Assembly: GCA_017416855.1 (NCBI GenBank)
Contig: JAFQAZ010000003.1
Span: 1-64,000, forward strand
DNA length: 64,000 bases
DNA from: Clostridia bacterium
GTDB lineage: Bacteria > Bacillota > Clostridia > UBA1381 > UBA9506
Reading direction: 5' to 3'
The translations under genes were made by a program, and so were the position numbers. Positions 1 to 64,000 of the stretch are shown one piece after another (position 1 is the stretch's first letter; each line of letters begins with the position of its first letter). Below the pieces are notes generated by a model. That model saw only the letters and a list, made by a program, of their open reading frames with translations. It did no database searches and was not told the DNA's origin.

Positions 1-735
1 CAATGCATTATATAGAGCAGTTACGATATATGGAACAGGATTTCTGACTTGAATTTCAACCTTACCATCAACCAATTTTCTCGGCATATTATTATCGACA
101 TAGACGATATGTTCGTAGCTGATATTTTCTAATCGCTTGCGAACAATTTCACGAGGAACGATTTCGCCGCCAACCGAAATTGATTCTGAATTAAACATAA
201 TTTCAAGTGCCGATTCATAATTCTTTTTTGTCAGACCTTCGAGTTCATATGTTTCTGCTCGATCCATCAAATCTTCTATTGATGATAGATGGTTATTAAT
301 AAAATAATTAATAATTTTATTTATAAATTTATTGCAGTCGTATGACACACCACCCTTGGACTTTTCACAACCACAGGGTAGATCGTTAGGTGTACTAGAG
401 GTGGTATTTGAAACGACCTCATCAGGTTTTTCTGCGACCTGCATAGTGGTCTTTTCACACACCACATATAAATTGGAACCAGCACTGCCATTTTCTTTTG
501 TGCGGTTAGTCTTATTGATAATTTTAAGTTCATTCAAATGCTTAATTGCATTCTTTACTTTTGTTTCGCCTATGCCGATTTTCTCTGCAATGGTATTGTA
601 TGACGGAAAGCAAATACCATCGTCATCTGCCAGCATAAGAAGATAGCAAAGAACTCTAAATTCATAGGGATCAATCTCTGTATTTGTAATGTGTTTGTTT
701 AGTACAATCGTAAAATTTTCAGTATATATTTTCAT
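1..735 (-). CDS. Helix-turn-helix replication-initiator-like protein, DUF6017 type (3' end outside window)
   Basis: An open frame of 245 codons starts at 735 behind a good AGGAGG site at 744-749 and runs off the left edge, so the C-terminus is missing. Residues 1-75 look like a winged helix-turn-helix of the replication-initiator A kind: the segment around YNTIAEKIGIGETKVKNAIK reads as the recognition helix. After a low-complexity linker, residues about 155-245 carry the pattern seen in DUF6017 proteins, with ISVGGEIVPREIV, a YEHI-YV step and YIVTALYNA at the edge. Such proteins sit in integrative conjugative elements and plasmids of Clostridia, where they are thought to act in replication or its control. 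The family call rests on motif recall, and the role is inferred. Its presence suggests the window borders a mobile element. Confidence 0.7.
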   Translation of the reverse strand, partial: MKIYTENFTIVLNKHITNTEIDPYEFRVLCYLLMLADDDGICFPSYNTIAEKIGIGETKVKNAIKHLNELKIINKTNRTKENGSAGSNLYVVCEKTTMQVAEKPDEVVSNTTSSTPNDLPCGCEKSKGGVSYDCNKFINKIINYFINNHLSSIEDLMDRAETYELEGLTKKNYESALEIMFNSESISVGGEIVPREIVRKRLENISYEHIVYVDNNMPRKLVDGKVEIQVRNPVPYIVTALYNAL

Positions 736-821
736 AAAAGTATGCCTCCTTTTTGCATTAAAAAAAGCCGCATCATTTCAATACGACTTAATCAAATATT
801 AAATTGAAGCCTTTTTGAGCA

Positions 822-858
822 AAAGAAAAAGTACAGCTATTTTTCAATAACTGTACTT
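822..858 (-). terminator. Rho-independent terminator after the ECF S component gene
   Basis: An 8-bp inverted repeat (aagtacag at 829-836, ctgtactt at 851-858) is followed on the minus strand by a T-rich run. It lies about 75 nt past the stop of the 932-1516 gene. A second pair of arms (aaaaaagccg at 761-770 and cggctttttt at 871-880) encloses it, so a larger alternative fold is possible in the leader of the 735 gene. Confidence 0.65.
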
Positions 859-931
859 ATTTCTCTCAATCGGCTTTTTTCGGAAACATCCTTTTGAGAA
901 ACACGCCTTGAGGTTCTTTTTTTATGTCTTT

Positions 932-1516
932 TTATGCTTTTTTTCTGATATTAAGTAATCTTACAACCACCGGGCTCAGCACAATGTTCGTACCCAGTTC
1001 AAACAAAAAGTTTGCACCAACCAGGCCCAAAATCATATAGGCTCCCACATCGGCAAAGCCTGCTGCTTGCCCCCAGCCTGCAATGGTATCCATAAAGAAA
1101 ATCAGGCAACCCAGCAAAAACACGCCGGTGTTTACCACGGGACAAACCACAGCTGCTACAGCCACAGCCAGATAACGGTTCACATTCTCAAGCAGCTTAT
1201 AAGCCAGACCGGAAAGAAGCCCGCAAAGAATACCCTTTGCCAGCACGGTAACCACCGTGCCCAAAACATCCACGGTTAAAAAGGCCGCCGCATCGCCGCT
1301 TGCCAAAACCACAATACCGAACATCAATCCCAGCCAGGCAGCAACGCCCACGCCGCAGGTTCCGGCACCGATAACAATGGGAATCAGTACCAATGAGATG
1401 GAAAACTGGCCGAAATGGATAAAAGAACCCATCATCTGCAACAGTACCACCATTGCCGTTAGCACGGCGCCCAGCACCAAGGTCTTGGTTGACATTCTCC
1501 TCTTTTCTGTGTTCAT
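932..1516 (-). CDS. ECF transporter S component, probably pantothenate (PanT-like)
   Basis: This is a 194-residue, very hydrophobic protein with about six membrane segments. The opening basic stretch MNTEKRRMSTKTLVLGAVLTA is typical of substrate-binding S components of energy-coupling-factor importers, which need shared EcfA, EcfA' and EcfT subunits encoded elsewhere. Substrate cannot be read from the sequence, but the gene follows coaX by 85 nt in the same direction, and PanT-type S components are often found beside coaX, so pantothenate is the best guess. A good AGGAGG site precedes the start. The short hairpin at 1576-1593 between the genes lacks a T-run and is not a convincing terminator. 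Confidence 0.8.
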   Translation of the reverse strand: MNTEKRRMSTKTLVLGAVLTAMVVLLQMMGSFIHFGQFSISLVLIPIVIGAGTCGVGVAAWLGLMFGIVVLASGDAAAFLTVDVLGTVVTVLAKGILCGLLSGLAYKLLENVNRYLAVAVAAVVCPVVNTGVFLLGCLIFFMDTIAGWGQAAGFADVGAYMILGLVGANFLFELGTNIVLSPVVVRLLNIRKKA

Positions 1517-1601
1517 AAAAAATTCCTCCTTGCTGTCGCCCGCCTACGCGGTGCAACGCATACATTTTTTTATACACTTTCCAAAAGGAAAGAATATAGC
1601 A

Positions 1602-2366
1602 TTATTTATTTTTCTGATATAAAATGTTCAGCCCCTTCAGCACCAAATTCTCATCGTGCTTAATTTCGTGCTTACAATGGCAGATAATGGTTTTCGAAAG
1701 TCCGCCGGTGGCATAAACAGGAAGACTCTCTCCCACCTCTTCATTATACCGGTCAATCATGCCGTCAATCATTGAGGCATTGCCGAACACCACGCCGGAG
1801 CGCATACAATCAATGGTATTTTTGCCAATGACGGATTTCGGTGCTTCCAGACTGATTTGAGGAAGTTGCGCCGTTCCGCTGGCCAATGCCTTTAAGGCAA
1901 TGTTCACGCCGGGGATGATGGATGCACCACAAAAGGCACCGTTTTTGTCTATGAGCATGAGTTTAGTGGCTGTGCCCATATCAATCACCAAAGACGGGCT
2001 GCCGTAAATATGATGGGCCGCCACACAGGCACAGATTAAATCTGCTCCCACCGAGGCCGGATTATCACAATGCAGATTAATGCCGGTTTTCATTCCGGGA
2101 CCAACCATAATGGCACTAATGCCATAAGCCATTAGAAGCGCCTGCTTCATCACGCTGTTTAAAGGCGGCACAACGGAAGCAATGATAGCACCTTCCACAT
2201 TGGTTTCCTCCACCTCGTGGAGCTTTAGCACGCTGCGGATTTTAGTGGCATATTCATCCTCCGTTTTGTTGGCATTGGTGGCAATGCGAGCCACAAACGA
2301 AAGCTTGTCTCCCTCAAAACCACCGATTACAATATTGGTGTTGCCGATATCAATTGCTAAAACCAT
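1602..2366 (-). CDS. coaX: Type III pantothenate kinase
   Basis: The enzyme phosphorylates pantothenate with ATP, the first step of coenzyme A synthesis, in the cytoplasm. The sequence shows the ASKHA-fold signatures of CoaX: AIDIGNTNIVIG at the N-terminus (phosphate-1 loop), VGADLICA with the catalytic-site Asp, IDMGTATK (phosphate-2) and ATGGLS near the C-terminus. The length of about 254 residues is normal. I chose the ATG at 2366 because the transcript should start near 2395, the upstream ATG at 2384 has AAGG almost touching it, and the 2366 start has GGGTGA at a workable distance. The downstream ECF gene is probably co-transcribed, joining uptake with activation of pantothenate. Confidence 0.93.
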   Translation of the reverse strand: MVLAIDIGNTNIVIGGFEGDKLSFVARIATNANKTEDEYATKIRSVLKLHEVEETNVEGAIIASVVPPLNSVMKQALLMAYGISAIMVGPGMKTGINLHCDNPASVGADLICACVAAHHIYGSPSLVIDMGTATKLMLIDKNGAFCGASIIPGVNIALKALASGTAQLPQISLEAPKSVIGKNTIDCMRSGVVFGNASMIDGMIDRYNEEVGESLPVYATGGLSKTIICHCKHEIKHDENLVLKGLNILYQKNK

Positions 2367-2401
2367 ACGTTCACCCACTGACATACCTTATTTTCAAGCC
2401 A

Positions 2402-2430
2402 ATTATACCACCAACACCCGATTTTGTCAA
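2402..2430 (-). promoter_or_regulatory. Consensus sigma-A promoter for coaX
   Basis: On the minus strand TTGACA (2425-2430) and TATAAT (2402-2407) are separated by exactly 17 nt. Both hexamers are perfect. It faces away from the trpB promoter in the same 160-bp spacer. Confidence 0.85.
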
Positions 2431-2454
2431 TTGTACAGAAAATGCAATTTTTAC

Positions 2455-2483
2455 TGGACTTTTCACCATTTTTTTGTTATAAT
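2455..2483 (+). promoter_or_regulatory. Probable promoter for trpB
   Basis: A perfect TATAAT at 2478-2483 has a weak -35 (TGGACT, 2455-2460) 17 nt upstream. The leader to the trpB start is only about 35 nt, too short for a T-box or trp attenuator. Confidence 0.6.
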
Positions 2484-2525
2484 AATTATGTATACTGTTT
2501 TCCGATGGAAAGGACATGAGGAAAA

Positions 2526-3743
2526 ATGATTTTAAAAGACGTAGATTTTAACAACTATTTCAAGAATTATCCCAATGATGAAGGATATTTCGGCAGATAT
2601 GGCGGTTGCTTCGTCTCCGATGAATTAAAGGCCGCTATGAGAGAAATTAACGATGCTTATTTCAACATCTGTCAGTCCAGAAGGTTTATCAGTGAGCTTC
2701 GTCGCATCCGTAAGGAATTTCAGGGTCGTCCCACGCCGATTACTCACTTGGAGAGACTTTCCAATCAGATTGGTAATGTACATATTTACGCTAAGCGTGA
2801 GGATTTAAACCACTCCGGCGCTCATAAGTTAAACCACTGTATGGGTGAAGCGCTCCTTGCCAAATATATGGGCAAGAAAAAAGTCATTGCCGAAACCGGT
2901 GCCGGTCAGCATGGTGTGGCTTTGGCTACTGCTGCTGCCCACTTTGGTCTGGAATGTGACATCTATATGGGCTCAGTGGACATTAAGAAACAGGCTCCCA
3001 ACGTTGCCAGAATGAAAATTTTAGGCGCTAATGTTGTGGAGGTTACTCACGGTCTTGCCACGTTAAAAGAAGCTGTAGACGCTGCTTTTGAGGCTTATGC
3101 CAAGGAATATAAAGATGCCATCTATTGCATCGGTTCTGTACTCGGCCCCCATCCCTTCCCCATGATGGTTCGTGATTTCCAACACGTTGTGGGTGAGGAA
3201 TCCAGAGAGCAGTTCCTTGAAATGACCGGCTATCTGCCCGACTCCATTGTAGCTTGCGTGGGCGGCGGTTCTAATGCTGCCGGCTTCTTCTCCGGATTTT
3301 TAAATGACCCCGTTGATATTTATGGTGTTGAACCCTTAGGCCGTGGTGCAACGCTCGGCGACCATGCCGCCAGCTTAAATTACGGTACCGAAGGCGTTAT
3401 GCACGGCTTTAACAGCATAATGCTGAAGGACGAAAACGGTGAGCCTGCTCCTGTTTATTCTGTTGCCAGCGGCCTTGACTATCCCTCTTCCGGCCCCGAG
3501 CACGCTTTCTGGCAGGAATTGGGCCGCGTGAAATATGATGTGATTGATGATGAAGAAGCCATTGATGCATTCTTCCGTCTGTCCCGCTTAGAGGGCATCA
3601 TCCCGGCCATTGAAAGCTCCCATGCTGTTGCTTATGCTATGAAGCTGGCAAAAGAAAAGAAGCACGGTTCCATTCTGCTGTGCCTCTCCGGCCGCGGCGA
3701 TAAGGATATGGATTATGTATTGGAAAACTTTCCCATGAAATAA
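2526..3743 (+). CDS. trpB: Tryptophan synthase beta chain, stand-alone
   Basis: The 405-residue protein matches TrpB along its length. TrpB joins indole and L-serine with pyridoxal phosphate to make tryptophan. The PLP lysine is K101 in [11 protein letters not shown], the catalytic Glu is E123 in AETGAGQHG, the phosphate loop is GGGSNA, and [13 protein letters not shown] and LSGRGDKD are typical. The active-site loop usually reads HTGAHKINN, so the HSGAHKLNH form is a small departure. There is no trpA or other trp gene nearby. The gene has its own promoter and terminator, so it is a single-gene unit. A free-standing TrpB could salvage indole or be part of a scattered pathway. It is the only plus-strand gene I accept here. 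Confidence 0.92.
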
Positions 3744-3783
3744 GGTTGGCTGCTGTAAAATTGCCCAGATCGCCAATCATACA

Positions 3784-3819
3784 AAAAGAGGCTGTAGCAA
3801 AAGCTATAGCCTCTTTTTT
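3784..3819 (+). terminator. Rho-independent terminator of trpB
   Basis: A stem of about 15 bp (aaaaagaggctgtagc against gctatagcctctttttt, one G-U pair, 4-nt loop) starts 40 nt after the trpB stop and ends in T6. The A-rich left side lets it also work for minus-strand transcripts. Confidence 0.9.
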
Positions 3820-3830
3820 ATAATCTTTTT

Positions 3831-4002
3831 ACACATTTTGTGTGGTCTGTGCATGTTTCTACAACCCTTTCAGGGGCTGGACGAAAAATAGTGCAGATTG
3901 GATAAACTGAACCCGAAGCTGTACAAAGGTACTGCGAGTGGTGAAGTTTATTCAAAGTACAAATTTATTTGTACGGTCTGTGCATTTTTCTACAGCCCCT
4001 TT
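3831..4002. repeat. Pair of palindrome-headed direct repeats
   Basis: Two units of about 27 bp, ggtctgtgcat-g/t-tttctaca-a/g-ccc, lie at 3844-3870 and 3975-4002. Each is preceded by its own small palindrome: acacattttgtgt at 3831-3843 and gtacaaat-tt-atttgtac at 3957-3974. The right unit overlaps the last codons and the stop of the radical SAM gene (stop at 3990-3992). The sequence between the units is non-coding as far as I can see. Confidence 0.7.
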
Positions 4003-4883
4003 AAATCAAAGGGCGGTGTATAGTCTAACTTTGCACTTGACTTATCCTGCACATAGGCATTGTCAAACCCTAACGCCAATGCCGCATCAACAACCGAATG
4101 ATATTCAAATGTAGTGATTTTCCGGTTAATCTCGGGATAGTCTTCCAAATGCCCATTGGGAGTATACTGACTCATTAAGCTGAGAATAAAACTCTCCGTG
4201 CCAAACTGTTCTTTCAGGCTTTTTAAAATCTCAATGGAATCCTTCCGGCATCCGGGCAGTACAAGATGACGAACAATCACCCCCGATTGCATCATCCCTT
4301 CTGCATCAAGTTTCGGTGCCCCGCAAAGGGACACCATCTCACAAAGGGCAGCCATTGCGAACTCAAAATAATCCGGTGCCAAGCTATATTTCTTTGAAAA
4401 TTCAGATGATTTATATTTTATATCTGTTAGAAAAATATCAATATATCCCTGCAAAGCCTTAATGATTTCCGGCTTTTCATAGCCACCCAAATTCGCAACA
4501 AAAGGAATGTGCATGTGGCTGCGCACGCGATCGATGGCAGATATAATCTGCGGCAAATATGGCGTTGGGGTGACAAGATTAATGTTGTGCGCACCCTGCT
4601 CCTGAAGTTCAAGAAATATCTCACCAAGCCGTTCAATTGATATCTCTTTCCCAAAACCACCAATACTGATATCATAATTCTGACAGTACCGGCAGGCCAG
4701 ATTGCACCCGCTGAAAAACACCGTGCCCGAACCCGCCCTGCCGCTGATGCAGGGTTCTTCCCAAAAATGCAAAGCCGCTCTTGCCACTTTAATTTTATCG
4801 GTTGCGCCACAAAAGCCAACCGTCTTTGTTCTGTCAACGCCGCAGTTTCTGGGGCACAAGGTACAGTTTTTTAATTGATCCAT
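3990..4883 (-). CDS. PflX-like radical SAM protein (COG1313 type)
   Basis: The protein of about 297 residues has the radical SAM cluster motif CNLACRYCQNY (Cx3Cx2C) near residue 65 and an N-terminal cysteine set CTLCPRNCGVDR...GFC. This combination marks the PflX/COG1313 group related to pyruvate formate-lyase activating enzymes. These are cytoplasmic [4Fe-4S] enzymes that cleave S-adenosylmethionine, and the true substrate of the group is not settled. I prefer the ATG at 4883, eight bases after GGAG; a GTG at 4892 would add three residues. The gene follows hydG by about 70 nt with a terminator-like hairpin between. Its last residues, KGL and stop, lie inside a repeated sequence, so the native C-terminus may have been replaced. 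Confidence 0.82.
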   Translation of the reverse strand: MDQLKNCTLCPRNCGVDRTKTVGFCGATDKIKVARAALHFWEEPCISGRAGSGTVFFSGCNLACRYCQNYDISIGGFGKEISIERLGEIFLELQEQGAHNINLVTPTPYLPQIISAIDRVRSHMHIPFVANLGGYEKPEIIKALQGYIDIFLTDIKYKSSEFSKKYSLAPDYFEFAMAALCEMVSLCGAPKLDAEGMMQSGVIVRHLVLPGCRKDSIEILKSLKEQFGTESFILSLMSQYTPNGHLEDYPEINRKITTFEYHSVVDAALALGFDNAYVQDKSSAKLDYTPPFDLKGL

Positions 4884-4910
4884 CTCAAACACTCCATCCT
4901 TAGCCTACTT

Positions 4911-4951
4911 AAAAATGGTCGACGAAGCGTAAAACCGTTTCGCCGACCATT
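4911..4951 (-). terminator. Terminator after hydG
   Basis: An imperfect 16-bp stem (aatggtcgacgaagcg at 4914-4929 against cgtttcgccgaccatt at 4936-4951) lies 3 nt beyond the hydG stop and is followed on the minus strand by T5. Some read-through into the next gene is possible. Confidence 0.75.
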
Positions 4952-4954
4952 GTA

Positions 4955-6403
4955 TCAGAACCTGAAATCTCTACGATTGGAGTTCTTAATATCCTCAATG
5001 TTTTGTTTTGCAATACCCTTAACCTTTTCCTTAGGAATCTTCTCCAACTCCTGCTCAATCATCCGATAGCCAACTTCTTTGGTTTCGGGGGTTGCATAAT
5101 CCTCTAAAAATTCCGTTAAGGTCATAAGGGCATTGGGGTGACAGCAGTTTAAAATCTGCCCAGTTTTACAAAGCTGCATAAAACGGTCACCGGTTCTGCC
5201 TTCGCGGTAGCAAGCCGTACAGAAAGAGGGAATAAAGCCCATTTCCATCAGCCAGCGCACCACCTCATCTAATGTACGGGAATCGGACACATCGAACTGC
5301 TCCGTATCGTGGGGGCGTTCTTCTTCCGTATAACCACCAACGGAGGTGCGGGAAGCACCGCTGATCTGGGAAATACCCACCCGAAGGGCCTTAGCACGAA
5401 CCTCTTCTGATTCTCTGGTGGAAATAATCATGCCTGTGTAAGGCACCGCCATACGGATGCAGGCAATAATCTTAGTGAAAATTTCATCTGAAATGCCGTT
5501 GTCAAAAGCAGAGGGGTCAATGTCGCTGGCACGCTTTAAACGGGGCACGCTGATGGTGTGAGGACCCACACCGTGAACCGCTTCTAAGTGCTCAGCGTGC
5601 ATTAAAAGGCCGGCAAATTCGTATTTATAAAGCTCTAAGCCAAAGAGAACGCCTAGGCCTACATCGTCAATACCGCCTTCCATGGCACGGTCCATTGCCT
5701 CCGTATGGTACGCATAGTTATGCTTGGGACCGGTGGGATGCAGTTGCTCATAGCTTTCCTTGTGATAGGTTTCCTGGAACAGAATGTAGGTACCAATGCC
5801 GGCTTCCTTCAACTTGCGGTAATTTTCCACCGTGGTGGCCGCAATGTTCACATTCACGCGGCGGATATCACCATTTTTGTGATGAACGCTGTAAATAGTG
5901 TTAATGCAGTCTAAAATATATTCAATGGGGTTATTCACCGGGTCTTCGCCGGATTCAATTGCCAGGCGCTTATGGCCCATATCCTGCAGAGCGATAACCT
6001 CAGCACGAACCTCTTCCTGGGTCAGCTTTTTACGGGGAATTTCCTTATTCTGATGATGATAAGGACAATACACACAACCGTTTACGCAGTAATTAGAAAG
6101 ATATAACGGCGCAAACATAACGATGCGATTGCCATAAAACGCCAGTTTGATTTCTTCTGCAATTTTATACATCTCCTGAATTTTTTCAGGAATTTCACAA
6201 GCCAGTAATACAGATGCCTCACGGTGGGTTAAACCCTCACAATGCATACCGGTTTCAGTCTTCTTCGGTCTTGCTTTTTCAAGCAGGCTGTCAATCAATT
6301 CAATATTGTTCTTGTTTTCTTCTGCATACTTAAGCGTATCTAAAATCTCTTCATGGCTGATGAATTCTTCTGCCTTCAAAGATTTGGGGTTAAATTTTGC
6401 CAT
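4955..6403 (-). CDS. hydG: [FeFe]-hydrogenase maturation tyrosine lyase HydG
   Basis: HydG is a radical SAM enzyme that splits tyrosine to p-cresol, CO and cyanide and builds the Fe-CO-CN unit of the hydrogenase H-cluster. The N-terminal cluster motif is CVNGCVYC (Cx3Cx2C). The C-terminal motif begins CTAC and, after 22 residues, reaches the second Cys of NCCHPNA, which is exactly Cx2Cx22C. This separates HydG from ThiH. Length from the chosen start is 482 residues, normal for the family. I start at the ATG of MAKFNPKSL with AAGGG upstream; an in-frame extension to 6478 crosses the promoter. HydE, HydF and the hydrogenase are not in the window. A clear promoter and terminator suggest a single-gene or two-gene unit with the radical SAM gene downstream. 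Confidence 0.95.
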   Translation of the reverse strand: MAKFNPKSLKAEEFISHEEILDTLKYAEENKNNIELIDSLLEKARPKKTETGMHCEGLTHREASVLLACEIPEKIQEMYKIAEEIKLAFYGNRIVMFAPLYLSNYCVNGCVYCPYHHQNKEIPRKKLTQEEVRAEVIALQDMGHKRLAIESGEDPVNNPIEYILDCINTIYSVHHKNGDIRRVNVNIAATTVENYRKLKEAGIGTYILFQETYHKESYEQLHPTGPKHNYAYHTEAMDRAMEGGIDDVGLGVLFGLELYKYEFAGLLMHAEHLEAVHGVGPHTISVPRLKRASDIDPSAFDNGISDEIFTKIIACIRMAVPYTGMIISTRESEEVRAKALRVGISQISGASRTSVGGYTEEERPHDTEQFDVSDSRTLDEVVRWLMEMGFIPSFCTACYREGRTGDRFMQLCKTGQILNCCHPNALMTLTEFLEDYATPETKEVGYRMIEQELEKIPKEKVKGIAKQNIEDIKNSNRRDFRF

Positions 6404-6440
6404 ACTGATCATCCCTTGTTCTAAAAAATATTCTTCTTTT

Positions 6441-6468
6441 ATTATATCATAATTTACCGTAAAATCAA
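6441..6468 (-). promoter_or_regulatory. Promoter for hydG
   Basis: TTGATT (6463-6468) and TATAAT (6441-6446) on the minus strand, 16-nt spacer. It lies just after the terminator of the preceding operon. Confidence 0.75.
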
Positions 6469-6481
6469 CTGTTTGCAATAT

Positions 6482-6514
6482 AAAAAGGCTGTAAAATCTT
6501 TTTACAGCCTTTTA
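6482..6514 (-). terminator. Terminator of the 11-gene operon
   Basis: A perfect 14-bp stem (aaaaggctgtaaaa, 3-nt loop, ttttacagcctttt) begins 5 nt past the stop of the peptidase-acetyltransferase gene and ends in T5. Confidence 0.92.
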
Positions 6515-6518
6515 GTTC

Positions 6519-9203
6519 TTATCGATACTTTTTACAGAAAGGACACTCCGGTCGATCACACAATGTCACATTGGGGTCTTCGCGGAACAGTTCCATACCG
6601 ATTTCATACAGCTGCTTTAAATCAATACAGCTCACGGTTCCCAAACCAAGCTTTGCCTTCCGGATTTCCAGGCCTTTGGCTATGGCTCTTTGATAGAACT
6701 TCGCCTGTATGCCCACCGGCTCATAAAAATCACGGCAGCCGGGCACATGGTTGTGAATGACCTCGGTGTGTTGTTTGCCGCTAGCATCCTCCACCTTCAC
6801 AATGGCGTTTTCCAAAAAGGCAGATTGTGCCAGATGCTCTACATGATGCACAAAGGTGTTGCTGCCCAGACCGCAGCCGAAGAACACAACCTTGCCGCCC
6901 ATTGCCAGAGCTTTTGCCATGGGGCTGGTTTCCGATGCTGGCGGATCTAACAAACCTTGTGCCATTACACTTTCTTCTGCTTTTTTGCCTAATCCTGCCC
7001 AGGAGTGACTACAATGAGCGCTTCGTTTAGCATTAAACTTTTTCAAAAGCACTTTCGGCATTGTGCCAACCCATATGTTATCAATATTGTCAGGACTAAA
7101 CGGCCGGTAATTTCTTGCCTTGTTCACCGCTCCCTCAAAAGCAACATAAGGCCGGGTGAAAGTAGGCATCAGCATGCCGCCATTTTCTCCTACTGTTTCA
7201 TAAAACGCCTCAATCACCGTTTCGGCACCGCCTTTAATGTGTCCGCAGCCGGACTGGCTGGAGTGCACCAACAAAATGTCATTTTTTTCAATACCCAAAG
7301 CCTGCAAGGTGTCTTTAATCTGCTCTTTGGTGATATCATTTTCATTGATAACCGAAAGATAACCGCTATCGGCCAGAAACATCACCGCATCCACTTGAGT
7401 TTTTACATTTTTTTCTGTTATGGGCTGACCGGATTCCCACAAAGCCCCTTGGATGAGTTCTGCTAAATTTCGCTTTCCATCCATTGCTGAAAGAATCATA
7501 CCTAACGGACCATACATCACATCATTGGGTAATATGCGGCGCTTTTCTTTCGGCAATTTAATCAAATCGTGAGGAAATCCAATGATAGAACGCGTCCCCA
7601 CAATGCCTTTTGCATAGGTAAGCCAACGAAGTTCCTGTATTTCATTGGGAAGTTCCGGCACCTGCAGGCTCGTAATTGCTTCATCAATTTCAGGTACATC
7701 GGCAATCTTTTTAAAGCTTTTAAGCTGTGCCTGTTCCCCCGCCATAAAGTATGCCATACGGTCTTGCTGATTAGGATACTGTTCTCCTTTTGTCATTTCA
7801 AAAGCTAACCGTTCTTTAGCAAGCTCTGCTGAGGCTTTTACCATCTCCGGCAGATTCTCTTCGTTCAAAAGCACCATCTGTGCCGCCCAAAGGGTGGTAA
7901 AACTCTGTACACGGTGGAGTTTTTCTTCACAAAGCACATCATTACTCTGAATGGAATTGTGCCAATAATAGCATTCACAATGCTCAACATAAATGGATGG
8001 CACCCCAATGGTGGAATCCCCCACCATACAGTCATCGCCATAATTATACACCCAGGAAACAAATTTTTCGTTATGGGGAAATTCCTTTTCAAAGGCCTTA
8101 GCCGCCAAACGATAAATGTAGTTCCCAAAAAAGGGCGTAGCATAAGGCACTAAGTCTGTTTTAAAATCGGTATCTATGGTTTGCACCGGTGGAGTATCAA
8201 TATTAAGGCCACCAATCACCTGATTGTGCAGCGCTCCGCCAAAATGGGCTGCCATAGCCGTGTAGCCATAACTTTCCATAGCAAAAACCAGACGGATGGA
8301 ATATGTAAGAGGCGGTAACTTGCCTTCTTGAATCAGTTTTAACAGTTGTTTTACGGTACCGATGGTCATGGTTACACTCACGGCATTATCTGCAATAAAG
8401 GGTTCATATAAGTGAGCCATCAGCCAAAGCTCTTGCTTCTTTTTCCCGGGAATTAACGCGGTTACGCCATAAATTTCTCCTTCATACCGCCGACCGTCGG
8501 ACTCAACAAGCACCTCCACCGCACCGCTTTCGGCCGCCTGACGAAGTTTTCGACCCACACGAGGTGAAATGGAAAAACCAATGAAATCGCGGTCATCTGC
8601 CTGCACATGCCAATGGCTTGTGTCGTCTGTTCCGGCATTCACCCACTGCACCGCATCCGGTGTATCGGCTGCCGCACGGATGTAATCAGACACAAATCCC
8701 ATAGCCCCCAAATCCAAAAGAGGCGAAATGGCATACGGTCGGGGCGGCGTATCCGCATTTAACAGCACCATAGCTCCCCGGCAATCCTCACCGGCATAGA
8801 CCTGCGCTTCCGTTACCAGCTTCACACGGACGCCACCTGCCGGTGTGGCGGTGGAATGTTTGATTAAGTGAAAGGGATGTTTTTCATAATCGGCCACCAC
8901 CGGCTCAGCAAAAGGAACAGAAGATTTCGTTACCGTGAGCCGCCCTACGCTTGCCTCCCAAGCCATGGGAGTTCGCATATCCATATAGGTGGTTTTGCCG
9001 TCTGCCGGAAAGGTTATGATTTCGGCATCAAAGCCCTCTTCTTTTAAAAGGTTATAGGTATAGTCTGCGGCCGCTTTATACTCTTTAAAGGTTTGCCCGA
9101 ATTCAATGGTGTTCAGTTCTTTGCCGTGCTTTGCAATCCATTCTGTATCCTGTGTCTCATATAAAAGCCGCAACATTTTCTGCATATTTTCAATAACTGA
9201 CAT
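6519..9203 (-). CDS. Fusion protein: M28/DUF4910-like metallopeptidase plus AAC(3)-family N-acetyltransferase
   Basis: The 894-residue protein has two enzymatic halves and no signal peptide. Residues about 30-450 resemble M28-type zinc aminopeptidases: MAHLYEPFIADNA gives the H...D pair, FAMES one of the usual two Glu, then LNIDTP and a distal YYWHNS His. About 515-620 looks like a winged-helix linker. Residues about 625-894 are a clear AAC(3)-type acetyl-CoA N-acetyltransferase: DILLVHSSQSG, GGMLMPTFT, SNTFVHHVEH and a Cys-rich tail. AAC(3) enzymes acetylate an amino group on an amino sugar. I chose the ATG at 9203 because GGAG lies 8 nt upstream, 4 nt after the previous stop. It is the last gene of the operon. 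A tandem hydrolase-acetyltransferase could act on a peptide- or amide-linked amino sugar. That role is inference, and antibiotic resistance is unlikely from context. Confidence 0.8.
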   Translation of the reverse strand: MSVIENMQKMLRLLYETQDTEWIAKHGKELNTIEFGQTFKEYKAAADYTYNLLKEEGFDAEIITFPADGKTTYMDMRTPMAWEASVGRLTVTKSSVPFAEPVVADYEKHPFHLIKHSTATPAGGVRVKLVTEAQVYAGEDCRGAMVLLNADTPPRPYAISPLLDLGAMGFVSDYIRAAADTPDAVQWVNAGTDDTSHWHVQADDRDFIGFSISPRVGRKLRQAAESGAVEVLVESDGRRYEGEIYGVTALIPGKKKQELWLMAHLYEPFIADNAVSVTMTIGTVKQLLKLIQEGKLPPLTYSIRLVFAMESYGYTAMAAHFGGALHNQVIGGLNIDTPPVQTIDTDFKTDLVPYATPFFGNYIYRLAAKAFEKEFPHNEKFVSWVYNYGDDCMVGDSTIGVPSIYVEHCECYYWHNSIQSNDVLCEEKLHRVQSFTTLWAAQMVLLNEENLPEMVKASAELAKERLAFEMTKGEQYPNQQDRMAYFMAGEQAQLKSFKKIADVPEIDEAITSLQVPELPNEIQELRWLTYAKGIVGTRSIIGFPHDLIKLPKEKRRILPNDVMYGPLGMILSAMDGKRNLAELIQGALWESGQPITEKNVKTQVDAVMFLADSGYLSVINENDITKEQIKDTLQALGIEKNDILLVHSSQSGCGHIKGGAETVIEAFYETVGENGGMLMPTFTRPYVAFEGAVNKARNYRPFSPDNIDNIWVGTMPKVLLKKFNAKRSAHCSHSWAGLGKKAEESVMAQGLLDPPASETSPMAKALAMGGKVVFFGCGLGSNTFVHHVEHLAQSAFLENAIVKVEDASGKQHTEVIHNHVPGCRDFYEPVGIQAKFYQRAIAKGLEIRKAKLGLGTVSCIDLKQLYEIGMELFREDPNVTLCDRPECPFCKKYR

Positions 9204-9207
9204 AATG

Positions 9208-10581
9208 TTACTCCTTTTCTCTGCCAAAAAATCTGTTTTCAAAGTCGGTAATGCGCTGTTCCAACGCCTCTAAAAGAGGTTTAACACTTTTATCACCCTG
9301 AATGTAATCCCGGAGAACAGGGCCAACAGATGCACACAGCTCATTGTGGAGAGGAAAATAATAATCCGTTAAGAAACGGGCATAACGCACCAGGCGATAG
9401 GGGCCGTATAACCGAATATTTTTTTCATCCGGCTGATGTTCCACCGCCACGCTGTAGCCTTCTAACACCGCTTTTTTAATGTTGCTGTTTTCGGTGAACA
9501 CATAGGTGGAGGCTTTAAATTCGTTGCCATCCCAAAGAACGGTGTGACTGTCCGTTGAACCAACCACCGGCAGATTCACGCCCTGACGCTGGGCTTCATA
9601 ATAAAGGGCTGTTTGCAGATTGTTTTCTTCTGCATTGCCGCCACCCATAATTTCAAAGGCATCGCAAAGACCGTCTTTTAAAATAGCCATAGACATTTCA
9701 TGGCCCACGTGCCAGCGTACTTTTTCAATGTTCCAGTAAGGATGAGGGAAAATCACCAAACCGCCATAGCGTTTGGCTTCTAAATAGACCCAAACCCTGT
9801 ATAAATATTCCTGTTCATCCACATTTTCAGGAACATCCACCGCTTCTTTCAAGGCTTCTACTTCTTTTTTTATGCGCTCCGGATTTTCTCTGAACACTTC
9901 GTTCACACTTTGGGAACTGCCAATGTTCACTATGTGCAAATGACCGCCAAAACCGTTGTGAATTTCTTCACCCACCGGCAGGAGAAAATCAGTTTTAAAA
10001 TCAAACTTTTCCCGGGCATATTGACCAATATCATAAAAATAATGGTCGGTAATGACCGCAAAGTCATAACCCATCTGGCGGTAGGTAGCCGCCGTCAGTG
10101 CCGGGCTTTCATCCCCGTCGGTCATATTGGTGTGAATATGCAAATCGCCTCGCAACGCTCTGCGGTTATATAAATCCTCTTTTAATGAATATACCGACAC
10201 AATGGACCATTGCTCGGGGCGCTCCATGACCCAGCCAAAACTCTTGGGATTCATTTGGTGAGTGGTCAGTTCATGCTTATCATGCTCAAAGGTACGGATG
10301 CGGATATTCCACTGCTGTTCCCCTTTGAAAAAGTGGGTCAGTTCAATCACACCGTTTTTCGGCTGAACCTTTCGTGTTTCTCTGAACTGCTCCATACCCT
10401 TTAATGAGAGAGCCTCATCCATGGGAAGTTCATTTTTATCAGCGGGGATAATCTGCACCTCATAGGTCACATCGTCATAAAAAAGCATCCAACCATCTAA
10501 GGCACGGATGCTTATTTTGCTTTCACAATCTGCCGGTACAACAGACGGGGTAACAGAAAAGCGCTTTAATTCAGATTTCAT
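9208..10581 (-). CDS. PHP-domain phosphoesterase
   Basis: The 457-residue cytoplasmic protein has all four PHP metal-binding motifs: GDLHIHTNMTDG near residue 144, ITDH, a central FPHPYW and STDSHT near residue 343. PHP enzymes are trinuclear metal phosphoesterases, and the stand-alone kind often act on nucleotides or sugar phosphates. About 140 residues in front of the motifs form a probable beta-sandwich, rich in W and F, that I cannot assign. It is preceded by GAGG and lies 17 nt after the upstream gene and 4 nt before the next. Sitting beside two phosphatase-fold enzymes and a HAD phosphatase, it suggests that phosphorylated intermediates are handled by this operon. The substrate is unknown. 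Confidence 0.85.
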   Translation of the reverse strand: MKSELKRFSVTPSVVPADCESKISIRALDGWMLFYDDVTYEVQIIPADKNELPMDEALSLKGMEQFRETRKVQPKNGVIELTHFFKGEQQWNIRIRTFEHDKHELTTHQMNPKSFGWVMERPEQWSIVSVYSLKEDLYNRRALRGDLHIHTNMTDGDESPALTAATYRQMGYDFAVITDHYFYDIGQYAREKFDFKTDFLLPVGEEIHNGFGGHLHIVNIGSSQSVNEVFRENPERIKKEVEALKEAVDVPENVDEQEYLYRVWVYLEAKRYGGLVIFPHPYWNIEKVRWHVGHEMSMAILKDGLCDAFEIMGGGNAEENNLQTALYYEAQRQGVNLPVVGSTDSHTVLWDGNEFKASTYVFTENSNIKKAVLEGYSVAVEHQPDEKNIRLYGPYRLVRYARFLTDYYFPLHNELCASVGPVLRDYIQGDKSVKPLLEALEQRITDFENRFFGREKE

Positions 10582-10598
10582 AAGGCTTCCTCTTTTCT

Positions 10599-11396
10599 TT
10601 ACTCTAATGTAAATTCACAGCAAATGGGATAATGGTCAGAAAGGAAAATACCGTTTTTGTTATCCTCCCATGTATAAACCTTTTGCAGTTTTTGAGCCGT
10701 TTCAGGACCGGTAAATACATAGTCAATCTTCCAGCCACGGGAATATTCTGTATGGCCGGTACCGCCAAAATCGTGGAAAGAAACCGGGATGTCTTTTGTT
10801 AAATCCACTAAGGGATAGTCCTCATAGTTATTGCAAAAAGCAATGGTTTTGCTATCCGGCTGAGCATTAAAATCTCCCAGTATAAAGGAGGGATATGCCA
10901 TCACTTCATCGTCTTTTTTCATTTTTTCCAAAATCTGACGAATGCCTAAAATTCTGGCCTCATCGCTTTCGTGGTCTAAATGCACATCATATAAGCGAAT
11001 GGGGGTTTTCATGTTTTTATGTTTCACCGTTGCATAAATGCAGGTACGGGGATATTCACTCTGAATTTCATACCGGGTGCCGGGCACAAAAGGTGTGGGA
11101 GACAGCCAAAACTGCTCCAAACCAAACAATTCCATTGAATCCTTGCGATAGGCAAACCCTAACCCTTCGTTGGAAAAATCAGCCAGACGCCCGTGACCTA
11201 CCATATGATAATCCACCAAATATTTTTCCAAAAAAGGACGGATTTGCTCCCCCACTTCCTGAAAACAAATCACGTGGGGTTTTTCTTCGTTAATTTTATC
11301 TAAAATGAGGCCGGCACGGTGAATGAAGGCATTCATGCCGTCATAAGTATCATATAGCGTGCGTAGATTAAAGGTGACGATTTTTACGTTCTCCAT
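10599..11396 (-). CDS. Endonuclease/exonuclease/phosphatase family hydrolase (first of two)
   Basis: The 265-residue protein has the full EEP catalytic set: VTFNLRT at the start, CFQEVGEQ with the metal-binding Glu, YDVHLDHES, LGDFNAQPDS and the terminal SDHYPI. The family hydrolyses phosphodiester or phosphomonoester bonds in nucleic acids, inositol phosphates or lipids. There is no signal peptide, so it should act in the cytoplasm. It lies 17 nt after its paralogue (11414-12154) and 17 nt before the PHP gene. In carbohydrate operons of Clostridia such genes are usually annotated only by family, and I cannot name the substrate. Confidence 0.85.
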   Translation of the reverse strand: MENVKIVTFNLRTLYDTYDGMNAFIHRAGLILDKINEEKPHVICFQEVGEQIRPFLEKYLVDYHMVGHGRLADFSNEGLGFAYRKDSMELFGLEQFWLSPTPFVPGTRYEIQSEYPRTCIYATVKHKNMKTPIRLYDVHLDHESDEARILGIRQILEKMKKDDEVMAYPSFILGDFNAQPDSKTIAFCNNYEDYPLVDLTKDIPVSFHDFGGTGHTEYSRGWKIDYVFTGPETAQKLQKVYTWEDNKNGIFLSDHYPICCEFTLE

Positions 11397-11413
11397 CCTT
11401 TTTTCCTCTTTTC

Positions 11414-12154
11414 TTACAAAATCAGCTCTGCCACATAGGGCTTGTGGTCGCTGGGGTTTGCCTCAATGGGCATAGCCTGTTCCACCTTCATAGACTCATC
11501 CGCAAAAATGTAATCAATTTTCATAAAGGGGTCATTGGAAGAAAAGGTATACTGGGTTTTATCAATTTTTTCAGGTGCTGTGTCTTGTATAAGGGCAGAA
11601 AGCTCACGGATTAACTTTTCATCCGGCTCCATATTAAAATCACCCATTAAAATGCAGGGATAGGGGGATACCGCAATGAGCTCTTTCACTTTTTCGACCA
11701 CCATTTTCTGTTCAGAAGGTGCCAAACCAAAGTGCGAAACCAAAACTGTCACCTTTTGCTCCCCTAAATCAATTGTGGCTTTGGCAATGCTTCGCGCCTC
11801 TACTCGTTCATCCTCACTGGGGTCACCAGCAGGAATACAGAACGTTTCTGCCTCTACAATGGGGTATTTCGACAAAATGGCGTTGCCATAGGGGCTTTCC
11901 CTATCTAAAACGGCCTGAGCAAAATAAAAATAGTCATAGCCGGCTTCTTTGGCAATCCGCTCCGGCTGGTTATCAAAAATAAAGCCTGCCTCGTGAACTT
12001 CATTCATGCCCACAATATGGGCATTTTGTTCTTTAATCACCGCTGCCACTAAAGAGGGGTTCACCAGGGTGGGGTCAAGCCAATCCTTCCCCGCCATCAG
12101 CTCCAGATTATTCCGACCGGACATAATGTTATACGTCATAACTTTTAATTTCAT
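11414..12154 (-). CDS. Endonuclease/exonuclease/phosphatase family hydrolase (second of two)
   Basis: The 246-residue protein shows the EEP motifs MTYNIMSGR, MNEVHEAG, VSHFGL, LMGDFNMEPDE and SDHKPY. It is clearly related to the adjacent 265-residue EEP protein but well diverged (different spacing and loops), so this is an old duplication or two separate recruitments. It is cytoplasmic by lack of a signal peptide. The start is set by GAGG six bases upstream of the ATG. The upstream HAD gene ends 25 nt away, so they share a transcript. Confidence 0.85.
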   Translation of the reverse strand: MKLKVMTYNIMSGRNNLELMAGKDWLDPTLVNPSLVAAVIKEQNAHIVGMNEVHEAGFIFDNQPERIAKEAGYDYFYFAQAVLDRESPYGNAILSKYPIVEAETFCIPAGDPSEDERVEARSIAKATIDLGEQKVTVLVSHFGLAPSEQKMVVEKVKELIAVSPYPCILMGDFNMEPDEKLIRELSALIQDTAPEKIDKTQYTFSSNDPFMKIDYIFADESMKVEQAMPIEANPSDHKPYVAELIL

Positions 12155-12178
12155 TGTTATCCTCTTTTCTCATATTTT

Positions 12179-12868
12179 TTACACACAAACAATTTCTTCG
12201 ATTTTGCCAAGATCATCAATTTCATAGGTTATGGGAATGTTTCGGGTGTTGGGCTTATGCTCCGGATTAAACCAGCAGGTGTCAATGCCTGCTAAAAACC
12301 CGCCCTGCATATCGCTTGTGAGAGAATCACCAATAATAAGTACCTCTTTTTTATCGGTTATCCCCATTTTTTCAAAAACATAATCGAAATAGGCCTTGTT
12401 GGGCTTTTCTGCTCCAACAAGCTCCGAGATAAAGATGGCATCAAAAATTTCATTCAGCCCTGAAAGACGCAATTTCCGCTCCTGAGCAACCTTTGTGCCG
12501 TTGGTAACCGCAACCAACGTATACTTCCCTTTTTGAGAAAGCAATATGTCCTTTGCTTTATCAACAAACTCAACATAGTCCCCAAGAGTTACCTGATATT
12601 CTTGATTAAAGCTTTCTGCAATGGAAACCTCAACACCGATGATGCTGAAAAACTCACGGAATCTGCCAACCAATATCTCCGGCTTGGTGAGTTCGTTCCG
12701 TTCCAGCATTTGCCAGTATTTTACGTTAATGGCAGAATACTGCTTCAGCATTTCATCGCTACACTCGCCAAGGTTATATTTTTTGAATAATGTTCTGATG
12801 GCATATGCCTCTGATGCCAAAAAATCAAGAACTGTTCCGTCTATATCCCACAAAATGTATTGATACAT
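12179..12868 (-). CDS. HAD-superfamily hydrolase, YjjG-like nucleotidase
   Basis: The 229-residue protein has the HAD motifs in order: LWDIDGTVLDF with the nucleophile D8 and D10, VAVTNGT (motif II), AEKPNKAYFDYVF (motif III Lys) and IGDSLTSDMQGG (motif IV). The helical cap between motifs I and II and the GDSLTSDMQGG form match the YjjG group, pyrimidine nucleotidases acting on non-canonical nucleotides. Other sugar-phosphate substrates remain possible. It sits inside the 11-gene operon between MgtC and the two EEP genes. Confidence 0.85.
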   Translation of the reverse strand: MYQYILWDIDGTVLDFLASEAYAIRTLFKKYNLGECSDEMLKQYSAINVKYWQMLERNELTKPEILVGRFREFFSIIGVEVSIAESFNQEYQVTLGDYVEFVDKAKDILLSQKGKYTLVAVTNGTKVAQERKLRLSGLNEIFDAIFISELVGAEKPNKAYFDYVFEKMGITDKKEVLIIGDSLTSDMQGGFLAGIDTCWFNPEHKPNTRNIPITYEIDDLGKIEEIVCV

Positions 12869-12903
12869 AATGATTCCTTCACTGCCTATGGGCGTTTTTC
12901 CAT

Positions 12904-13575
12904 TTATTCATTCAACGTTAAGGTGCAATCGCAATCAAACCGCGCTACCAGCACACTTTCTTCAAGCCGTGGCGGAATTTCAAGGACATAGCGATACTCT
13001 ACCACATTGTTTTGCACCTCTTTTTTCACACTCACATCGCTGACGGTAATACCCAGCTCATTAAAAATTCCCGTTGCATCCGGTTGACCCTTGCCATCAT
13101 TCTGATAGCGCAAAAGCAAAATTTTAACCTTGGGCTTTTGCAACCAGCCTGCATGAGAGTGCAAAAGGAACTGCACCAACAGGATGATCAAAGTGGCCGA
13201 TAACCCCAGAACATACATGCCGCCGCCAATGGCGAGACCCACACCGGCTGTGGCCCAGATGCCTGCCGCTGTGGTGAGGCCGGAGACAGTGCGCTTATAC
13301 ACAAAAATCACACCGGCACCCAAAAAACCGATACCGCTGGCCACACCGGAAGCGATACGGGAGGGGTCTACCTTAATAAACTCCCCCGCCAAATCATCAA
13401 ACGCGTATTTTGATAAAATCATCATAAGTGCCGAAGCACACGCCACCAGACAATGGGTGCGGATGCCGGCCTCTTTGGCGCGGCGTTTTCGTTCTATGCC
13501 CACCAAAGCGCCACAAATGCCGGCAACGATTAAGCGAAAGACAAAATGCAAATCATATTGATAAATAAAATCCAT
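12904..13575 (-). CDS. MgtC/SapB-family membrane protein
   Basis: The 223-residue protein has about four membrane helices in its first 140 residues, with the family signature GALVGIERKRRAKEAGIRTH, then SGIGFLGAGVI and GLTTAAGIWATAGVGLA. The rest is a soluble ACT-like domain. MgtC proteins modulate magnesium or phosphate homeostasis and membrane ATPase activity in other bacteria. Why one lies inside a glycan operon is not clear. The ATG at 13575 has GGAG nine bases upstream; a TTG at 13590 would overlap that site and is less likely. Only about 20 nt separate it from the oxidoreductase gene upstream. Confidence 0.88.
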   Translation of the reverse strand: MDFIYQYDLHFVFRLIVAGICGALVGIERKRRAKEAGIRTHCLVACASALMMILSKYAFDDLAGEFIKVDPSRIASGVASGIGFLGAGVIFVYKRTVSGLTTAAGIWATAGVGLAIGGGMYVLGLSATLIILLVQFLLHSHAGWLQKPKVKILLLRYQNDGKGQPDATGIFNELGITVSDVSVKKEVQNNVVEYRYVLEIPPRLEESVLVARFDCDCTLTLNE

Positions 13576-13595
13576 GGAAACAATCTCCAATCAAA

Positions 13596-14531
13596 TTACT
13601 CGGCATATATTTTTTCAATGGCAGCAATAACCTCTCTGCCATATTCCGGCATAACGATGTTACTTTCTTCGCCCTTTAAAAATTTCACAAATTCCACCAG
13701 CTGGTCATATAACAAATCAGTAGTACCGCCGTAATTTACCCACTGGTTATTCTCAAATACACAGAAATCAGAGCCGCCGGCTGATTTTGCCATACCATTT
13801 GTGAAATAAAATACCGTTTCATACGCACGGGTATCGGGGCAACCGCAATACGTAACGGTGGCTGTTATATCGCCGGTAAACTTTAACAGAATCTGTGCAT
13901 TGATCTCCACATTATCATCAGAAAGCGGGTTAGAAAGGTAAGAGGTTGCCTCTACAACCTTTTCTCCAGACACATACATAATTTTATCAATGGTGTGGGC
14001 TCCGTAGTTCATCACAATGCCGCCGCCGGATAACTTCTTATCTAAAAACCACTTGGGACGGCCGGGCAGATAGTTTACGTTACGTACTTCGGTAATCATT
14101 TTCAGTTCGCCCAGCTTGCCGCTTTCTTTAATCTTTTTAATTTCTTCATAAGCTGAATAGTAGCGCTGTACGTGACCAACTGCCAGCTTGGCACCGCTTT
14201 TTTCAGCGGCCGCTATCATGCTGTCACACTCCTCCACACTCATAGCCATGGGTTTTTCTACCAGCACGTTCACGCCTTTTTCCAGGAAATAAACCGTTAC
14301 ATCGTGATGGAGAAAATGGGGCAGATTTAAAATCACAGCATCCAGCTCCACCTGCTCACACATTTCTTTGTAATCAGTAAAACTTTTTGCTTTGTGTGCT
14401 GCTGCAATTTCTTCGGCACGTTCAAGCACCGTATCACAAACGGCTACCAATTCACAATCTTCATTTCTCAAAATGGCAGCACTATGGTCTCTACCGATAA
14501 TTCCGGCACCAACAATACCTAATTTAAACAT
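13596..14531 (-). CDS. Gfo/Idh/MocA-family NAD(P)-dependent oxidoreductase
   Basis: The 311-residue cytoplasmic enzyme starts with a Rossmann motif, GIVGAGIIGRDHSA, followed by the acidic CD turn and the EKPMA motif with the catalytic Lys near residue 95. GHVQRYYSA and the GGGIVMNYGAHTIDKI segment (metal-free family His) complete the signature. These enzymes oxidise or reduce cyclic polyols and sugars such as inositol, glucose or amino-sugar derivatives. A strong AGGAGG precedes the start, and the DUF4091 gene ends 12 nt upstream. It probably converts a monosaccharide freed by the neighbouring GH2 or DUF4091 enzymes. Confidence 0.92.
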   Translation of the reverse strand: MFKLGIVGAGIIGRDHSAAILRNEDCELVAVCDTVLERAEEIAAAHKAKSFTDYKEMCEQVELDAVILNLPHFLHHDVTVYFLEKGVNVLVEKPMAMSVEECDSMIAAAEKSGAKLAVGHVQRYYSAYEEIKKIKESGKLGELKMITEVRNVNYLPGRPKWFLDKKLSGGGIVMNYGAHTIDKIMYVSGEKVVEATSYLSNPLSDDNVEINAQILLKFTGDITATVTYCGCPDTRAYETVFYFTNGMAKSAGGSDFCVFENNQWVNYGGTTDLLYDQLVEFVKFLKGEESNIVMPEYGREVIAAIEKIYAE

Positions 14532-14543
14532 CTGTCGTTCCTC

Positions 14544-16184
14544 CTAAATATGTTTTTTAATCTCGTTATTGACAATTTCACGCAAACGCAAAAGGAACGT
14601 TTTATCGTGAGGATACTGGTCGAAGCGAATTTCCATCCCCGCTTCTTTTTCAATGAGCTCTACAACCTTTTCCTTGCCGATAAAGCTTTCTAATAGTTTT
14701 AAAGCACGCAAGTCTTGCAGGGCATCGTAGAACACCAAAATACGCAGGGACTCAATGGGTCCTTCCGGTCCGGGATAAACAGAAAAGGCATCACCGGACT
14801 GATAGGTATTAATGGCATCCGTAATCATAAAGGGGTTAATCTGCTTTAAGGAAAGGGCTGAGTTATAGAAATTATAACCCCAATGCAAAAAGCCGAACAC
14901 ATCGAATTTATAGAACTGCAGGCCGATGACACGATTGCGGTAAGAGGGCATTGCCATAAACCGGTTGCTCACATTAATCGCCTGGGAACAACAGTAATAG
15001 GCCCACATATCCGGCACATTGTTTTCAATAAAGGGTTCAATTCTGTTGGTAGAGGGAATGGGATGGTCTACCACACCTTTTTTATAATAATCAAAATCGG
15101 AAAGAGCATCAATAAACTCATAGCCGGGCAGATACTGTTTCACCTGCTCCTTTAACATTAAATAACGCTCTAAGTGCTCGCCGTGAGGCTCATCGGAAAT
15201 GTGGAAGAAGGTGTTTTTGTGAATGCCCTCTTCCCGAAGCACTTTGTCAAGTGCCGGCAAAAGTTGGGATAAAAAGTTCATATAACGGGGATCATCAGAG
15301 GCTACATCCCAACCGAAAATCCGCTTATATTCACCATTTTCCGTTGCCATAATTTTCGGGGTGAATTCAAGACCCCACTGGGTGAACATATGCGCCATTT
15401 CATAATAACGGATGCCGTTTTTCTTACAAATGGCAATCCAGCGGCGGAGCTTGTCAAAGCCGAAGCTGTAGGTTTCCCCGTCCTTTGTCACATCCACCAG
15501 CTGAACAGTGGTACGCTCATGCCCCACCTGAGTGTCAAGAGGCGGTGTGTAGATGGGTGTTAACATCATATTAATGCCGTTATCGGCCGCTGTTTTCATA
15601 AATTTATCAATCAGCTCCCAATGCTCTTCGGAGAACACGGGCACCTGATAGTAATTCGCCAGACAATCAGCGTGGAACCACTGGGTGAAAACCATCTCCT
15701 GTTCGGGAAGCAGGGCATCAATCACCTCAACGGTCATAGTTTTGGAAAAACTACCTTCTTTATCACTCAGCACCACTTCAATGGGGTATGTACCGGCTTT
15801 CACGGAGCCATCTAAGGTCACCGTAATCCACAGGCTATGCCAGGCACAACGAACCACCTCCATAGTGCTTTCTTCCATCGGATAGAGCACATCGGGGAAC
15901 AGGCCGGGCTCATAGCGTTCATAATATTCATCGCTCTCTACACGAACGGGATATTCAGAAGGTACATTACCCACCTTGCGGATGGTGATAAACTCCGCCA
16001 AAGGGGAATTCACCGTAATATCCATATTCCGGCGCATATAATTGTTGTCACCATTATAGGCAATCTGATAAGAAAATTTCTCGTTTTTCATCACCGACAT
16101 CTGCAGAAATTCTGCTTCGGGCAAGGTGTAATCAAGATACACTTTCTCTAATGAAGAAAGCTGAAACAATGTCATTGTGCTCAT
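14544..16184 (-). CDS. DUF4091 glycoside-hydrolase-like protein
   Basis: The 546-residue protein has an N-terminal beta-sandwich (about 1-160), then a TIM-barrel-like region with ISDEPHG near residue 330, and ends with the DUF4091 signature YPGPEGPIESLRILVFYDALQDL. DUF4091 proteins are found next to glycosidases and several members are now known as glycoside hydrolases. The Glu of SDEPH is a likely catalytic residue. There is no signal peptide, so it should work inside the cell. AGGAGG lies 7 nt before the ATG. Its position between GH2 and a Gfo/Idh oxidoreductase points to step-wise breakdown of an imported oligosaccharide. Confidence 0.85.
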   Translation of the reverse strand: MSTMTLFQLSSLEKVYLDYTLPEAEFLQMSVMKNEKFSYQIAYNGDNNYMRRNMDITVNSPLAEFITIRKVGNVPSEYPVRVESDEYYERYEPGLFPDVLYPMEESTMEVVRCAWHSLWITVTLDGSVKAGTYPIEVVLSDKEGSFSKTMTVEVIDALLPEQEMVFTQWFHADCLANYYQVPVFSEEHWELIDKFMKTAADNGINMMLTPIYTPPLDTQVGHERTTVQLVDVTKDGETYSFGFDKLRRWIAICKKNGIRYYEMAHMFTQWGLEFTPKIMATENGEYKRIFGWDVASDDPRYMNFLSQLLPALDKVLREEGIHKNTFFHISDEPHGEHLERYLMLKEQVKQYLPGYEFIDALSDFDYYKKGVVDHPIPSTNRIEPFIENNVPDMWAYYCCSQAINVSNRFMAMPSYRNRVIGLQFYKFDVFGFLHWGYNFYNSALSLKQINPFMITDAINTYQSGDAFSVYPGPEGPIESLRILVFYDALQDLRALKLLESFIGKEKVVELIEKEAGMEIRFDQYPHDKTFLLRLREIVNNEIKKHI

Positions 16185-16200
16185 ATTGTTACCTCCTGTT

Positions 16201-18660
16201 TTACTCGTTTTCTCTTAAATAGCGTTCTGATTCATTCCAATAGTTCATAGATTCCACCGGCTCTTCGTCAAGCTGCCAGTACTGGGTCATCATGCGTTCC
16301 TTCTGGGGACCCTCAGCGGCAATGCCGGCAAGATAGTTCTTTAATTCAGTTGTCGTCAGGCTACCTTCTTTGCCAAAAGCATCCGTATGACAGTAATCAA
16401 CTAAAGCTTTCAGCATAGCGCAGGATGCGGTGTCATAAGAATCCACACCGGTAAAATTCATACCAGTAACCAAGAGCCGTCCCTTGCCCACCTGTAATGC
16501 AAAAGCATAGCTGAAGTGGCGCATGGTGCGGTCATACATCAGTTCCGGCAGCCTGAATTTTGTGGCATCAAACCGGTCACGGCTGGACTTATCCAAGCCG
16601 CTGACAATGGAATGTACCGCCGTGGGAAAATCGTCTAAATTAATCTTATCACTATCATCAATTAAGTTATAATACTGGAAGTTAATCTGACCATCGGTGA
16701 CAAAGCCTAAGCCGTTTAAGGTCTCTTTATCTACCGGACCACCATTGATGGTACCACGATCCCAGATAACCCCTTTATACCGATCCCACACGTGGCGGAA
16801 GGAATATTTTGGTGCTTTCATATCCTTATGGAGCAGATGACGGGTCCAGTCCGTGCGGTAAATGAGCATTACATCCTGACCCTGCTCTAACTTTTCAAAT
16901 AAGGCATCATCCAGCTTATCCGTTAGCAATAAGGATGAATTCTCATTGAATGTACAAACTCTGTCTAAGTAGCTTGCCTCCATATCTGCCTTCGCATCTA
17001 AAGAAAGCTCACGGCAACCGGGCATTACCCACAGCTCCCAGTTATTTTCGCAAACGGTACCGTCGGCAAAATCCAAGCGACAGTCAAGGGTTAAATGAGT
17101 ACTTTCTTCCGGCATTAATACCTCTAAGCTGCACAGACTGTAAAGACCGGATTCTCTTGTATCCACATCGTTTAAACTGCCCTTACAATATATCTTGCCG
17201 CTATCATCCGTCAAGGTATAGGTAAACACCGCTTTTTTAGGCGGATTAATCATAAACTGAGAAAGCAAAACAGGGATTTTGGCTGTTTCACCATAACCAT
17301 ATACCTGCTTGGGGAGTCTTGCAAGGAGCACCGTATCACCATTAAACTTGCGGAATTCCTCCTGGGAAATGCCGTGAGGATCATCAAAGCAATCCACTAC
17401 ACCATTGGAATTTTCATACCGGTCGGTATCGGCAAACTGAAGCATGTGAAAACCGGAGAGGAGCTTGCTGGAACGGATGCCCTCTAATGCCGCCTTCCAG
17501 CAACGAAACTGAAAGTCTTTAGTAATCTGCAAAGTGTCTGCAAAGCCTTCTTTATAGCCTTTAGCTTCAATCATTTTAATTTCTTCCTCTACCCACCAGG
17601 GTGCAGGACGGCCATATTTTGCAAACTTTTCTTTTAATGCATAAAAATCACGCCAGGAGGTGTAATGACAAACCTCGTGAGCAATTAAGGGGCGGGGGAA
17701 CTGAATACCGCGACGGATTTTGCCACTTCCCTCTTCCACCACCATATCACGGTTATTCACCGTGCCAAAGCACAAGAGATTATCCGTATTTTCAAACATA
17801 TCTGCATTCTTGCCGTAGGGGAAGAAATAGCTCATATGCTGCACGTCAAAATCAACATAGTCACGGTCATATTCACCGTGAGCACAGGTGTCAATAAACA
17901 AACGGTTGGGGTCATTTTCCTTAATAAAATCACGGATTTCACGGATTCTGGGTTTCTTGCCCGGCTCACGGATTTCATTACCCACACAATAGACCATAAA
18001 AGAGGGATGGTTATATAAGGTTTCAATGATTTCCAGCAATCTATCGTTATTGATGAAATCATTTTTGCCATAAAGCATTTCCTCTAAATTATCGTAATCA
18101 TCATTTTCCTTACGCATTTCAATATGGATTAAAATACCCAAATCGTCTGCCGCGCGGAAGCAGGCCTCCGGCGGGATAACAGAGTGAAAGCGAATGGTGT
18201 TAAAGCCATAGCTTTTTGCCATCTCGATATTCTTTTTATAAAAATCATATTCAGACAAATTACAGTTATTCTCGTGCTCGTGTGCTGCCGCGCCGCGGAT
18301 GTAAGCGCGCATATAGAAGGGATAGCCGTTTAAATAAATGTTTTTATCATCGGTGGATACATAGCGAAAACCAAAACAGTCGCTAATTTCTTCTGTTTCA
18401 CCGTCTGCATAGGTAATTGCCAGTGATAATATGTATAAATTCGGTTGTTCCACTGACCACATGACCGCCTCAAACTGTGCCGAAAGGTTTGCCTCACAGC
18501 CCGTAACCATCGCTTCACCGGTTGCCAGTTCCTTGCCGGTTTTATCGGTAACAGCAAAACGGCATCCTTTTATTTCTTTTTTTGTAATGATCACCGCCTG
18601 CATTCCCTCTTCAGGACGGGCAGCTGTTATTTTTAAAACAGTTTGTTTCTCTGTAATCAT
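16201..18660 (-). CDS. Glycoside hydrolase family 2 protein lacking the N-terminal sugar-binding domain
   Basis: The 819-residue cytoplasmic protein begins directly in the immunoglobulin-like domain of GH2 (ending in WSVEQPNLYILSLAITY, about 69-85) and then enters the TIM barrel. The acid/base is E229 in VYCVGNEI and the nucleophile is probably E329 in LIAHEVCHYTSW. GH2 covers beta-galactosidases, beta-glucuronidases and beta-mannosidases. The jelly-roll domain of about 180 residues that normally comes first is absent, and the previous gene stops only 20 nt upstream, so no broken piece of it exists here. Residues about 430-819 form a long unassigned C-terminal part. RBS AGGAG is 8 nt before the ATG. 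The substrate is undetermined. Confidence 0.85.
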   Translation of the reverse strand: MITEKQTVLKITAARPEEGMQAVIITKKEIKGCRFAVTDKTGKELATGEAMVTGCEANLSAQFEAVMWSVEQPNLYILSLAITYADGETEEISDCFGFRYVSTDDKNIYLNGYPFYMRAYIRGAAAHEHENNCNLSEYDFYKKNIEMAKSYGFNTIRFHSVIPPEACFRAADDLGILIHIEMRKENDDYDNLEEMLYGKNDFINNDRLLEIIETLYNHPSFMVYCVGNEIREPGKKPRIREIRDFIKENDPNRLFIDTCAHGEYDRDYVDFDVQHMSYFFPYGKNADMFENTDNLLCFGTVNNRDMVVEEGSGKIRRGIQFPRPLIAHEVCHYTSWRDFYALKEKFAKYGRPAPWWVEEEIKMIEAKGYKEGFADTLQITKDFQFRCWKAALEGIRSSKLLSGFHMLQFADTDRYENSNGVVDCFDDPHGISQEEFRKFNGDTVLLARLPKQVYGYGETAKIPVLLSQFMINPPKKAVFTYTLTDDSGKIYCKGSLNDVDTRESGLYSLCSLEVLMPEESTHLTLDCRLDFADGTVCENNWELWVMPGCRELSLDAKADMEASYLDRVCTFNENSSLLLTDKLDDALFEKLEQGQDVMLIYRTDWTRHLLHKDMKAPKYSFRHVWDRYKGVIWDRGTINGGPVDKETLNGLGFVTDGQINFQYYNLIDDSDKINLDDFPTAVHSIVSGLDKSSRDRFDATKFRLPELMYDRTMRHFSYAFALQVGKGRLLVTGMNFTGVDSYDTASCAMLKALVDYCHTDAFGKEGSLTTTELKNYLAGIAAEGPQKERMMTQYWQLDEEPVESMNYWNESERYLRENE

Positions 18661-18680
18661 CCGAAACTCTCCTTTTTCTC

Positions 18681-19469
18681 TTAATAAAATGCACGCCAGA
18701 GTGCTTCTTCTACCGTATCAGCTGTAACCGTAAAGCTTCTGCCGTCAATCATCTGCATATAGGGCTTACAGGAAGGGCGGAACATTCTTGTCCGTTCAAT
18801 CATTTCCATTTTGCAGGTGATGGGACCTTCGATTACATAAGGCTTAATGGAATCTGCTTTTTCCACCGCCTCTTTTGCTTTTTCATAAATGAGCTTGTGG
18901 GCCTTGCCCGGGGGCAACAAAATACCACCGGTGCAGGTCAGACCTTTTTTTACCTCAGCCGTTACCACATCGGGCATAATGGCTTTAGCCTCGGCACAAA
19001 CCTTATCGTCGCCACTAACCATAATCACCGGCACGCCCTGCTCTCCGGCAATGGCGGCATCTACAGCGGTTTCACCCACTTTTTCGCCGTTAATGTACAT
19101 ATTCTGCACATCCAGGCCAAAGGTGTGCTCTAAAATGGCGCCTTCCGTGCCAGCCATGGCGTGATAGCCTAATAAAACCATCGCATCCATATCCGTTAAA
19201 TCGCCATAGCGACGGTCGCCCACATAACCGCAAATGTACCCATCTGCAAGCGGAATAGCCTGCTCCCAATCCAGCATCCAGCCACCACCGTGACAATCAT
19301 GAACGATGACTTTTTCTGCGCCGCCTGCCTTTAACCCTTCTACGCAGGCATTAATATCTGCCATTAAGCACCGGCGGCCTTCGGGATTCTGCCAGCGGCC
19401 CTCTCTTGTCTGGTCATTACTGTAAATCCCGCTGATACCCTCTATATCAACCATAACATAAACATTCAT
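18681..19469 (-). CDS. M55-family D-aminopeptidase (DppA-like), copy 1
   Basis: The 262-residue protein keeps the zinc site and catalytic residues of Bacillus subtilis DppA at nearly the same numbers: D8 and E10 in VDIEGISG, H60 in HDCHGGG, H103 in GYHAM, H115 in LEHTF and E133 in VGE. DppA is a cytoplasmic decameric zinc enzyme that releases N-terminal D-amino acids, best with D-Ala-D-Ala. Its role in a glycan operon could be to process cross-link or stem peptides, or another D-amino-acid amide. It lies 15 nt downstream of a close paralogue and 20 nt upstream of the GH2 gene. Confidence 0.92.
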   Translation of the reverse strand: MNVYVMVDIEGISGIYSNDQTREGRWQNPEGRRCLMADINACVEGLKAGGAEKVIVHDCHGGGWMLDWEQAIPLADGYICGYVGDRRYGDLTDMDAMVLLGYHAMAGTEGAILEHTFGLDVQNMYINGEKVGETAVDAAIAGEQGVPVIMVSGDDKVCAEAKAIMPDVVTAEVKKGLTCTGGILLPPGKAHKLIYEKAKEAVEKADSIKPYVIEGPITCKMEMIERTRMFRPSCKPYMQMIDGRSFTVTADTVEEALWRAFY

Positions 19470-19484
19470 TTTCTGCCCCTCCTA

Positions 19485-20276
19485 TCACCAGAATGCTCTC
19501 CAGAGCGCCTGTTCAACCGTGTCACCGGTTACGGTGTAGGTTCTGCCGTCTAAAATCTCCATATAAGGCTTAACGGAGGGACGGAACAAACGGGTTGCCT
19601 CTGTCATTTCCATTTTGCAGGTAATGGGACCGGGAATAACATAAGGCTTGATGGAATCTGCCTTTTTCACAGCCTCTATGGTCTTTTCATAAATCAGCTG
19701 ATGAGCCTTTTCCGGCGGTAATAAAGTTCCGCCCAATCTTGACAATCCCTTTTTCACTTCAGCTGTGACCACATCAGGCATAATGGCTTTAGCCTCGGCA
19801 CAAACCTTATCATCGCCACTAACCATAATCACCGGCACGCCCTGCTCACCGGCAATGGCGGCATCCACAGCGGTTTCGCCCACTTTAACGCCGTTAATAT
19901 ACATATTCTGCACATCTTTGGAGGAATAAGTATGCTCTAAAATAGCCTCCTGAGTGCCGGCCATAGCGTGATAGCCTAAAAGAATCACCGCATCGAATTC
20001 TTCTAAATTAGCATAGCGGCGGTCGCCTACATAACCGCAAACATACCCATCTGCCAAATCGGAAGCCATTTCCCAGTCAAACATCCAGCCACCACCGTGG
20101 CAATCGTGGACATAGACTTTATCCACGCCGGCATCCTTTAAGCCTTTCACGCAGGCATTGATATCGCCCATTAAATGACGGCGACCTTCCGGCACCTGCC
20201 ATTGTTCTTCTGCCACCTGGTCACGGTTATAAATACCGCTGATGCCCTCTATATCAACCATAACATAAACATTCAT
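19485..20276 (-). CDS. M55-family D-aminopeptidase (DppA-like), copy 2, first gene of the operon
   Basis: The 263-residue protein is very close to the next gene in both sequence and length, with the same D8, E10, H60, H103 and H115 and the VGE Glu shifted by one after a short insertion (SSKD). The long identical stretches point to a fairly recent tandem duplication. I start at 20276, where GGAGG lies 8 nt upstream; the in-frame extension to 20330 would cross the promoter. As the first gene behind the promoter at 20302-20330 it heads the whole transcript down to 6519. Confidence 0.92.
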   Translation of the reverse strand: MNVYVMVDIEGISGIYNRDQVAEEQWQVPEGRRHLMGDINACVKGLKDAGVDKVYVHDCHGGGWMFDWEMASDLADGYVCGYVGDRRYANLEEFDAVILLGYHAMAGTQEAILEHTYSSKDVQNMYINGVKVGETAVDAAIAGEQGVPVIMVSGDDKVCAEAKAIMPDVVTAEVKKGLSRLGGTLLPPEKAHQLIYEKTIEAVKKADSIKPYVIPGPITCKMEMTEATRLFRPSVKPYMEILDGRTYTVTGDTVEQALWRAFW

Positions 20277-20301
20277 TTGGATAGCCTCCATTCTTTTCTT
20301 C

Positions 20302-20330
20302 ATTATATCAACAAAACCGCCTGTTCGCAA
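20302..20330 (-). promoter_or_regulatory. Promoter of the 11-gene operon
   Basis: TTGCGA (20325-20330) and TATAAT (20302-20307) on the minus strand with a 17-nt spacer. The -35 and spacer lie inside the loop and right arm of the preceding terminator hairpin, so read-through and initiation may affect each other. Confidence 0.75.
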
Positions 20331-20346
20331 TAAAAAAAGCGGTTTT
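20313..20346 (-). terminator. Terminator after the YgjV-like gene
   Basis: On the minus strand AAAACCGC and GCGGTTTT form an 8-bp stem with an 18-nt loop, 30 nt past the stop of the 20377-20925 gene. It overlaps the next promoter. Confidence 0.65.
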
Positions 20347-20376
20347 TACTATTTTTTCATACATTTTTTAGTTTTT

Positions 20377-20925
20377 TTAATTATTTTTTCCTTTATGCTG
20401 ATTTTCTCCCTTATCACCCTTTTTTCCTTTTACATCTCTTACAATAACAGAAATAATTTGGAAAATTAATAAAGCAACGTGAGTGAATAAATTTCCGTAT
20501 GCTGCGGCAAGAAAATCATAGAAAATCCAAATACTTGAATTGACAAAAGCCAGTATGCGATAATATTTTGCATTGCTTTGTGCCACGCTCATCACAAAGA
20601 CCATGGATGCTGCCAAAGCAAATACATCATACCAATGGGCAAAGGTCATTAAATTAATCGAAAGAAAGATGACCGCATAAACAATGATCAGCCAAAAGGG
20701 TACCTTTTTCCCTTTTGAATCAAAAATATAATTAATAAACACTTGCACACAAGCAAAAGCGCAGATGGCAGCACCACTGTTTTGCCCTACCATCAGATAG
20801 CTTAATCCAACCAAAAAATTCCCTGTAAAGTTCAGGGGTAGGATGGTTTTCATTTTTTTGCCGAAAGGCTCTATCAGTCCTAAAATTGTTGCTATAAAAG
20901 AAGCTATATAAGAAGCGTTTGCCAT
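20377..20925 (-). CDS. YgjV-family inner-membrane protein
   Basis: The 182-residue protein has about five or six hydrophobic helices and ends in a Lys/Gly/Asn-rich tail. The pattern TILPLNFTGNFLVGLSYLMVGQNSGA and the periodic aromatic residues fit the YgjV (Imp-YgjV) family of small membrane proteins of unknown function. A strong AGGAGG precedes the ATG. It lies between the heparinase-like gene cluster and the 11-gene operon and appears to be transcribed alone. Confidence 0.75.
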   Translation of the reverse strand: MANASYIASFIATILGLIEPFGKKMKTILPLNFTGNFLVGLSYLMVGQNSGAAICAFACVQVFINYIFDSKGKKVPFWLIIVYAVIFLSINLMTFAHWYDVFALAASMVFVMSVAQSNAKYYRILAFVNSSIWIFYDFLAAAYGNLFTHVALLIFQIISVIVRDVKGKKGDKGENQHKGKNN

Positions 20926-20986
20926 ACGTTCCTCCTACTAAAAAAATAAACTCATATTCATCAAAGATAAATCTATGATGTAAATT

Positions 20987-21015
20987 GCGGGATAAACCTT
21001 AAAGGCTTATCCCGC
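20987..21015 (-). terminator. Hairpin after the last heparinase-like gene
   Basis: GCGGGATAAgCC and GGtTTATCCCGC form a near-perfect stem of 12-13 bp 11 nt past the stop at 21027. The following T-run is weak, so termination may be partial. Confidence 0.55.
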
Positions 21016-21026
21016 TACTATTACGA

Positions 21027-24000
21027 TTAATAATTTTTAACGTAAATACGTTTTAAGAATGTAGCCGCCTGTGCTCTTGTTGCTGTTGCGGAAGGAGCAA
21101 AGGTATCTTCGCTCATGCCCGCAATGAGACGCATAGCAACCGCTTTTTCCACATAAGGTCTTGCCCATTCGGAGGTGGTATCAGCATCTGTGAACTTAGA
21201 CAAGTCTGCACCGGTGAGTGCTTCGTGGAATTTCTCGTAATACACAACTGCCAATGCACAAATTTCTTCACGGGTAATGTTCTGGTCAGGCTTGAAGCCG
21301 CCTTCTAACATTGCCGGCGGAATGAGATCTTGTGCCAAAGCACCTTCAATGGCCGGTGTAAACCAGGAATTGGCACCAATATCGGCAATCTTGCCGGTAT
21401 AGTTACCATTTGCAACACCATACACTCGGTTGAGCATGGTGAGGAACGCCGCACGGCTTAAGGTGGATTCAGGAGAATATACTCTGTCGGCCACACCGTC
21501 TATCATACCGATTTTCGCCATTTCCTCAATGTAGCTCTGTGCCCAGCTGCCCTCTAAGTCATCAAACATGGTGCCGCTGAAGGGAATGTAGAACTCATTA
21601 ATGGAGGTCCAGTTGTTCACCGTGTTCTTATAACCGGTTACCTTAATGTAGCGGGCATACACTTCATCAAAGGTATAGCTTTCCATCTTATCGGATAAGA
21701 TGCTTTCGCCTTCCCAAACTGTAGTCCAGCTCTTGTTATCGTTAGAAACCTGAATGTCAAAGGTTTCTATACGCTTATTCTGGTTGTTCCAGTAAAGCTG
21801 TACTTCGCTGACGGGAATGGGTTTGCCCATATCGTAGCCTACCCACTGAGGGCCTTCATTGGACCAACCGGAGGATGTGCTACCGTCCATCATGTTGGGG
21901 ATTTCTACGCGGTTTGCACTGTAGATATAACCCTTAGGTGCATAAGCACTCCAGTTATCTAAGTATTCCTGTGCATCGCTGGAGAAGGTGACGGCATAGC
22001 CGGTGGTCATTTTGCCGTTGGAGGCTTTTACCACAGCGGTATCTCCCACATTTTCTGCCTGTTCAATTTCAATTTTAATGCCGGCGCCGGCGGTAGCTGT
22101 TAAGGTACCTACGCGGTCTTCTTTTAAGGTGTAAACGGTTTTATCTTCTGCAAAGCCCTGTAATTTCACGCCGTCTAAGTAAATGCCGGTGAGCTTCACA
22201 GGTTCTTCCAAGAGTGTATCCCACTGATTTAAGGGGATAATTTCATCCATTGTGAAGGTATAAGATTTTTCACCGTAATAAGGTGTAAACAACAATGAGA
22301 AGGTCGCACTGCCGGAAACATTGGCTGTTACTGTCAACTTGCGGTAACCGGTGTTTTCTTCGTTCTGCACGTCCGGCGAGGTGGGCAGAGCTGATGCCTC
22401 CATTTCGGACAAGGTTGCATTACAGTTGGACTTTAAGACAACCTTCATCTGCTTGTCGCCCTTTGAGTTAGTTAAAATGGCTTCCTTGCCGCCCTTTAAG
22501 ATTTCAATCTTAGCGGCGGTGTGTACGAAGGAATATACTTCACAAGGCTCAATCACAGAAACTTCATCCTGTAATAAGAAAGCATTTCGGCCGTCAATCA
22601 AGGCAAAACCACGTCTTGCAGAGGTTGCCGTTTTAGAATAAGCGTCTGTCTGGTCAACAATGGCATAGGATGCCCAGGGCTGCGATGCTGTCTTTTCAAT
22701 GGGAGAAACGTTGTAGTGCTTCTGGTCAACAAAGTCATCACCATCCGCCTGTTTATCCACTTCATAAGCAGAACCCTGATCCACACCGGGGCCGATAACC
22801 AAGGTGTTCATACCTTCGGCACGGTTTCTGTAATACTGGTAACGCTGGGAACCAAACATACCGGGCAGGTTATAGTTTGCCGTGTTGATAATGGATGCCC
22901 AACGGAAGCCCTGAGATTCCAGTACGAAAGTACCGGTATCTAAACGTGCGTGGGTTGCCACATTTGCATTGTTACCTTTATAGGCAACAAAGAAACCGGT
23001 GTTACCCTTTTCCCAGCTGGCACGCATAGAACCAACCTGCGCTTCACCTTCAGTGTAGGCAACGTCTAAGGGCATATTGTGACGCCATTCTTTATATTCT
23101 TCTTTATGTTCGGGACGGTAAAGCAAAATACTGTAAACACTCTTTACCTTAGCTTCATAAATATGACCGGCATCTTCATTACGGTCAAACAGGTGGCCGA
23201 TTAAGAAGTCACCTGTTACGGTACAGAAACGAGGAGAACCATCATAATAGTTAAAGGAGGTGCCGCTGTTGCCGTGCATATTCACAATAGCACGAGAGCT
23301 GTTTTCCATACCGAATTCATCTAAGATGGAGAACCGGAAGTAGAGATCTTTATCCCCTAAAGTGTTATACAGCGCTTCTTCATACGCAAAGTAGTTATTC
23401 ATGCAGTAGTTCCAGTAGTCCAAACCTTCAAAGGGGCTGCCATCCGGCGCATAGTGGCGGAACAGAATACGAAGAGCAATATGAATACGGTTTAAATACT
23501 GGTTAGAAACCATTTCATAGCCCGGTGTATCGGCAATGGCCAAAGCACACATACCAACACCGGAGTTAATGATGGCATTCCAGTTGGTATCCTGGGTTGC
23601 CGCACCATTGTTACGGAGCAGGTTGCCCCAATAGAACTTTAAGGCATATAAAATCATGGCGTTTCTTGCCATCATACGCTGTTCCTCTGTCCAATGGTTA
23701 TACATCAGGTCGTAAGAAACGGCAGCTGAACGAGAAATGTCACCGATAGAAAGCTCGGATTTACCCCCCGGGTTCCAGGTGCTGGTGCCTTTGGTTAATA
23801 CCAGCCAGTTTTTCCAGCAGGCATCGGCATATTTTTGGTCACCGGTTAAATTGTAAGCCATCGCCAGATTCAGAACATAACCACCGGCCGTGTCCGGGCT
23901 GGTGGTTGTGGCTTCTGCCGCACCGTCACAGGTTGCTAAAAAGTCCGGAATAATGGCACTTAAATATTCATCGGTTTTGTAGTTCTCTTTAATCCAGTCA

Positions 24001-25208
24001 ATCTCGTCCTGGGTTGCCAGAAGGCGAGGATGCTGGTTGTTGGGGAACTTCGTCTTAACGTGTTCCGCAAAATCATAGAAGTCTTCTTCCATGGGCGGAA
24101 TGTTTTCAATATACTGAGGCTCCTGCCACAGAACTTCATAGTCAATGTTCTTTAAGGTAATTTTTTCAATATAGGTCTCTGAGTTATTCAGATAGTCCCC
24201 GGTTTCATACCACCAGAGCTGAATGGCATTAATCTCTCCCCATCCCTTGGGCACACCGCCGGCAGAGAAGGAACCTAACTGCAGCTGCACATCACGCCAT
24301 TCATCATCCCAGTCAAGCACAATATCCATGTAGTAATAGTCATTACTTTCATTGGTATAGTCATCAGAACGGATGGCAACACGGATACTGTCACCGGTAG
24401 CGGTTTTATTATACATTTTAAACTCAATGGTGTTAAAAGGCGTAAAGTCTGTGGTTGCCACGCTCATATCATTAAAGTTTAAGCCGGAAGCACCGCTTTT
24501 ACCTTCCACCGCCTTAGTATCGGTAAAATGCATAGCATAGGTGGTTTTACCCGGCGCCTTCTTTAAAGTGCTGTTTATTGAATTATATGTTGCCATAGAT
24601 GCCGCCAGACCGGATTGGCTGGTTAAATCAAAGAGCACCATGTCGCCGCTTTGGGTGTCGGTTACAGTTGCTTCTGTTGTTACAAAGAAACTGTCGAGAT
24701 ACAGTTCAACGGTAGACTTAATGGAAGAATCCCTGTAGCCGGGCCACAGTTCTACCCTATCTACCTTGTCAAAGCCAACAGGCTTGCCGTTTGCCGTAAA
24801 GGATTCCAGCGGCAGGCTCACAAGCTGCCAGCCCTTAGCCGTTACGGATACTGTGGTTGCATAATAGTCAAGACCGGGCGTTTCTGCATTGTCGGAGATA
24901 ACACCCAGACCGAAGGAAGAGTTTTCTCTTAAGGTAGAGAATACCCATAATTCCAGAAAGTTACCGGTTGACCAGTCGCCTCGCGCTGGAAGGGAAACCG
25001 TTCTTTCAAGATCAGCACCGCCCCAACGCAGAGAAAATTTTGAATTTTTGCTATACGCACTGCTCACTGCCAGACCCGATAGCTCCGTAACGGAAGTGTT
25101 GTCCATATCAACAACCTTCATGCTATCTTCTGCCGCGCTGGCAAAAGGCACACAAAAGCTTGTTAACATAAGAATTGTCAGCAGCATTGTTAAACATCTT
25201 TTAAACAT
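21027..25208 (-). CDS. SLH-anchored heparinase II/III-like polysaccharide lyase (paralogue A)
   Basis: A 1,393-residue secreted protein. A signal peptide (1-25, cut after FASA) is followed by two jelly-roll modules (about 30-185 and 195-360, with LELWVFS and GWQLVSLPL patterns like carbohydrate-binding domains). The heparinase II/III region follows (about 385-1000), with NNQHPRLLATQDE, NAIINSGVGMCALAIAD, YWNYCMNNYFAYEEA and the C-terminal sheet motif ATHARLDTGTFVLES. Next come a small beta domain with a YLDGVKL motif, an F5/8-type discoidin domain (about 1075-1205, WVGYDMGKPIPVSEVQLYWN) and three SLH repeats (about 1215-1393) that would bind secondary cell-wall polymer. Lyases of this fold cleave uronic-acid-containing chains such as heparin, heparan or alginate. 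It is the last gene of its cluster, and the exact substrate is unknown. Confidence 0.88.
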   Translation of the reverse strand: MFKRCLTMLLTILMLTSFCVPFASAAEDSMKVVDMDNTSVTELSGLAVSSAYSKNSKFSLRWGGADLERTVSLPARGDWSTGNFLELWVFSTLRENSSFGLGVISDNAETPGLDYYATTVSVTAKGWQLVSLPLESFTANGKPVGFDKVDRVELWPGYRDSSIKSTVELYLDSFFVTTEATVTDTQSGDMVLFDLTSQSGLAASMATYNSINSTLKKAPGKTTYAMHFTDTKAVEGKSGASGLNFNDMSVATTDFTPFNTIEFKMYNKTATGDSIRVAIRSDDYTNESNDYYYMDIVLDWDDEWRDVQLQLGSFSAGGVPKGWGEINAIQLWWYETGDYLNNSETYIEKITLKNIDYEVLWQEPQYIENIPPMEEDFYDFAEHVKTKFPNNQHPRLLATQDEIDWIKENYKTDEYLSAIIPDFLATCDGAAEATTTSPDTAGGYVLNLAMAYNLTGDQKYADACWKNWLVLTKGTSTWNPGGKSELSIGDISRSAAVSYDLMYNHWTEEQRMMARNAMILYALKFYWGNLLRNNGAATQDTNWNAIINSGVGMCALAIADTPGYEMVSNQYLNRIHIALRILFRHYAPDGSPFEGLDYWNYCMNNYFAYEEALYNTLGDKDLYFRFSILDEFGMENSSRAIVNMHGNSGTSFNYYDGSPRFCTVTGDFLIGHLFDRNEDAGHIYEAKVKSVYSILLYRPEHKEEYKEWRHNMPLDVAYTEGEAQVGSMRASWEKGNTGFFVAYKGNNANVATHARLDTGTFVLESQGFRWASIINTANYNLPGMFGSQRYQYYRNRAEGMNTLVIGPGVDQGSAYEVDKQADGDDFVDQKHYNVSPIEKTASQPWASYAIVDQTDAYSKTATSARRGFALIDGRNAFLLQDEVSVIEPCEVYSFVHTAAKIEILKGGKEAILTNSKGDKQMKVVLKSNCNATLSEMEASALPTSPDVQNEENTGYRKLTVTANVSGSATFSLLFTPYYGEKSYTFTMDEIIPLNQWDTLLEEPVKLTGIYLDGVKLQGFAEDKTVYTLKEDRVGTLTATAGAGIKIEIEQAENVGDTAVVKASNGKMTTGYAVTFSSDAQEYLDNWSAYAPKGYIYSANRVEIPNMMDGSTSSGWSNEGPQWVGYDMGKPIPVSEVQLYWNNQNKRIETFDIQVSNDNKSWTTVWEGESILSDKMESYTFDEVYARYIKVTGYKNTVNNWTSINEFYIPFSGTMFDDLEGSWAQSYIEEMAKIGMIDGVADRVYSPESTLSRAAFLTMLNRVYGVANGNYTGKIADIGANSWFTPAIEGALAQDLIPPAMLEGGFKPDQNITREEICALAVVYYEKFHEALTGADLSKFTDADTTSEWARPYVEKAVAMRLIAGMSEDTFAPSATATRAQAATFLKRIYVKNY

Positions 25209-25231
25209 AATAACGCTCCTTTCTCCAGTTA

Positions 25232-25260
25232 TGATAGCGGCACTACACCGCTATCATAGC
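25232..25260 (-). other. Perfect intercistronic hairpin
   Basis: An 11-bp perfect inverted repeat (tatgatagcgg / ccgctatcata, 7-nt loop) lies between the stop of paralogue B and the RBS of paralogue A. No T-run follows. It may be an RNA-stability or processing element, or a partial terminator. Confidence 0.6.
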
Positions 25261-25276
25261 ATTAATCAACAATCCC

Positions 25277-28200
25277 TTAAAATGTTTTAACAAAAATACG
25301 TTTTAAGAAGGTTGCCGCCTGTGCACGAGTTGCATTGTTCGCTGGTGCAAAGGTATCTTCACTCATACCTGCTAAAAGACGAATGGCAATTGCTTTTTCA
25401 ACATAAGGTCTTGCCCAGTCGGAGGTACTATCCGCATCTTTAAACTTATCAAGGCTTGCACCTTTGACTTCACCATGGAACTTTTCGTAGTAAAGAATCG
25501 CCAATGCACAAATCTCTTCACGGGTAATGTTCCGGTTGGGTTTAAAGCCACCCTGCAGCATTGCTGCAGGAATGAGATTTTGTGCCAAAGCACCTTCAAT
25601 TGCCGGTGTGAACCATTCATTTTCTTTAATATCGGCCACAGTTCCGGTATAAGTTCCGTCTGAAACTTTATATGCTCGGTTAAGCATTGTGAGGAACGCT
25701 GCACGACTCAAAGAATCATCGGGAGAATATACTCTGTCTGCAATGCCTTCCACAATACCGACTTTTGCCATATCTTCAATATAACCCTGTGCCCAGCAAC
25801 CATCTAAATCGTCAAAGTTTGTGCCTTCAAACACAACATAGAATTCATTAATAGATGTCCAGTTGTTGGCCGTATTCTTATAACCTTCAACTTTAACATA
25901 ACGGGCATAAACTTCATCGAAGGTATAACTTTCAATCTTTTCAGACAAAATGCTTTCGCCTTCCCAAACGGTGGTCCAGGTTTTATTATCGTTAGAAACC
26001 TGAATGTCAAAGGTTTCGGTACGCTTATGCTGGTTATTCCAGAAAAGCTGAACTTCACTCACCGGCTTGGGTTTACCCAAGTCATAACCAACCCATTGAG
26101 GCCCTTCATTGGCCCAGCTGGTGTTTACGTCACCGTCTAACATCAAGGGAATCTGAGCTAAGTTGGTACTGTAAATATAGTCTTTCGGCGGATATGTTTT
26201 GTAATTATCCAGATATTCCTGAGCTGCCGACGCATATGTTACCGCATAGGTTGTGGATGCCTTTCCGTCGGAAGCCTTAATCACCGCGGTACCGCCAATC
26301 TTGTTGGCCTGCAGGACTTCAATTTTGACGCCCGGAGCGGCTGTGGCGGTAATGGTGCCCAGTCTATCCTCTTTTAAGGTATAAACGGATTTGTTTTCTT
26401 TAAAATCCTGTAGTTTCACACCGTCTAAATAAATACCGGTGAGTTTAATGGGGTCTGCTAAGAATGTATCCCACTCGTTAAGAGGAACAATTTCTTCCAT
26501 CTTAAAGGTATATTCATTAGCACCGAAATACGGCGTGAATAACAGAGAAATTTTTGCATTTTTCTTAACATTTGCAACAACAGCCAATTTCCGATAGTGG
26601 GGATTTGCTGTGTTGTTTACATTAGGAGATGTAGGCAATTTTTCTGCCGGCATATCTGCTAATTTTGCATCACAGTCAGACAGCAGGGTTACCTTCATTC
26701 TTTTGTTCTGCATAGTGAGGATGGCTTCTTTTTCACCGGGCATAATGATAATATCTGCCGCTGTGTGTGCAAAGGAATATACATCACAGGGCTGTTTGAC
26801 TGTAATTTCATCCTGCAACAGGAAGGCATTTCGGCCATCGATTAATGCAAATCCGCGTTTAACGGAGCTTGCTGTTGCACTGTAGGTATCCGTTAAATTT
26901 AAAATCGCGTAAGACGCCCAGTCTCTCGCCCCTGTTTTTTCAATTGGCGCAATGCTATAGGTCTTCTGGTCAACAAAGTCATCACCGTCTGCCTGGTTAT
27001 CACCACCCGCTTTATTGGTGCCTTGTGAAACACCGGGACCAATAACCAACGTATTCATACCTTCGGCACGGTTTCTGTAATACTGATAACGCTGCGAGCC
27101 GAACATACCGGGCAGGTTATAGTTTTCGGTATCAATAACCGACACCCAGCGCTGACCCTGAGATTCCAGTACATAACAACCTGCATCTAAACGGCCGTGA
27201 GTAGCCGCATTGGCTTTGTTACCTTTATAACCGATATAAAAACCCTGATTGCCGGCATCCCAGCTGGTTCTGATAGAACCAACCTGTGCTTCACCTTCGG
27301 TGTAGGCACGGTCAATCTGCATATTGTCACGCCATGTTTTATAGGCTTCTAAATGCTCGGGGACATATTGCAAAATACCATAGGTAGATACTTCTCTGGT
27401 TTCAAAAGCACGACCGGCATCCTGAGGACGGTCAAAGAGATCGGCTACAAAGAAGTCACCGGGTACGGTACAGTTACGGGGTCGACCGTCAAAATAGTTA
27501 AAGGACTGACCACTGGGGCCATGCATATACTGCACCGCTTCAATGCTGTTTTCCATGCCGTATTCATCCAGCATAGAGAACCGGAAGAAGAGGTCTTTAT
27601 CCCCTAAGGTGTTATAGAGCGCTTCTTCATAAGCAAAGTAGTTATTCATACAGTAGTTCCAGTAGTCAAGACCTTCAAAGGGGCTACCATCCGGATCATA
27701 GTGCTGGAACAACAGACGAAGTGCATTGGGAATACGGTTTAAATACTGGTTGGCTACACCTTCATAACCCGGGTCATCAGCAATGGCTAAAGCACACATA
27801 CCCACACCGGAGTTAATAATAGCATTCCAGTTGGTTTCCTGATTAGCCGCACCGTTGGTACGCAAAAGTGTACCCCAGCGATGCTCTAATGCATAAATCA
27901 TCATGGCATTTCTTGCCATCATGCGCTGTTCTTCTGTCCAGAAATTATACATCAGGTCGTAAGAAACAGCGGCAGTTCTGGAGGTATCACCAATTTGCAG
28001 CATAGATTTTCCACCCGGATCCCAGCTACTGGTACCTTTGGTCAGAACCTCCCATTTTTCCCAACAGGCATCGGCATATTTTTCATCACCGGTCAGGTGA
28101 TACGCTAATGCCAAAGAGGCTGCATTGCCGGAGGTTGCATCCATATCATTGGGATCGGCTACTTTTTCGGCATAACCGTCACAAAGGTTTAAAAAATTAG

Positions 28201-29461
28201 GAATAAGTTCGCTTAAATACTCATCGGTTTTATAGTTATCCCGAATCCAATTCAGTTCCTCCTGAGTTGCCAGAAGTCGAGGATGCTGATTGTTGGGGAA
28301 TCTTTCTTTAATATGAGCTGCAAAGTCGAACCAACCTTCTTCCATAGGTGGTACGTTTGCAATATACCGGGGGCTCTGCCACCGTTTGTTATAGTCTACA
28401 TTGCGCAGAATGAAGTGTTCAATATAAACTTCAGAATCGTGTTTTTTATCATCAGACTCATACCACCAAATTTGGACAGCATTAATCTGATCCCAACCTA
28501 AGGGTACGCCACCGGCAGATAAAGAATCAAGCTTAAACTGAACGGTTTTCCATTCTTCTTCCCAGTCTAAAACAATCTCACCCACATAATAGTCGTTGGC
28601 TTCTGTGTTCACATCATCAGAACGCATTGCAATACGCAGCGCATCGTTGGTGGCACGTTTATTATAAATCGAAACTTCCAGAGTGTTATAAGGGGTAAAG
28701 TCGGAGGTGGCAACGCTCATATCATCGAAATATACACCACCGGCTGTACCTGTTCCTTCTGTTCTTTTAATATCCGTTAAATGCAGAGCATTGGTGTTTT
28801 TACCCGGTGCTTTTTTCAAATTACAGTTTAATGTGTTGAAAGATGCCCGGGAAGCCGCAACGCCTGACTGACTGGTCAAATCAAACAGCACCATGTCACC
28901 GCTTTTCACCTCTGTTACAGAGGGATACAGCGAAACAAACATACTGTCAATGTAAAGGTCAACCGTAGACTTCATTTTGGCACCTTTATAACCGGGCCAT
29001 AATTCCACTCTGTCTACATTGTCAAATCCGTTCGGGATGCCGTTTTTCTCAAAGGAATCCAGTGGCAGACTAATCAGATGCCAACCCTGACCCATAACGG
29101 AAATGGTAGTACCATAATAATCTAATCCAGCGGTTTCTGCATTATCAGAAATAACGCCCAAACCGAAGGAAGAATTTTCTTTAATAGAAGAATAAATCCA
29201 AAATTCTAAATAAGAACCGGCGGACCAATCTCTCTCAGCCGGCAGGGTAATGTTTTTGGTTAAATCCGCTCCGCCCCAACGGAGAGTGAACTTAGAGCTT
29301 TTGGAATAGGCACCGCTAACCGCAAGACCGGAATGTTCTGCTATAGAAGAATCATCCATATCCACAACTTTTATGTTGATTGCATCCGCGCTCACAAAGG
29401 GTATGCAAAGACCTAAAACAAGGATAACTGTCAATAACACTGTAAATAATCTTTTGAACAT
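25277..29461 (-). CDS. SLH-anchored heparinase II/III-like polysaccharide lyase (paralogue B)
   Basis: The 1,394-residue protein has the same architecture as paralogue A: signal peptide, two jelly-roll modules, heparinase II/III region (NNQHPRLLATQEE, NAIINSGVGMCALAIAD, YWNYCMNNYFAYEEA, ATHGRLDAGCYVLES), a beta domain, a discoidin domain and three SLH repeats. The two are similar from end to end, so the pair comes from duplication of a whole gene. The ATG at 29461 has GGAG eight bases upstream; the extension to 29488 is rejected. A difference from A is Cys in AGCYVLES where A has AGTFVLES-type residues. It should sit on the cell surface and act on acidic glycans, possibly with a shifted preference. 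Confidence 0.88.
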   Translation of the reverse strand: MFKRLFTVLLTVILVLGLCIPFVSADAINIKVVDMDDSSIAEHSGLAVSGAYSKSSKFTLRWGGADLTKNITLPAERDWSAGSYLEFWIYSSIKENSSFGLGVISDNAETAGLDYYGTTISVMGQGWHLISLPLDSFEKNGIPNGFDNVDRVELWPGYKGAKMKSTVDLYIDSMFVSLYPSVTEVKSGDMVLFDLTSQSGVAASRASFNTLNCNLKKAPGKNTNALHLTDIKRTEGTGTAGGVYFDDMSVATSDFTPYNTLEVSIYNKRATNDALRIAMRSDDVNTEANDYYVGEIVLDWEEEWKTVQFKLDSLSAGGVPLGWDQINAVQIWWYESDDKKHDSEVYIEHFILRNVDYNKRWQSPRYIANVPPMEEGWFDFAAHIKERFPNNQHPRLLATQEELNWIRDNYKTDEYLSELIPNFLNLCDGYAEKVADPNDMDATSGNAASLALAYHLTGDEKYADACWEKWEVLTKGTSSWDPGGKSMLQIGDTSRTAAVSYDLMYNFWTEEQRMMARNAMMIYALEHRWGTLLRTNGAANQETNWNAIINSGVGMCALAIADDPGYEGVANQYLNRIPNALRLLFQHYDPDGSPFEGLDYWNYCMNNYFAYEEALYNTLGDKDLFFRFSMLDEYGMENSIEAVQYMHGPSGQSFNYFDGRPRNCTVPGDFFVADLFDRPQDAGRAFETREVSTYGILQYVPEHLEAYKTWRDNMQIDRAYTEGEAQVGSIRTSWDAGNQGFYIGYKGNKANAATHGRLDAGCYVLESQGQRWVSVIDTENYNLPGMFGSQRYQYYRNRAEGMNTLVIGPGVSQGTNKAGGDNQADGDDFVDQKTYSIAPIEKTGARDWASYAILNLTDTYSATASSVKRGFALIDGRNAFLLQDEITVKQPCDVYSFAHTAADIIIMPGEKEAILTMQNKRMKVTLLSDCDAKLADMPAEKLPTSPNVNNTANPHYRKLAVVANVKKNAKISLLFTPYFGANEYTFKMEEIVPLNEWDTFLADPIKLTGIYLDGVKLQDFKENKSVYTLKEDRLGTITATAAPGVKIEVLQANKIGGTAVIKASDGKASTTYAVTYASAAQEYLDNYKTYPPKDYIYSTNLAQIPLMLDGDVNTSWANEGPQWVGYDLGKPKPVSEVQLFWNNQHKRTETFDIQVSNDNKTWTTVWEGESILSEKIESYTFDEVYARYVKVEGYKNTANNWTSINEFYVVFEGTNFDDLDGCWAQGYIEDMAKVGIVEGIADRVYSPDDSLSRAAFLTMLNRAYKVSDGTYTGTVADIKENEWFTPAIEGALAQNLIPAAMLQGGFKPNRNITREEICALAILYYEKFHGEVKGASLDKFKDADSTSDWARPYVEKAIAIRLLAGMSEDTFAPANNATRAQAATFLKRIFVKTF

Positions 29462-29480
29462 AATTACGCTCCTTTTACAT

Positions 29481-29513
29481 GTTACCATAACGGCAGAACG
29501 CCGTTATGGTAAC
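29481..29513 (-). other. Perfect intercistronic hairpin
   Basis: A 14-bp perfect inverted repeat (gttaccataacggc / gccgttatggtaac, 5-nt loop) lies just before the RBS of paralogue B. Its sequence is unrelated to the hairpin before paralogue A although the position is the same. Confidence 0.65.
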
Positions 29514-29535
29514 TTAAATAGCGATTTATAAACAT

Positions 29536-32500
29536 TTACTGTAAGCCATCCCAATTGCTAATGGCTGTCATAGAGTTCATAGTGAAGTCACTACCTTCCG
29601 GTGTAAAGAGCAGAGCGAACTTAATGCTGCCGCTTGCATCTTCTTTACAGATCGTCAGTTTCTTCATAGAGCCGTTGGATGTGTTCTGCACCTTGGGAGA
29701 TGTTTCAAAAGGCACAGCATCACGAAGGCTTAAGGTTGCACCACAGTCAGACAATAAGGTTACCTTCATTGTCTGACCGTCTCTGGTCATTGTTGCCGAT
29801 TTACCATCAGCCGCTACTGTTACCGCCGCATCGGTGTGCATAAAGGAATATACATCATGGGTTTCGCCGGATTTGATGGTAATCTCGTCCTGCAGCAGGA
29901 AGGCATTTCTGTTATCTAAGAGGGCATAACCACGGGTTGCGGCTTCTGCCGTCTTATTATAGGCACCGGTTAAATCCACCGCTGCATACGATGCGGTTGA
30001 TAAGGTCTTATGCGTTGTGATTTTAGCCACGGAACGGAACACCTGGTCTACCATATCGTCTGCCTGTGCCTGAGATGATGTAATATTGGAGCCCTGGTCA
30101 ACACCGGGACCAATAACCAAGGTATTTGAGCCTTCGGCACGGTTCCTGTAATACTGATAACGTTTTTCGCCGAACATTGCGTCAAGGCCGTAATCCTCGC
30201 TGGAAGGGAGAGATACCCAACGGGTGCCCATAGCATCCAGTACAAAAGCACCGGCATCCAAACGGCCGTGGGTTGCCACGTTGGCATTGTTACCCTTGTA
30301 GCCTACCGAGAAGCCCATATTGCCTTTTGCCCAACTGGTACGCATGGAACCGTTCTGGGATTCACCCTGATCAAAAGCATAGTCCAAAGGCATTTTTTCG
30401 CGCCAGGTTGCATATGCCAGGTTTGGTCTGTACATCAGAATTTCATAGGGTGAATATCCGTGACGGCCTTCGTAGCTCATACCGGCCAACTCGGGACGCT
30501 CAAATATTCTTGCCAGCCAGAAGGAGCCGGCACCGGAACATTTACGGGCACTACCGTCATAGTAGTTAAAGGAAGTTTCCGTTGTACCATGGATATGGAG
30601 CAAATAGTCACCGGTATATTCCAGACCGAATTCATCCAAAAGACTGAATTTAAAATAATCATCCACGTTACCAATGGAGTTATACAAAGCGTTTTCATAT
30701 GCTAAGTAGTTGTTCATCATATAGCTCCAGTAGTCCGGTCCTTCAAAACCGTTGCCGTCAGGACCAAAGTGCTGGAAGCAGTTCCGCATTGCAATGTGAA
30801 TGCGGTTTAAATACTGGTTAGCCACATCTTCATAGCCCGGTGTATCGGCAATGGCAAGAGCCGCCATGCCAAGACCTGAATTGATGATGGGGTTCCAGTT
30901 GGTTGCCTGATTATCGCCACCGTTTGTGGTAATCAGTTCACCATAGCAAGGCTCTAATGCGTAGAGAATCATAGCATTGCGGACAATCTGACGCTGTTCC
31001 TCTGTCCAGTGATTATACATCAGGTCATAGGTGACAGCCACGGTTCTGGCCGTGTCACCTACGGACAGCATAGAATGTGCCGGATCCCAGGACATGGCAT
31101 TTTTGGTAATGGCCTCCATCTGCTTCCAGCAGGCATCGGCATATTTCTGCTCTTCTGTCAGATTATAGGCAAGCGCCATGGTCATTGCATTGAACGAGCC
31201 GCCTGAGGTATCCATTGCTGTTACCACTTCGTTCATGCGGGTTCGTGCATAGTAACCCAGGAAGCCTCTGTTGGTCTTATTTCTGTCTAAGGTTTGCTGT
31301 AAGTATTCATCCGTATCCATGTTCTCTTTCATCCAGTCAAGTTCATCCTGGGTGATGAGCAAGCGGGGATGCTGATTGTTGGGATACAAAAGATTAATTC
31401 TCTTGGCAAAATCAAACTCATTGGCTACCGAGGGACCGTCTTCCAGATAGATGGGAGCAGACCAACGGTCGCTGTAATCCACATTCTTTAAGGTAAAGCT
31501 TTCTACATAGGTTGTGGAGTTAATGGCTTTATCCGCTTCGCTCCACCAGAAGCTGATGCCGCTGATTTTATCCAATCCTCTGGGCGAACCGCCGGTGGAG
31601 GCACCAATTAGTTTAACTTGCTTATTCTTCCAGCTGCCCGCCCAGTCTAACAGAATTTTACCGTAGTAATAGTCGTTAGAACCATCGGAATTGTTATTGC
31701 CTTCATCGGACCAAATAACAACTGTAATGGTATCAAAGCTGGCAGTTTCACTGTACATACTGATTTCCAAGGTGTTAAAGCCGGTAAAATCAGTAGTGGC
31801 AAAGGTTTCCAATTTATCCATTGTCAAACCGTTTGCACCTTTGTTGTTCTGCAGATAATAATCGGTCTTCCAGTCTGAAAACTTAATGACCGGAGTGGTT
31901 TTGCCATGAGCTCCTCCGGCCACCACGCTCATGTTTTTATACTGGTCTGTTGTGTTTGTGCACGCACCTGTAGCTTTAATTTTCTCCTCTGTTGAGAAAT
32001 CAAACAGCACCATATCAGCACGGGTTTCTGCTGCTTCAACCTGCTCTGAGGTTACATAGATACTGTCTAAATACAGCTCCAGCTCCGGGTCAATGGTATA
32101 GGCACCGTAAACGGGCCACAGCTCTACTCGGTCAATGCTGTTCCAGCCCTTAGGAGAATGTACTGTCTGCATATCGGCCAGAGGGACGGAAACTACGTTC
32201 CATCCCTTTGTTTTAGCCGGAACAAAAACCTCATAATAATCTGTTGCCGGGGTTTCAGTATTATCCGAAATCATCACCAGACCAAAGCCGGATTCGCTCT
32301 CTTTGCTGGCATAGAACCAGAATTCCAGATAGGTGCCGGCAGACCAATCACTTGCTACCGGAAGCTTTAATGTCTTAATGGAGCCGGCCGGCTTCCACTG
32401 TAAAGAAAGCTTTGCATTTTGTGTATAGGTGCTCACCGGTGTTAAGCCGGAAGCTTTAATGGTATCGCTATTGGTTGTATCCATAACAACCTTGTGTACC

Positions 32501-32589
32501 GGAGCAGATGCTTCTTCTGCCATCGCCGGGATTGAAAGCCCCGCAAGGAGCATGACCGCAAGCAAGAGAGAAAATAATTTTTTACTCAT
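29536..32589 (-). CDS. Secreted heparinase II/III-like polysaccharide lyase without cell-wall anchor (paralogue C)
   Basis: The 1,017-residue protein has a signal peptide (MSKKLFSLLLAVMLLAGLSIPAMA), two jelly-roll modules and the heparinase II/III region (YPNNQHPRLLITQDELDWM, NPIINSGLGMAALAIAD, GPDYWSYMMNNYLAYENA, ATHGRLDAGAFVLDAMG). It ends right after the lyase sheet, where A and B continue with discoidin and SLH domains. It should therefore be released or only loosely held, giving one free and two cell-bound enzymes. It is more diverged than A and B are from each other. The gene follows the 909-residue SLH protein by 14 nt. Confidence 0.87.
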   Translation of the reverse strand: MSKKLFSLLLAVMLLAGLSIPAMAEEASAPVHKVVMDTTNSDTIKASGLTPVSTYTQNAKLSLQWKPAGSIKTLKLPVASDWSAGTYLEFWFYASKESESGFGLVMISDNTETPATDYYEVFVPAKTKGWNVVSVPLADMQTVHSPKGWNSIDRVELWPVYGAYTIDPELELYLDSIYVTSEQVEAAETRADMVLFDFSTEEKIKATGACTNTTDQYKNMSVVAGGAHGKTTPVIKFSDWKTDYYLQNNKGANGLTMDKLETFATTDFTGFNTLEISMYSETASFDTITVVIWSDEGNNNSDGSNDYYYGKILLDWAGSWKNKQVKLIGASTGGSPRGLDKISGISFWWSEADKAINSTTYVESFTLKNVDYSDRWSAPIYLEDGPSVANEFDFAKRINLLYPNNQHPRLLITQDELDWMKENMDTDEYLQQTLDRNKTNRGFLGYYARTRMNEVVTAMDTSGGSFNAMTMALAYNLTEEQKYADACWKQMEAITKNAMSWDPAHSMLSVGDTARTVAVTYDLMYNHWTEEQRQIVRNAMILYALEPCYGELITTNGGDNQATNWNPIINSGLGMAALAIADTPGYEDVANQYLNRIHIAMRNCFQHFGPDGNGFEGPDYWSYMMNNYLAYENALYNSIGNVDDYFKFSLLDEFGLEYTGDYLLHIHGTTETSFNYYDGSARKCSGAGSFWLARIFERPELAGMSYEGRHGYSPYEILMYRPNLAYATWREKMPLDYAFDQGESQNGSMRTSWAKGNMGFSVGYKGNNANVATHGRLDAGAFVLDAMGTRWVSLPSSEDYGLDAMFGEKRYQYYRNRAEGSNTLVIGPGVDQGSNITSSQAQADDMVDQVFRSVAKITTHKTLSTASYAAVDLTGAYNKTAEAATRGYALLDNRNAFLLQDEITIKSGETHDVYSFMHTDAAVTVAADGKSATMTRDGQTMKVTLLSDCGATLSLRDAVPFETSPKVQNTSNGSMKKLTICKEDASGSIKFALLFTPEGSDFTMNSMTAISNWDGLQ

Positions 32590-32603
32590 TCATTTGCTCC
32601 TTC

Positions 32604-35333
32604 TTATTCACTTTTATAGATAACAAAGCCCTGACCAACACCCCAACGGAAGTGCATCATAACTTTGTCACCGGGGAAGATTTCAGCCGAAGTTAATTTC
32701 TTAATATTGTGATTGCGGAAGTTGAATTCCACAACAGAACCACTGGGTTTAATACGGATTAAATCATTACCGGAAGCATCGGGGAAACCGTCACCGCCGA
32801 TTACCTTACATTCAAATACGCTGCCGTCAGTTTTTACAATTTCACAGGTAACCGTATCAAACAGGCCAGCAGAATAGCTGTCGGTACGGGTGTTGATGTC
32901 CTGACCCAGTTCACCGTCATAGTAAACGTGCAATGCTGTAATTTTACCGTTTTTGGTTGCAATACCAACCATATCGCCGGGTTCTACTCTGGTTTTACCA
33001 GCAGGCAGTTCGGCCTGTATGCCCAGATGCTTTTCGTTCATTGCATTTGCCTGCGCAATCAAAGTGGCACTTTCAATCAATTCATCTTTTTCCAGAGACA
33101 GCTGAGAAATACTACCGGAGCCGCTTACCAGTTTTAAAACAGTTTCCACTTCTTTGGTATCTTCATCAACGGCCTGAATAATGTCTGCTACCAGATAGCG
33201 GGTAAAGCCGTAACCATCTGCATTGGGCCAGCTGAAGTTGTTAACGGAATTATCAGCAACGTCAAGAACCATCAGGGGCACGCCTAATTTATTCTTGGTT
33301 TCGCTGTAGAATTTCAGTTTGGTCACATCGGCTGTAAAGTCACCGGAACCACGCAAGGTCCATTGCCAGGTATGTACATCATCATCAGAATAGCTTGCAC
33401 CGTTAACGGTGGGCACCTTGAAGATTCTAAGCCCGGCAATATCCATCCAGTTGTTAAACAAACCGGTGCTGGATTTGTAGGTGATGGTGGCGCTGGATAA
33501 GCCACCATTGGGCCACTGTGAGAGTGTGTTGTAATGAGACTGATAAATCAGCGGATAGTCACTGTGCATATTTTCAAATTTAGCACGAGTATCAGCTTCA
33601 TAAGCAATTAAAATCTCTGTTACCTGACCAGCTTCGTTTCTGCCAAGCTTCATCATCTGACGATTGGTAACATCAGCGGGAGCCAGTAAATCATAAGCAG
33701 CATCCTTCTTCAGTCTCTGAGGACTATTATCATAGGTATACCAAACCACATAATCTGCCAGCTCATAAATAAAGATTTCATCCGTTGATTCCAGACCCTT
33801 AATATATATGCCGGAATTCAAGCCGGAGGTTTCTTTTTTCGCATCCAGCAGATAGAACAAGTCCATATCCCAGTTCGCTGCCAGATAGACAACTTCATTC
33901 CAATGATTTAAATAGAATACATAACGCTGACCAACGGTTAAGGTGCTCAGGGGCAATCTGTAGTCATCAGAAAGGTCATAGAGGTTGCCTTCAATAGTAA
34001 CCTGATTGCTTCCGCTGTCTACCTGCTCCAGTAGCATAGTCATAGTTTTGCCGGAAACATAAGCTTCTGCAGAAGTGCCGTCTGCACTTTCATACAGCGT
34101 TAAAACGGTATCTGCTTTTAACTCTTCCAGTTCAATTTTTTCATTGCCCTCTGAAAACAGGGTAAAGTCTTCATAGCTGTCTACATTAATATTGCGGCCT
34201 GCATCCAGCAGGTCATAAATAATACCGCTGCCAACATTACGTCCCTTAACCAGAATGTTGGTGAACTCACGAATAATAACAACTTCATAATAGCCGTCTC
34301 TGTCGTTATCAATCAGAGCTACCTGACCGGTAGAAGGCTCCATTAAGTTTTTATCAAAGCTGGGTTTGCCGTTATAGGAAACCATTGTTGTCAGTTCCAT
34401 GGGGAACTTAACAGTTTTACCGTTTTTATCGGCTGTGTACTGATTATTTGCATAATCATATACCACTTCATCAGCAGAGAACACATATTCTGTGTTTCTT
34501 CTCTTTTCAAAGTGAACAATAACAGGCTCATCGTCTACATATTCATAGTAATAACGAACATTAGAACCAACCAGATGTTTGGTTTCCAGATTTTTATGCA
34601 GGAATAAACCATCTTCAAACCGAACATAACCTTCTCTGGGTTTTTCACCGTATACAGAAGTCATAGAATCGGCCAGCAAAACAGATTCTCTGTTATAAAT
34701 GCCAAAATACTCAGTTAAAATGGTTTCATACTGGTTGGCTTCCGTTAACACACCGCCTTCAGCCAGACCAATCACCTGCATAACCTGCACATCCAATGCA
34801 TTGTACATCATTTTCAGTGCATCATCACGACGTAGGAAGGTTCCGTTGGAAGATAAACCTTCTAAAATACCCAGAGTAGCAAGTACATTGATGTTACGTT
34901 CTAAACGCTGACCGTAACCCAACAAACGGGCAATAGCCTTGGCCGCCCACTGTGTCTGCACCTTGTCTTCCGGATGGAAATAAGCAGAAATATTATTGCC
35001 GAATAAACCCAGCTCTGTTGCCAGCAGAATTTCTGCGGCATAGGTGGTGCCGGAGTTTACATCACGGTAAGTTTCTTTCATTTCTACCATATCAGAAGGA
35101 ATGTTTTCATAACCCAGCATTCTCACCAGCACACGGGCAAATTCTGCATGGGTTATATCCATATTTTCTGTGGTTACAAAGGGGTCCTTTTTTGCTAAAA
35201 TGCCGGTGGCTTCAAACAAAGCAATTTCTTCGGAGGAGAGCTTTGCATTAAAGCTCTCCGCCGCCATAGCCACATTCGGCAGACATGTTACAAATAAAAG
35301 TGCACAAAGGCATATGCTGATAATCTTTTTCAT
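32604..35333 (-). CDS. Large secreted protein with N-terminal SLH domains, function unknown
   Basis: The 909-residue protein has a signal peptide (cut after VAMA) and about two or three SLH-like repeats in residues 30-200: ITHAEFARVLVRMLGY, then FHPEDKVQTQWAAKAIARLLGYG and LRRDDALKMMYNAL. The remaining 700 residues match no domain I recognise. They look like beta-rich segments (VVYDYANNQYTADKNGKTV, GDMVGIATKNGKITALHVYY) that recur in related SLH proteins of Clostridia. The anchor lies at the N-terminus, opposite to the neighbouring lyases. The gene is 7 nt downstream of the 1,893-residue protein and 14 nt upstream of lyase C, so all are probably made together. A structural or glycan-binding role is plausible but not shown. 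Confidence 0.75.
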   Translation of the reverse strand: MKKIISICLCALLFVTCLPNVAMAAESFNAKLSSEEIALFEATGILAKKDPFVTTENMDITHAEFARVLVRMLGYENIPSDMVEMKETYRDVNSGTTYAAEILLATELGLFGNNISAYFHPEDKVQTQWAAKAIARLLGYGQRLERNINVLATLGILEGLSSNGTFLRRDDALKMMYNALDVQVMQVIGLAEGGVLTEANQYETILTEYFGIYNRESVLLADSMTSVYGEKPREGYVRFEDGLFLHKNLETKHLVGSNVRYYYEYVDDEPVIVHFEKRRNTEYVFSADEVVYDYANNQYTADKNGKTVKFPMELTTMVSYNGKPSFDKNLMEPSTGQVALIDNDRDGYYEVVIIREFTNILVKGRNVGSGIIYDLLDAGRNINVDSYEDFTLFSEGNEKIELEELKADTVLTLYESADGTSAEAYVSGKTMTMLLEQVDSGSNQVTIEGNLYDLSDDYRLPLSTLTVGQRYVFYLNHWNEVVYLAANWDMDLFYLLDAKKETSGLNSGIYIKGLESTDEIFIYELADYVVWYTYDNSPQRLKKDAAYDLLAPADVTNRQMMKLGRNEAGQVTEILIAYEADTRAKFENMHSDYPLIYQSHYNTLSQWPNGGLSSATITYKSSTGLFNNWMDIAGLRIFKVPTVNGASYSDDDVHTWQWTLRGSGDFTADVTKLKFYSETKNKLGVPLMVLDVADNSVNNFSWPNADGYGFTRYLVADIIQAVDEDTKEVETVLKLVSGSGSISQLSLEKDELIESATLIAQANAMNEKHLGIQAELPAGKTRVEPGDMVGIATKNGKITALHVYYDGELGQDINTRTDSYSAGLFDTVTCEIVKTDGSVFECKVIGGDGFPDASGNDLIRIKPSGSVVEFNFRNHNIKKLTSAEIFPGDKVMMHFRWGVGQGFVIYKSE

Positions 35334-35340
35334 ATGCTGA

Positions 35341-38300
35341 CTACCTCCTTAACGCATTGGTAATGACTTGTGCACACTGAGCACGTGTCATGGTGTTCTT
35401 GGGATAATATTTACCGTCTTCCATACCATTAATCAAGCCGATGGCCTGCAGCTGCGCAACAGCCTGCTGAGCATATTCAGAAATAGAATCCTGGTCTACA
35501 ACACCGGCGCCCTCTTCAGGGAATTCCTCACCCAAAAATTCCAGCACGCGGTGTAACATAACCGCTGCATCTTCACGGGTAATCTGCGCATCCGGGTTAA
35601 AGTTACCTTCGCTGCCCTGAACAATGCCCAATCCGCCGGCAATAGCTGCATAGCTTGCATACCACGCTGTAGGCGGAACATCTCCAAAGGCTGCACGTTC
35701 AGCACTCTTGAGCTCAAAGGCCACACAGATAATCTTGACAAATTCTGCACGGGTAATACTATCTTCAGGACCAAAGCTACCGTCGGGACGGCCGCTTAAT
35801 ACATTAATGGAATTTAAGTAGCTGATTGCTTCGTCTGCCCAGTGATCCGGCGCAACATCGTTAAATACAGAAGCGCCAACTGTGGGAGCCACACCAGCCT
35901 GGACCATGGGAGCTCCACCGCCAACGGTGCCACCACTTACGGAGCCAACACCATTACCGGAGATTGTGCTGCCACCCATACCGGGTGTGGGTACATAGCC
36001 GTTGATTGCTGCTTTTAATTCAGCCATTGTACTGTAGAGCTTACCGCCAACCAGGTTACAGATATCTGCTTTATAAGCACTGTTCGGATAGTTTGTATCG
36101 GTTAATTCTTTTAAGAACGAATCTGCTTCCATAACGTTTCTCACGTGATATACACCGTATAATAATGCGGTGTCATAAACCTGAGGTAATAAGTCCTCGA
36201 AATTCGTCCAGGGTTTAACCAAAATAACTGCACCAGTTTTGTTGGGCAGTGCATCATACTGCATTAAGGTTACACCGGCTACATCCAGACTGCGTGCATT
36301 AAGTTCAGCCTTTAAGCGATTGAACTGAGTCTGGTCAAAGCTTTCGTTTTCAAAATAACGGATGAGGCATGCTGCCAGATCAAATTCACGAACTTCATAG
36401 CCGGCACCTACCAGCAGTCTCTCAACATTTGCTTTGCCGCCTGCGGAAAGACTCAAGTATAAACTGTAAATGGTTTCAACTTCGCTGTCTGCCTTATCGG
36501 AATACAGTTTTAATACATTGACAAAGCCGGGCAGATTCATAACTGTCGAAGTTAAAGCAGCCTGAGGATCCATCATAAAGAGATATTCAACTGCTTCGCC
36601 GCTTCTGGGAATAAAGTCTAAGCGGTAAGAACCGTCTGAAAGAGTCGGCAGAGAAATCACTGCATGACCGGTTCCATCCAGCTCTACGATGGTTGCATAA
36701 GCCAGCTTGCCGGCTTCAGAAAGACCTGCGGTTCTTTCGTAAACATCGCTGTAAGCAACGGTTACATCAGAGCCGTCCGTACCATGACCGTAAAACAATA
36801 CGGTTGCCATGGTGTTTGCTGCACCATAGAGATATAATTTGCCGTCGCGGGCATAAATTTCAGTTTCTGTCACGCTTTCGCTGACAATTTCTGAAGGCAC
36901 TGTTCCGGCTGTCTTATAAGGAGCAACGGGTTTTAAGTCGCTGGCTGCAAAGAGAGAAACCTTTGCTGCATCACAGCCGCTTGCATCGGTTGTCCAGGTG
37001 TAAGAAGAGCCGCTGAAGCTGATTTTTTCTACAACTGTCTTCTGCAGATCACCATTGTTATACAAAGCTGCTGCAACATAAATATCTGCATCGCTCAGAA
37101 CATTCTGAACTTCTGCTGTCAGCGTGTTGCCGGAAAGGGATACAGAGTAAACATCTTTAATTAATACCGGAGCAGATTCAACCAGACTACTGGTCTTCTT
37201 ACCGTCGGTTACAGTAATCGTATATTTTGCATACTGACCGGCGTGTGACTGCTGGGGAACCCAGGTTTCGCCGGTTCCTGCCTGAACATAGGTACCGTCA
37301 GCTGTCGGTGCTACATACCAGGTAATGGTGCTGCCGGTTTTAGCACCCTGCCAGGGAGAATAATAGGTATAATCAGCCTTGAGCTCCTGACCAACTGCGG
37401 CTACACCTGCGATAGCAGGTGAAAGAGCATAAGGTTCCGTAACATTCATGCTGGAAACAACCAGAGCATCCGGGTTGCCGCCGGTTACGGATATGCCGGT
37501 TAACGCACCGGAGGATAACACACCTTCACCAATGAGTTTCTCATTAAAGATGGCTTTATAGGTTCCGGTTTTGGTGTTCGCCGCAATCATAACCTTTTTA
37601 GCTTCTGCCGGATCTTCCGTAGTAGAAATTACTTTAGAGCCGCCGGCTGTTGTTAAGGTTACACTGAAGGGACCGTCTGCCGTAAAGGTGATTAACAGGT
37701 CGCCGGTCATATTGGGCAGAGTCTTGGAAGTACCTTCATCGAAGCCCTCTGTAATCGTTGAACGACTTATCGTCGCTACACGATTCAAACCATAAAGAGA
37801 ATCTTCAGAGGTAATGGTTACATTGGAGATGCCATAGGGTACATACAATTTATTACCCTGAGCGGTAACTCCTACGCCAAAGTATGATACTTTATCGGGG
37901 AAGGGATAAATGCCTAAGTATACATTGTTATCTACATTAATAACTGCCTGCTGACGGCTTGCTGTGTAATACAGAGCCTCCGGCAGAGAATCGGGCAATG
38001 TAGGTGCCTGCAGAGAGCCTGCATAAGCATAAATGTTGTCTATTGCTGCACCAACACGGAAGCTGATAACGCTGCCACCTGAGCAAGCAAAATCATTCAC
38101 CATCAGTTTATTATCTACATAAATATCAATAGTGCCTGCCACATTGTTCTTTTCAATACGCATATTGAACCAGGTGTCTGCCGGAACTTTCATCAATTCT
38201 GTTCTTCCGTTGTTAGAGCAATTATAAATAACTGCTTCGTTTGCAGAAACCTTTTTATAGGAAAGGTTAATACCTGCATCACTCTGGTAGAACAAAGAAA

Positions 38301-41022
38301 ATTCATTGTCATTTGTCATTTTATTTAAGGTAACAGACTCAATCATAAAGTCTGCTTCAACAGTTGCAATAGAAGCATAGCCGGAATCAAGCCAGCTACC
38401 GCCAATACCTGACTGACCGGCATAACGGGTGGCAGAAAGTGTAATGCCCAAGCCGGCGCCGGTGGCGCCCCAGGCCTTCTGGCCAAAAGCAGAAACATAT
38501 TTATTGCCATCTGCTTTTACTTTTACTATACCGGCATTACCTTCATAACCTGCTTGTGTTGCCTGATAACTGGCAGGCTGGACCAGATAGTCATCCCAAC
38601 CGGCCTGACCAAACATTCTGCGGGTTAAGTTATTCGTACCGGTTTCATACATTTCAAAGTCCATTTTAAAGCCATGTGCGGTATAGTCAGTCCAGTAATA
38701 GAAGTCACTGCTTGCATTTCCGCTGGCGGTTCTGATACCGCGGACTTCTTTTTCTGCCAGCACTTCACCGGCAGTATTCTTTGCCTGAATAATGAATTTC
38801 TTATCTTTTACCTTATTGCCGGTAAGTAACAGTCCACCGTCTTCGCGGATTTCTACTCCATCAGGAAGTACAGCACCCTCTACGGCTACTACACTCCAAA
38901 CAACATCGGTTATCGCGTTGTCATTCAGTTTATAGGGCACACGCATAATGCCGTTTTCTCTTTCAACCGGCAGAATGACATCATCACCAACGATGGCAAG
39001 AGCCGGAGCCGGTGTAGGAGCTGCCGACGGAGTTGCTACTGGCGTTGCGGATGCTGTTGGAGCTGCCGTTGCCGTCGGGGATGCCGTGGGCACGGGAGTG
39101 GGTGTCGGGGTTGGAGCCGGTGTTGGAGTTGCCGCCGGCGTATAGGTTCCTTCACCAACAAAAGCGGCTACCTTGGTGCCGGAATAAATATTGATATTAT
39201 CTACAAAGCTTTCAAAACCAATAGAGGTAATGCCTGTTTCGGCTGTATTGTTCTCCGCAACCACAACCGAACTTGTATGGGAGTTTGCCGTAACGCTTAC
39301 AGTTTTATTATCTTCAATAACAACCTTAAGGGGAATCATCTGATAATAAAAATCAGCACCATAACCGGTTAACCCTGCGTTCGCCTTCCAAGTACCGCCT
39401 ACGCGAGTTTCTACCTTATTGTTAGCAAGATTAACTGTGAAGCTGCCGCTGCCAAAGGTAACAACAATAGGATAATTCATCGCAGGCCACCAAACGCTTG
39501 TACCAAAATCGCTTTGCTTATGTACAGCAACGGTTGCTTCAACGGTGATTTTTTCCGATTTCATGTTGTTCGGATAAACCGTCAATTCATTGGCATCATT
39601 CGTTACCTTGTGATGACCATGACCGATTTTATTGGTTTTTGCTGTATCTTCTGCCTCAAAGTTATAAACTGATTTCATCTGACCTTCCGTAATGGTTTTT
39701 GCAGTTGTACCGGCAAAGATAGGATTGGCTACCGTTTGACCGACAACCTCATTCTCAAAATCCGAACTGTAAGAAACGCTGTTGGTGGTTATCTGAAATT
39801 CTGCAGAACCACTTGCATCGGTCGCTTTAATTTTAAAGGTTTCGCCTAACGCTACGGCATTTACGGTCAGCACACCGGTTGCTGCATCAATTTTTGCATA
39901 AGATTTTACTCTGCCGTCGTCAACTAAGCTCCAGGTTACGCCCTCTGTGATGGGTGTACCGTTTAACTTGGTTGCGGCATAGGCAACTTCAATGGCACCG
40001 TCAGAAGGCAGGAACAATTTAGCATCACCGACTACCTTAATATCCGGTTCAGCGGGTGCCGGGGGATAGGTACCCTCGCCAACAAAGGCTGCCACTTTAG
40101 TACCATTATAAATTTCAAGATCGTCAATCAAAGAACCAAAAACAATCTTATCTACCTCTGTATAAGCCGCTTCGGTGGAAGTGTTGTTATGGCCCCATAA
40201 GTAGACATCATTCAGAGATGTGGTATTCCAACTTGCCTTGGCCTTGTAATAATCTGTTACCGTTATTTTCAAGGGGAAATATTCACCATCAGCATAATTA
40301 AAGTTACCACCGCGGAGGTCTGCACCCCAGCTGGTTGCATTACCCTTGTAACAAAGATTTCTTTTACCATCAGTTGCTTCGGTGAAAAATTTTGTCATGC
40401 CGGCAGCATCATTATGTTTAATGGCAACCAAAGTTGTACTGCCAGTACTACCAACATTTGCCTCAATGGTATAGTTGGGAATATCAAAATCTTCCATAGT
40501 AAAGATTAAGCCATATTCATCAATGGTATCGCCCCATTTGGAGTAAGATGAAGAGGCCGCTTTACCGGTACCGTTAGCCACTACCGTGGCAGTTTTTGTA
40601 GAGAATATAGAATTTGTTACAGCAGAACCGATGGTTTCATCTTCAAAATCGGTACTGTAAGAAATGCTGTTGGTCTTAATCTCAAATTCTGCTGAATCAC
40701 TACCAACAGTTGCTTTAATTTTAAAGCTTTCGCCTAAAGCCACAGCATTAACGGTTACTTTACCGGTTGCCGCATCAATTTTAGCATAGGTCTTCACTCT
40801 GCCGTCATCAACCAGACTCCAGGTTACACCCTCTGTAATGGGTGTACCATCCAGTTGCGCTGCCTCATACTGCACTTCAATAGCGCCGGACGAAGGCAAA
40901 AACAGCTTCGCGTCACCTACGATTTGTAAGTCTGCTACTGCAAATACGTTTGCCGGGATCAATGTGAGCATCATCATAATGACCAAACAGAATCCCAACA
41001 GTCTCTTCATTGTCTGTTTCAT
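35341..41022 (-). CDS. Giant modular surface protein with Ig-like/LamG-like repeats and C-terminal SLH domains
   Basis: The 1,893-residue protein has a signal peptide followed by two copies (about 30-325 and 330-640) of a module pair. Each copy has an Ig-like part (GDAKLFLPS-GAIEV, ITEGVTWSLVDDGRVK, YAKIDAATG) and a jelly-roll part starting YSTDFEDETIG or the like. A Pro/Thr/Ala linker (about 645-695) leads to a LamG/concanavalin-like module (VEADFMIES, WFNMRIEKN, FRVGAAIDNIYAYAG). Several beta domains follow, and three SLH repeats fill the last 190 residues (FNDVAPDHWADEAISYL onward). There is no obvious catalytic motif. A glycan-binding or scaffold role on the cell wall is the natural inference. 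Shared modules link it to the 1,095-residue protein at 46265-49552. RBS GGGAGG is 6 nt before the ATG. Confidence 0.83.
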   Translation of the reverse strand: MKQTMKRLLGFCLVIMMMLTLIPANVFAVADLQIVGDAKLFLPSSGAIEVQYEAAQLDGTPITEGVTWSLVDDGRVKTYAKIDAATGKVTVNAVALGESFKIKATVGSDSAEFEIKTNSISYSTDFEDETIGSAVTNSIFSTKTATVVANGTGKAASSSYSKWGDTIDEYGLIFTMEDFDIPNYTIEANVGSTGSTTLVAIKHNDAAGMTKFFTEATDGKRNLCYKGNATSWGADLRGGNFNYADGEYFPLKITVTDYYKAKASWNTTSLNDVYLWGHNNTSTEAAYTEVDKIVFGSLIDDLEIYNGTKVAAFVGEGTYPPAPAEPDIKVVGDAKLFLPSDGAIEVAYAATKLNGTPITEGVTWSLVDDGRVKSYAKIDAATGVLTVNAVALGETFKIKATDASGSAEFQITTNSVSYSSDFENEVVGQTVANPIFAGTTAKTITEGQMKSVYNFEAEDTAKTNKIGHGHHKVTNDANELTVYPNNMKSEKITVEATVAVHKQSDFGTSVWWPAMNYPIVVTFGSGSFTVNLANNKVETRVGGTWKANAGLTGYGADFYYQMIPLKVVIEDNKTVSVTANSHTSSVVVAENNTAETGITSIGFESFVDNINIYSGTKVAAFVGEGTYTPAATPTPAPTPTPTPVPTASPTATAAPTASATPVATPSAAPTPAPALAIVGDDVILPVERENGIMRVPYKLNDNAITDVVWSVVAVEGAVLPDGVEIREDGGLLLTGNKVKDKKFIIQAKNTAGEVLAEKEVRGIRTASGNASSDFYYWTDYTAHGFKMDFEMYETGTNNLTRRMFGQAGWDDYLVQPASYQATQAGYEGNAGIVKVKADGNKYVSAFGQKAWGATGAGLGITLSATRYAGQSGIGGSWLDSGYASIATVEADFMIESVTLNKMTNDNEFSLFYQSDAGINLSYKKVSANEAVIYNCSNNGRTELMKVPADTWFNMRIEKNNVAGTIDIYVDNKLMVNDFACSGGSVISFRVGAAIDNIYAYAGSLQAPTLPDSLPEALYYTASRQQAVINVDNNVYLGIYPFPDKVSYFGVGVTAQGNKLYVPYGISNVTITSEDSLYGLNRVATISRSTITEGFDEGTSKTLPNMTGDLLITFTADGPFSVTLTTAGGSKVISTTEDPAEAKKVMIAANTKTGTYKAIFNEKLIGEGVLSSGALTGISVTGGNPDALVVSSMNVTEPYALSPAIAGVAAVGQELKADYTYYSPWQGAKTGSTITWYVAPTADGTYVQAGTGETWVPQQSHAGQYAKYTITVTDGKKTSSLVESAPVLIKDVYSVSLSGNTLTAEVQNVLSDADIYVAAALYNNGDLQKTVVEKISFSGSSYTWTTDASGCDAAKVSLFAASDLKPVAPYKTAGTVPSEIVSESVTETEIYARDGKLYLYGAANTMATVLFYGHGTDGSDVTVAYSDVYERTAGLSEAGKLAYATIVELDGTGHAVISLPTLSDGSYRLDFIPRSGEAVEYLFMMDPQAALTSTVMNLPGFVNVLKLYSDKADSEVETIYSLYLSLSAGGKANVERLLVGAGYEVREFDLAACLIRYFENESFDQTQFNRLKAELNARSLDVAGVTLMQYDALPNKTGAVILVKPWTNFEDLLPQVYDTALLYGVYHVRNVMEADSFLKELTDTNYPNSAYKADICNLVGGKLYSTMAELKAAINGYVPTPGMGGSTISGNGVGSVSGGTVGGGAPMVQAGVAPTVGASVFNDVAPDHWADEAISYLNSINVLSGRPDGSFGPEDSITRAEFVKIICVAFELKSAERAAFGDVPPTAWYASYAAIAGGLGIVQGSEGNFNPDAQITREDAAVMLHRVLEFLGEEFPEEGAGVVDQDSISEYAQQAVAQLQAIGLINGMEDGKYYPKNTMTRAQCAQVITNALRR

Positions 41023-41068
41023 AGATATCCTCCCTTAAAACAAATTCCTTTTGACAATTTATAAATAA

Positions 41069-41091
41069 GAAGTCTTTAACAACTTGACTTC
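41069..41091 (-). other. Weak hairpin between amidohydrolase and giant surface protein genes
   Basis: GAAGTC and GACTTC arms are separated by 11 nt in a 76-nt spacer, followed by TTATTTAT on the minus strand. It could be a leaky terminator. No strong promoter was found here, so the surface-protein genes may depend on upstream transcription. Confidence 0.35.
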
Positions 41092-41098
41092 AAAGGAA

Positions 41099-41881
41099 CT
41101 AAATAATGTCCTTTAACAACTTTTTCGCATTTTCACCAAAAATCTTGATTTTGTCGCTGTCGCTCAACTTGGAAAGCGCCAGCTTGCCCACATTATGACT
41201 GCAGTCATAGAAGGGAAGGTCCGTACCGAAGAGCACTCTGTCTACCCCCACCTGACCTACAATCCACTCAATGGCACCATCGTAGGTGCTGGAAATGGCT
41301 GTATCCACAAAAATGTTTTCTGTAGATTTGCAGGCCTCGATGGCGATTTGCTTTGAGGCAAAGCTGGTAAAACCGCTGTGGCCGATAATCACCGGCGCAT
41401 CCTTGTAGGTTTTGCCGATGGCGACAGCCTGTTCTACCTCAAAGGGCTCCCATGTATGGAACAAAATGGGGAGCTTGTTCTTGTTGGCAAACTCCAGAGC
41501 CGGGATATATGCCGGATTGTTAAGGGCCGTCATTTGTTCACAGGCATGCATTTTAATACCAATAACGCCGGGAGTGCCGTCGAAATACTTGGTTACATCA
41601 AAATCCTCATAATAGGGGTTCGGTACAACGTAAGCATAAATTCTGCCGGGGTTTTCCTTGGCTGCCTGTACCGTCAGGTCGTTCCCCAACCAGGGGTCAC
41701 TCTGCAACGCCGGATTGGAAGAAAGGGCAATGGCGTTCACACCCATCCGGTCTAACTTTGCTATAATGCCCTTTGCATCATACTCTGCCGTGTGAATCAC
41801 GCGGGATTGCTCAATGTGACCGTGAATATCAAAGATAAAAATGTCATCTAAGGGCAAACCCTCTAATGCTCGCTGCATCAT
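41099..41881 (-). CDS. Amidohydrolase-2 family metal-dependent hydrolase (intact active site)
   Basis: The 260-residue TIM-barrel protein carries the expected metal ligands: FDIHGHI at the N-terminus, IKMHAC, LFHTW, IIGHSG and the C-terminal FGTDLPFYD. The family hydrolyses or decarboxylates ring or amide-containing substrates such as lactones and carboxylated sugars. Its start overlaps the stop of the preceding gene by 4 nt (ATGA), so the two proteins are translationally coupled and may work as a pair. Upstream lies a DegT aminotransferase. Together they could process an unusual sugar acid or amino sugar, but the substrate is unknown. Confidence 0.83.
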   Translation of the reverse strand: MMQRALEGLPLDDIFIFDIHGHIEQSRVIHTAEYDAKGIIAKLDRMGVNAIALSSNPALQSDPWLGNDLTVQAAKENPGRIYAYVVPNPYYEDFDVTKYFDGTPGVIGIKMHACEQMTALNNPAYIPALEFANKNKLPILFHTWEPFEVEQAVAIGKTYKDAPVIIGHSGFTSFASKQIAIEACKSTENIFVDTAISSTYDGAIEWIVGQVGVDRVLFGTDLPFYDCSHNVGKLALSKLSDSDKIKIFGENAKKLLKDII

Positions 41882-42630
41882 AATGCCACCTCCTCTAACA
41901 ATCTTACAATATTGCCGGAGGCAATGAGCTGTTTCTCCTCGTCGCTGATGTCGGCATAGCGAATAAGAGATGTTGCGGCCGCCGCCGAAGCGTTGGGCAT
42001 ACCGGAGCCAAAGAGCATCCGCTCTGCGCCAACATACTGGCAGAATCTTGCCACCGCGTTGTGAATGATGAAGTTGCTGGAATCTAAATAAATGTTATCA
42101 CAGCTTTCAAAAATCGGTGCTAAGAACCGCACCGTGCGGTAGCCGGGGTCGCAAATGACGAATTTTGCCTTGGGATAGTTTTTGCATAAATCATAAATGT
42201 TGGCCGCACCCTGCATTTCAGCATAGTTTACAAAAATGGGCACGTTGCATTCAGAAAGAGCATCAATCATAGAGCCTGCCGAATAAGGCGCCATAGAATA
42301 TTGCTTGGAGAAGGGGAAAAAGCGAACAGTTTTCACATTATGCTTTTTCATTTCGGCTAACAGCATATGGGGGGTCATAAACTCGTCCCAGATGTTGGGC
42401 TGTACCACCCACTGCTTCATCAGTCTGTCTTCATAGCCCTTCACGGTTTTTTCCAGTTCGGGAATGCCCAACAGACAGCTGTTTTCCACCCCTACGCTAT
42501 GGTAGCAGATGGCTTGTTCGATGCCCACACGGTCCATAATCTCCAAAAAATCCCCTGTGGTCACCGGTGAGCCCTCACGGGGCGCCATACGGTTGCCAAT
42601 CATACAGTTGGCATCAATAAACTTAATCAT
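41878..42630 (-). CDS. Amidohydrolase-2 family protein with degenerate metal site (probable pseudo-enzyme)
   Basis: The 250-residue protein has the length and order of the amidohydrolase-2 fold but has lost the metal ligands. The N-terminal DxHxH position reads FIDANCMIGNR, the GHSG position reads VICDPGYR, and the FGTDxP position reads LFGSGMPN. The barrel itself is well preserved, so the gene is under selection and not decaying. It overlaps the intact amidohydrolase by 4 nt. A regulatory or structural partner role is an attractive inference; a changed metal-free chemistry is another option. RBS AAGGAGG is strong. Confidence 0.78.
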   Translation of the reverse strand: MIKFIDANCMIGNRMAPREGSPVTTGDFLEIMDRVGIEQAICYHSVGVENSCLLGIPELEKTVKGYEDRLMKQWVVQPNIWDEFMTPHMLLAEMKKHNVKTVRFFPFSKQYSMAPYSAGSMIDALSECNVPIFVNYAEMQGAANIYDLCKNYPKAKFVICDPGYRTVRFLAPIFESCDNIYLDSSNFIIHNAVARFCQYVGAERMLFGSGMPNASAAAATSLIRYADISDEEKQLIASGNIVRLLEEVAL

Positions 42631-42642
42631 CCGCCCACCTCC

Positions 42643-43890
42643 TTACAGAATTTCAGCGGCAACTTTCTTTACTGCTGTAACAATATCCTCTAAATCCTTT
42701 TCTGTAAAGGTAGGATCGATATATGTAAATACATTGCGGGGCATTACGCTGATGGCATTGGGACACATATCTTCTGTGTAAACGATTTCTTCATCAAACT
42801 GATTGAAGGGGAAGCCATTAGCATCCGCCGTCTTTTTATAGAAAATCTGAGGAATCATATATACGGGACGTCCACCATAGAGAGAGTTAAATGCCACATT
42901 TTCTGCCCACATAGCCTGACAGAAGGCATCACTTTTTTCTTTGCTTTCCACAAACATCATCAGGGATGAAGCAGCATCGCCTTCGTCATCAATAATGCGT
43001 CTGAAAGTTAAACCGGGCACATCTTTTAACTCGTTTTTCAAAATGGCTTTGTTCCGCTTCATCTTGGCTATAATATCATCAAGCTTCGAAAGCTGAACAC
43101 AGGCCACCGCACCGGTAAGCTCACTCATACGGTAGTTCTGGCCAACAAACACTCGGTCAGGGTTGTTGGTTAAGCGACCTTCCACCTTGCGGTACTGTCC
43201 CTGGTCGTGGTAACGGACCGCACGCTCATAAAGCTCGTCGTTATTGGTCACTACCACACCGCCTTCACCGGTGGTTAAGATTTTATTCATCTGCATGGAG
43301 TACACACCAATGTCACCCCAGGTGCCCATAGGCTTGCCGTTTAAGGAGGAGCCCATAGACTGTGCCACGTCTTCAATAACAATCAGATTATATTTTTTCG
43401 CTTCTTTTACTACTTCATCCATCTGGCAGGGGCTACCCAAAAGGGGCACCGCAATCACAGCTTTGGTATATTGATCAACCAAACCGCCGATGGCTTTGGG
43501 GTCGATGTTCTGTGTGTCATCCACATCAGCAAACACAGGCACCGCACCGGCACAAATCACCGCGCCGGCTGTTGCCAAAAATGTGCAGGCCGGCACAATA
43601 ACCTTGTGACCAGGGCCAATACCGGCGGCCTTTAACGCCACTACCAGGCCTGCCGTACAGCTGGTAACACCCAAAACATGCTTCACACCCATACGCTTTG
43701 CAAAAGCTTCTTCAAACTGGTCTACTTTGCCCAACACGTTAGGGCCGTAATATCTGAACGGAGACTGTGCCATACAAACCTCATAAACCGCCTTGGCTTC
43801 TTCCTCGCCATAGACCATAGCACCGGGAAAGCCACCATTTAACAAGGTTTCGCGCACAGGCGTTCCACCATTAATTGCTAATTTGCTCAT
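42643..43890 (-). CDS. DegT/DnrJ/EryC1/StrS-type PLP aminotransferase
   Basis: The 415-residue enzyme has the family features: GVTSCTAGL for the cofactor phosphate, D174 in VIEDVAQSMG and the PLP lysine K203 in SMQMNKILTTGEGG. RYHDQGQYRKVEGR and GQNYRMSELTGAVA are also typical. These enzymes transfer an amino group to a keto-sugar, or run in reverse on amino sugars, in the cytoplasm. It lies 12 nt upstream of the amidohydrolase pair and downstream of the sugar permeases. That suggests either catabolism of an amino sugar or synthesis of one for a surface polymer. I lean to catabolism because of the importer and lyases nearby. Confidence 0.9.
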   Translation of the reverse strand: MSKLAINGGTPVRETLLNGGFPGAMVYGEEEAKAVYEVCMAQSPFRYYGPNVLGKVDQFEEAFAKRMGVKHVLGVTSCTAGLVVALKAAGIGPGHKVIVPACTFLATAGAVICAGAVPVFADVDDTQNIDPKAIGGLVDQYTKAVIAVPLLGSPCQMDEVVKEAKKYNLIVIEDVAQSMGSSLNGKPMGTWGDIGVYSMQMNKILTTGEGGVVVTNNDELYERAVRYHDQGQYRKVEGRLTNNPDRVFVGQNYRMSELTGAVACVQLSKLDDIIAKMKRNKAILKNELKDVPGLTFRRIIDDEGDAASSLMMFVESKEKSDAFCQAMWAENVAFNSLYGGRPVYMIPQIFYKKTADANGFPFNQFDEEIVYTEDMCPNAISVMPRNVFTYIDPTFTEKDLEDIVTAVKKVAAEIL

Positions 43891-43929
43891 CTTTTTCTAC
43901 TCCTTTTAATGCTACTATATAAAGACAGT

Positions 43930-43960
43930 TATAGGGACGGCGATTTCGTCGTCCCCTATA
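43930..43960. repeat. Single GGGACG-type intergenic hairpin
   Basis: tatagggacggcga and tcgtcgtcccctata form a long stem, with no T-run on either side. It belongs by sequence to the hairpin family clustered at 46.0 and 49.7 kb. It lies between lplC and the aminotransferase gene. Confidence 0.6.
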
Positions 43961-43972
43961 TGAACTTTTTTA

Positions 43973-44872
43973 TTAACCCTTAACAGAGCCAATCATAATA
44001 CCCTTAACAAAGTATTTCTGCACCATAGGATAAATGAGAACCATGGGCAAGCTAGCCACAATAACCAGTGAGTATTTTAAAAGCTCACTCATGAGTCGAG
44101 CCTGAGATTCTTCCATTGCATTGGTGGCATTTAATTCATCCACCTGACCAAGCAACAGGATTTCACGCAATACAATCTGAATGGGATATAATCTCTGATC
44201 CTGAATGTAGAGATAAGCACTCATAAACACGTTCCAGTAAGCAACCATGTAGTAAAGCGCGATAACTGCCAGAGAGGGTTTCGCCAGCGGAACGGCAATC
44301 TGCAACAGATAACGGAAATCATCACAGCCATCCAGCTTTGCAGACTCTAAAATTTCACCGGCAACGTTGGTCTGGAAGTAAGTTCTGATGATAATCATAT
44401 TCCAAACGCTCAGAGCAGAAGGAATGATTAAGGACCAACGTGAGTTAAACAGACCCAGGTTTTTAACCAGCAGATAGGTGGGAATCAAACCACCGGAGAA
44501 CCACATGGTAAAAGCAAACAATAAGGAAATGGGGCCGCCGATAGTAAAGTCCTTACGGGACAGGGGGTAAGCCGCCATAACGGTTACAATCATGCTGACA
44601 ACCGTACCAACAGCTGTGTAAATAACGGAGTTATACATACCGGTCCAAACCTGCTTGTGCTTTAGAACAGCGTGATACCCTGCCACGGTGGGCTTAACAG
44701 GCAGGAACCATACTTTACCTGCCATCAGTGCTTTTGCGTCACTGAAGGAGGAGCTTAACACAATGATAACGGGATATAAAATAATTAACAGACATAACGT
44801 AGCAAAAATCACATTACATACGTCGAACGCTTTGTCTGCGCGTGTTTCTTTCAAATGATTACGTTTTGCCAT
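43973..44872 (-). CDS. Sugar ABC transporter permease, LplC/YtcP type
   Basis: The 299-residue inner-membrane protein has six predicted helices and the permease EAA loop SAKLDGCDDFRYLLQIAVPLA. The C-terminal KGIMIGSVKG is characteristic of LplC-type permeases of the CUT1 family, which import oligosaccharides. It is paired with the LplB-type permease 36 nt upstream. Neither an ATPase gene nor a binding protein is directly adjacent. The two LplA-like lipoproteins at 49.9-53.5 kb are the likely partners, and a shared MsmX-like ATPase encoded elsewhere probably powers the pair. Confidence 0.9.
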   Translation of the reverse strand: MAKRNHLKETRADKAFDVCNVIFATLCLLIILYPVIIVLSSSFSDAKALMAGKVWFLPVKPTVAGYHAVLKHKQVWTGMYNSVIYTAVGTVVSMIVTVMAAYPLSRKDFTIGGPISLLFAFTMWFSGGLIPTYLLVKNLGLFNSRWSLIIPSALSVWNMIIIRTYFQTNVAGEILESAKLDGCDDFRYLLQIAVPLAKPSLAVIALYYMVAYWNVFMSAYLYIQDQRLYPIQIVLREILLLGQVDELNATNAMEESQARLMSELLKYSLVIVASLPMVLIYPMVQKYFVKGIMIGSVKG

Positions 44873-44908
44873 AATAACAATCTCCTTTTCTCTTTTTAGG
44901 GTCAGCGT

Positions 44909-45871
44909 TTACCACAAACCAACTTCGGTAATCTTCTTGGAAATTTTGTTCGTGGTCATAATCATCAGGAAGGAAACCACAGAAGCCATCAAACCGATAG
45001 CAGCAGGATAAGAATAGCTGGGAATACCGCCGCCGATACCGATTTTATACTCATAGGTGCTCAGCACTTCAGAAATTTCTAAGTTGGTGGGGTTCTGCAT
45101 CATAAAGGTTTTATCAAAACCAACGCTGATGATAGAGCCTAAGTTCATAATGGTCATAATGGCCACGGTGGGCAGAATGCCTGCTAGGTCGATATGCCAG
45201 ATTCGTCTGATTTTATTGGCACCGTCAATAATAGCCGCTTCATGGAGCTGAGGGTCAACACCGGCCAGCGCAGAAATATACATAATGGAGCCCCAACCTG
45301 TGCTCTGCCAAACGCCGGACCATACATATAAGTGACGGAAGTATTTGGAAAGACCTAAAATGTTCACCTTTTCGCCAGTCACCAGCTGAATAACATTGTT
45401 AACGATACCGGACTGGGTGTTAAACAGCAGCTGAATCAGGCTGACAATGATAACGGTGGATAAGAAGTGAGGCAGATAGGTTACCATCTGTACTGTTTTC
45501 TTAAACCGTTCATTTTTCAGGTAGTTCAGGCTGACAGCCAGCAAAATGGGGAAGGGAATGTTAATGGCCAACGAATACAGGCTGATTGCCAGCGTGTTTC
45601 TGATCAGCGGCCAGAACTGAGAGGAGTTGATAAATCGAATAAAGTGTTTAAGGCCAACCCACTCGCTGCCCATATAACCCAAACGGGGTTTATAGTCAAT
45701 AAAGGAAATTCGCGCACCGTACATGGGCACATATTTAAATACAATTATGTATGCCAGCGGTATCAGAATCAAAACATAAAGCTGCCAGTTGGTTTTAATG
45801 TCAGAAAAATAACCGGTATACTTCTTTTTCTTCTTGGGTGTTGTTTCTGACGTAGTTGCTGTTTTTTTCAT
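44909..45871 (-). CDS. Sugar ABC transporter permease, LplB type
   Basis: The 320-residue membrane protein has a Lys-rich N-terminus, six helices and the EAA loop AAIIDGANKIRRIWHIDLAGILPT (split here as AAIIDGANKIRRI then WHIDLAGILPT). VPMYGARISFIDYKP near residue 50 is a hallmark of LplB/YtcQ-system permeases. It forms the translocation pore with the LplC-type protein encoded just downstream. GGAG lies 10 nt before the start. The upstream spacer of almost 400 nt holds hairpin repeats, and I see no clear promoter in it. Confidence 0.9.
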   Translation of the reverse strand: MKKTATTSETTPKKKKKYTGYFSDIKTNWQLYVLILIPLAYIIVFKYVPMYGARISFIDYKPRLGYMGSEWVGLKHFIRFINSSQFWPLIRNTLAISLYSLAINIPFPILLAVSLNYLKNERFKKTVQMVTYLPHFLSTVIIVSLIQLLFNTQSGIVNNVIQLVTGEKVNILGLSKYFRHLYVWSGVWQSTGWGSIMYISALAGVDPQLHEAAIIDGANKIRRIWHIDLAGILPTVAIMTIMNLGSIISVGFDKTFMMQNPTNLEISEVLSTYEYKIGIGGGIPSYSYPAAIGLMASVVSFLMIMTTNKISKKITEVGLW

Positions 45872-46009
45872 AACAGATTCGCTCCAATCTGCCGCTCTGC
45901 CCGGCGAATAATGTAAATATAATGTATATGAGTCCCTTTTCGCGCAGAGAAAAAAATGAAAAGAGATTTACATTCAAAGTTATAAAGATTTTTTGCTGAA
46001 TGATTGTTT

Positions 46010-46176
46010 CTCCGTAGGGGATGGATTCATCCATCCCATTTTGCGGACCGTCCGGAGGCCGGTCCCTACCATGGTTATGTAAACCAATTGGTTATGCCAC
46101 AATTTTTGTAGGGGACGACGTCCTCGGCGTCCCGTTTTGTGTTTCGCCCGGTGCGGTGCAGTGCCCCGCACCGGAC
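46010..46176. repeat. Cluster of four REP-like hairpins downstream of the 1,095-residue protein gene
   Basis: Within the 393-nt spacer 45872-46264 there are four GC-rich hairpins set in AT-rich DNA: gggatggat-tc-atccatccc (46018-46037), ggaccg...cggtcc (46045-46065), ggggacgacg...cgtccc (about 46112-46135) and ccggtgcgg...ccgcaccgg (46148-46174). Two begin with gtagggg and three end in cccta or cccg. No ORF fits. The remainder of the spacer (45872-46009) is AT-rich leader with no clear promoter. The hairpins resemble the cluster on the other side of the same gene. Confidence 0.7.
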
Positions 46177-46264
46177 AATGGATATTTAGTAATTCATAAA
46201 AGGTCTTTTTTATAGTTTCTAATTAAATAGGAAGAAACTCCTATTTTTTCACCCCAAAAGCCTA

Positions 46265-49200
46265 TTATTTAACAGGCTGCAGAGTACCCCAATTCCATAA
46301 GAACGCTTTCACCGTGTCGCCTGCTGCATATTCTGCAGTTAAAGCTGCACAACCATAGAGCTTGCCGTTTACAACAGTTACGGGAACAGATGTCATTTTA
46401 ACCATTTTGTCGCCACTGTATTGAGCAATAATCAGCTTAGCATCGGAAGATACGCCTGCCGGAGCAGCTTCACCTAAGGTTACGCTGATGGTCTTAATCT
46501 CTGTTTCATTAACTGCAATGGCAGTTGCAAAAGCTGCATCATTGATAGCTGCAACACCATCTTTAAAGGAAGTGGTTAACGCAACTTCATCAACTGCTTT
46601 TGCACCGTGGTATGCTGCAATGTTGTCAATAGCTGCACCAACATAGAAGCATTCAATGTGGTCTTTCTTAATGGGTTCAGCTACTGCCAGTTTCTGATTA
46701 TTAACATATAAATCGTAAGTCTTGTTAACAAAATTGAATTCTAAGCGAACGTTAAACCACTCGTCGGCATTAACAACACCAACAAGGGTTGCTGCTGTAA
46801 TGTCACCGCCTTCTTCATCTTTCGTCCAATAGCCAGTATAAATGCCTGCTGTACCATCAGCAAAGTAACGGTAAGAAACTTCAATGTCGCTGGCAGTCGC
46901 AACGGTTGCACCGGTTGCCAAGTTTTCACTAAGCAGTGAATATCTTTCACCCAGTCTGGTGCTCATCTTGTCTGATTCAATCATAAAGTCTGCTTCTAAG
47001 GTTGCACTTTCTGCACCTTCTAACCACTTGCGGTCTTTTAAGCCATAAGGATAGAAACGGAAGGTTGAGCCATTAGCACCCCACCAAGCCTGACCTAACG
47101 CGGTTACATACAGGTTGCCATTGCTTTCCTGCTGAATCACACCAGTAACTAAGTCCTCCTCTTTTGTTAAGGAGCTTTCTCCTCTTCTTTCAAAGCTGAG
47201 GGGAATATCGTTGTAATTAGATACACCGGTAATTCTATGAGCCGGAGCCTTGCCAACATAATCACTCTGATTTTCAAAATCTAAGAAAGTACGAGACTTA
47301 TCGTCAACCCACTGGTCTGTTGCATCCACAATTTTTACAGCTTTTTCAGCTACAACAGCACCGCCTTCTTTCAGCTGCAGAGTAAAGGTACCGGTTGCTG
47401 CACTACCTGCAACAGTTACCACGCCGGTTGCTTCATTAACAGATACACCTGTGTAAGAACCTGAGATGCCCCATGTTAAACCTTCGCCGGTTGCCCAGGG
47501 CAGAGATGCTGCTGCTTTATAAGCAAAGTTTGCAGAAGTGCCGATGGGTGCACGGGTGATATCGGTCTGACCGCTGATAGCATAAGAACCGGAAGCCTTA
47601 TCTACGTTATAAATCTGGATATCGTCTACCATAGTACCAAAGGCAATACTGCTTAAGTCTGTATAGGCCGCTGCGGTAGAGCTTGCATTGTGACCCCATA
47701 AATACGTATTAGAAAGAACGATATTATTCCAACTTGCAGTAGCCTTATAATAATCGGTTACTTTCAGTGTAAATGGATAATATGCACCTGTTGTGAATGC
47801 AAAGCTACCACCACGGGTATCTGCAGACCAATCAGTTACATTGCCCTTAAAGCACAGGTTTCTTTCATTGGGTTTTCCCGTAGGAACCTCTGTAAAGTAT
47901 CTTGTTGAACCGGAAGCCCCTGCCTGATTAACGGTCACCAACGTGCCGCCTTGGTCTGTGCTGATGTTTGCTTCCATTGTGTAATTCGGATAGTCAAAAT
48001 CAGCAAAAGACATTGCCAAGCCTGTAGCACTGGAAGCTGCAGCCGCCTTACCGCTGCCGTTTGCTACAACCGTTGCAGATTTGCTTGAAAATGCAGAATT
48101 AGTAACTGCAGAACCAATGGTTTCATTTTCAAAATCTACATAAATACGGTCTGTTGTAATGGTTTTTGTAACGGTATCTTCGCCAATTTGAGCCGTAACA
48201 TTAATGGTTTTTCCGCTTGCAGCGGAATTAATCAACAATTCGCCGGTAGCTGCATCCATTAATGCATAGGTGCCTAAATCATTATCACCGGAGATGCTAT
48301 AGGTTGCACCGCTTACGGTAGCACCATTTCTATCCTTCATAACATAAGTGGTTTTACCTGTGCCGGAAGCAGGCAGATATAACTTATCTAAGCCTTCAAT
48401 TTTGTAGGCATCAAAAATTTCTGCTGAAACTTTTGCACCGGTATAAATTTCTAAATCATCAATCGGTGCACCAAAATTTATTGTTTTAATATTTGCATCA
48501 GCAACACTCACGTTGCTAATATGATTGACGAAATTGTGTTCGGTTTTTGTATCACCAAGTGTTGTATACGCTTTGTCATCAATAATTTCAGCTTTAAAAT
48601 CAATAAATTCGAAATCATCAGAAAATGTGCCGTTAGTAGCAGCATTGGCATCAGTTGTATACGAACCGGTATATGTATATGTACCCGTTTTTGAGTTGCT
48701 TGCTCTATAATAGCCATTATTTGTTGTTGCGTTTTCGTTATAAGAATACTGCGTAAAATTCATTTGTGAAGTTTGTGCCGTAGAAGTGGTAGCAGTCGAC
48801 CATTCTGCAGTTACAATTTGCGTTTGATCGCCTGCGTTATTCCACGCGCCACAACCCACAAATGATTTATCATATACAATTTGGAACGGATAGGTTGGGT
48901 TCCAATAAGAAGCAACCACACCAGTATCTGCATTGGCGTTTCTATTGCTCTCACCGGTAGATTTAAACTTTGCTTCCATTGTCAGATGTGATGTAGCAAA
49001 GTTTACACCTGTTAAGTCGATGTAATTTGTAAACGTATTACCCCATTTACCACCATAAAAGGGTGCAAAGCTATTTTCGTCACTATCTTTTGCAACCGCT
49101 ACAGAAGTAGTGATAAATGGGGGCATTTTATCAAAATTCGTACCATAGCTAACGTCGCTAACCACTACAGTTCTTGAACCAGACACCGTTACAACATCGT

Positions 49201-49552
49201 TTTCTGTAAGTGTTGCGCTGATTCTAAGTTCCATACCTTTCGCTGCCTGGCTCACATAGAGTTCACCGGTTGCCGCATCAATCTGAGCATACTTCCAGGT
49301 TTCATCTTTCAATTCTTGTGTTGAATCATTACCATCTTTATCCTTATAGATGACAACATGGTAAACAGCACCTGCAACGGCACTGCCTTCGTTTGTTAAT
49401 GTGTACTGCACTTTAATGGCGCCGGTGGAGGGCAAAAACAGTTTTGCGTCGCCAACCAGTGTGCCTACTGCAGCTGCAGCAGGCACAACTGCCATACCGC
49501 AGATGAGCATTAGTGTCAGTACCAAAGCTAATAAGCTTTTTACGTGTTTCAT
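46265..49552 (-). CDS. Large secreted protein with Ig-like and LamG-like modules, no SLH anchor
   Basis: The 1,095-residue protein has a signal peptide and then modules homologous to those of the 1,893-residue protein: GDAKLFLPSTGAIKVQYTL and a jelly-roll part, then LYLPASGTGKTTYVM with FENETIGSAVTNSAFSSKS, an Ig-like segment, and a C-terminal LamG-like module (LEADFMIESDKM, WFNVRLEFN, FYVGAAIDNIAAYHG). It ends about 100 residues later with no SLH, sortase or transmembrane anchor. How it stays at the cell, if it does, is unclear. It lies between the binding-protein genes and the permease genes of the Lpl system, so presenting glycan fragments to the importer is a reasonable guess. RBS AAGGAG precedes the ATG. 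Confidence 0.82.
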   Translation of the reverse strand: MKHVKSLLALVLTLMLICGMAVVPAAAAVGTLVGDAKLFLPSTGAIKVQYTLTNEGSAVAGAVYHVVIYKDKDGNDSTQELKDETWKYAQIDAATGELYVSQAAKGMELRISATLTENDVVTVSGSRTVVVSDVSYGTNFDKMPPFITTSVAVAKDSDENSFAPFYGGKWGNTFTNYIDLTGVNFATSHLTMEAKFKSTGESNRNANADTGVVASYWNPTYPFQIVYDKSFVGCGAWNNAGDQTQIVTAEWSTATTSTAQTSQMNFTQYSYNENATTNNGYYRASNSKTGTYTYTGSYTTDANAATNGTFSDDFEFIDFKAEIIDDKAYTTLGDTKTEHNFVNHISNVSVADANIKTINFGAPIDDLEIYTGAKVSAEIFDAYKIEGLDKLYLPASGTGKTTYVMKDRNGATVSGATYSISGDNDLGTYALMDAATGELLINSAASGKTINVTAQIGEDTVTKTITTDRIYVDFENETIGSAVTNSAFSSKSATVVANGSGKAAAASSATGLAMSFADFDYPNYTMEANISTDQGGTLVTVNQAGASGSTRYFTEVPTGKPNERNLCFKGNVTDWSADTRGGSFAFTTGAYYPFTLKVTDYYKATASWNNIVLSNTYLWGHNASSTAAAYTDLSSIAFGTMVDDIQIYNVDKASGSYAISGQTDITRAPIGTSANFAYKAAASLPWATGEGLTWGISGSYTGVSVNEATGVVTVAGSAATGTFTLQLKEGGAVVAEKAVKIVDATDQWVDDKSRTFLDFENQSDYVGKAPAHRITGVSNYNDIPLSFERRGESSLTKEEDLVTGVIQQESNGNLYVTALGQAWWGANGSTFRFYPYGLKDRKWLEGAESATLEADFMIESDKMSTRLGERYSLLSENLATGATVATASDIEVSYRYFADGTAGIYTGYWTKDEEGGDITAATLVGVVNADEWFNVRLEFNFVNKTYDLYVNNQKLAVAEPIKKDHIECFYVGAAIDNIAAYHGAKAVDEVALTTSFKDGVAAINDAAFATAIAVNETEIKTISVTLGEAAPAGVSSDAKLIIAQYSGDKMVKMTSVPVTVVNGKLYGCAALTAEYAAGDTVKAFLWNWGTLQPVK

Positions 49553-49639
49553 AATATCGCTCCTTTTTTAATTTACGGAATCTCGTCCGTTATTTTATTG
49601 TAAGGTTCGAACCGCGAACCATTTGGAACAATGTTGTTT

Positions 49640-49840
49640 TATTTGCGAGTCGTCCGGAAGGCCGACCCCTGCTATGATTACGTTAATCAAAGGCTTCTCA
49701 TTTCTTCGTAGGGAACGCATTCATGCGTTCCGTTGCGGAAGGGATGAATCCCTTCCCTACGATTCGCCATAGTGCTAATATGGCACGCCTTTCGGCAGAT
49801 TCGGCGAAGGGTCGGAGGGTAGAAGCCGAACCTTCGCCTT
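49640..49840. repeat. Cluster of REP-like hairpins upstream of the 1,095-residue protein gene
   Basis: The 313-nt spacer 49553-49865 carries at least four hairpins: gtcg...cgac (49649-49666), ggaacgcat-tc-atgcgttcc (49712-49731), ggaagggat-ga-atcccttcc (about 49737-49756) and ggcgaaggg...ccttcgcc (49803-49837). The first resembles the ggaccg hairpin at 46045 (both contain cgtccgga and ggccg). A possible -10 (TACAAT) for the downstream gene lies near 49600-49605, but no good -35 was found. A short palindrome ggttcgaacc lies near 49606-49615. Confidence 0.7.
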
Positions 49841-49865
49841 GTTGCCTGTATATCTAAGCGTTACC

Positions 49866-51491
49866 TTAGTCTAAGGTGTCAATCCAGTTCTGGACGATTT
49901 CAGTATAACGCTCAAGACCTAAATCATAGAAATTCTGAACATATGCATCCCACTCTGTATCAATATCTTTTTCTCCGATGATGAAGCCGACCATACCGGC
50001 GTCAATAGCGTTTACGAAGGTTGCACGGAATTCAAGATATTCTTCAGCCACTTCAGAAGGCATGGGGAAGTCCCAGATAACCACGTCATTCAGATGATAA
50101 GGCTCATAGAGCTTATATGCTTCATAAGAATGCTGTCTGCGGGTAGCATCAATGGTATAGTCCTTAACCTTAACGGCTTTATCCATGTCGGAGTAACCGG
50201 GCACAAAGTTCCAACGGGTATTCTGAATACCATCAAAGGTTTCATCGGAGGGTTCAATTGCTACAACGGCCTGTGTACCGTCAGTACCGATTTCCCCTTC
50301 TTTTGCCGGACGATAACCGGGTGTAGCTTTTGCCCACCATGCTTCGTCAGAATAGAACCAGTCAACCCACTTAAGAGCAACAGCGGGGTCTTCACAGTCG
50401 GTGGTGATGCTAAAGCTTGTAGTGCCGCCGTAACCGGTGGAGGAAGGTGTTGCGCGATGACCGGTAGAACCCTTAAGAGGCGGAATGGCAACGAATTCAT
50501 TCATACGTTCGCTGGTACCGGCTGCGGTGAACTGTGTGGTCCAACGTCCGGTTGCCGCACCTAAAATCGGAGTTTCGTTTTCGCCCAACGCCGTTACGCG
50601 GGCACGGTCCATAACAAAGCTGTCGGTGTGGATTAAGCCTTCTTCATACAGCTTTCTCATATAACGGATGCCTTCTCTTGCTTCATCCTGAATGGGAGCG
50701 AAGACTGCCTTGCCGTCAATGTTGTTAAAACCGAATTTACCCCAGGGCAGGAAGCAGTTCATAATGAACATATCCAGACCGATTTCACCGCCACGGTTAT
50801 TTCTTGCAGCCAGAGGCACTTCATCAGCTTTGCCGTTACCGTTGGGGTCTTGTTCTTTAAACGCCTTCAGAATCTGATAGAAGTCTTCCGTTGTTTCAGG
50901 CATTTTAAGACCTAACTTATCCATCCAGGGTTTGTAGACCCACATTTTGTAAGGCGCCTGACCTTCATAACCCTGGCTGACGCTGCTCAAACCAAGCAGC
51001 ATATCCTTGGTGTGGCGCAATGCTTTTTCAGCATCGGGATGTTCTTCAAACATTTTCTTTATGTAATAACCGTGTTCGTTTACCACATCAGACAGTTCAA
51101 TGAACACGCCCTGGTCATAATAAGCACTCTGTTCGCTGGCTGCAAAGCCGAAGCCTAAGAACACATCAGAATAGTCATCGCTGGCCAATTTGATGTTGAT
51201 GGCCTGACGAACATCGCCACTGATTAAATCCCATTTAACTTTAACATTTGTCTTTTCTTCGTAGGTTTTTGTAAAGGTATTGGTTTCAAGGTTTTCAATG
51301 CCGGTGGGTTTCTGCATAAAGATAGCCAATTCATAAGGTTCTTCCACAATGGGGAACTCGTTAGGCTTGGAAACCTCAACAGTGCCTTTTGATCCTGTGT
51401 TGGCTGTTTTTCTTCCGTCACCGGCACAACCGGAAAGCAGAAGCATAGCTGCCAGCAAACCAGCACCAAAACGTGTTGCACTTTTTCTCAT
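49866..51491 (-). CDS. Extracellular sugar-binding lipoprotein, LplA family (copy 1)
   Basis: The 541-residue protein has a lipoprotein signal with lipobox LLLSGC, so it should be anchored in the membrane facing outward. Family 1-like binding-protein features include FPIVEEPYELAIFMQKPTG at the start, DPNGNGKADEVPLAAR (an EF-hand-like calcium loop common in LplA proteins), ATGRWTTQFTAAGTS and the C-terminal GFIIGEKDID. It delivers oligosaccharides to the LplB/LplC permeases. It is closely similar to the gene at 51898-53544. It has its own promoter with a 46-bp block shared with that gene. Confidence 0.92.
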   Translation of the reverse strand: MRKSATRFGAGLLAAMLLLSGCAGDGRKTANTGSKGTVEVSKPNEFPIVEEPYELAIFMQKPTGIENLETNTFTKTYEEKTNVKVKWDLISGDVRQAINIKLASDDYSDVFLGFGFAASEQSAYYDQGVFIELSDVVNEHGYYIKKMFEEHPDAEKALRHTKDMLLGLSSVSQGYEGQAPYKMWVYKPWMDKLGLKMPETTEDFYQILKAFKEQDPNGNGKADEVPLAARNNRGGEIGLDMFIMNCFLPWGKFGFNNIDGKAVFAPIQDEAREGIRYMRKLYEEGLIHTDSFVMDRARVTALGENETPILGAATGRWTTQFTAAGTSERMNEFVAIPPLKGSTGHRATPSSTGYGGTTSFSITTDCEDPAVALKWVDWFYSDEAWWAKATPGYRPAKEGEIGTDGTQAVVAIEPSDETFDGIQNTRWNFVPGYSDMDKAVKVKDYTIDATRRQHSYEAYKLYEPYHLNDVVIWDFPMPSEVAEEYLEFRATFVNAIDAGMVGFIIGEKDIDTEWDAYVQNFYDLGLERYTEIVQNWIDTLD

Positions 51492-51570
51492 AAAATCCTC
51501 TCCTTTTATTAGAATAAATTATTCTCTTTTATATTGCACTTCGAAAAACGCAGACTATTTTGTTAATTCT

Positions 51571-51639
51571 ATTATAGCCCTGCGAAATACTGGTTTCAAC
51601 AAACAATTTCTGCCAAGCAAACAGATTGTGGACTTTTTT
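51571..51639 (-). promoter_or_regulatory. Promoter plus conserved 46-bp block of binding-protein gene 1
   Basis: TATAAT (51571-51576) and TTGAAA (51594-51599) are 17 nt apart on the minus strand. The block 51594-51639, which includes the -35 and about 40 nt upstream, matches 53647-53692 at 45 of 46 positions, while the spacer between -35 and -10 is not conserved. This is the place where an AraC-type activator would bind. Confidence 0.85.
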
Positions 51640-51843
51640 GAATTTTTTTTGAATTTTTAACCAATTTTCTTTTTTCTGCCCGCCAAAAGTGGCTTGAATA
51701 CTGGCTTTTAGGCCTCTCCACTTTTTGTTTGTATGCACATTTTTCCATTAAAAATTTTTCTTTCTTTAGCTACTGATTTTTTCATATACAACATGTGGTA
51801 GGCGCTCATTTTCAGACACACAACGGTTCTTAAAAACCGGCAT
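51640..51843. other. Structured AT-rich spacer without a gene
   Basis: Between the promoter of binding-protein gene 1 and the terminator of gene 2 there is an AT-rich stretch with no credible ORF. It contains an interrupted inverted repeat (aaaagtgg near 51684 and ccactttt near 51718, with an inner ggcttttaggcc pairing) and a small cggtt/aaccg hairpin at about 51823-51838. I see no function. Confidence 0.4.
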
Positions 51844-51881
51844 AAAAAAAGAGTCGCCGTTTAAAACGACAACTCTTTTTT
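51844..51881 (-). terminator. Terminator after binding-protein gene 2
   Basis: A 17-19 bp imperfect stem (aaaagagttgtcgtttt / aaacggcgactctttt on the minus strand) starts 16 nt past the stop at 51898 and ends in T7. Confidence 0.88.
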
Positions 51882-51897
51882 GCAATTTAATTCTTAA

Positions 51898-53544
51898 TTA
51901 TTTCTGAGCATCAATTGCATATTCCTGAATAATTTCAGTATAGCGTTCAAGACCGATGTTTTCAAAGTTTGCTACATAAGCATCCCAGTCTTTATCAATA
52001 TCTTTTTCACCGATAATGAAACCAACCACGCCGCTGCTGATAGCAGACATGAAGTTTGTACGGAATTCAAGATATTCTTCACCAACTTCTGTGGGCATGG
52101 GGAAGTCATTAATAACTACGCCGCGTTCTTCGAAAGGCTTGTAAAGCTGATATGCTTCATAAGAAGTCTTTTTACGTTCTGCATCAGCCGTGAAGTCTGC
52201 CGTTTTAAAAGAAACCTCTTCAGCCAGATAGCCGGGGATAAAGTTACCGGACCAACGAACATTCTGAATACCATCAAAAGTTGCACCGCTTTCAGCAGGC
52301 TCAACAGTCAGGATAGCCTGTGTACCATCTAAAGCAATTTCGCCTTCTTTAGCTAAACGAGTGCCGTCTGTTGACTTGGAAGCTAAATAACCATCCATAG
52401 AATAGAACCAGTCAATCCACTTAACAGCTACAGCAGGTTCTTCACAGTCGGTCGTGATGCTGAAGGTGGTGCATCCGCCGGAACCGCCTGCACCGGTTGT
52501 ACGAGCCTTACTAACAGGGCTGGAAAGCGGAGGCATGGGAATATATTCATTCATACGATTGCTGGTGCCGGCTGCGGTGAACTGTGTGGTCCAACGACCG
52601 GTAGCAGCACCTAAAATGGGCACTTCGTTTTCAGCCAGCGCTGTTACACGGGAACGATCCATAACAAAGCTATCCGTATGAATCAAACCTTCTTCATACA
52701 GCTTTTTGATGTAACGAATACCTTCTTTTGCTTCTTCCTGAATGGGTGTAAACACGGCTTTCCCGTCAATATTGGCAAAACCATATCTGCCCCAAGGCAA
52801 GAAAGCATTCATTAAGAAAATGTCAAGACCGATTTCAGAACCAAACTGGCCTCTGGCAGCCAAAGGAATTTCATCTGCTTTGCCGTTGCCATTGGGGTCT
52901 TTTTCTTTAAATGCCTTCAGCACTTCATAGAGTTCATCGGTTGTAGTGGGCACTTCTAAGCCCAGTTTATCCATCCAGGGTTTGTACAGCCACATTTTGT
53001 GAGGTGCAGAACCTTCAAAGTTGCCGACCTCATCGGAAAGACCAAGCAGCATATTATCTGTGTGGCGCAGTTCTTTTTCAATGGAGGGATTTTCTTCAAA
53101 CATTTTCTTGATGTAATAACCGTGCTTATCAACCACATCGGTCATATCAATGTAAACACCCTGATCATAATATGTAGACTGTTCGCTCTTTGCAAAGCTG
53201 AAGCCTAAGAAAATATCAGAGTAATCATCGCTGGCTAATTTGATGTTGATTGCCTGACGGGCATCACCGCTGATTAAATCCCATTTAATTTTAACATTTG
53301 TTTTTTCTTCATACCATTTGGTAAATTCGTTGGTTGTAATGTCTTCCACACCGGTGGGTTTGGTCGTGAAGATAGCCAATTCAACAGGTTCTTCTACGAT
53401 AGGAAACTCATTGGGCTTGGAAACCTTAGCGGTACCCTCTGCATTACCGGAGCTGCCGGCTTTTCTGCCATCCATTCCGCAACCGGTAAAGAGCAGCATT
53501 GCAGCCAACAAACCTGCGCCAAAGCGAATTACGCTCTTTTTCAT
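51898..53544 (-). CDS. Extracellular sugar-binding lipoprotein, LplA family (copy 2)
   Basis: The 548-residue protein has lipobox LLFTGC and the same layout as copy 1: FPIVEEPVELAIFTTKPTG, DPNGNGKADEIPLAAR calcium-type loop, ATGRWTTQFTAAGTS and GFIIGEKDID near the end. Similarity runs through the whole length, with differences grouped in the C-terminal third (for example a Gly-rich GAGGSGG insertion) where ligand contacts are expected. The two copies therefore may bind different fragments of one polymer. It is a single-gene transcript: promoter at 53624-53692 and terminator at 51844-51881. Confidence 0.92.
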   Translation of the reverse strand: MKKSVIRFGAGLLAAMLLFTGCGMDGRKAGSSGNAEGTAKVSKPNEFPIVEEPVELAIFTTKPTGVEDITTNEFTKWYEEKTNVKIKWDLISGDARQAINIKLASDDYSDIFLGFSFAKSEQSTYYDQGVYIDMTDVVDKHGYYIKKMFEENPSIEKELRHTDNMLLGLSDEVGNFEGSAPHKMWLYKPWMDKLGLEVPTTTDELYEVLKAFKEKDPNGNGKADEIPLAARGQFGSEIGLDIFLMNAFLPWGRYGFANIDGKAVFTPIQEEAKEGIRYIKKLYEEGLIHTDSFVMDRSRVTALAENEVPILGAATGRWTTQFTAAGTSNRMNEYIPMPPLSSPVSKARTTGAGGSGGCTTFSITTDCEEPAVAVKWIDWFYSMDGYLASKSTDGTRLAKEGEIALDGTQAILTVEPAESGATFDGIQNVRWSGNFIPGYLAEEVSFKTADFTADAERKKTSYEAYQLYKPFEERGVVINDFPMPTEVGEEYLEFRTNFMSAISSGVVGFIIGEKDIDKDWDAYVANFENIGLERYTEIIQEYAIDAQK

Positions 53545-53623
53545 AAAAACCTCTCCTTTTATTAAAATAAATGATTCTCTTTTTTATCGTGCGCCGCCAA
53601 ACGCAGATAAAGCTTCTGATTTT

Positions 53624-53692
53624 ATTATAGAGGCTAAGGTTCTGAATTTCAACAAACAATTTCTGCCAACCAAACAGATTGTGGACTTTTTT
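53624..53692 (-). promoter_or_regulatory. Promoter plus conserved 46-bp block of binding-protein gene 2
   Basis: TATAAT (53624-53629) and TTGAAA (53647-53652) are 17 nt apart. The block 53647-53692 is the twin of 51594-51639. It includes agtccacaatctg and ttggcagaaattg on the minus strand. Confidence 0.85.
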
Positions 53693-53707
53693 ATGCAAAT
53701 ATAACAT

Positions 53708-53743
53708 AAAAAGTCTTGAAAATTAGAATTTTCAAGACTTTTT
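53708..53743 (-). terminator. Terminator of the AraC-type regulator gene
   Basis: A perfect 17-bp stem (aaaaagtcttgaaaatt, 2-nt loop, aattttcaagacttttt) starts 2 nt past the stop at 53746. Confidence 0.92.
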
Positions 53744-53745
53744 CG

Positions 53746-56004
53746 TTAATTCTTCTTATGTTGATTGATATATTCTGATGGACTCATACCTAATCGTTTT
53801 CTAAACACACGACGGAAGCTGATGTCACTTAAATAACCCACCGCCGCGGCTACATCTTTAACAGGCATTCTGCGATCTAACAGCTCACAGGCCTTTTCCA
53901 TGCGGATTCGCTCCAGATAAGAGGAGAAATTCTCATCCATAAACTTTTTGAACATTTTAGAAATATAGGTGCTGTCCGTTAAGCCGAAGGCCGCTGCCAG
54001 CGTGTCTCTTGATAATTCATTGCTGGTATAATTCTCCTGAATATATTCCAGCATATTCTTAAACTGACTGTTGTGAGCGTTTTCATCAAACACCTTCATG
54101 TTTTCACAGGCCGCAAACACAAAATCACGGGCATATTCAAAAAAGCTTTTAATGGTAAAGTCACTCAGACGGTAATCCACACGTTCTTCGTCTTTAAAAT
54201 ATGTCTGCCGCACTTTGTTCAGAGAGGAATATATTTCATTCATAAGCTCTTCTGTCCTCAAACAGGACAAGCTTCGCTTGGTGAAGTTTTCTTCATAGAT
54301 TGTATCCAGAATTTTAGAAGCATCCCCTGCTTTTCCGGAGGAAATAGCACTTACCAGGCCGTTTTCCACTTCCAGCGGATAGTAATACATGGTCTGATCC
54401 GATGGCAGCTCATCAAAGAACAGTTTTTCCTTTGTGCCGGTCATATGGTTATAAGATACCACCTGCCGCGCCTCTGCATAGGCCCGGGCAATATCACAGA
54501 ATTGGTCTGCAGCAGTACCTACACCCAACAGCACTTCCATTCTGTAACGGTAGAACACTTCCAAGTTCATATTAACCAACTGGTTTTTCAGTCGGCGGAA
54601 GAATACCCCTTCCTCCTCATTGAAACCAATTAAAACCGCCAGCGTTTTGGCATCGGCAATATAAATATACAATTCGCTACCCAAAAACTCCTCCAGGGCG
54701 TGGGTTAAGAAGATGTTTTTGTTACTTTCGCCTTCTACGTTGTAAACAGCCGCTGAGCGCAGAGCCAGCACAGCAAAATGCTTAAATTTCAGCTTGAGAC
54801 CGCTATCTGCCACCAAGCGGCCGGCAGCGGCTTCATCCTCTAAGGAGCCGGAAAGCAAGAAGTGCAACACTTTATAATCGCTCCGGTCACTTAATTTATC
54901 CATATTCTCTTTAATTTGCCGGTTCTGATCCAACAAATTATCAATATAAGGCTGCCAGAAATCAAATTCATTGGTTTTAAGAGTAGTCACAACCGGTTTC
55001 TTTTCAATCCCCAGCATCTGCATCAATCGCTGATAGGATTTGTTGCGGCCATAGGTGAAATAAACACACAAAAGGCACCCTAACACAAGCGCCAGTATAT
55101 TGACGCCTGTCAATACAATATTAACCGTGGACATATCCTGCACAATGTAATCGTAATCCATAAAAATGTGATATTCCCAGCGGTGCTGATCGCTCTTTAA
55201 AATAAAATAATACAGCTTTTTCTTATCCGCCTTAATAGTCTGACAGGAATCCTTCTGCTTCCCCTCTGTCTGCAAGGCCGATCGATACTTTTCACCCTGA
55301 TGCATCAATACCTTGTCATCAGAGGAAACAACATAAATTTCGCCTTTCCCTTCGGTCAGAATGGAATCAAAGGGCGATAACAGCTGTTGCACATTAATCA
55401 GCGCTGTTATGTTTCCTTCTTTTTGCGACGGAGAGTTCAACGGCATAACACGACTATAGGTAATAAACGGATAACGGCTTCTGCTTACGCTGAAATCTAT
55501 TTGCGGCGCGTAGCCGTTATTCCAAAGATTTTCTTCAAAATATGCCTTCCATTCTTCAGGGGTCTCTAAATCAGCAAGATGGTAAGATATCAGAAAATCT
55601 TCTACCTTAGGGTAAAAACTGGATGTTGAAATTAAACTGCCGGAAGCAGAACTGTACATGTATAACTTTTCGGTCACACCATCTTCAATATAATATGAAG
55701 ACAAGTCTTTCTCCAGCTTACTGACTTCAGAAAATGTCAGATCTTCTTCTTCATAAAATTTGCTAAAGCCGCTGTTCTGTGAAATACGGTAAATAACGTC
55801 TTCAATCTGTTTTAGGCTGGCTTCAGTCACATTAATATTGTTCTCTAAGCTGCTGTTGACCATAGCCAGCATTCTTTTTTCGTTATTCTGAACCACAAAA
55901 GCGTTGGAAAGCCACCAGATTAAAATCGGCACCAGCAGAACGCAGGCATAAGGTAATATTAAGTTGATAAATACGCGAGCGTTTGTTTCCTTTGCTTTTT
56001 TCAT
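53746..56004 (-). CDS. Membrane-bound AraC-family sensor-regulator
   Basis: The 752-residue protein has a first membrane helix (about 11-33), an extracellular sensing part of about 260 residues, a second helix (about 293-318, VLTGVNILALVLGCLLCVYF), a cytoplasmic linker and a C-terminal AraC-type domain with two helix-turn-helix units: LSRDTLAAAFGLTDSTYISKMF and VKDVAAAVGYLSDISFRRVF. One-component regulators of this build usually sit next to LplA-type genes and sense the transported sugar outside the cell. The start at 56004 has GAGGAG 8 nt upstream. The 46-bp blocks before both binding-protein genes are its probable targets. That link is inference from position. Confidence 0.9.
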   Translation of the reverse strand: MKKAKETNARVFINLILPYACVLLVPILIWWLSNAFVVQNNEKRMLAMVNSSLENNINVTEASLKQIEDVIYRISQNSGFSKFYEEEDLTFSEVSKLEKDLSSYYIEDGVTEKLYMYSSASGSLISTSSFYPKVEDFLISYHLADLETPEEWKAYFEENLWNNGYAPQIDFSVSRSRYPFITYSRVMPLNSPSQKEGNITALINVQQLLSPFDSILTEGKGEIYVVSSDDKVLMHQGEKYRSALQTEGKQKDSCQTIKADKKKLYYFILKSDQHRWEYHIFMDYDYIVQDMSTVNIVLTGVNILALVLGCLLCVYFTYGRNKSYQRLMQMLGIEKKPVVTTLKTNEFDFWQPYIDNLLDQNRQIKENMDKLSDRSDYKVLHFLLSGSLEDEAAAGRLVADSGLKLKFKHFAVLALRSAAVYNVEGESNKNIFLTHALEEFLGSELYIYIADAKTLAVLIGFNEEEGVFFRRLKNQLVNMNLEVFYRYRMEVLLGVGTAADQFCDIARAYAEARQVVSYNHMTGTKEKLFFDELPSDQTMYYYPLEVENGLVSAISSGKAGDASKILDTIYEENFTKRSLSCLRTEELMNEIYSSLNKVRQTYFKDEERVDYRLSDFTIKSFFEYARDFVFAACENMKVFDENAHNSQFKNMLEYIQENYTSNELSRDTLAAAFGLTDSTYISKMFKKFMDENFSSYLERIRMEKACELLDRRMPVKDVAAAVGYLSDISFRRVFRKRLGMSPSEYINQHKKN

Positions 56005-56128
56005 GTTCTCTGCTCCTCTTGACTGCATTAATCTTAATTTTGAGCATAGAAAAATAAAGCTAATGCCCAAAACGCACTGCTTTATCCATGTTGGCGGCAA
56101 ATTTTCAATATTGGTTCAACTGTTTTTT

Positions 56129-56157
56129 ATTATAACAAACTTTTTTATGATAGTCAA
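56129..56157 (-). promoter_or_regulatory. Promoter of the AraC-type regulator gene
   Basis: TTGACT (56152-56157) and TATAAT (56129-56134), 17-nt spacer, about 115 nt before the start codon. Confidence 0.8.
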
Positions 56158-56159
56158 GC

Positions 56160-56214
56160 AAAAAAGAAGGACCTTGCTTTCTGCCAAAACAGGCAAAACA
56201 AAATCCTTCTTTTA
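56160..56214 (-). terminator. Terminator of the M23 peptidase gene
   Basis: On the minus strand aaaagaagga pairs with tccttctttt around an inner ttttgcc/ggcagaa hairpin, ending in T6. It begins about 10 nt past the stop at 56225 and abuts the next promoter. Confidence 0.82.
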
Positions 56215-56224
56215 TGTTTATTTT

Positions 56225-57826
56225 CTATTTGTTCAGATATTCTCCCGGATCCACCGGTGTACCGTTTACCCGCACCTCAAAATGAAGATGAGGGCCTGTG
56301 CTCCGGCCGGTATTGCCCACCGTGGCAATTACATCACCCTTGGCCACCACGGTGCCCTCCGGCACCAGTAATTCGTTACAGTGAGCATAGTACGTAACAA
56401 TTCCATTGCCGTGGTCAATCTGGATGAGATACCCAAAACCACCATTGTTATACTGAGAATAAATTACCTTTCCGCTATCCGCCGCATAAATGTTTGTGCC
56501 GACAGCAGCAGATACATCAATACCATTATGTTTTCTGCCCCAACGGCTGCCAAAACGAGATGTCAGTTTACCGTTAGAAGGCATCTGGAAGGACCCTCCA
56601 CCGGATGAAGGCAATTCTTTTGTGCCCTTGGTTATCACTCTGTCCACAGCCGCAGAAAGCATCTGCTCCGAAACAACCTTACGCTCTGTTTCCACACCGT
56701 TTACCTTTGTGATGTAGGCTTCTACCACCCTGGCACCGCTGGAGCCTTCCTGTTCAACAATCACGCTGCCACAATATTTGGCTGCATCTTCTTTTTCAAT
56801 AGTCTGAAAAGGAACCTCTTCCTGAAAACTCTGATATTCAACGGTTTTAACCGATAACAAGGGCTGACCAGTATATATCCGCAGACTACTTTCATCAAAA
56901 TCGTCCCAATCAGCAATATAGTTAGATTGTAAGATATTATCAGCAGCCACACCATATGTTTCTGCTATTTGCTCCAAAGTTTCATTTTCACCCACAGAAT
57001 GAACAATCACGCGACCCAAAGACAAGGATTCCGCTGCACTTTCCTGTGTTTTCAACGCCGTTTTCGGAACAAACCGGCGAGCAACTGTTACCTGCTCACA
57101 AAAGTCTGCCTGAACCCCTTCCTTATCTTCTACAAAGCTGGATTTATAGTCCTCCAGCACAGAAACCGCCATCTCTTTGTTCGGCAGGGCAAACAGAATT
57201 TCTTCACCGGCATATACCGCATAAGCCGGCAACATATCGCCCTCTGCTGCTTTTATTCTTTCTTTTACATCTGTTTCATCGGTAAATCCGTTTTTCGCAA
57301 TCACTTTCATAGCAACAGATGCATCTGCAGGTGAGAAAGACTCTTCCTGAATATAATTTAATTCTGCATTAATCTCATTAATTAACCGGGCATAATCACC
57401 TTTGTTTTGCAAAATACCAACTTGCTGGTCATTCACAGTTACCACATATCCAATGCTGCAGGTGGCGGCCATTATCACAGCGGCCATTGCTACCACACCA
57501 AGAGAAACAGCACAAGAAAAAGCCAGTTGCTTGGCCTCAGCCATAAGCCACGCTTTAAAAGCCGATGCCCGGCTGATCATGGCGGTTTTTGCTTTTAAAA
57601 ACCAATGCTCCACTCTGCCTGCAAAGCCACCGGAAAAATCTTTTTCTACAGCAGGACCTAATCCAAGGGATTCCGTTAACTGCCGATATCGGGCCAGAAG
57701 TGAATCATCAACCGAAACCTTTGCCTTTTGATTCACTTTCACCGCCGTCTGTGGCACTTGCGCATAAAATCGAGACGGAATCTTTTCTATTCGCTTCACC
57801 GTAACTGTCATTCGGTCATTCTTCAC
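56225..57826 (-). CDS. M23-family cell-wall peptidase with LysM and G5 domains
   Basis: The 533-residue protein has a long N-terminal cytoplasmic part and one membrane segment (about 90-120). It continues with a LysM domain (VHSVGENETLEQIAETYGVAADN, split here as VHSVGENETLEQI then AETYGVAADN), a G5 domain and a C-terminal M23 domain with the zinc motifs HNGIDVSA and HLHFEV plus YYAHCNEL. Such proteins cut peptide cross-links of peptidoglycan near the membrane. I choose the GTG start at 57826 because AGGGGTGA lies 4 nt upstream; the ATG of MTVTVK five codons later is the alternative. Its own promoter and terminator make it a single-gene unit, possibly unrelated to the sugar locus. Confidence 0.88.
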   Translation of the reverse strand: MKNDRMTVTVKRIEKIPSRFYAQVPQTAVKVNQKAKVSVDDSLLARYRQLTESLGLGPAVEKDFSGGFAGRVEHWFLKAKTAMISRASAFKAWLMAEAKQLAFSCAVSLGVVAMAAVIMAATCSIGYVVTVNDQQVGILQNKGDYARLINEINAELNYIQEESFSPADASVAMKVIAKNGFTDETDVKERIKAAEGDMLPAYAVYAGEEILFALPNKEMAVSVLEDYKSSFVEDKEGVQADFCEQVTVARRFVPKTALKTQESAAESLSLGRVIVHSVGENETLEQIAETYGVAADNILQSNYIADWDDFDESSLRIYTGQPLLSVKTVEYQSFQEEVPFQTIEKEDAAKYCGSVIVEQEGSSGARVVEAYITKVNGVETERKVVSEQMLSAAVDRVITKGTKELPSSGGGSFQMPSNGKLTSRFGSRWGRKHNGIDVSAAVGTNIYAADSGKVIYSQYNNGGFGYLIQIDHGNGIVTYYAHCNELLVPEGTVVAKGDVIATVGNTGRSTGPHLHFEVRVNGTPVDPGEYLNK

Positions 57827-57905
57827 TTGCTCACCCCTTTTCAATAATAGTACTAGTATATGTAACAAAATCCAAAATTATTACAAAATTATTAAATACT
57901 TTTCT

Positions 57906-57934
57906 ATTTTACAATACTTTTTTAACAATTGCAA
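57906..57934 (-). promoter_or_regulatory. Probable promoter of the M23 peptidase gene
   Basis: TTGCAA (57929-57934) and TAAAAT (57906-57911) with a 17-nt spacer, about 75 nt before the start. The rest of the 57935-58220 spacer has the terminator below and AT-rich DNA with no gene. Confidence 0.55.
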
Positions 57935-58058
57935 GCTTTTCTTTGTAAAAACTTTATGAACAATCGTTTTTTCTTAAATTCCGCCTACTTATGTAAGAAA
58001 CGGTGTAAAAAGTATCGGTCCAATCATATGTTGACGTTTATGTTATAAAAGGGAATAT

Positions 58059-58098
58059 AAAAGGGACTGTAAAACCTAAATTTTTTACAGTCCCTTTT
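58059..58098 (-). terminator. Terminator downstream of the DUF4432 gene
   Basis: A 16-bp perfect stem (aaaagggactgtaaaa / ttttacagtccctttt) lies about 120 nt past the stop at 58221. Both sides are A/T-rich, so it can work in both directions. Confidence 0.8.
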
Positions 58099-58220
58099 GT
58101 TTTAGCTTCACCAATAAGGCCAAAAAAGAGTTTGCATTCTCACTTTTACACCCCTTTTTAGCCACTTTCAGATTCATTGCCCTCTTCCACATATCAGAAA
58201 GAAAATAATTGTAGAGGCTC

Positions 58221-59303
58221 TTATTTCAAAGCTATAATTTTATCCTTCATATTCTTACTTTCCTCAGGAGATAAAATACCTGTTGTAATATGGTAGGTCA
58301 ATGTCTCACCAGGCTGCAGGTATTTTTCCAGACCGTGTTCTTTGCAATACAGATAGCCCATATGCTGAGCTGTTGCAGGAAGAACCATGCCCAGTGCATC
58401 TTCATCCTCAGTTCTTGCAATCCATCTGATGCCAAAAGGCAACTCACCGGGTTTGTGTGATACATAGCAGGCATAGCCATCCGGCAACAGCTGCATGGTA
58501 TGTGCATCGCCGTTTTCATCAGCATCGTATTTGCAAGTGAACACAATTTCCGGTGCATAACTCTGGGTTTTAGAATCAATTGCATCCATAATGGATGTAT
58601 CCTGATCAAGTCTGTCAAGATATGCATTTGTTTTCGCTGCTGCTTCGGCAGGATATCCTTCCGGCACTTCATGGTGAGCCGTGATATTCTCCGGCTTTGC
58701 CGTATAGTAAAGCTGTGCACCGTCCACAGGGCGGTAATTGATGTGGCAAAGGTAGAAATACTCCAGAGGAAGATCCTTATGATTTTTCAGCGTGATATTC
58801 ATTTCAATGGTGGATGCATTTTCATAGAGTCTGCATTCGGGCACAAACTCGTAATTATGTTCAAATGCTCTTTTATAGGTATAGCTACCGCTTAAAGAAA
58901 TGTATTTACCCTTTTCATCTTCACCGATTATGATATAAGCTTCGTTATATTTTGCAATGGGAAGCTCGCCATGGGGTGTATGGGTATCTTCACTGGTGGG
59001 ATTGCCCATAGCCGTTAGTCCACAATGCATTAAAAATGCACCATAGCTTTCTCCATAAAAATCCTGACAAACTTCAGGCTCATCATAAATTGATTTCATA
59101 ACCAGATTATGCCCTAAAAACTCCATATCCCAAATCTGCTGACCAACAAAGGGGAGCAAAGTCACATAGCCCTTATCATTTGAAAGCTTTACCGCTTCAA
59201 TGCCGGTAGAATACTTAAAAAGAGTTGCTGTAAGATTACCGCCGGAAAAAACGGTTCTTTCTTTTTCAACAAAAAAATCTTTGTATAAATTAATTCTGTT
59301 CAT
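58221..59303 (-). CDS. DUF4432-family aldose-mutarotase-like protein
   Basis: The 360-residue cytoplasmic protein has the galactose-mutarotase-like beta fold: GYVTLLPFVGQQIWDMEFLG, the FLMHCGLTAMGNP block, THTPHGELP with conserved His residues and LEYFYLCHINYRPVDGA. DUF4432 proteins accompany sugar operons and are thought to act on anomers of free or phosphorylated sugars. The start has GAGGG 5 nt upstream. It has its own promoter and terminator and lies between the M23 peptidase and the LacI-type regulator. The exact sugar is unknown. Confidence 0.85.
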   Translation of the reverse strand: MNRINLYKDFFVEKERTVFSGGNLTATLFKYSTGIEAVKLSNDKGYVTLLPFVGQQIWDMEFLGHNLVMKSIYDEPEVCQDFYGESYGAFLMHCGLTAMGNPTSEDTHTPHGELPIAKYNEAYIIIGEDEKGKYISLSGSYTYKRAFEHNYEFVPECRLYENASTIEMNITLKNHKDLPLEYFYLCHINYRPVDGAQLYYTAKPENITAHHEVPEGYPAEAAAKTNAYLDRLDQDTSIMDAIDSKTQSYAPEIVFTCKYDADENGDAHTMQLLPDGYACYVSHKPGELPFGIRWIARTEDEDALGMVLPATAQHMGYLYCKEHGLEKYLQPGETLTYHITTGILSPEESKNMKDKIIALK

Positions 59304-59351
59304 AATGTCCCTCGCTTACTTATAATTCTTTTCTGTCAAAAGATTAATTTT

Positions 59352-59380
59352 ATTGTAACATACCATGTTTTAGAAGGCAA
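59352..59380 (-). promoter_or_regulatory. Promoter of the DUF4432 gene
   Basis: TTGCCT (59375-59380) and TACAAT (59352-59357), 17-nt spacer, about 50 nt before the start codon. Confidence 0.65.
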
Positions 59381-59445
59381 TAGTTTTTTATTAAATTTCT
59401 AGTCGCATAAAGGATTTATGTGAATATCCCCAAAAGTTTTTAAAA

Positions 59446-59482
59446 GGGGCTGTAGCAAAACGATTGGTTTTGCTACAGCCCC
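59446..59482 (-). terminator. Terminator of the GH116-LacI operon
   Basis: A perfect 16-bp stem (ggggctgtagcaaaac, 5-nt loop, gttttgctacagcccc) about 40 nt past the stop at 59520, followed by T4. Confidence 0.9.
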
Positions 59483-59519
59483 TCCTGATCCTTTTACAGT
59501 CACAATGTGTACGAAAGGA

Positions 59520-60428
59520 TTATTCCTTATGCTCTATCATAACATGCTTTACAATAACGTTTTCCCTTCCGTTCCCTCTTATAATGTCTACTGCTGCATT
59601 AGCAATTTCAGCCATTGGATATCCCACAGAATCAATGGGTATTTTATATGCCTCCAGATGTTTTATATTGTCAAATCCAACAACTTTAACGCCTTTTGCT
59701 TTAAAATATACCTTAAGGGCATAATAGTCATTAGAACAAATGATGGTTGTTTTTTCATCGTAAGATTCTTTGATATCCTCAATCTCTGTTACAACGGAAT
59801 ATTTTGTATGGCCCACAGCGCTCAGAAAGCCTTCGTATCTTAATCTCTGGGCATAGGCATCTGCATAATTAAGTGCAGGTGAAAAGTAGACAATGTTTTC
59901 CGGCTTGTCTTTTAATACCTTCTCGGTCATTTCCTTCATCGCTGCAAAATCGTCTATCCCTACATATGGCAAGGATTTCACCCTGTTCCCCACCGCAACA
60001 ATGGGAATATCGAAAAGCTTTAAATAGTTTTCAAATTCCGCTCCATTGTTTACAGAACATAAAATAATTCCTTTAACACCCATATTATATAAATTCCGAA
60101 TGCATTCTATCTCGTACTGTTTGTCGTAATGAGTCATCATAACAACAGCACCAAACTTTATTTCTCTGATGGCATACTCTATTTCCGTTATCAGTTCAGA
60201 AAAATATTCGTTATTCAAATTGAACACAACGATTCCTATTTGTCCTGCAATTTCATCGTTGGGCGTGTTAATCTGTTCCCGGTAGCCATACTGTTTTGCC
60301 ACTTCAAGAATCTTATGCTTTGTTTCTGCCTTAATATCAGGTCTGTTGTTTAAGGCTCTGTCAACAGTTCCCTGAGAAACATTACATATTCTGGCAATTT
60401 GGGAAGATGTTATTTTAAGGGGTTTCAT
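59520..60428 (-). CDS. LacI-family transcriptional regulator
   Basis: The 302-residue protein has an N-terminal LacI helix-turn-helix (SSQIARICNVSQGTVDRALN, residues about 6-26) followed by the hinge region, then a periplasmic-binding-protein-like sensor domain (residues about 60-302). It is co-transcribed with the GH116 gene: its ATG overlaps the GH116 stop by 4 nt, with GGAG 8 nt upstream. The normal arrangement would be control of that operon. A 20-bp inverted repeat over the operon promoter is a candidate operator. The effector would be a sugar released by the GH116 enzyme. Confidence 0.92.
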   Translation of the reverse strand: MKPLKITSSQIARICNVSQGTVDRALNNRPDIKAETKHKILEVAKQYGYREQINTPNDEIAGQIGIVVFNLNNEYFSELITEIEYAIREIKFGAVVMMTHYDKQYEIECIRNLYNMGVKGIILCSVNNGAEFENYLKLFDIPIVAVGNRVKSLPYVGIDDFAAMKEMTEKVLKDKPENIVYFSPALNYADAYAQRLRYEGFLSAVGHTKYSVVTEIEDIKESYDEKTTIICSNDYYALKVYFKAKGVKVVGFDNIKHLEAYKIPIDSVGYPMAEIANAAVDIIRGNGRENVIVKHVMIEHKE

Positions 60429-62956
60429 AGGGTAATCTCCACACAATTTAAAATGTTTATCTTTTCAAAACATATTATACCATTTTTAAATTTAAAATCA
60501 ACGGTTTCGCCATCGATTTTCAAACTTGAAATATGATCGCAGAACTTCATTCCCAGAGATTTAAGAGATATTTCACCCTTATATACCTCAATTTTGATCG
60601 TATTGCCTTTGATTTCAAAATGACCCCAGGCATCAGCAAGGCTCCATATACACTTAAAATCATTTGTTTTGTAGGGATTAAAACCAATATGATAATGGGG
60701 CATATCAAATTCAAAACCGCTAAGAATGGGAATCAGGGCATAGCTTGCCATTGACCTTGCATAATTGCTGCCACATTCAAATTCATTCCAGGGATTTCTT
60801 TTTTCCCCATCAAACCGGTCTCTGATTGCTTTTACAACCCTCACACCATCATCAATTCTGCCCTGAGAACATAACAGTCCGGCAAAGGAATACTCGAACC
60901 CGGTCATGGTTTCCGGGTTATAACAAAGGGGAATTTTAGGCTTTTCCACACCGGCAGGATAATCGCAAATAATTGTGCCTGCCTCGTCATTGAGCGAAAA
61001 AATCCTCCAGGGATTCACAAGATTACGCATGCTCTCTTTAAAATTATTGTTCATCATGGAAGATAATGCGCAAGATAATTGTTCTGTATCATAAATTTTG
61101 CCTAACCCCAATATGTCGGCATGCCACTGTGCCAGCACCTGATCGATAGCAGACCCCCCTGCAATCTGATATTTCATCTGTCCGACTTCATTGTTCCAGT
61201 ATTCTTCCGCATTGAATTTGTCAATAATTTCTTTGTCTGTTATATCAACTTTTTGGATAAAGTATTCGCCATTAAACAAATTTTCTTTTGTCCATTTGTA
61301 TCCTTTTTCAAACAAATCCCTATATTCCTGTTCCTTTTCCGTATCTCCTAAAAAGTTTGCCATTTCGGCCGCTGCTTTTAAAGCTATGAGATACATACCC
61401 TCAAGCCAGGACGAAGGGCCGAAGAGCTCCATATCCAACGTATGGTGCTGTCTACCTTCTAAAACGCCGTCTTTATTTAGATCCCAGCAATCCACATTGT
61501 CGCTGCTCCAGGCATATTCCAATACTTTTTTAATATTATCCCAGTTATCTTTGAGCCATTGGTTGTCACCGGATATTTTCCATTCCCGATAACATTTAAT
61601 AACGGCTCCCATTTGTCCGTCCACGCAGGCCCTGAATGCAAACATTTCTCTGCCCAAAGGCAATCTTGTTCTAAAAGCCATTCTGCCTTTTTCGTCTGTA
61701 CTGTATTTAAATTCAACCTCCCTGATGGACCGTTCTAAGTCAGGGAATAAAAAGCACATGGCATAGGCATAGTTCCATACATGCTGGCAGGTTCCTTCAC
61801 ATAAACCCATTAACTCAGCTACACCTTCCCAGCCATAGAATGAACCGTCCTCAAGCCGTAAAACGGTAGGCGATTTTAAAACAGAAAGGTTAGCTGAAGC
61901 CGCATCAATAATCTCTTTGGGCAGTGTTGATTCATGTAACGCTTTTTTGAATTTTAATGTAAGATTATATAAATTTTCCCAGTTCTTTAGACAATATTCC
62001 GCAGATTGCACAGAATTTTCAAAAACAGTTGCATAGTAATTTTTCCACGTTTTATGGGTTCCGTCTTCATTTTTACATTCGTCCCAGTAATTATAATTAG
62101 TGGGGCTATTCCATGATAATATAAATTTTGCTTTCTTTTTCTCGCGAGGAGCTACGGTTATCTCTGCTACCAGCGTACCCATATCATACTTACCATCAGC
62201 ATCATAGTTTCTTTCTTTGATGGTATTTTCAGATGAAAATTCATTCCAGAATGATTCTAAACCATCCAGCCAGCGCCCACGGTACCAATATGCCTGTGTA
62301 TAGGCTATGTCACAATCCGTTGCCAACGTCAAATCGCCATACTCTATTTCTTCTTTAGCGGCTCCGGCATTAAAAAAGGACAACATTTTGTATCCGTTCT
62401 TTGTATCTGCCTTGTTCATTGATTGTTCATAGGGATTTGCCACAGATAAGGCAATCTGATATGTTATATTTTCAGTTGTTGTATTTTCTACCTCAATTTC
62501 AAAAAAAGCTGCAGGAAGGCTCGAATTTTCAGAGTCACAGGGAATAAAAGGATTAAAGGCTGTCATATTGATGTTTCCGGGGAAATGGTCATCATTAAAA
62601 TCAATGAATGCCATAGGAAATTCGCCGTTAAATTCCACATTTCTAAAATGAGGAAATCCGCACATTTTCTCATTATTCGCACCGGAGCCAAAACTGTTCC
62701 AGCTATATTTATGCTTGTTGTACTGACCGATCAATTCTTTTTGCATATCACCATTTAACACAGCCGCTGTGATTTTGTCATTCTGTATGGCTTTTATGGC
62801 AAAATGAGAGTATCTGTTCACGCTGCCTTTAGACGGTCTGTTAAAAATCTCCCAATCTATCAGTCTTCCATCTCCGCCAAGCCCTATGCTTCCTGTTCCA
62901 ATGCCGCCTAAGGGGAAGGATATTTCTTTGGTAAACTGACCTACATACTTCATCAT
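60425..62956 (-). CDS. Glycoside hydrolase family 116 enzyme
   Basis: The protein of about 843 residues has the GH116 N-terminal beta domain signature FPLGGIGTGSIGLGGDGRL and the (alpha/alpha)6 catalytic domain. The nucleophile is probably the Glu of LCEGTCQHVWNYAYA and the acid/base Asp lies in the HTLDMELFGPSSWLEG region. RNPWNEFECGSNYARSMASY closes the family pattern. GH116 members are beta-glucosidases, beta-xylosidases and glucosylceramidases. There is no signal peptide, so it acts on imported sugars. The ATG at 62956 lies 5 nt after GGAGG; the ATG three bases later is equally possible. It is the first gene of the operon behind a near-perfect promoter. Confidence 0.9.
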   Translation of the reverse strand: MMKYVGQFTKEISFPLGGIGTGSIGLGGDGRLIDWEIFNRPSKGSVNRYSHFAIKAIQNDKITAAVLNGDMQKELIGQYNKHKYSWNSFGSGANNEKMCGFPHFRNVEFNGEFPMAFIDFNDDHFPGNINMTAFNPFIPCDSENSSLPAAFFEIEVENTTTENITYQIALSVANPYEQSMNKADTKNGYKMLSFFNAGAAKEEIEYGDLTLATDCDIAYTQAYWYRGRWLDGLESFWNEFSSENTIKERNYDADGKYDMGTLVAEITVAPREKKKAKFILSWNSPTNYNYWDECKNEDGTHKTWKNYYATVFENSVQSAEYCLKNWENLYNLTLKFKKALHESTLPKEIIDAASANLSVLKSPTVLRLEDGSFYGWEGVAELMGLCEGTCQHVWNYAYAMCFLFPDLERSIREVEFKYSTDEKGRMAFRTRLPLGREMFAFRACVDGQMGAVIKCYREWKISGDNQWLKDNWDNIKKVLEYAWSSDNVDCWDLNKDGVLEGRQHHTLDMELFGPSSWLEGMYLIALKAAAEMANFLGDTEKEQEYRDLFEKGYKWTKENLFNGEYFIQKVDITDKEIIDKFNAEEYWNNEVGQMKYQIAGGSAIDQVLAQWHADILGLGKIYDTEQLSCALSSMMNNNFKESMRNLVNPWRIFSLNDEAGTIICDYPAGVEKPKIPLCYNPETMTGFEYSFAGLLCSQGRIDDGVRVVKAIRDRFDGEKRNPWNEFECGSNYARSMASYALIPILSGFEFDMPHYHIGFNPYKTNDFKCIWSLADAWGHFEIKGNTIKIEVYKGEISLKSLGMKFCDHISSLKIDGETVDFKFKNGIICFEKINILNCVEITL

Positions 62957-62984
62957 ACAGCCCTCCAATGGTAATTTTGCCTCA

Positions 62985-63014
62985 ATTATATCATGATTAA
63001 AAAAACCGTGTCAA
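62985..63014 (-). promoter_or_regulatory. Promoter of the GH116-LacI operon
   Basis: Perfect TTGACA (63009-63014) and TATAAT (62985-62990) with an 18-nt spacer, 30 nt before the start region. Confidence 0.85.
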
Positions 63015-63024
63015 CATACACGGT
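63005..63024. promoter_or_regulatory. Candidate operator overlapping the -35 of the GH116-LacI promoter
   Basis: accgtgt and acacggt form 7-bp arms around a 6-nt centre (caacat), covering the -35. Symmetry and position fit binding by the LacI-type protein encoded in the operon. Confidence 0.55.
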
Positions 63025-63147
63025 AGAGGCGTATAAAAATAAGCTTTGCGAATGCAAAGTCACCTCAAGTTATTCCTTATTTACTATTACTTTCCAAAAA
63101 TCGACAAGAGCTTTTAGGGAATAGTGAAGAAGGAATAGGTAATAAGT

Positions 63148-63183
63148 AAAATCGACATTCCTCTGTCGAAGAATGTCGATTTT
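63148..63183. terminator. Perfect hairpin in the right-end spacer
   Basis: A 13-bp perfect stem (aaaatcgacattc / gaatgtcgatttt, 10-nt loop) with short T-runs on both strands. A partial copy of the arm (aaaaatcgac) occurs at about 63096-63105. Around it are A/T-rich direct repeats of the type aggaata/ggaatag (63069-63148). It marks the distal end of the repeat element next to it. Confidence 0.55.
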
Positions 63184-63245
63184 TGGAAGAGCCGAATGGT
63201 TTAGATGCCGATTAGTTTATCTTTGCACATACTCAGAAATCATTT

Positions 63246-63341
63246 TTAATCTCCTTTTGTATTTTCTTTTATCTCAGTACATAAATTAACAATATCAACT
63301 GCAAATTGTTTTGACAAATCTACAAGTTTGTTTTCTTTCAT
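63246..63341 (-). pseudogene. 31-codon remnant resembling the N-terminus of four-helix-bundle (S23/IVS-type) proteins
   Basis: A short ORF starts at 63341 with GGAG 7 nt upstream and reads MKENKLVDLSKQFAVDIV and then NLCTEIKENTKGD before a stop at 63246. From memory this matches the beginning of the four-helix-bundle proteins of about 120 residues related to 23S intervening-sequence proteins, which normally continue with a YxLTNQLLRSGTSIGAN segment. That continuation is absent here. It is either a deletion derivative or a very small gene. It lies directly next to the hairpin array. Confidence 0.5.
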
Positions 63342-63357
63342 CTCATTTCTCCACTTT

Positions 63358-63539
63358 ATGAATTGTCAACTATCGTTGCCATGAATTGGCATCCCGCCAT
63401 GAATTCTCGCTCCGCTCCATGAATTGAATTGCCTTTATAATGCACGAAGTGCAATTCATGAGCCGCAAGGCTCAATTCATGAAATCACAGATTTCAATTC
63501 ACGCCGAAGGCAATTCATTGAGTTTGCTTTGCAAACTCA
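63358..63539. repeat. Array of small hairpins separated by a 7-bp linker (AATTCAT/ATGAATT)
   Basis: The linker ATGAATT occurs at 63358, 63381, 63399 and 63419, and its reverse complement AATTCAT at 63453, 63474, 63496 (as AATTCAC) and 63512, so the array itself is mirrored. On the right half every segment between linkers is a perfect hairpin: gcac-gaa-gtgc, gagcc-gcaa-ggctc, gaaatc-aca-gatttc, gcc-gaa-ggc and tgagtttgc-ttt-gcaaactca. Stem sequences all differ. On the left half only ggc-atccc-gcc is hairpin-like. No ORF uses the region. Confidence 0.8.
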
Positions 63540-63580
63540 TTTTACCATACATTTATCGGCAATACAATCCTTTTCTTATG

Positions 63581-64000
63581 TCAAGACCGCTTTGTTTCCC
63601 GCTTTGCTTCATAAAGTAACATATCAGCACGGTTCAGCAATTCTTCCACGCTGGTTTTGCCGTCATATTTTGCCGCACCTACGCTCATACGGATGTCAAA
63701 ATCGTCGCGAAAATCAATGGCATCCAGTTCAGTTTTCAGGGTTTCGCAAAGCTCTTTGATAAGCGTTTCATCAGAGGTATCGGCAATGAGCACAAATTCA
63801 TCACCGCCCATACGGAATGCCTCCACATCAAACTGCTCTGCCACGCGGGTTAATGTTTCGGAAATCAGCACCAGAGCACGATCGCCCTCCAAATGCCCCC
63901 AGGTGTCATTGATATGCTTGAAATTATCCAGATCACACATAATAACATAGAAGGAATCGTTATGGTCTTTTTTATACTGATCCAGTTGTTCCTGAATTTC
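63581..64000 (-). CDS. GGDEF-domain protein, C-terminal part (5' end outside window)
   Basis: The frame is open from the right edge to the stop at 63581 (139 codons). It shows the end of a diguanylate cyclase domain: FYVIMCDLDNFKHINDTWGH, the active loop RMGGDEF, and SVGAAKYDGKTSVEELLNRADMLLYEAK. The GGDEF loop is intact (G-G-D-E-F), so the enzyme should make cyclic di-GMP from GTP if the missing N-terminal part is normal. There is no RxxD inhibition motif that I can recognise with confidence in front. The N-terminal sensor is not visible. Confidence 0.9.
   Translation of the reverse strand, partial: EIQEQLDQYKKDHNDSFYVIMCDLDNFKHINDTWGHLEGDRALVLISETLTRVAEQFDVEAFRMGGDEFVLIADTSDETLIKELCETLKTELDAIDFRDDFDIRMSVGAAKYDGKTSVEELLNRADMLLYEAKRETKRS

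Follow-up and report, generated by a model that had tools for sequence, protein, structure and literature searches.

A DUF4910-like peptidase unit joined to an AAC(3)-type acetyltransferase in a Clostridia carbohydrate locus: a candidate two-site enzyme

The window, i.e. the whole stretch of 64,000 nucleotides that was analyzed (start of contig JAFQAZ010000003.1), belongs to a gut-type bacterium of the class Clostridia. Its minus strand contains a gene (6519..9203) that reads as one open frame of 894 codons plus a stop, from an ATG at 9203 to position 6519, and relatives have an equally open frame. A ribosome-binding site read from the sequence, AGGAG (9211..9215, minus strand), lies 7 nucleotides before the ATG. 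It extends into the final codons of the upstream gene (9208..10581, minus strand; stop at 9208, 4 nucleotides from the ATG), which encodes a PHP-type metallohydrolase resembling CehA/McbA. Because of this overlap, the two genes are probably co-transcribed. On the other side, a 14-pair hairpin (6483..6513), likely acting as a terminator in both directions, separates the gene from that of HydG. A promoter-like site is located beyond the hairpin (6468-6441), although such sites are barely more common here than in shuffled sequences. Together, the hairpin and this site indicate that the gene most likely closes its operon. The original prediction, that one polypeptide joins a peptidase of the M28/DUF4910 type to an N-acetyltransferase of the AAC(3) type, is borne out: a single frame of 894 residues encodes both, preceded by a ribosome-binding site and closed by a terminator.

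The gene is the last of a run encoding M55 D-aminopeptidases, GH2-like and GH123 proteins, a Gfo/Idh/MocA dehydrogenase, a HAD protein, two EEP proteins, and the PHP metallohydrolase. Further along the strand are genes for SLH surface proteins, a DUF4962-like protein, amidohydrolases, a DegT aminotransferase, (ABC) transporters, and GH116. A second copy of the fusion in the same genome closes the run UxaC, RraA-like, SDR, UxuA, GH39, and fusion, which is a set for glucuronate breakdown plus a glycosidase. This carbohydrate context fits the amino-sugar type of substrate that had been proposed from the sequence, or an N-substituted sugar. In other genomes, sugar-type clusters that include cyclase and xylose-isomerase-like genes contain relatives of the acetyltransferase half, without DUF4910 partners. 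The surroundings of stand-alone DUF4910 relatives are mixed, ranging from peptide transport to creatininase and GH94. A stand-alone DUF4910 gene beside a stand-alone AAC(3) gene was sought among the relatives' loci examined and was not found.

Several other features of these loci were recorded. The two M55 D-aminopeptidase genes of the window are tandem paralogues (18681-20330) in a glycan-type operon. Two tandem genes of the endonuclease/exonuclease/phosphatase (EEP) family (10599-12154) adjoin the PHP hydrolase and HAD phosphatase genes, which brings the possible phosphoesterases of the sugar cluster to four. Three very large, similar secreted proteins are encoded in tandem at 21027-32589. 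F5/8-C and SLH domains occur in two of them, and the third matches DUF4962 weakly; Pfam recognizes no catalytic domain, and the proteins may be polysaccharide lyases. The same region contains the Gfo/Idh/MocA dehydrogenase (13596-14531) and DegT aminotransferase (42643-43890) genes, and a similar pair lies near C4, a peptidase-only paralogue (L045:14665-16956). Such pairs are used elsewhere for amino sugar synthesis. A neutral-ceramidase-like gene directly precedes both C4 and the fusion of genome G397 (L045:6342-9580 and L047:9975-10484), the latter gene being only related to the former by BLAST (29% identity over 80 residues).

Residues 1-620 of the protein form a complete unit resembling CA_C2195 of Clostridium acetobutylicum (PDB 3k9t; DUF4910, DUF2172, and HTH_47), with which it shares a three-part layout of peptidase-like domain, PA-like insert, and winged helix. 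The M28/DUF4910 domain comprises an N-terminal part (residues 1-79, 8967..9203; approximate boundary) and an M28-like core (residues 246-450, 7854..8468) containing H264, D272, E310, D336, D390/D391, and H415. The PA-like insert lies between them (residues about 80-245, 8469..8966), where the profile match to 3iib and 3k9t extends across the stretch; it is the counterpart of the DUF2172/PA insert of these two structures (PMC4000134). A helical connector (residues 451-524, 7632..7853), delimited from the secondary structure of the model, leads to the winged helix. All of these segments are on the minus strand. The unit is longer than CA_C2195 (about 620 versus 434 residues), and the fusion has an additional C-terminal AAC(3) domain.

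Residues 1-620 alone matched no Pfam model, DUF4910 included. Distant stand-alone relatives of about 620-670 residues matched Peptidase_M28 (down to 3e-16) and DUF4910 (down to 2e-23) in Pfam, the DUF4910 cut-off being passed by L007, L021, and L052. A profile built from eleven peptidase-unit sequences, the unit and its relatives, and searched against the PDB detected 3k9t (5e-16) and the M28 peptidases 3iib (2e-10) and 2ek8 (5e-9). In the AlphaFold model of the full protein (mean pLDDT of 62.8, with residues 267-272 and 377-423 under 50), the peptidase part superimposed on the M28 aminopeptidase 6hc6 with a Z score of 21.6 (363 residues, 3.5 Å). Profile and model (Z about 21) agree on an M28-type fold for this half, as had been predicted. 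The fold with its PA-type insert is shared with the M28 aminopeptidases BSAP, 3iib, and Aneurinibacillus 2ek8, and the active-site His, the bridging Asp, one Glu, the Asp, and the His of these enzymes align in the fusion, which differs from them by the added winged helix and AAC(3) domain.

The stretch between the two halves had been described as a winged-helix-like linker. The first part of this description stands: residues 525-624 (7332..7631, minus strand) match the fold of a permuted winged helix of the HTH_47 kind. Modelled alone (pLDDT of 84.4), they superimposed on residues 348-434 of 3k9t with a Z score of 7.0 (rmsd of 2.2 Å over 74 residues), a Z score under 8 being weak by itself. 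No match was obtained with Pfam HTH_47, or with Foldseek at an E value of 0.001 or better. The match lies at the equivalent C-terminal place in 3k9t, the closest solved homologue. The winged helix thus belongs to the CA_C2195-like peptidase unit and is not a linker, and the protein consists of a whole unit of this type with an appended acetyltransferase. The winged helix of CA_C2195 has been argued to mediate trimer contacts, and that protein not to be a conventional peptidase (PMC4000134). The peptidase motifs quoted in the prediction were all found in this unit, namely MAHLYEPFIADNA (residues 262-274), FAMES (307-311), and YYWHNS (412-417).

M28 peptidases have five metal ligands (His, Asp, Glu, Asp, and His), and the second Glu of the family is normally one of them. 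Four ligands align in the fusion (H264, D272, D336, and H415), S311 takes the place of the second Glu in the profile alignment, and Y266, on which the original prediction was silent, occupies the position of the catalytic Asp of the HxD motif. E310 aligns with the first (catalytic) Glu of 3iib in this profile alignment. The register could be off by one, so that the aligned Glu might be either member of the pair; in the 3k9t study the Glu was put one position later (PMC4000134). Conservation was assessed in 22 aligned peptidase-unit sequences, comprising six fusions and 16 stand-alone relatives. H264 and E310 were invariant (22/22), and D272, D336, and H415 were kept in all sequences except the G397 fusion (21/22); the site formed by these five residues is intact in every stand-alone relative (16/16) and in five of the six fusions. 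The single Glu of the FAMES segment, from which a possibly different metal chemistry had been suggested, was confirmed but is common to all 22 sequences. It is a trait of the whole DUF4910-like family, not one special to the fusion.

In CA_C2195, too, the x-E-x motif contains just one Glu, the Asp of the HxD motif is absent, and the context is sugar-related. The fusion differs from it in keeping D336 and H264, the canonical M28 His, which aligns with a Tyr of 3k9t, and in having E267 where 3k9t has the zinc ligand His189. Stand-alone relatives such as L021 have His at this position, and E267 is conserved across the fusion group and its nearest stand-alone relatives; it might bind metal. Hydrolysis by the DUF4910 half, for which the conserved residues constitute the evidence, is doubtful because two M28 residues are missing and because peptidase activity of the 3k9t protein was itself doubted by the authors of the structure (PMC4000134). 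An additional DUF4910-like relative (L082:907-3483) is extended at its N-terminus by a region resembling an ArsR-type regulator.

The C-terminal half (residues 625-894; 6522..7331, minus strand) was identified as an Antibiotic_NAT/AAC(3) domain by Pfam, PDB search, and fold, in agreement with the prediction. Residues 645-873 matched Antibiotic_NAT (PF02522) at 4e-36 (125 bits for a cut-off of 25), phmmer against the PDB returned FrbF and several AAC(3) enzymes (9e-19 and weaker), and the corresponding part of the AlphaFold model superimposed on AAC(3)-IVa (6mn3; Z score of 21.6, 243 residues, 3.3 Å). The motifs DILLVHSSQSG (residues 642-652), MPTFT (679-683), and SNTFVHHVEH (781-790) were present as quoted in the prediction. 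The AAC(3) family is characterized by the motif TxPhiHPhiAE, with a catalytic His/Glu dyad (PMC8956665). The motif is recognizable as T783, H786, and E789, with Val replacing Ala and His in the second hydrophobic position, and these three residues are intact in all five fusions that reach the motif. The fusion has the fold (Z about 21) and the catalytic Thr/His/Glu motif of the Antibiotic_NAT/AAC(3) enzymes AAC(3)-IVa, AAC(3)-IIIb, BA2930, and FrbF. It differs from them by a low identity to solved members (20-27%), the peptidase-like unit, a Cys-rich tail, and its setting in a sugar operon. The tail, C882-x4-C887-x2-C890 (6522..6557, minus strand), is present in all fusions that reach the end of the domain and in some stand-alone AAC(3) relatives. 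The pattern C-x4-5-C-x2-C is conserved in L008, L010, L011, L012, L014, and L015, with a shorter version in L014, and is perhaps a metal-binding knuckle.

The genome count called for by the original prediction gave six fusions in five genomes, with carbohydrate genes beside two of the copies. The two copies of this genome are 40% identical. The others are in a same-genus genome (G402; 91% identity, same locus as metagenome-assembled genome SIG442), a genome of the same family (G397), a genome of another family of the order (G466), and an assembly named for Clostridiaceae isolate AS10tlH2TH_150 (G850), in which the contig ends inside the AAC(3) half. The fusion is present in 4/95 genomes of the source order and in 1/51 genomes of the order of G850. 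Outside G000, no fusion was recognized among 391 sampled genomes of the class or among 398 sampled genomes of the phylum, a few of the listed matches having been read in part. The peptidase-unit profile matched in 35 of these 398 phylum genomes. A scan of viral contigs found no relative, and PADLOC returned no match for a role in anti-phage defence.

All AAC(3) halves that belong to fusions group in a single clade (100/100 support). For the peptidase halves, the tree shows a tight cluster that also includes two peptidase-only proteins, with compatible branching and no resolution of the internal order, and close relatives of the peptidase half without AAC(3) were found in G289 and G436. The trees of the two halves are compatible with one fusion event, and a single fusion followed by loss of the AAC(3) half fits them; a second, separate fusion event is a possible alternative. 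The G397 fusion (L047:7731-9959) has an intact AAC(3) half, 55% identical to that of the window copy, and a peptidase half lacking about 170 residues and most of the metal-site residues, namely D272 (HLYKQTAPEE), D336, and the H415 stretch.

Comparison of the window copy with that of G402 gave dN/dS values of 0.066 for residues 1-450, 0.26 for residues 451-620, and 0.086 for residues 621-894, the value for the M28-like core (residues 246-450) being 0.047 between the two species. Both halves are under strong purifying selection. In the same comparison, dS rose from 0.2 in the first part of the gene to 0.92 in the last. Nucleotide identity to the same-genus genome (L046) fell from about 93-99% to 77-85% over positions 6501-7750. 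The dS rise and the sharp drop in identity suggest recombination within the gene, in the AAC(3) half.

We tentatively favor a cytosolic two-site enzyme of carbohydrate metabolism, in which the DUF4910 half would hydrolyze an amide and the AAC(3) half would carry out acetyl-CoA-dependent acetylation (probability of about 0.42). This reading draws on the match of both folds, the conservation of both sites, the purifying selection, the single AAC(3) clade, and the position in sugar operons; it is weakened by the missing second Glu and HxD Asp, the occurrence of the halves apart from each other, the decay of the peptidase site in G397, and the finding that no stand-alone AAC(3) relative had a DUF4910 gene beside it in the loci examined. 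The protein has no apparent secretion signal, a further difference from the M28 aminopeptidases; this, together with the requirement for acetyl-CoA, makes a cytosolic location most likely. The M28/DUF4910 half would contain at least one metal ion, with H264, D272, D336, and H415 as likely ligands and E310 as the likely general base, and would hydrolyze an amide of a sugar that is N-acylated, aminoacylated, or of the uronamide type. In the AAC(3) half, acetyl-CoA would serve to acetylate an amine; most likely this would be either the amine that the first step sets free or that of a related amino sugar of the pathway. The winged helix would probably serve in oligomerization or substrate recognition, as proposed for 3k9t. 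We infer both activities, the substrate, and the coupling between the sites; the acetyltransferase chemistry is a safer assignment than the hydrolysis.

Among the competing explanations, the one that survives best, although we consider it unlikely, is that the acetyltransferase alone is active and that the DUF4910/winged-helix unit has no catalytic role but provides a platform for substrate binding and determines the oligomeric state, as in pseudo-peptidase relatives of M28. The G397 fusion, which has kept its AAC(3) half, the family-wide absence of the M28 catalytic Asp and of one metal-ligand Glu, and the trimer contacts and unconventional nature argued for CA_C2195 (PMC4000134) all point in this direction. 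However, the other five fusions and every one of the 16 stand-alone relatives have retained the remaining site residues, a dN/dS of 0.047 at residues 246-450 suits a working metal site better than a scaffold, and the G397 assembly, which is 67% complete, could carry a decaying copy.

It is improbable that both domains are active in one pathway but chemically uncoupled, an amidase and an acetyltransferase fused for joint expression, in which case the acetyltransferase may serve to dispose of the released amino acid or of an unrelated amine. Both halves evolve and occur separately, and AAC(3)-type relatives are found in sugar clusters that lack DUF4910 partners, as an uncoupled arrangement would allow; yet the persistence of the fusion at two loci of this genome and across several families, at low dN/dS, suggests that the physical linkage is of some benefit. 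At the other extreme of coupling, and rather improbable, is N-acyl exchange within a single chain, the DUF4910 site removing an amide-linked group and the AAC(3) site re-acetylating the same nitrogen of an amino sugar. Placing both steps on one nitrogen is a guess. It agrees with the original prediction and with the 2014 structural paper, in which the reaction suggested for DUF4910 was acyl transfer to an amino sugar or its deacylation (PMC4000134). If true, such an exchange would let ordinary N-acetylhexosamine enzymes finish breakdown. Its logic would parallel, in the bacterial cytosol, that of re-acetylation during the degradation of heparan in lysosomes.

An aminoglycoside resistance enzyme, which the Antibiotic_NAT match and the AAC(3) fold might suggest, is very improbable, since the NCBIfam models of AAC(3) resistance enzymes gave 98 bits or less for cut-offs of 270 and more, the gene lies in a carbohydrate operon, and two diverged copies are kept. 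An artefact joining two genes by frameshift or misassembly is scarcely credible: metagenome-assembled genomes supply most copies, but the frame is open in other assemblies and uninterrupted in five genomes, one with two diverged copies, the junction is conserved, and both halves are under purifying selection.

A search of the open-access literature returned no paper on such a fusion or on AAC(3) enzymes in glycan loci; the architecture is new and the component families are known. Returning to the two-site enzyme, the function of DUF4910 has been open since the 2014 structure, and its natural, conserved association in one chain with a domain whose chemistry is known suggests a reaction that can be tested, amide hydrolysis plus acetylation on an amino sugar, for which the operons provide a likely substrate class. 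Finding AAC(3)-type enzymes associated with sugar metabolism instead of resistance is relevant to the annotation of resistance genes.
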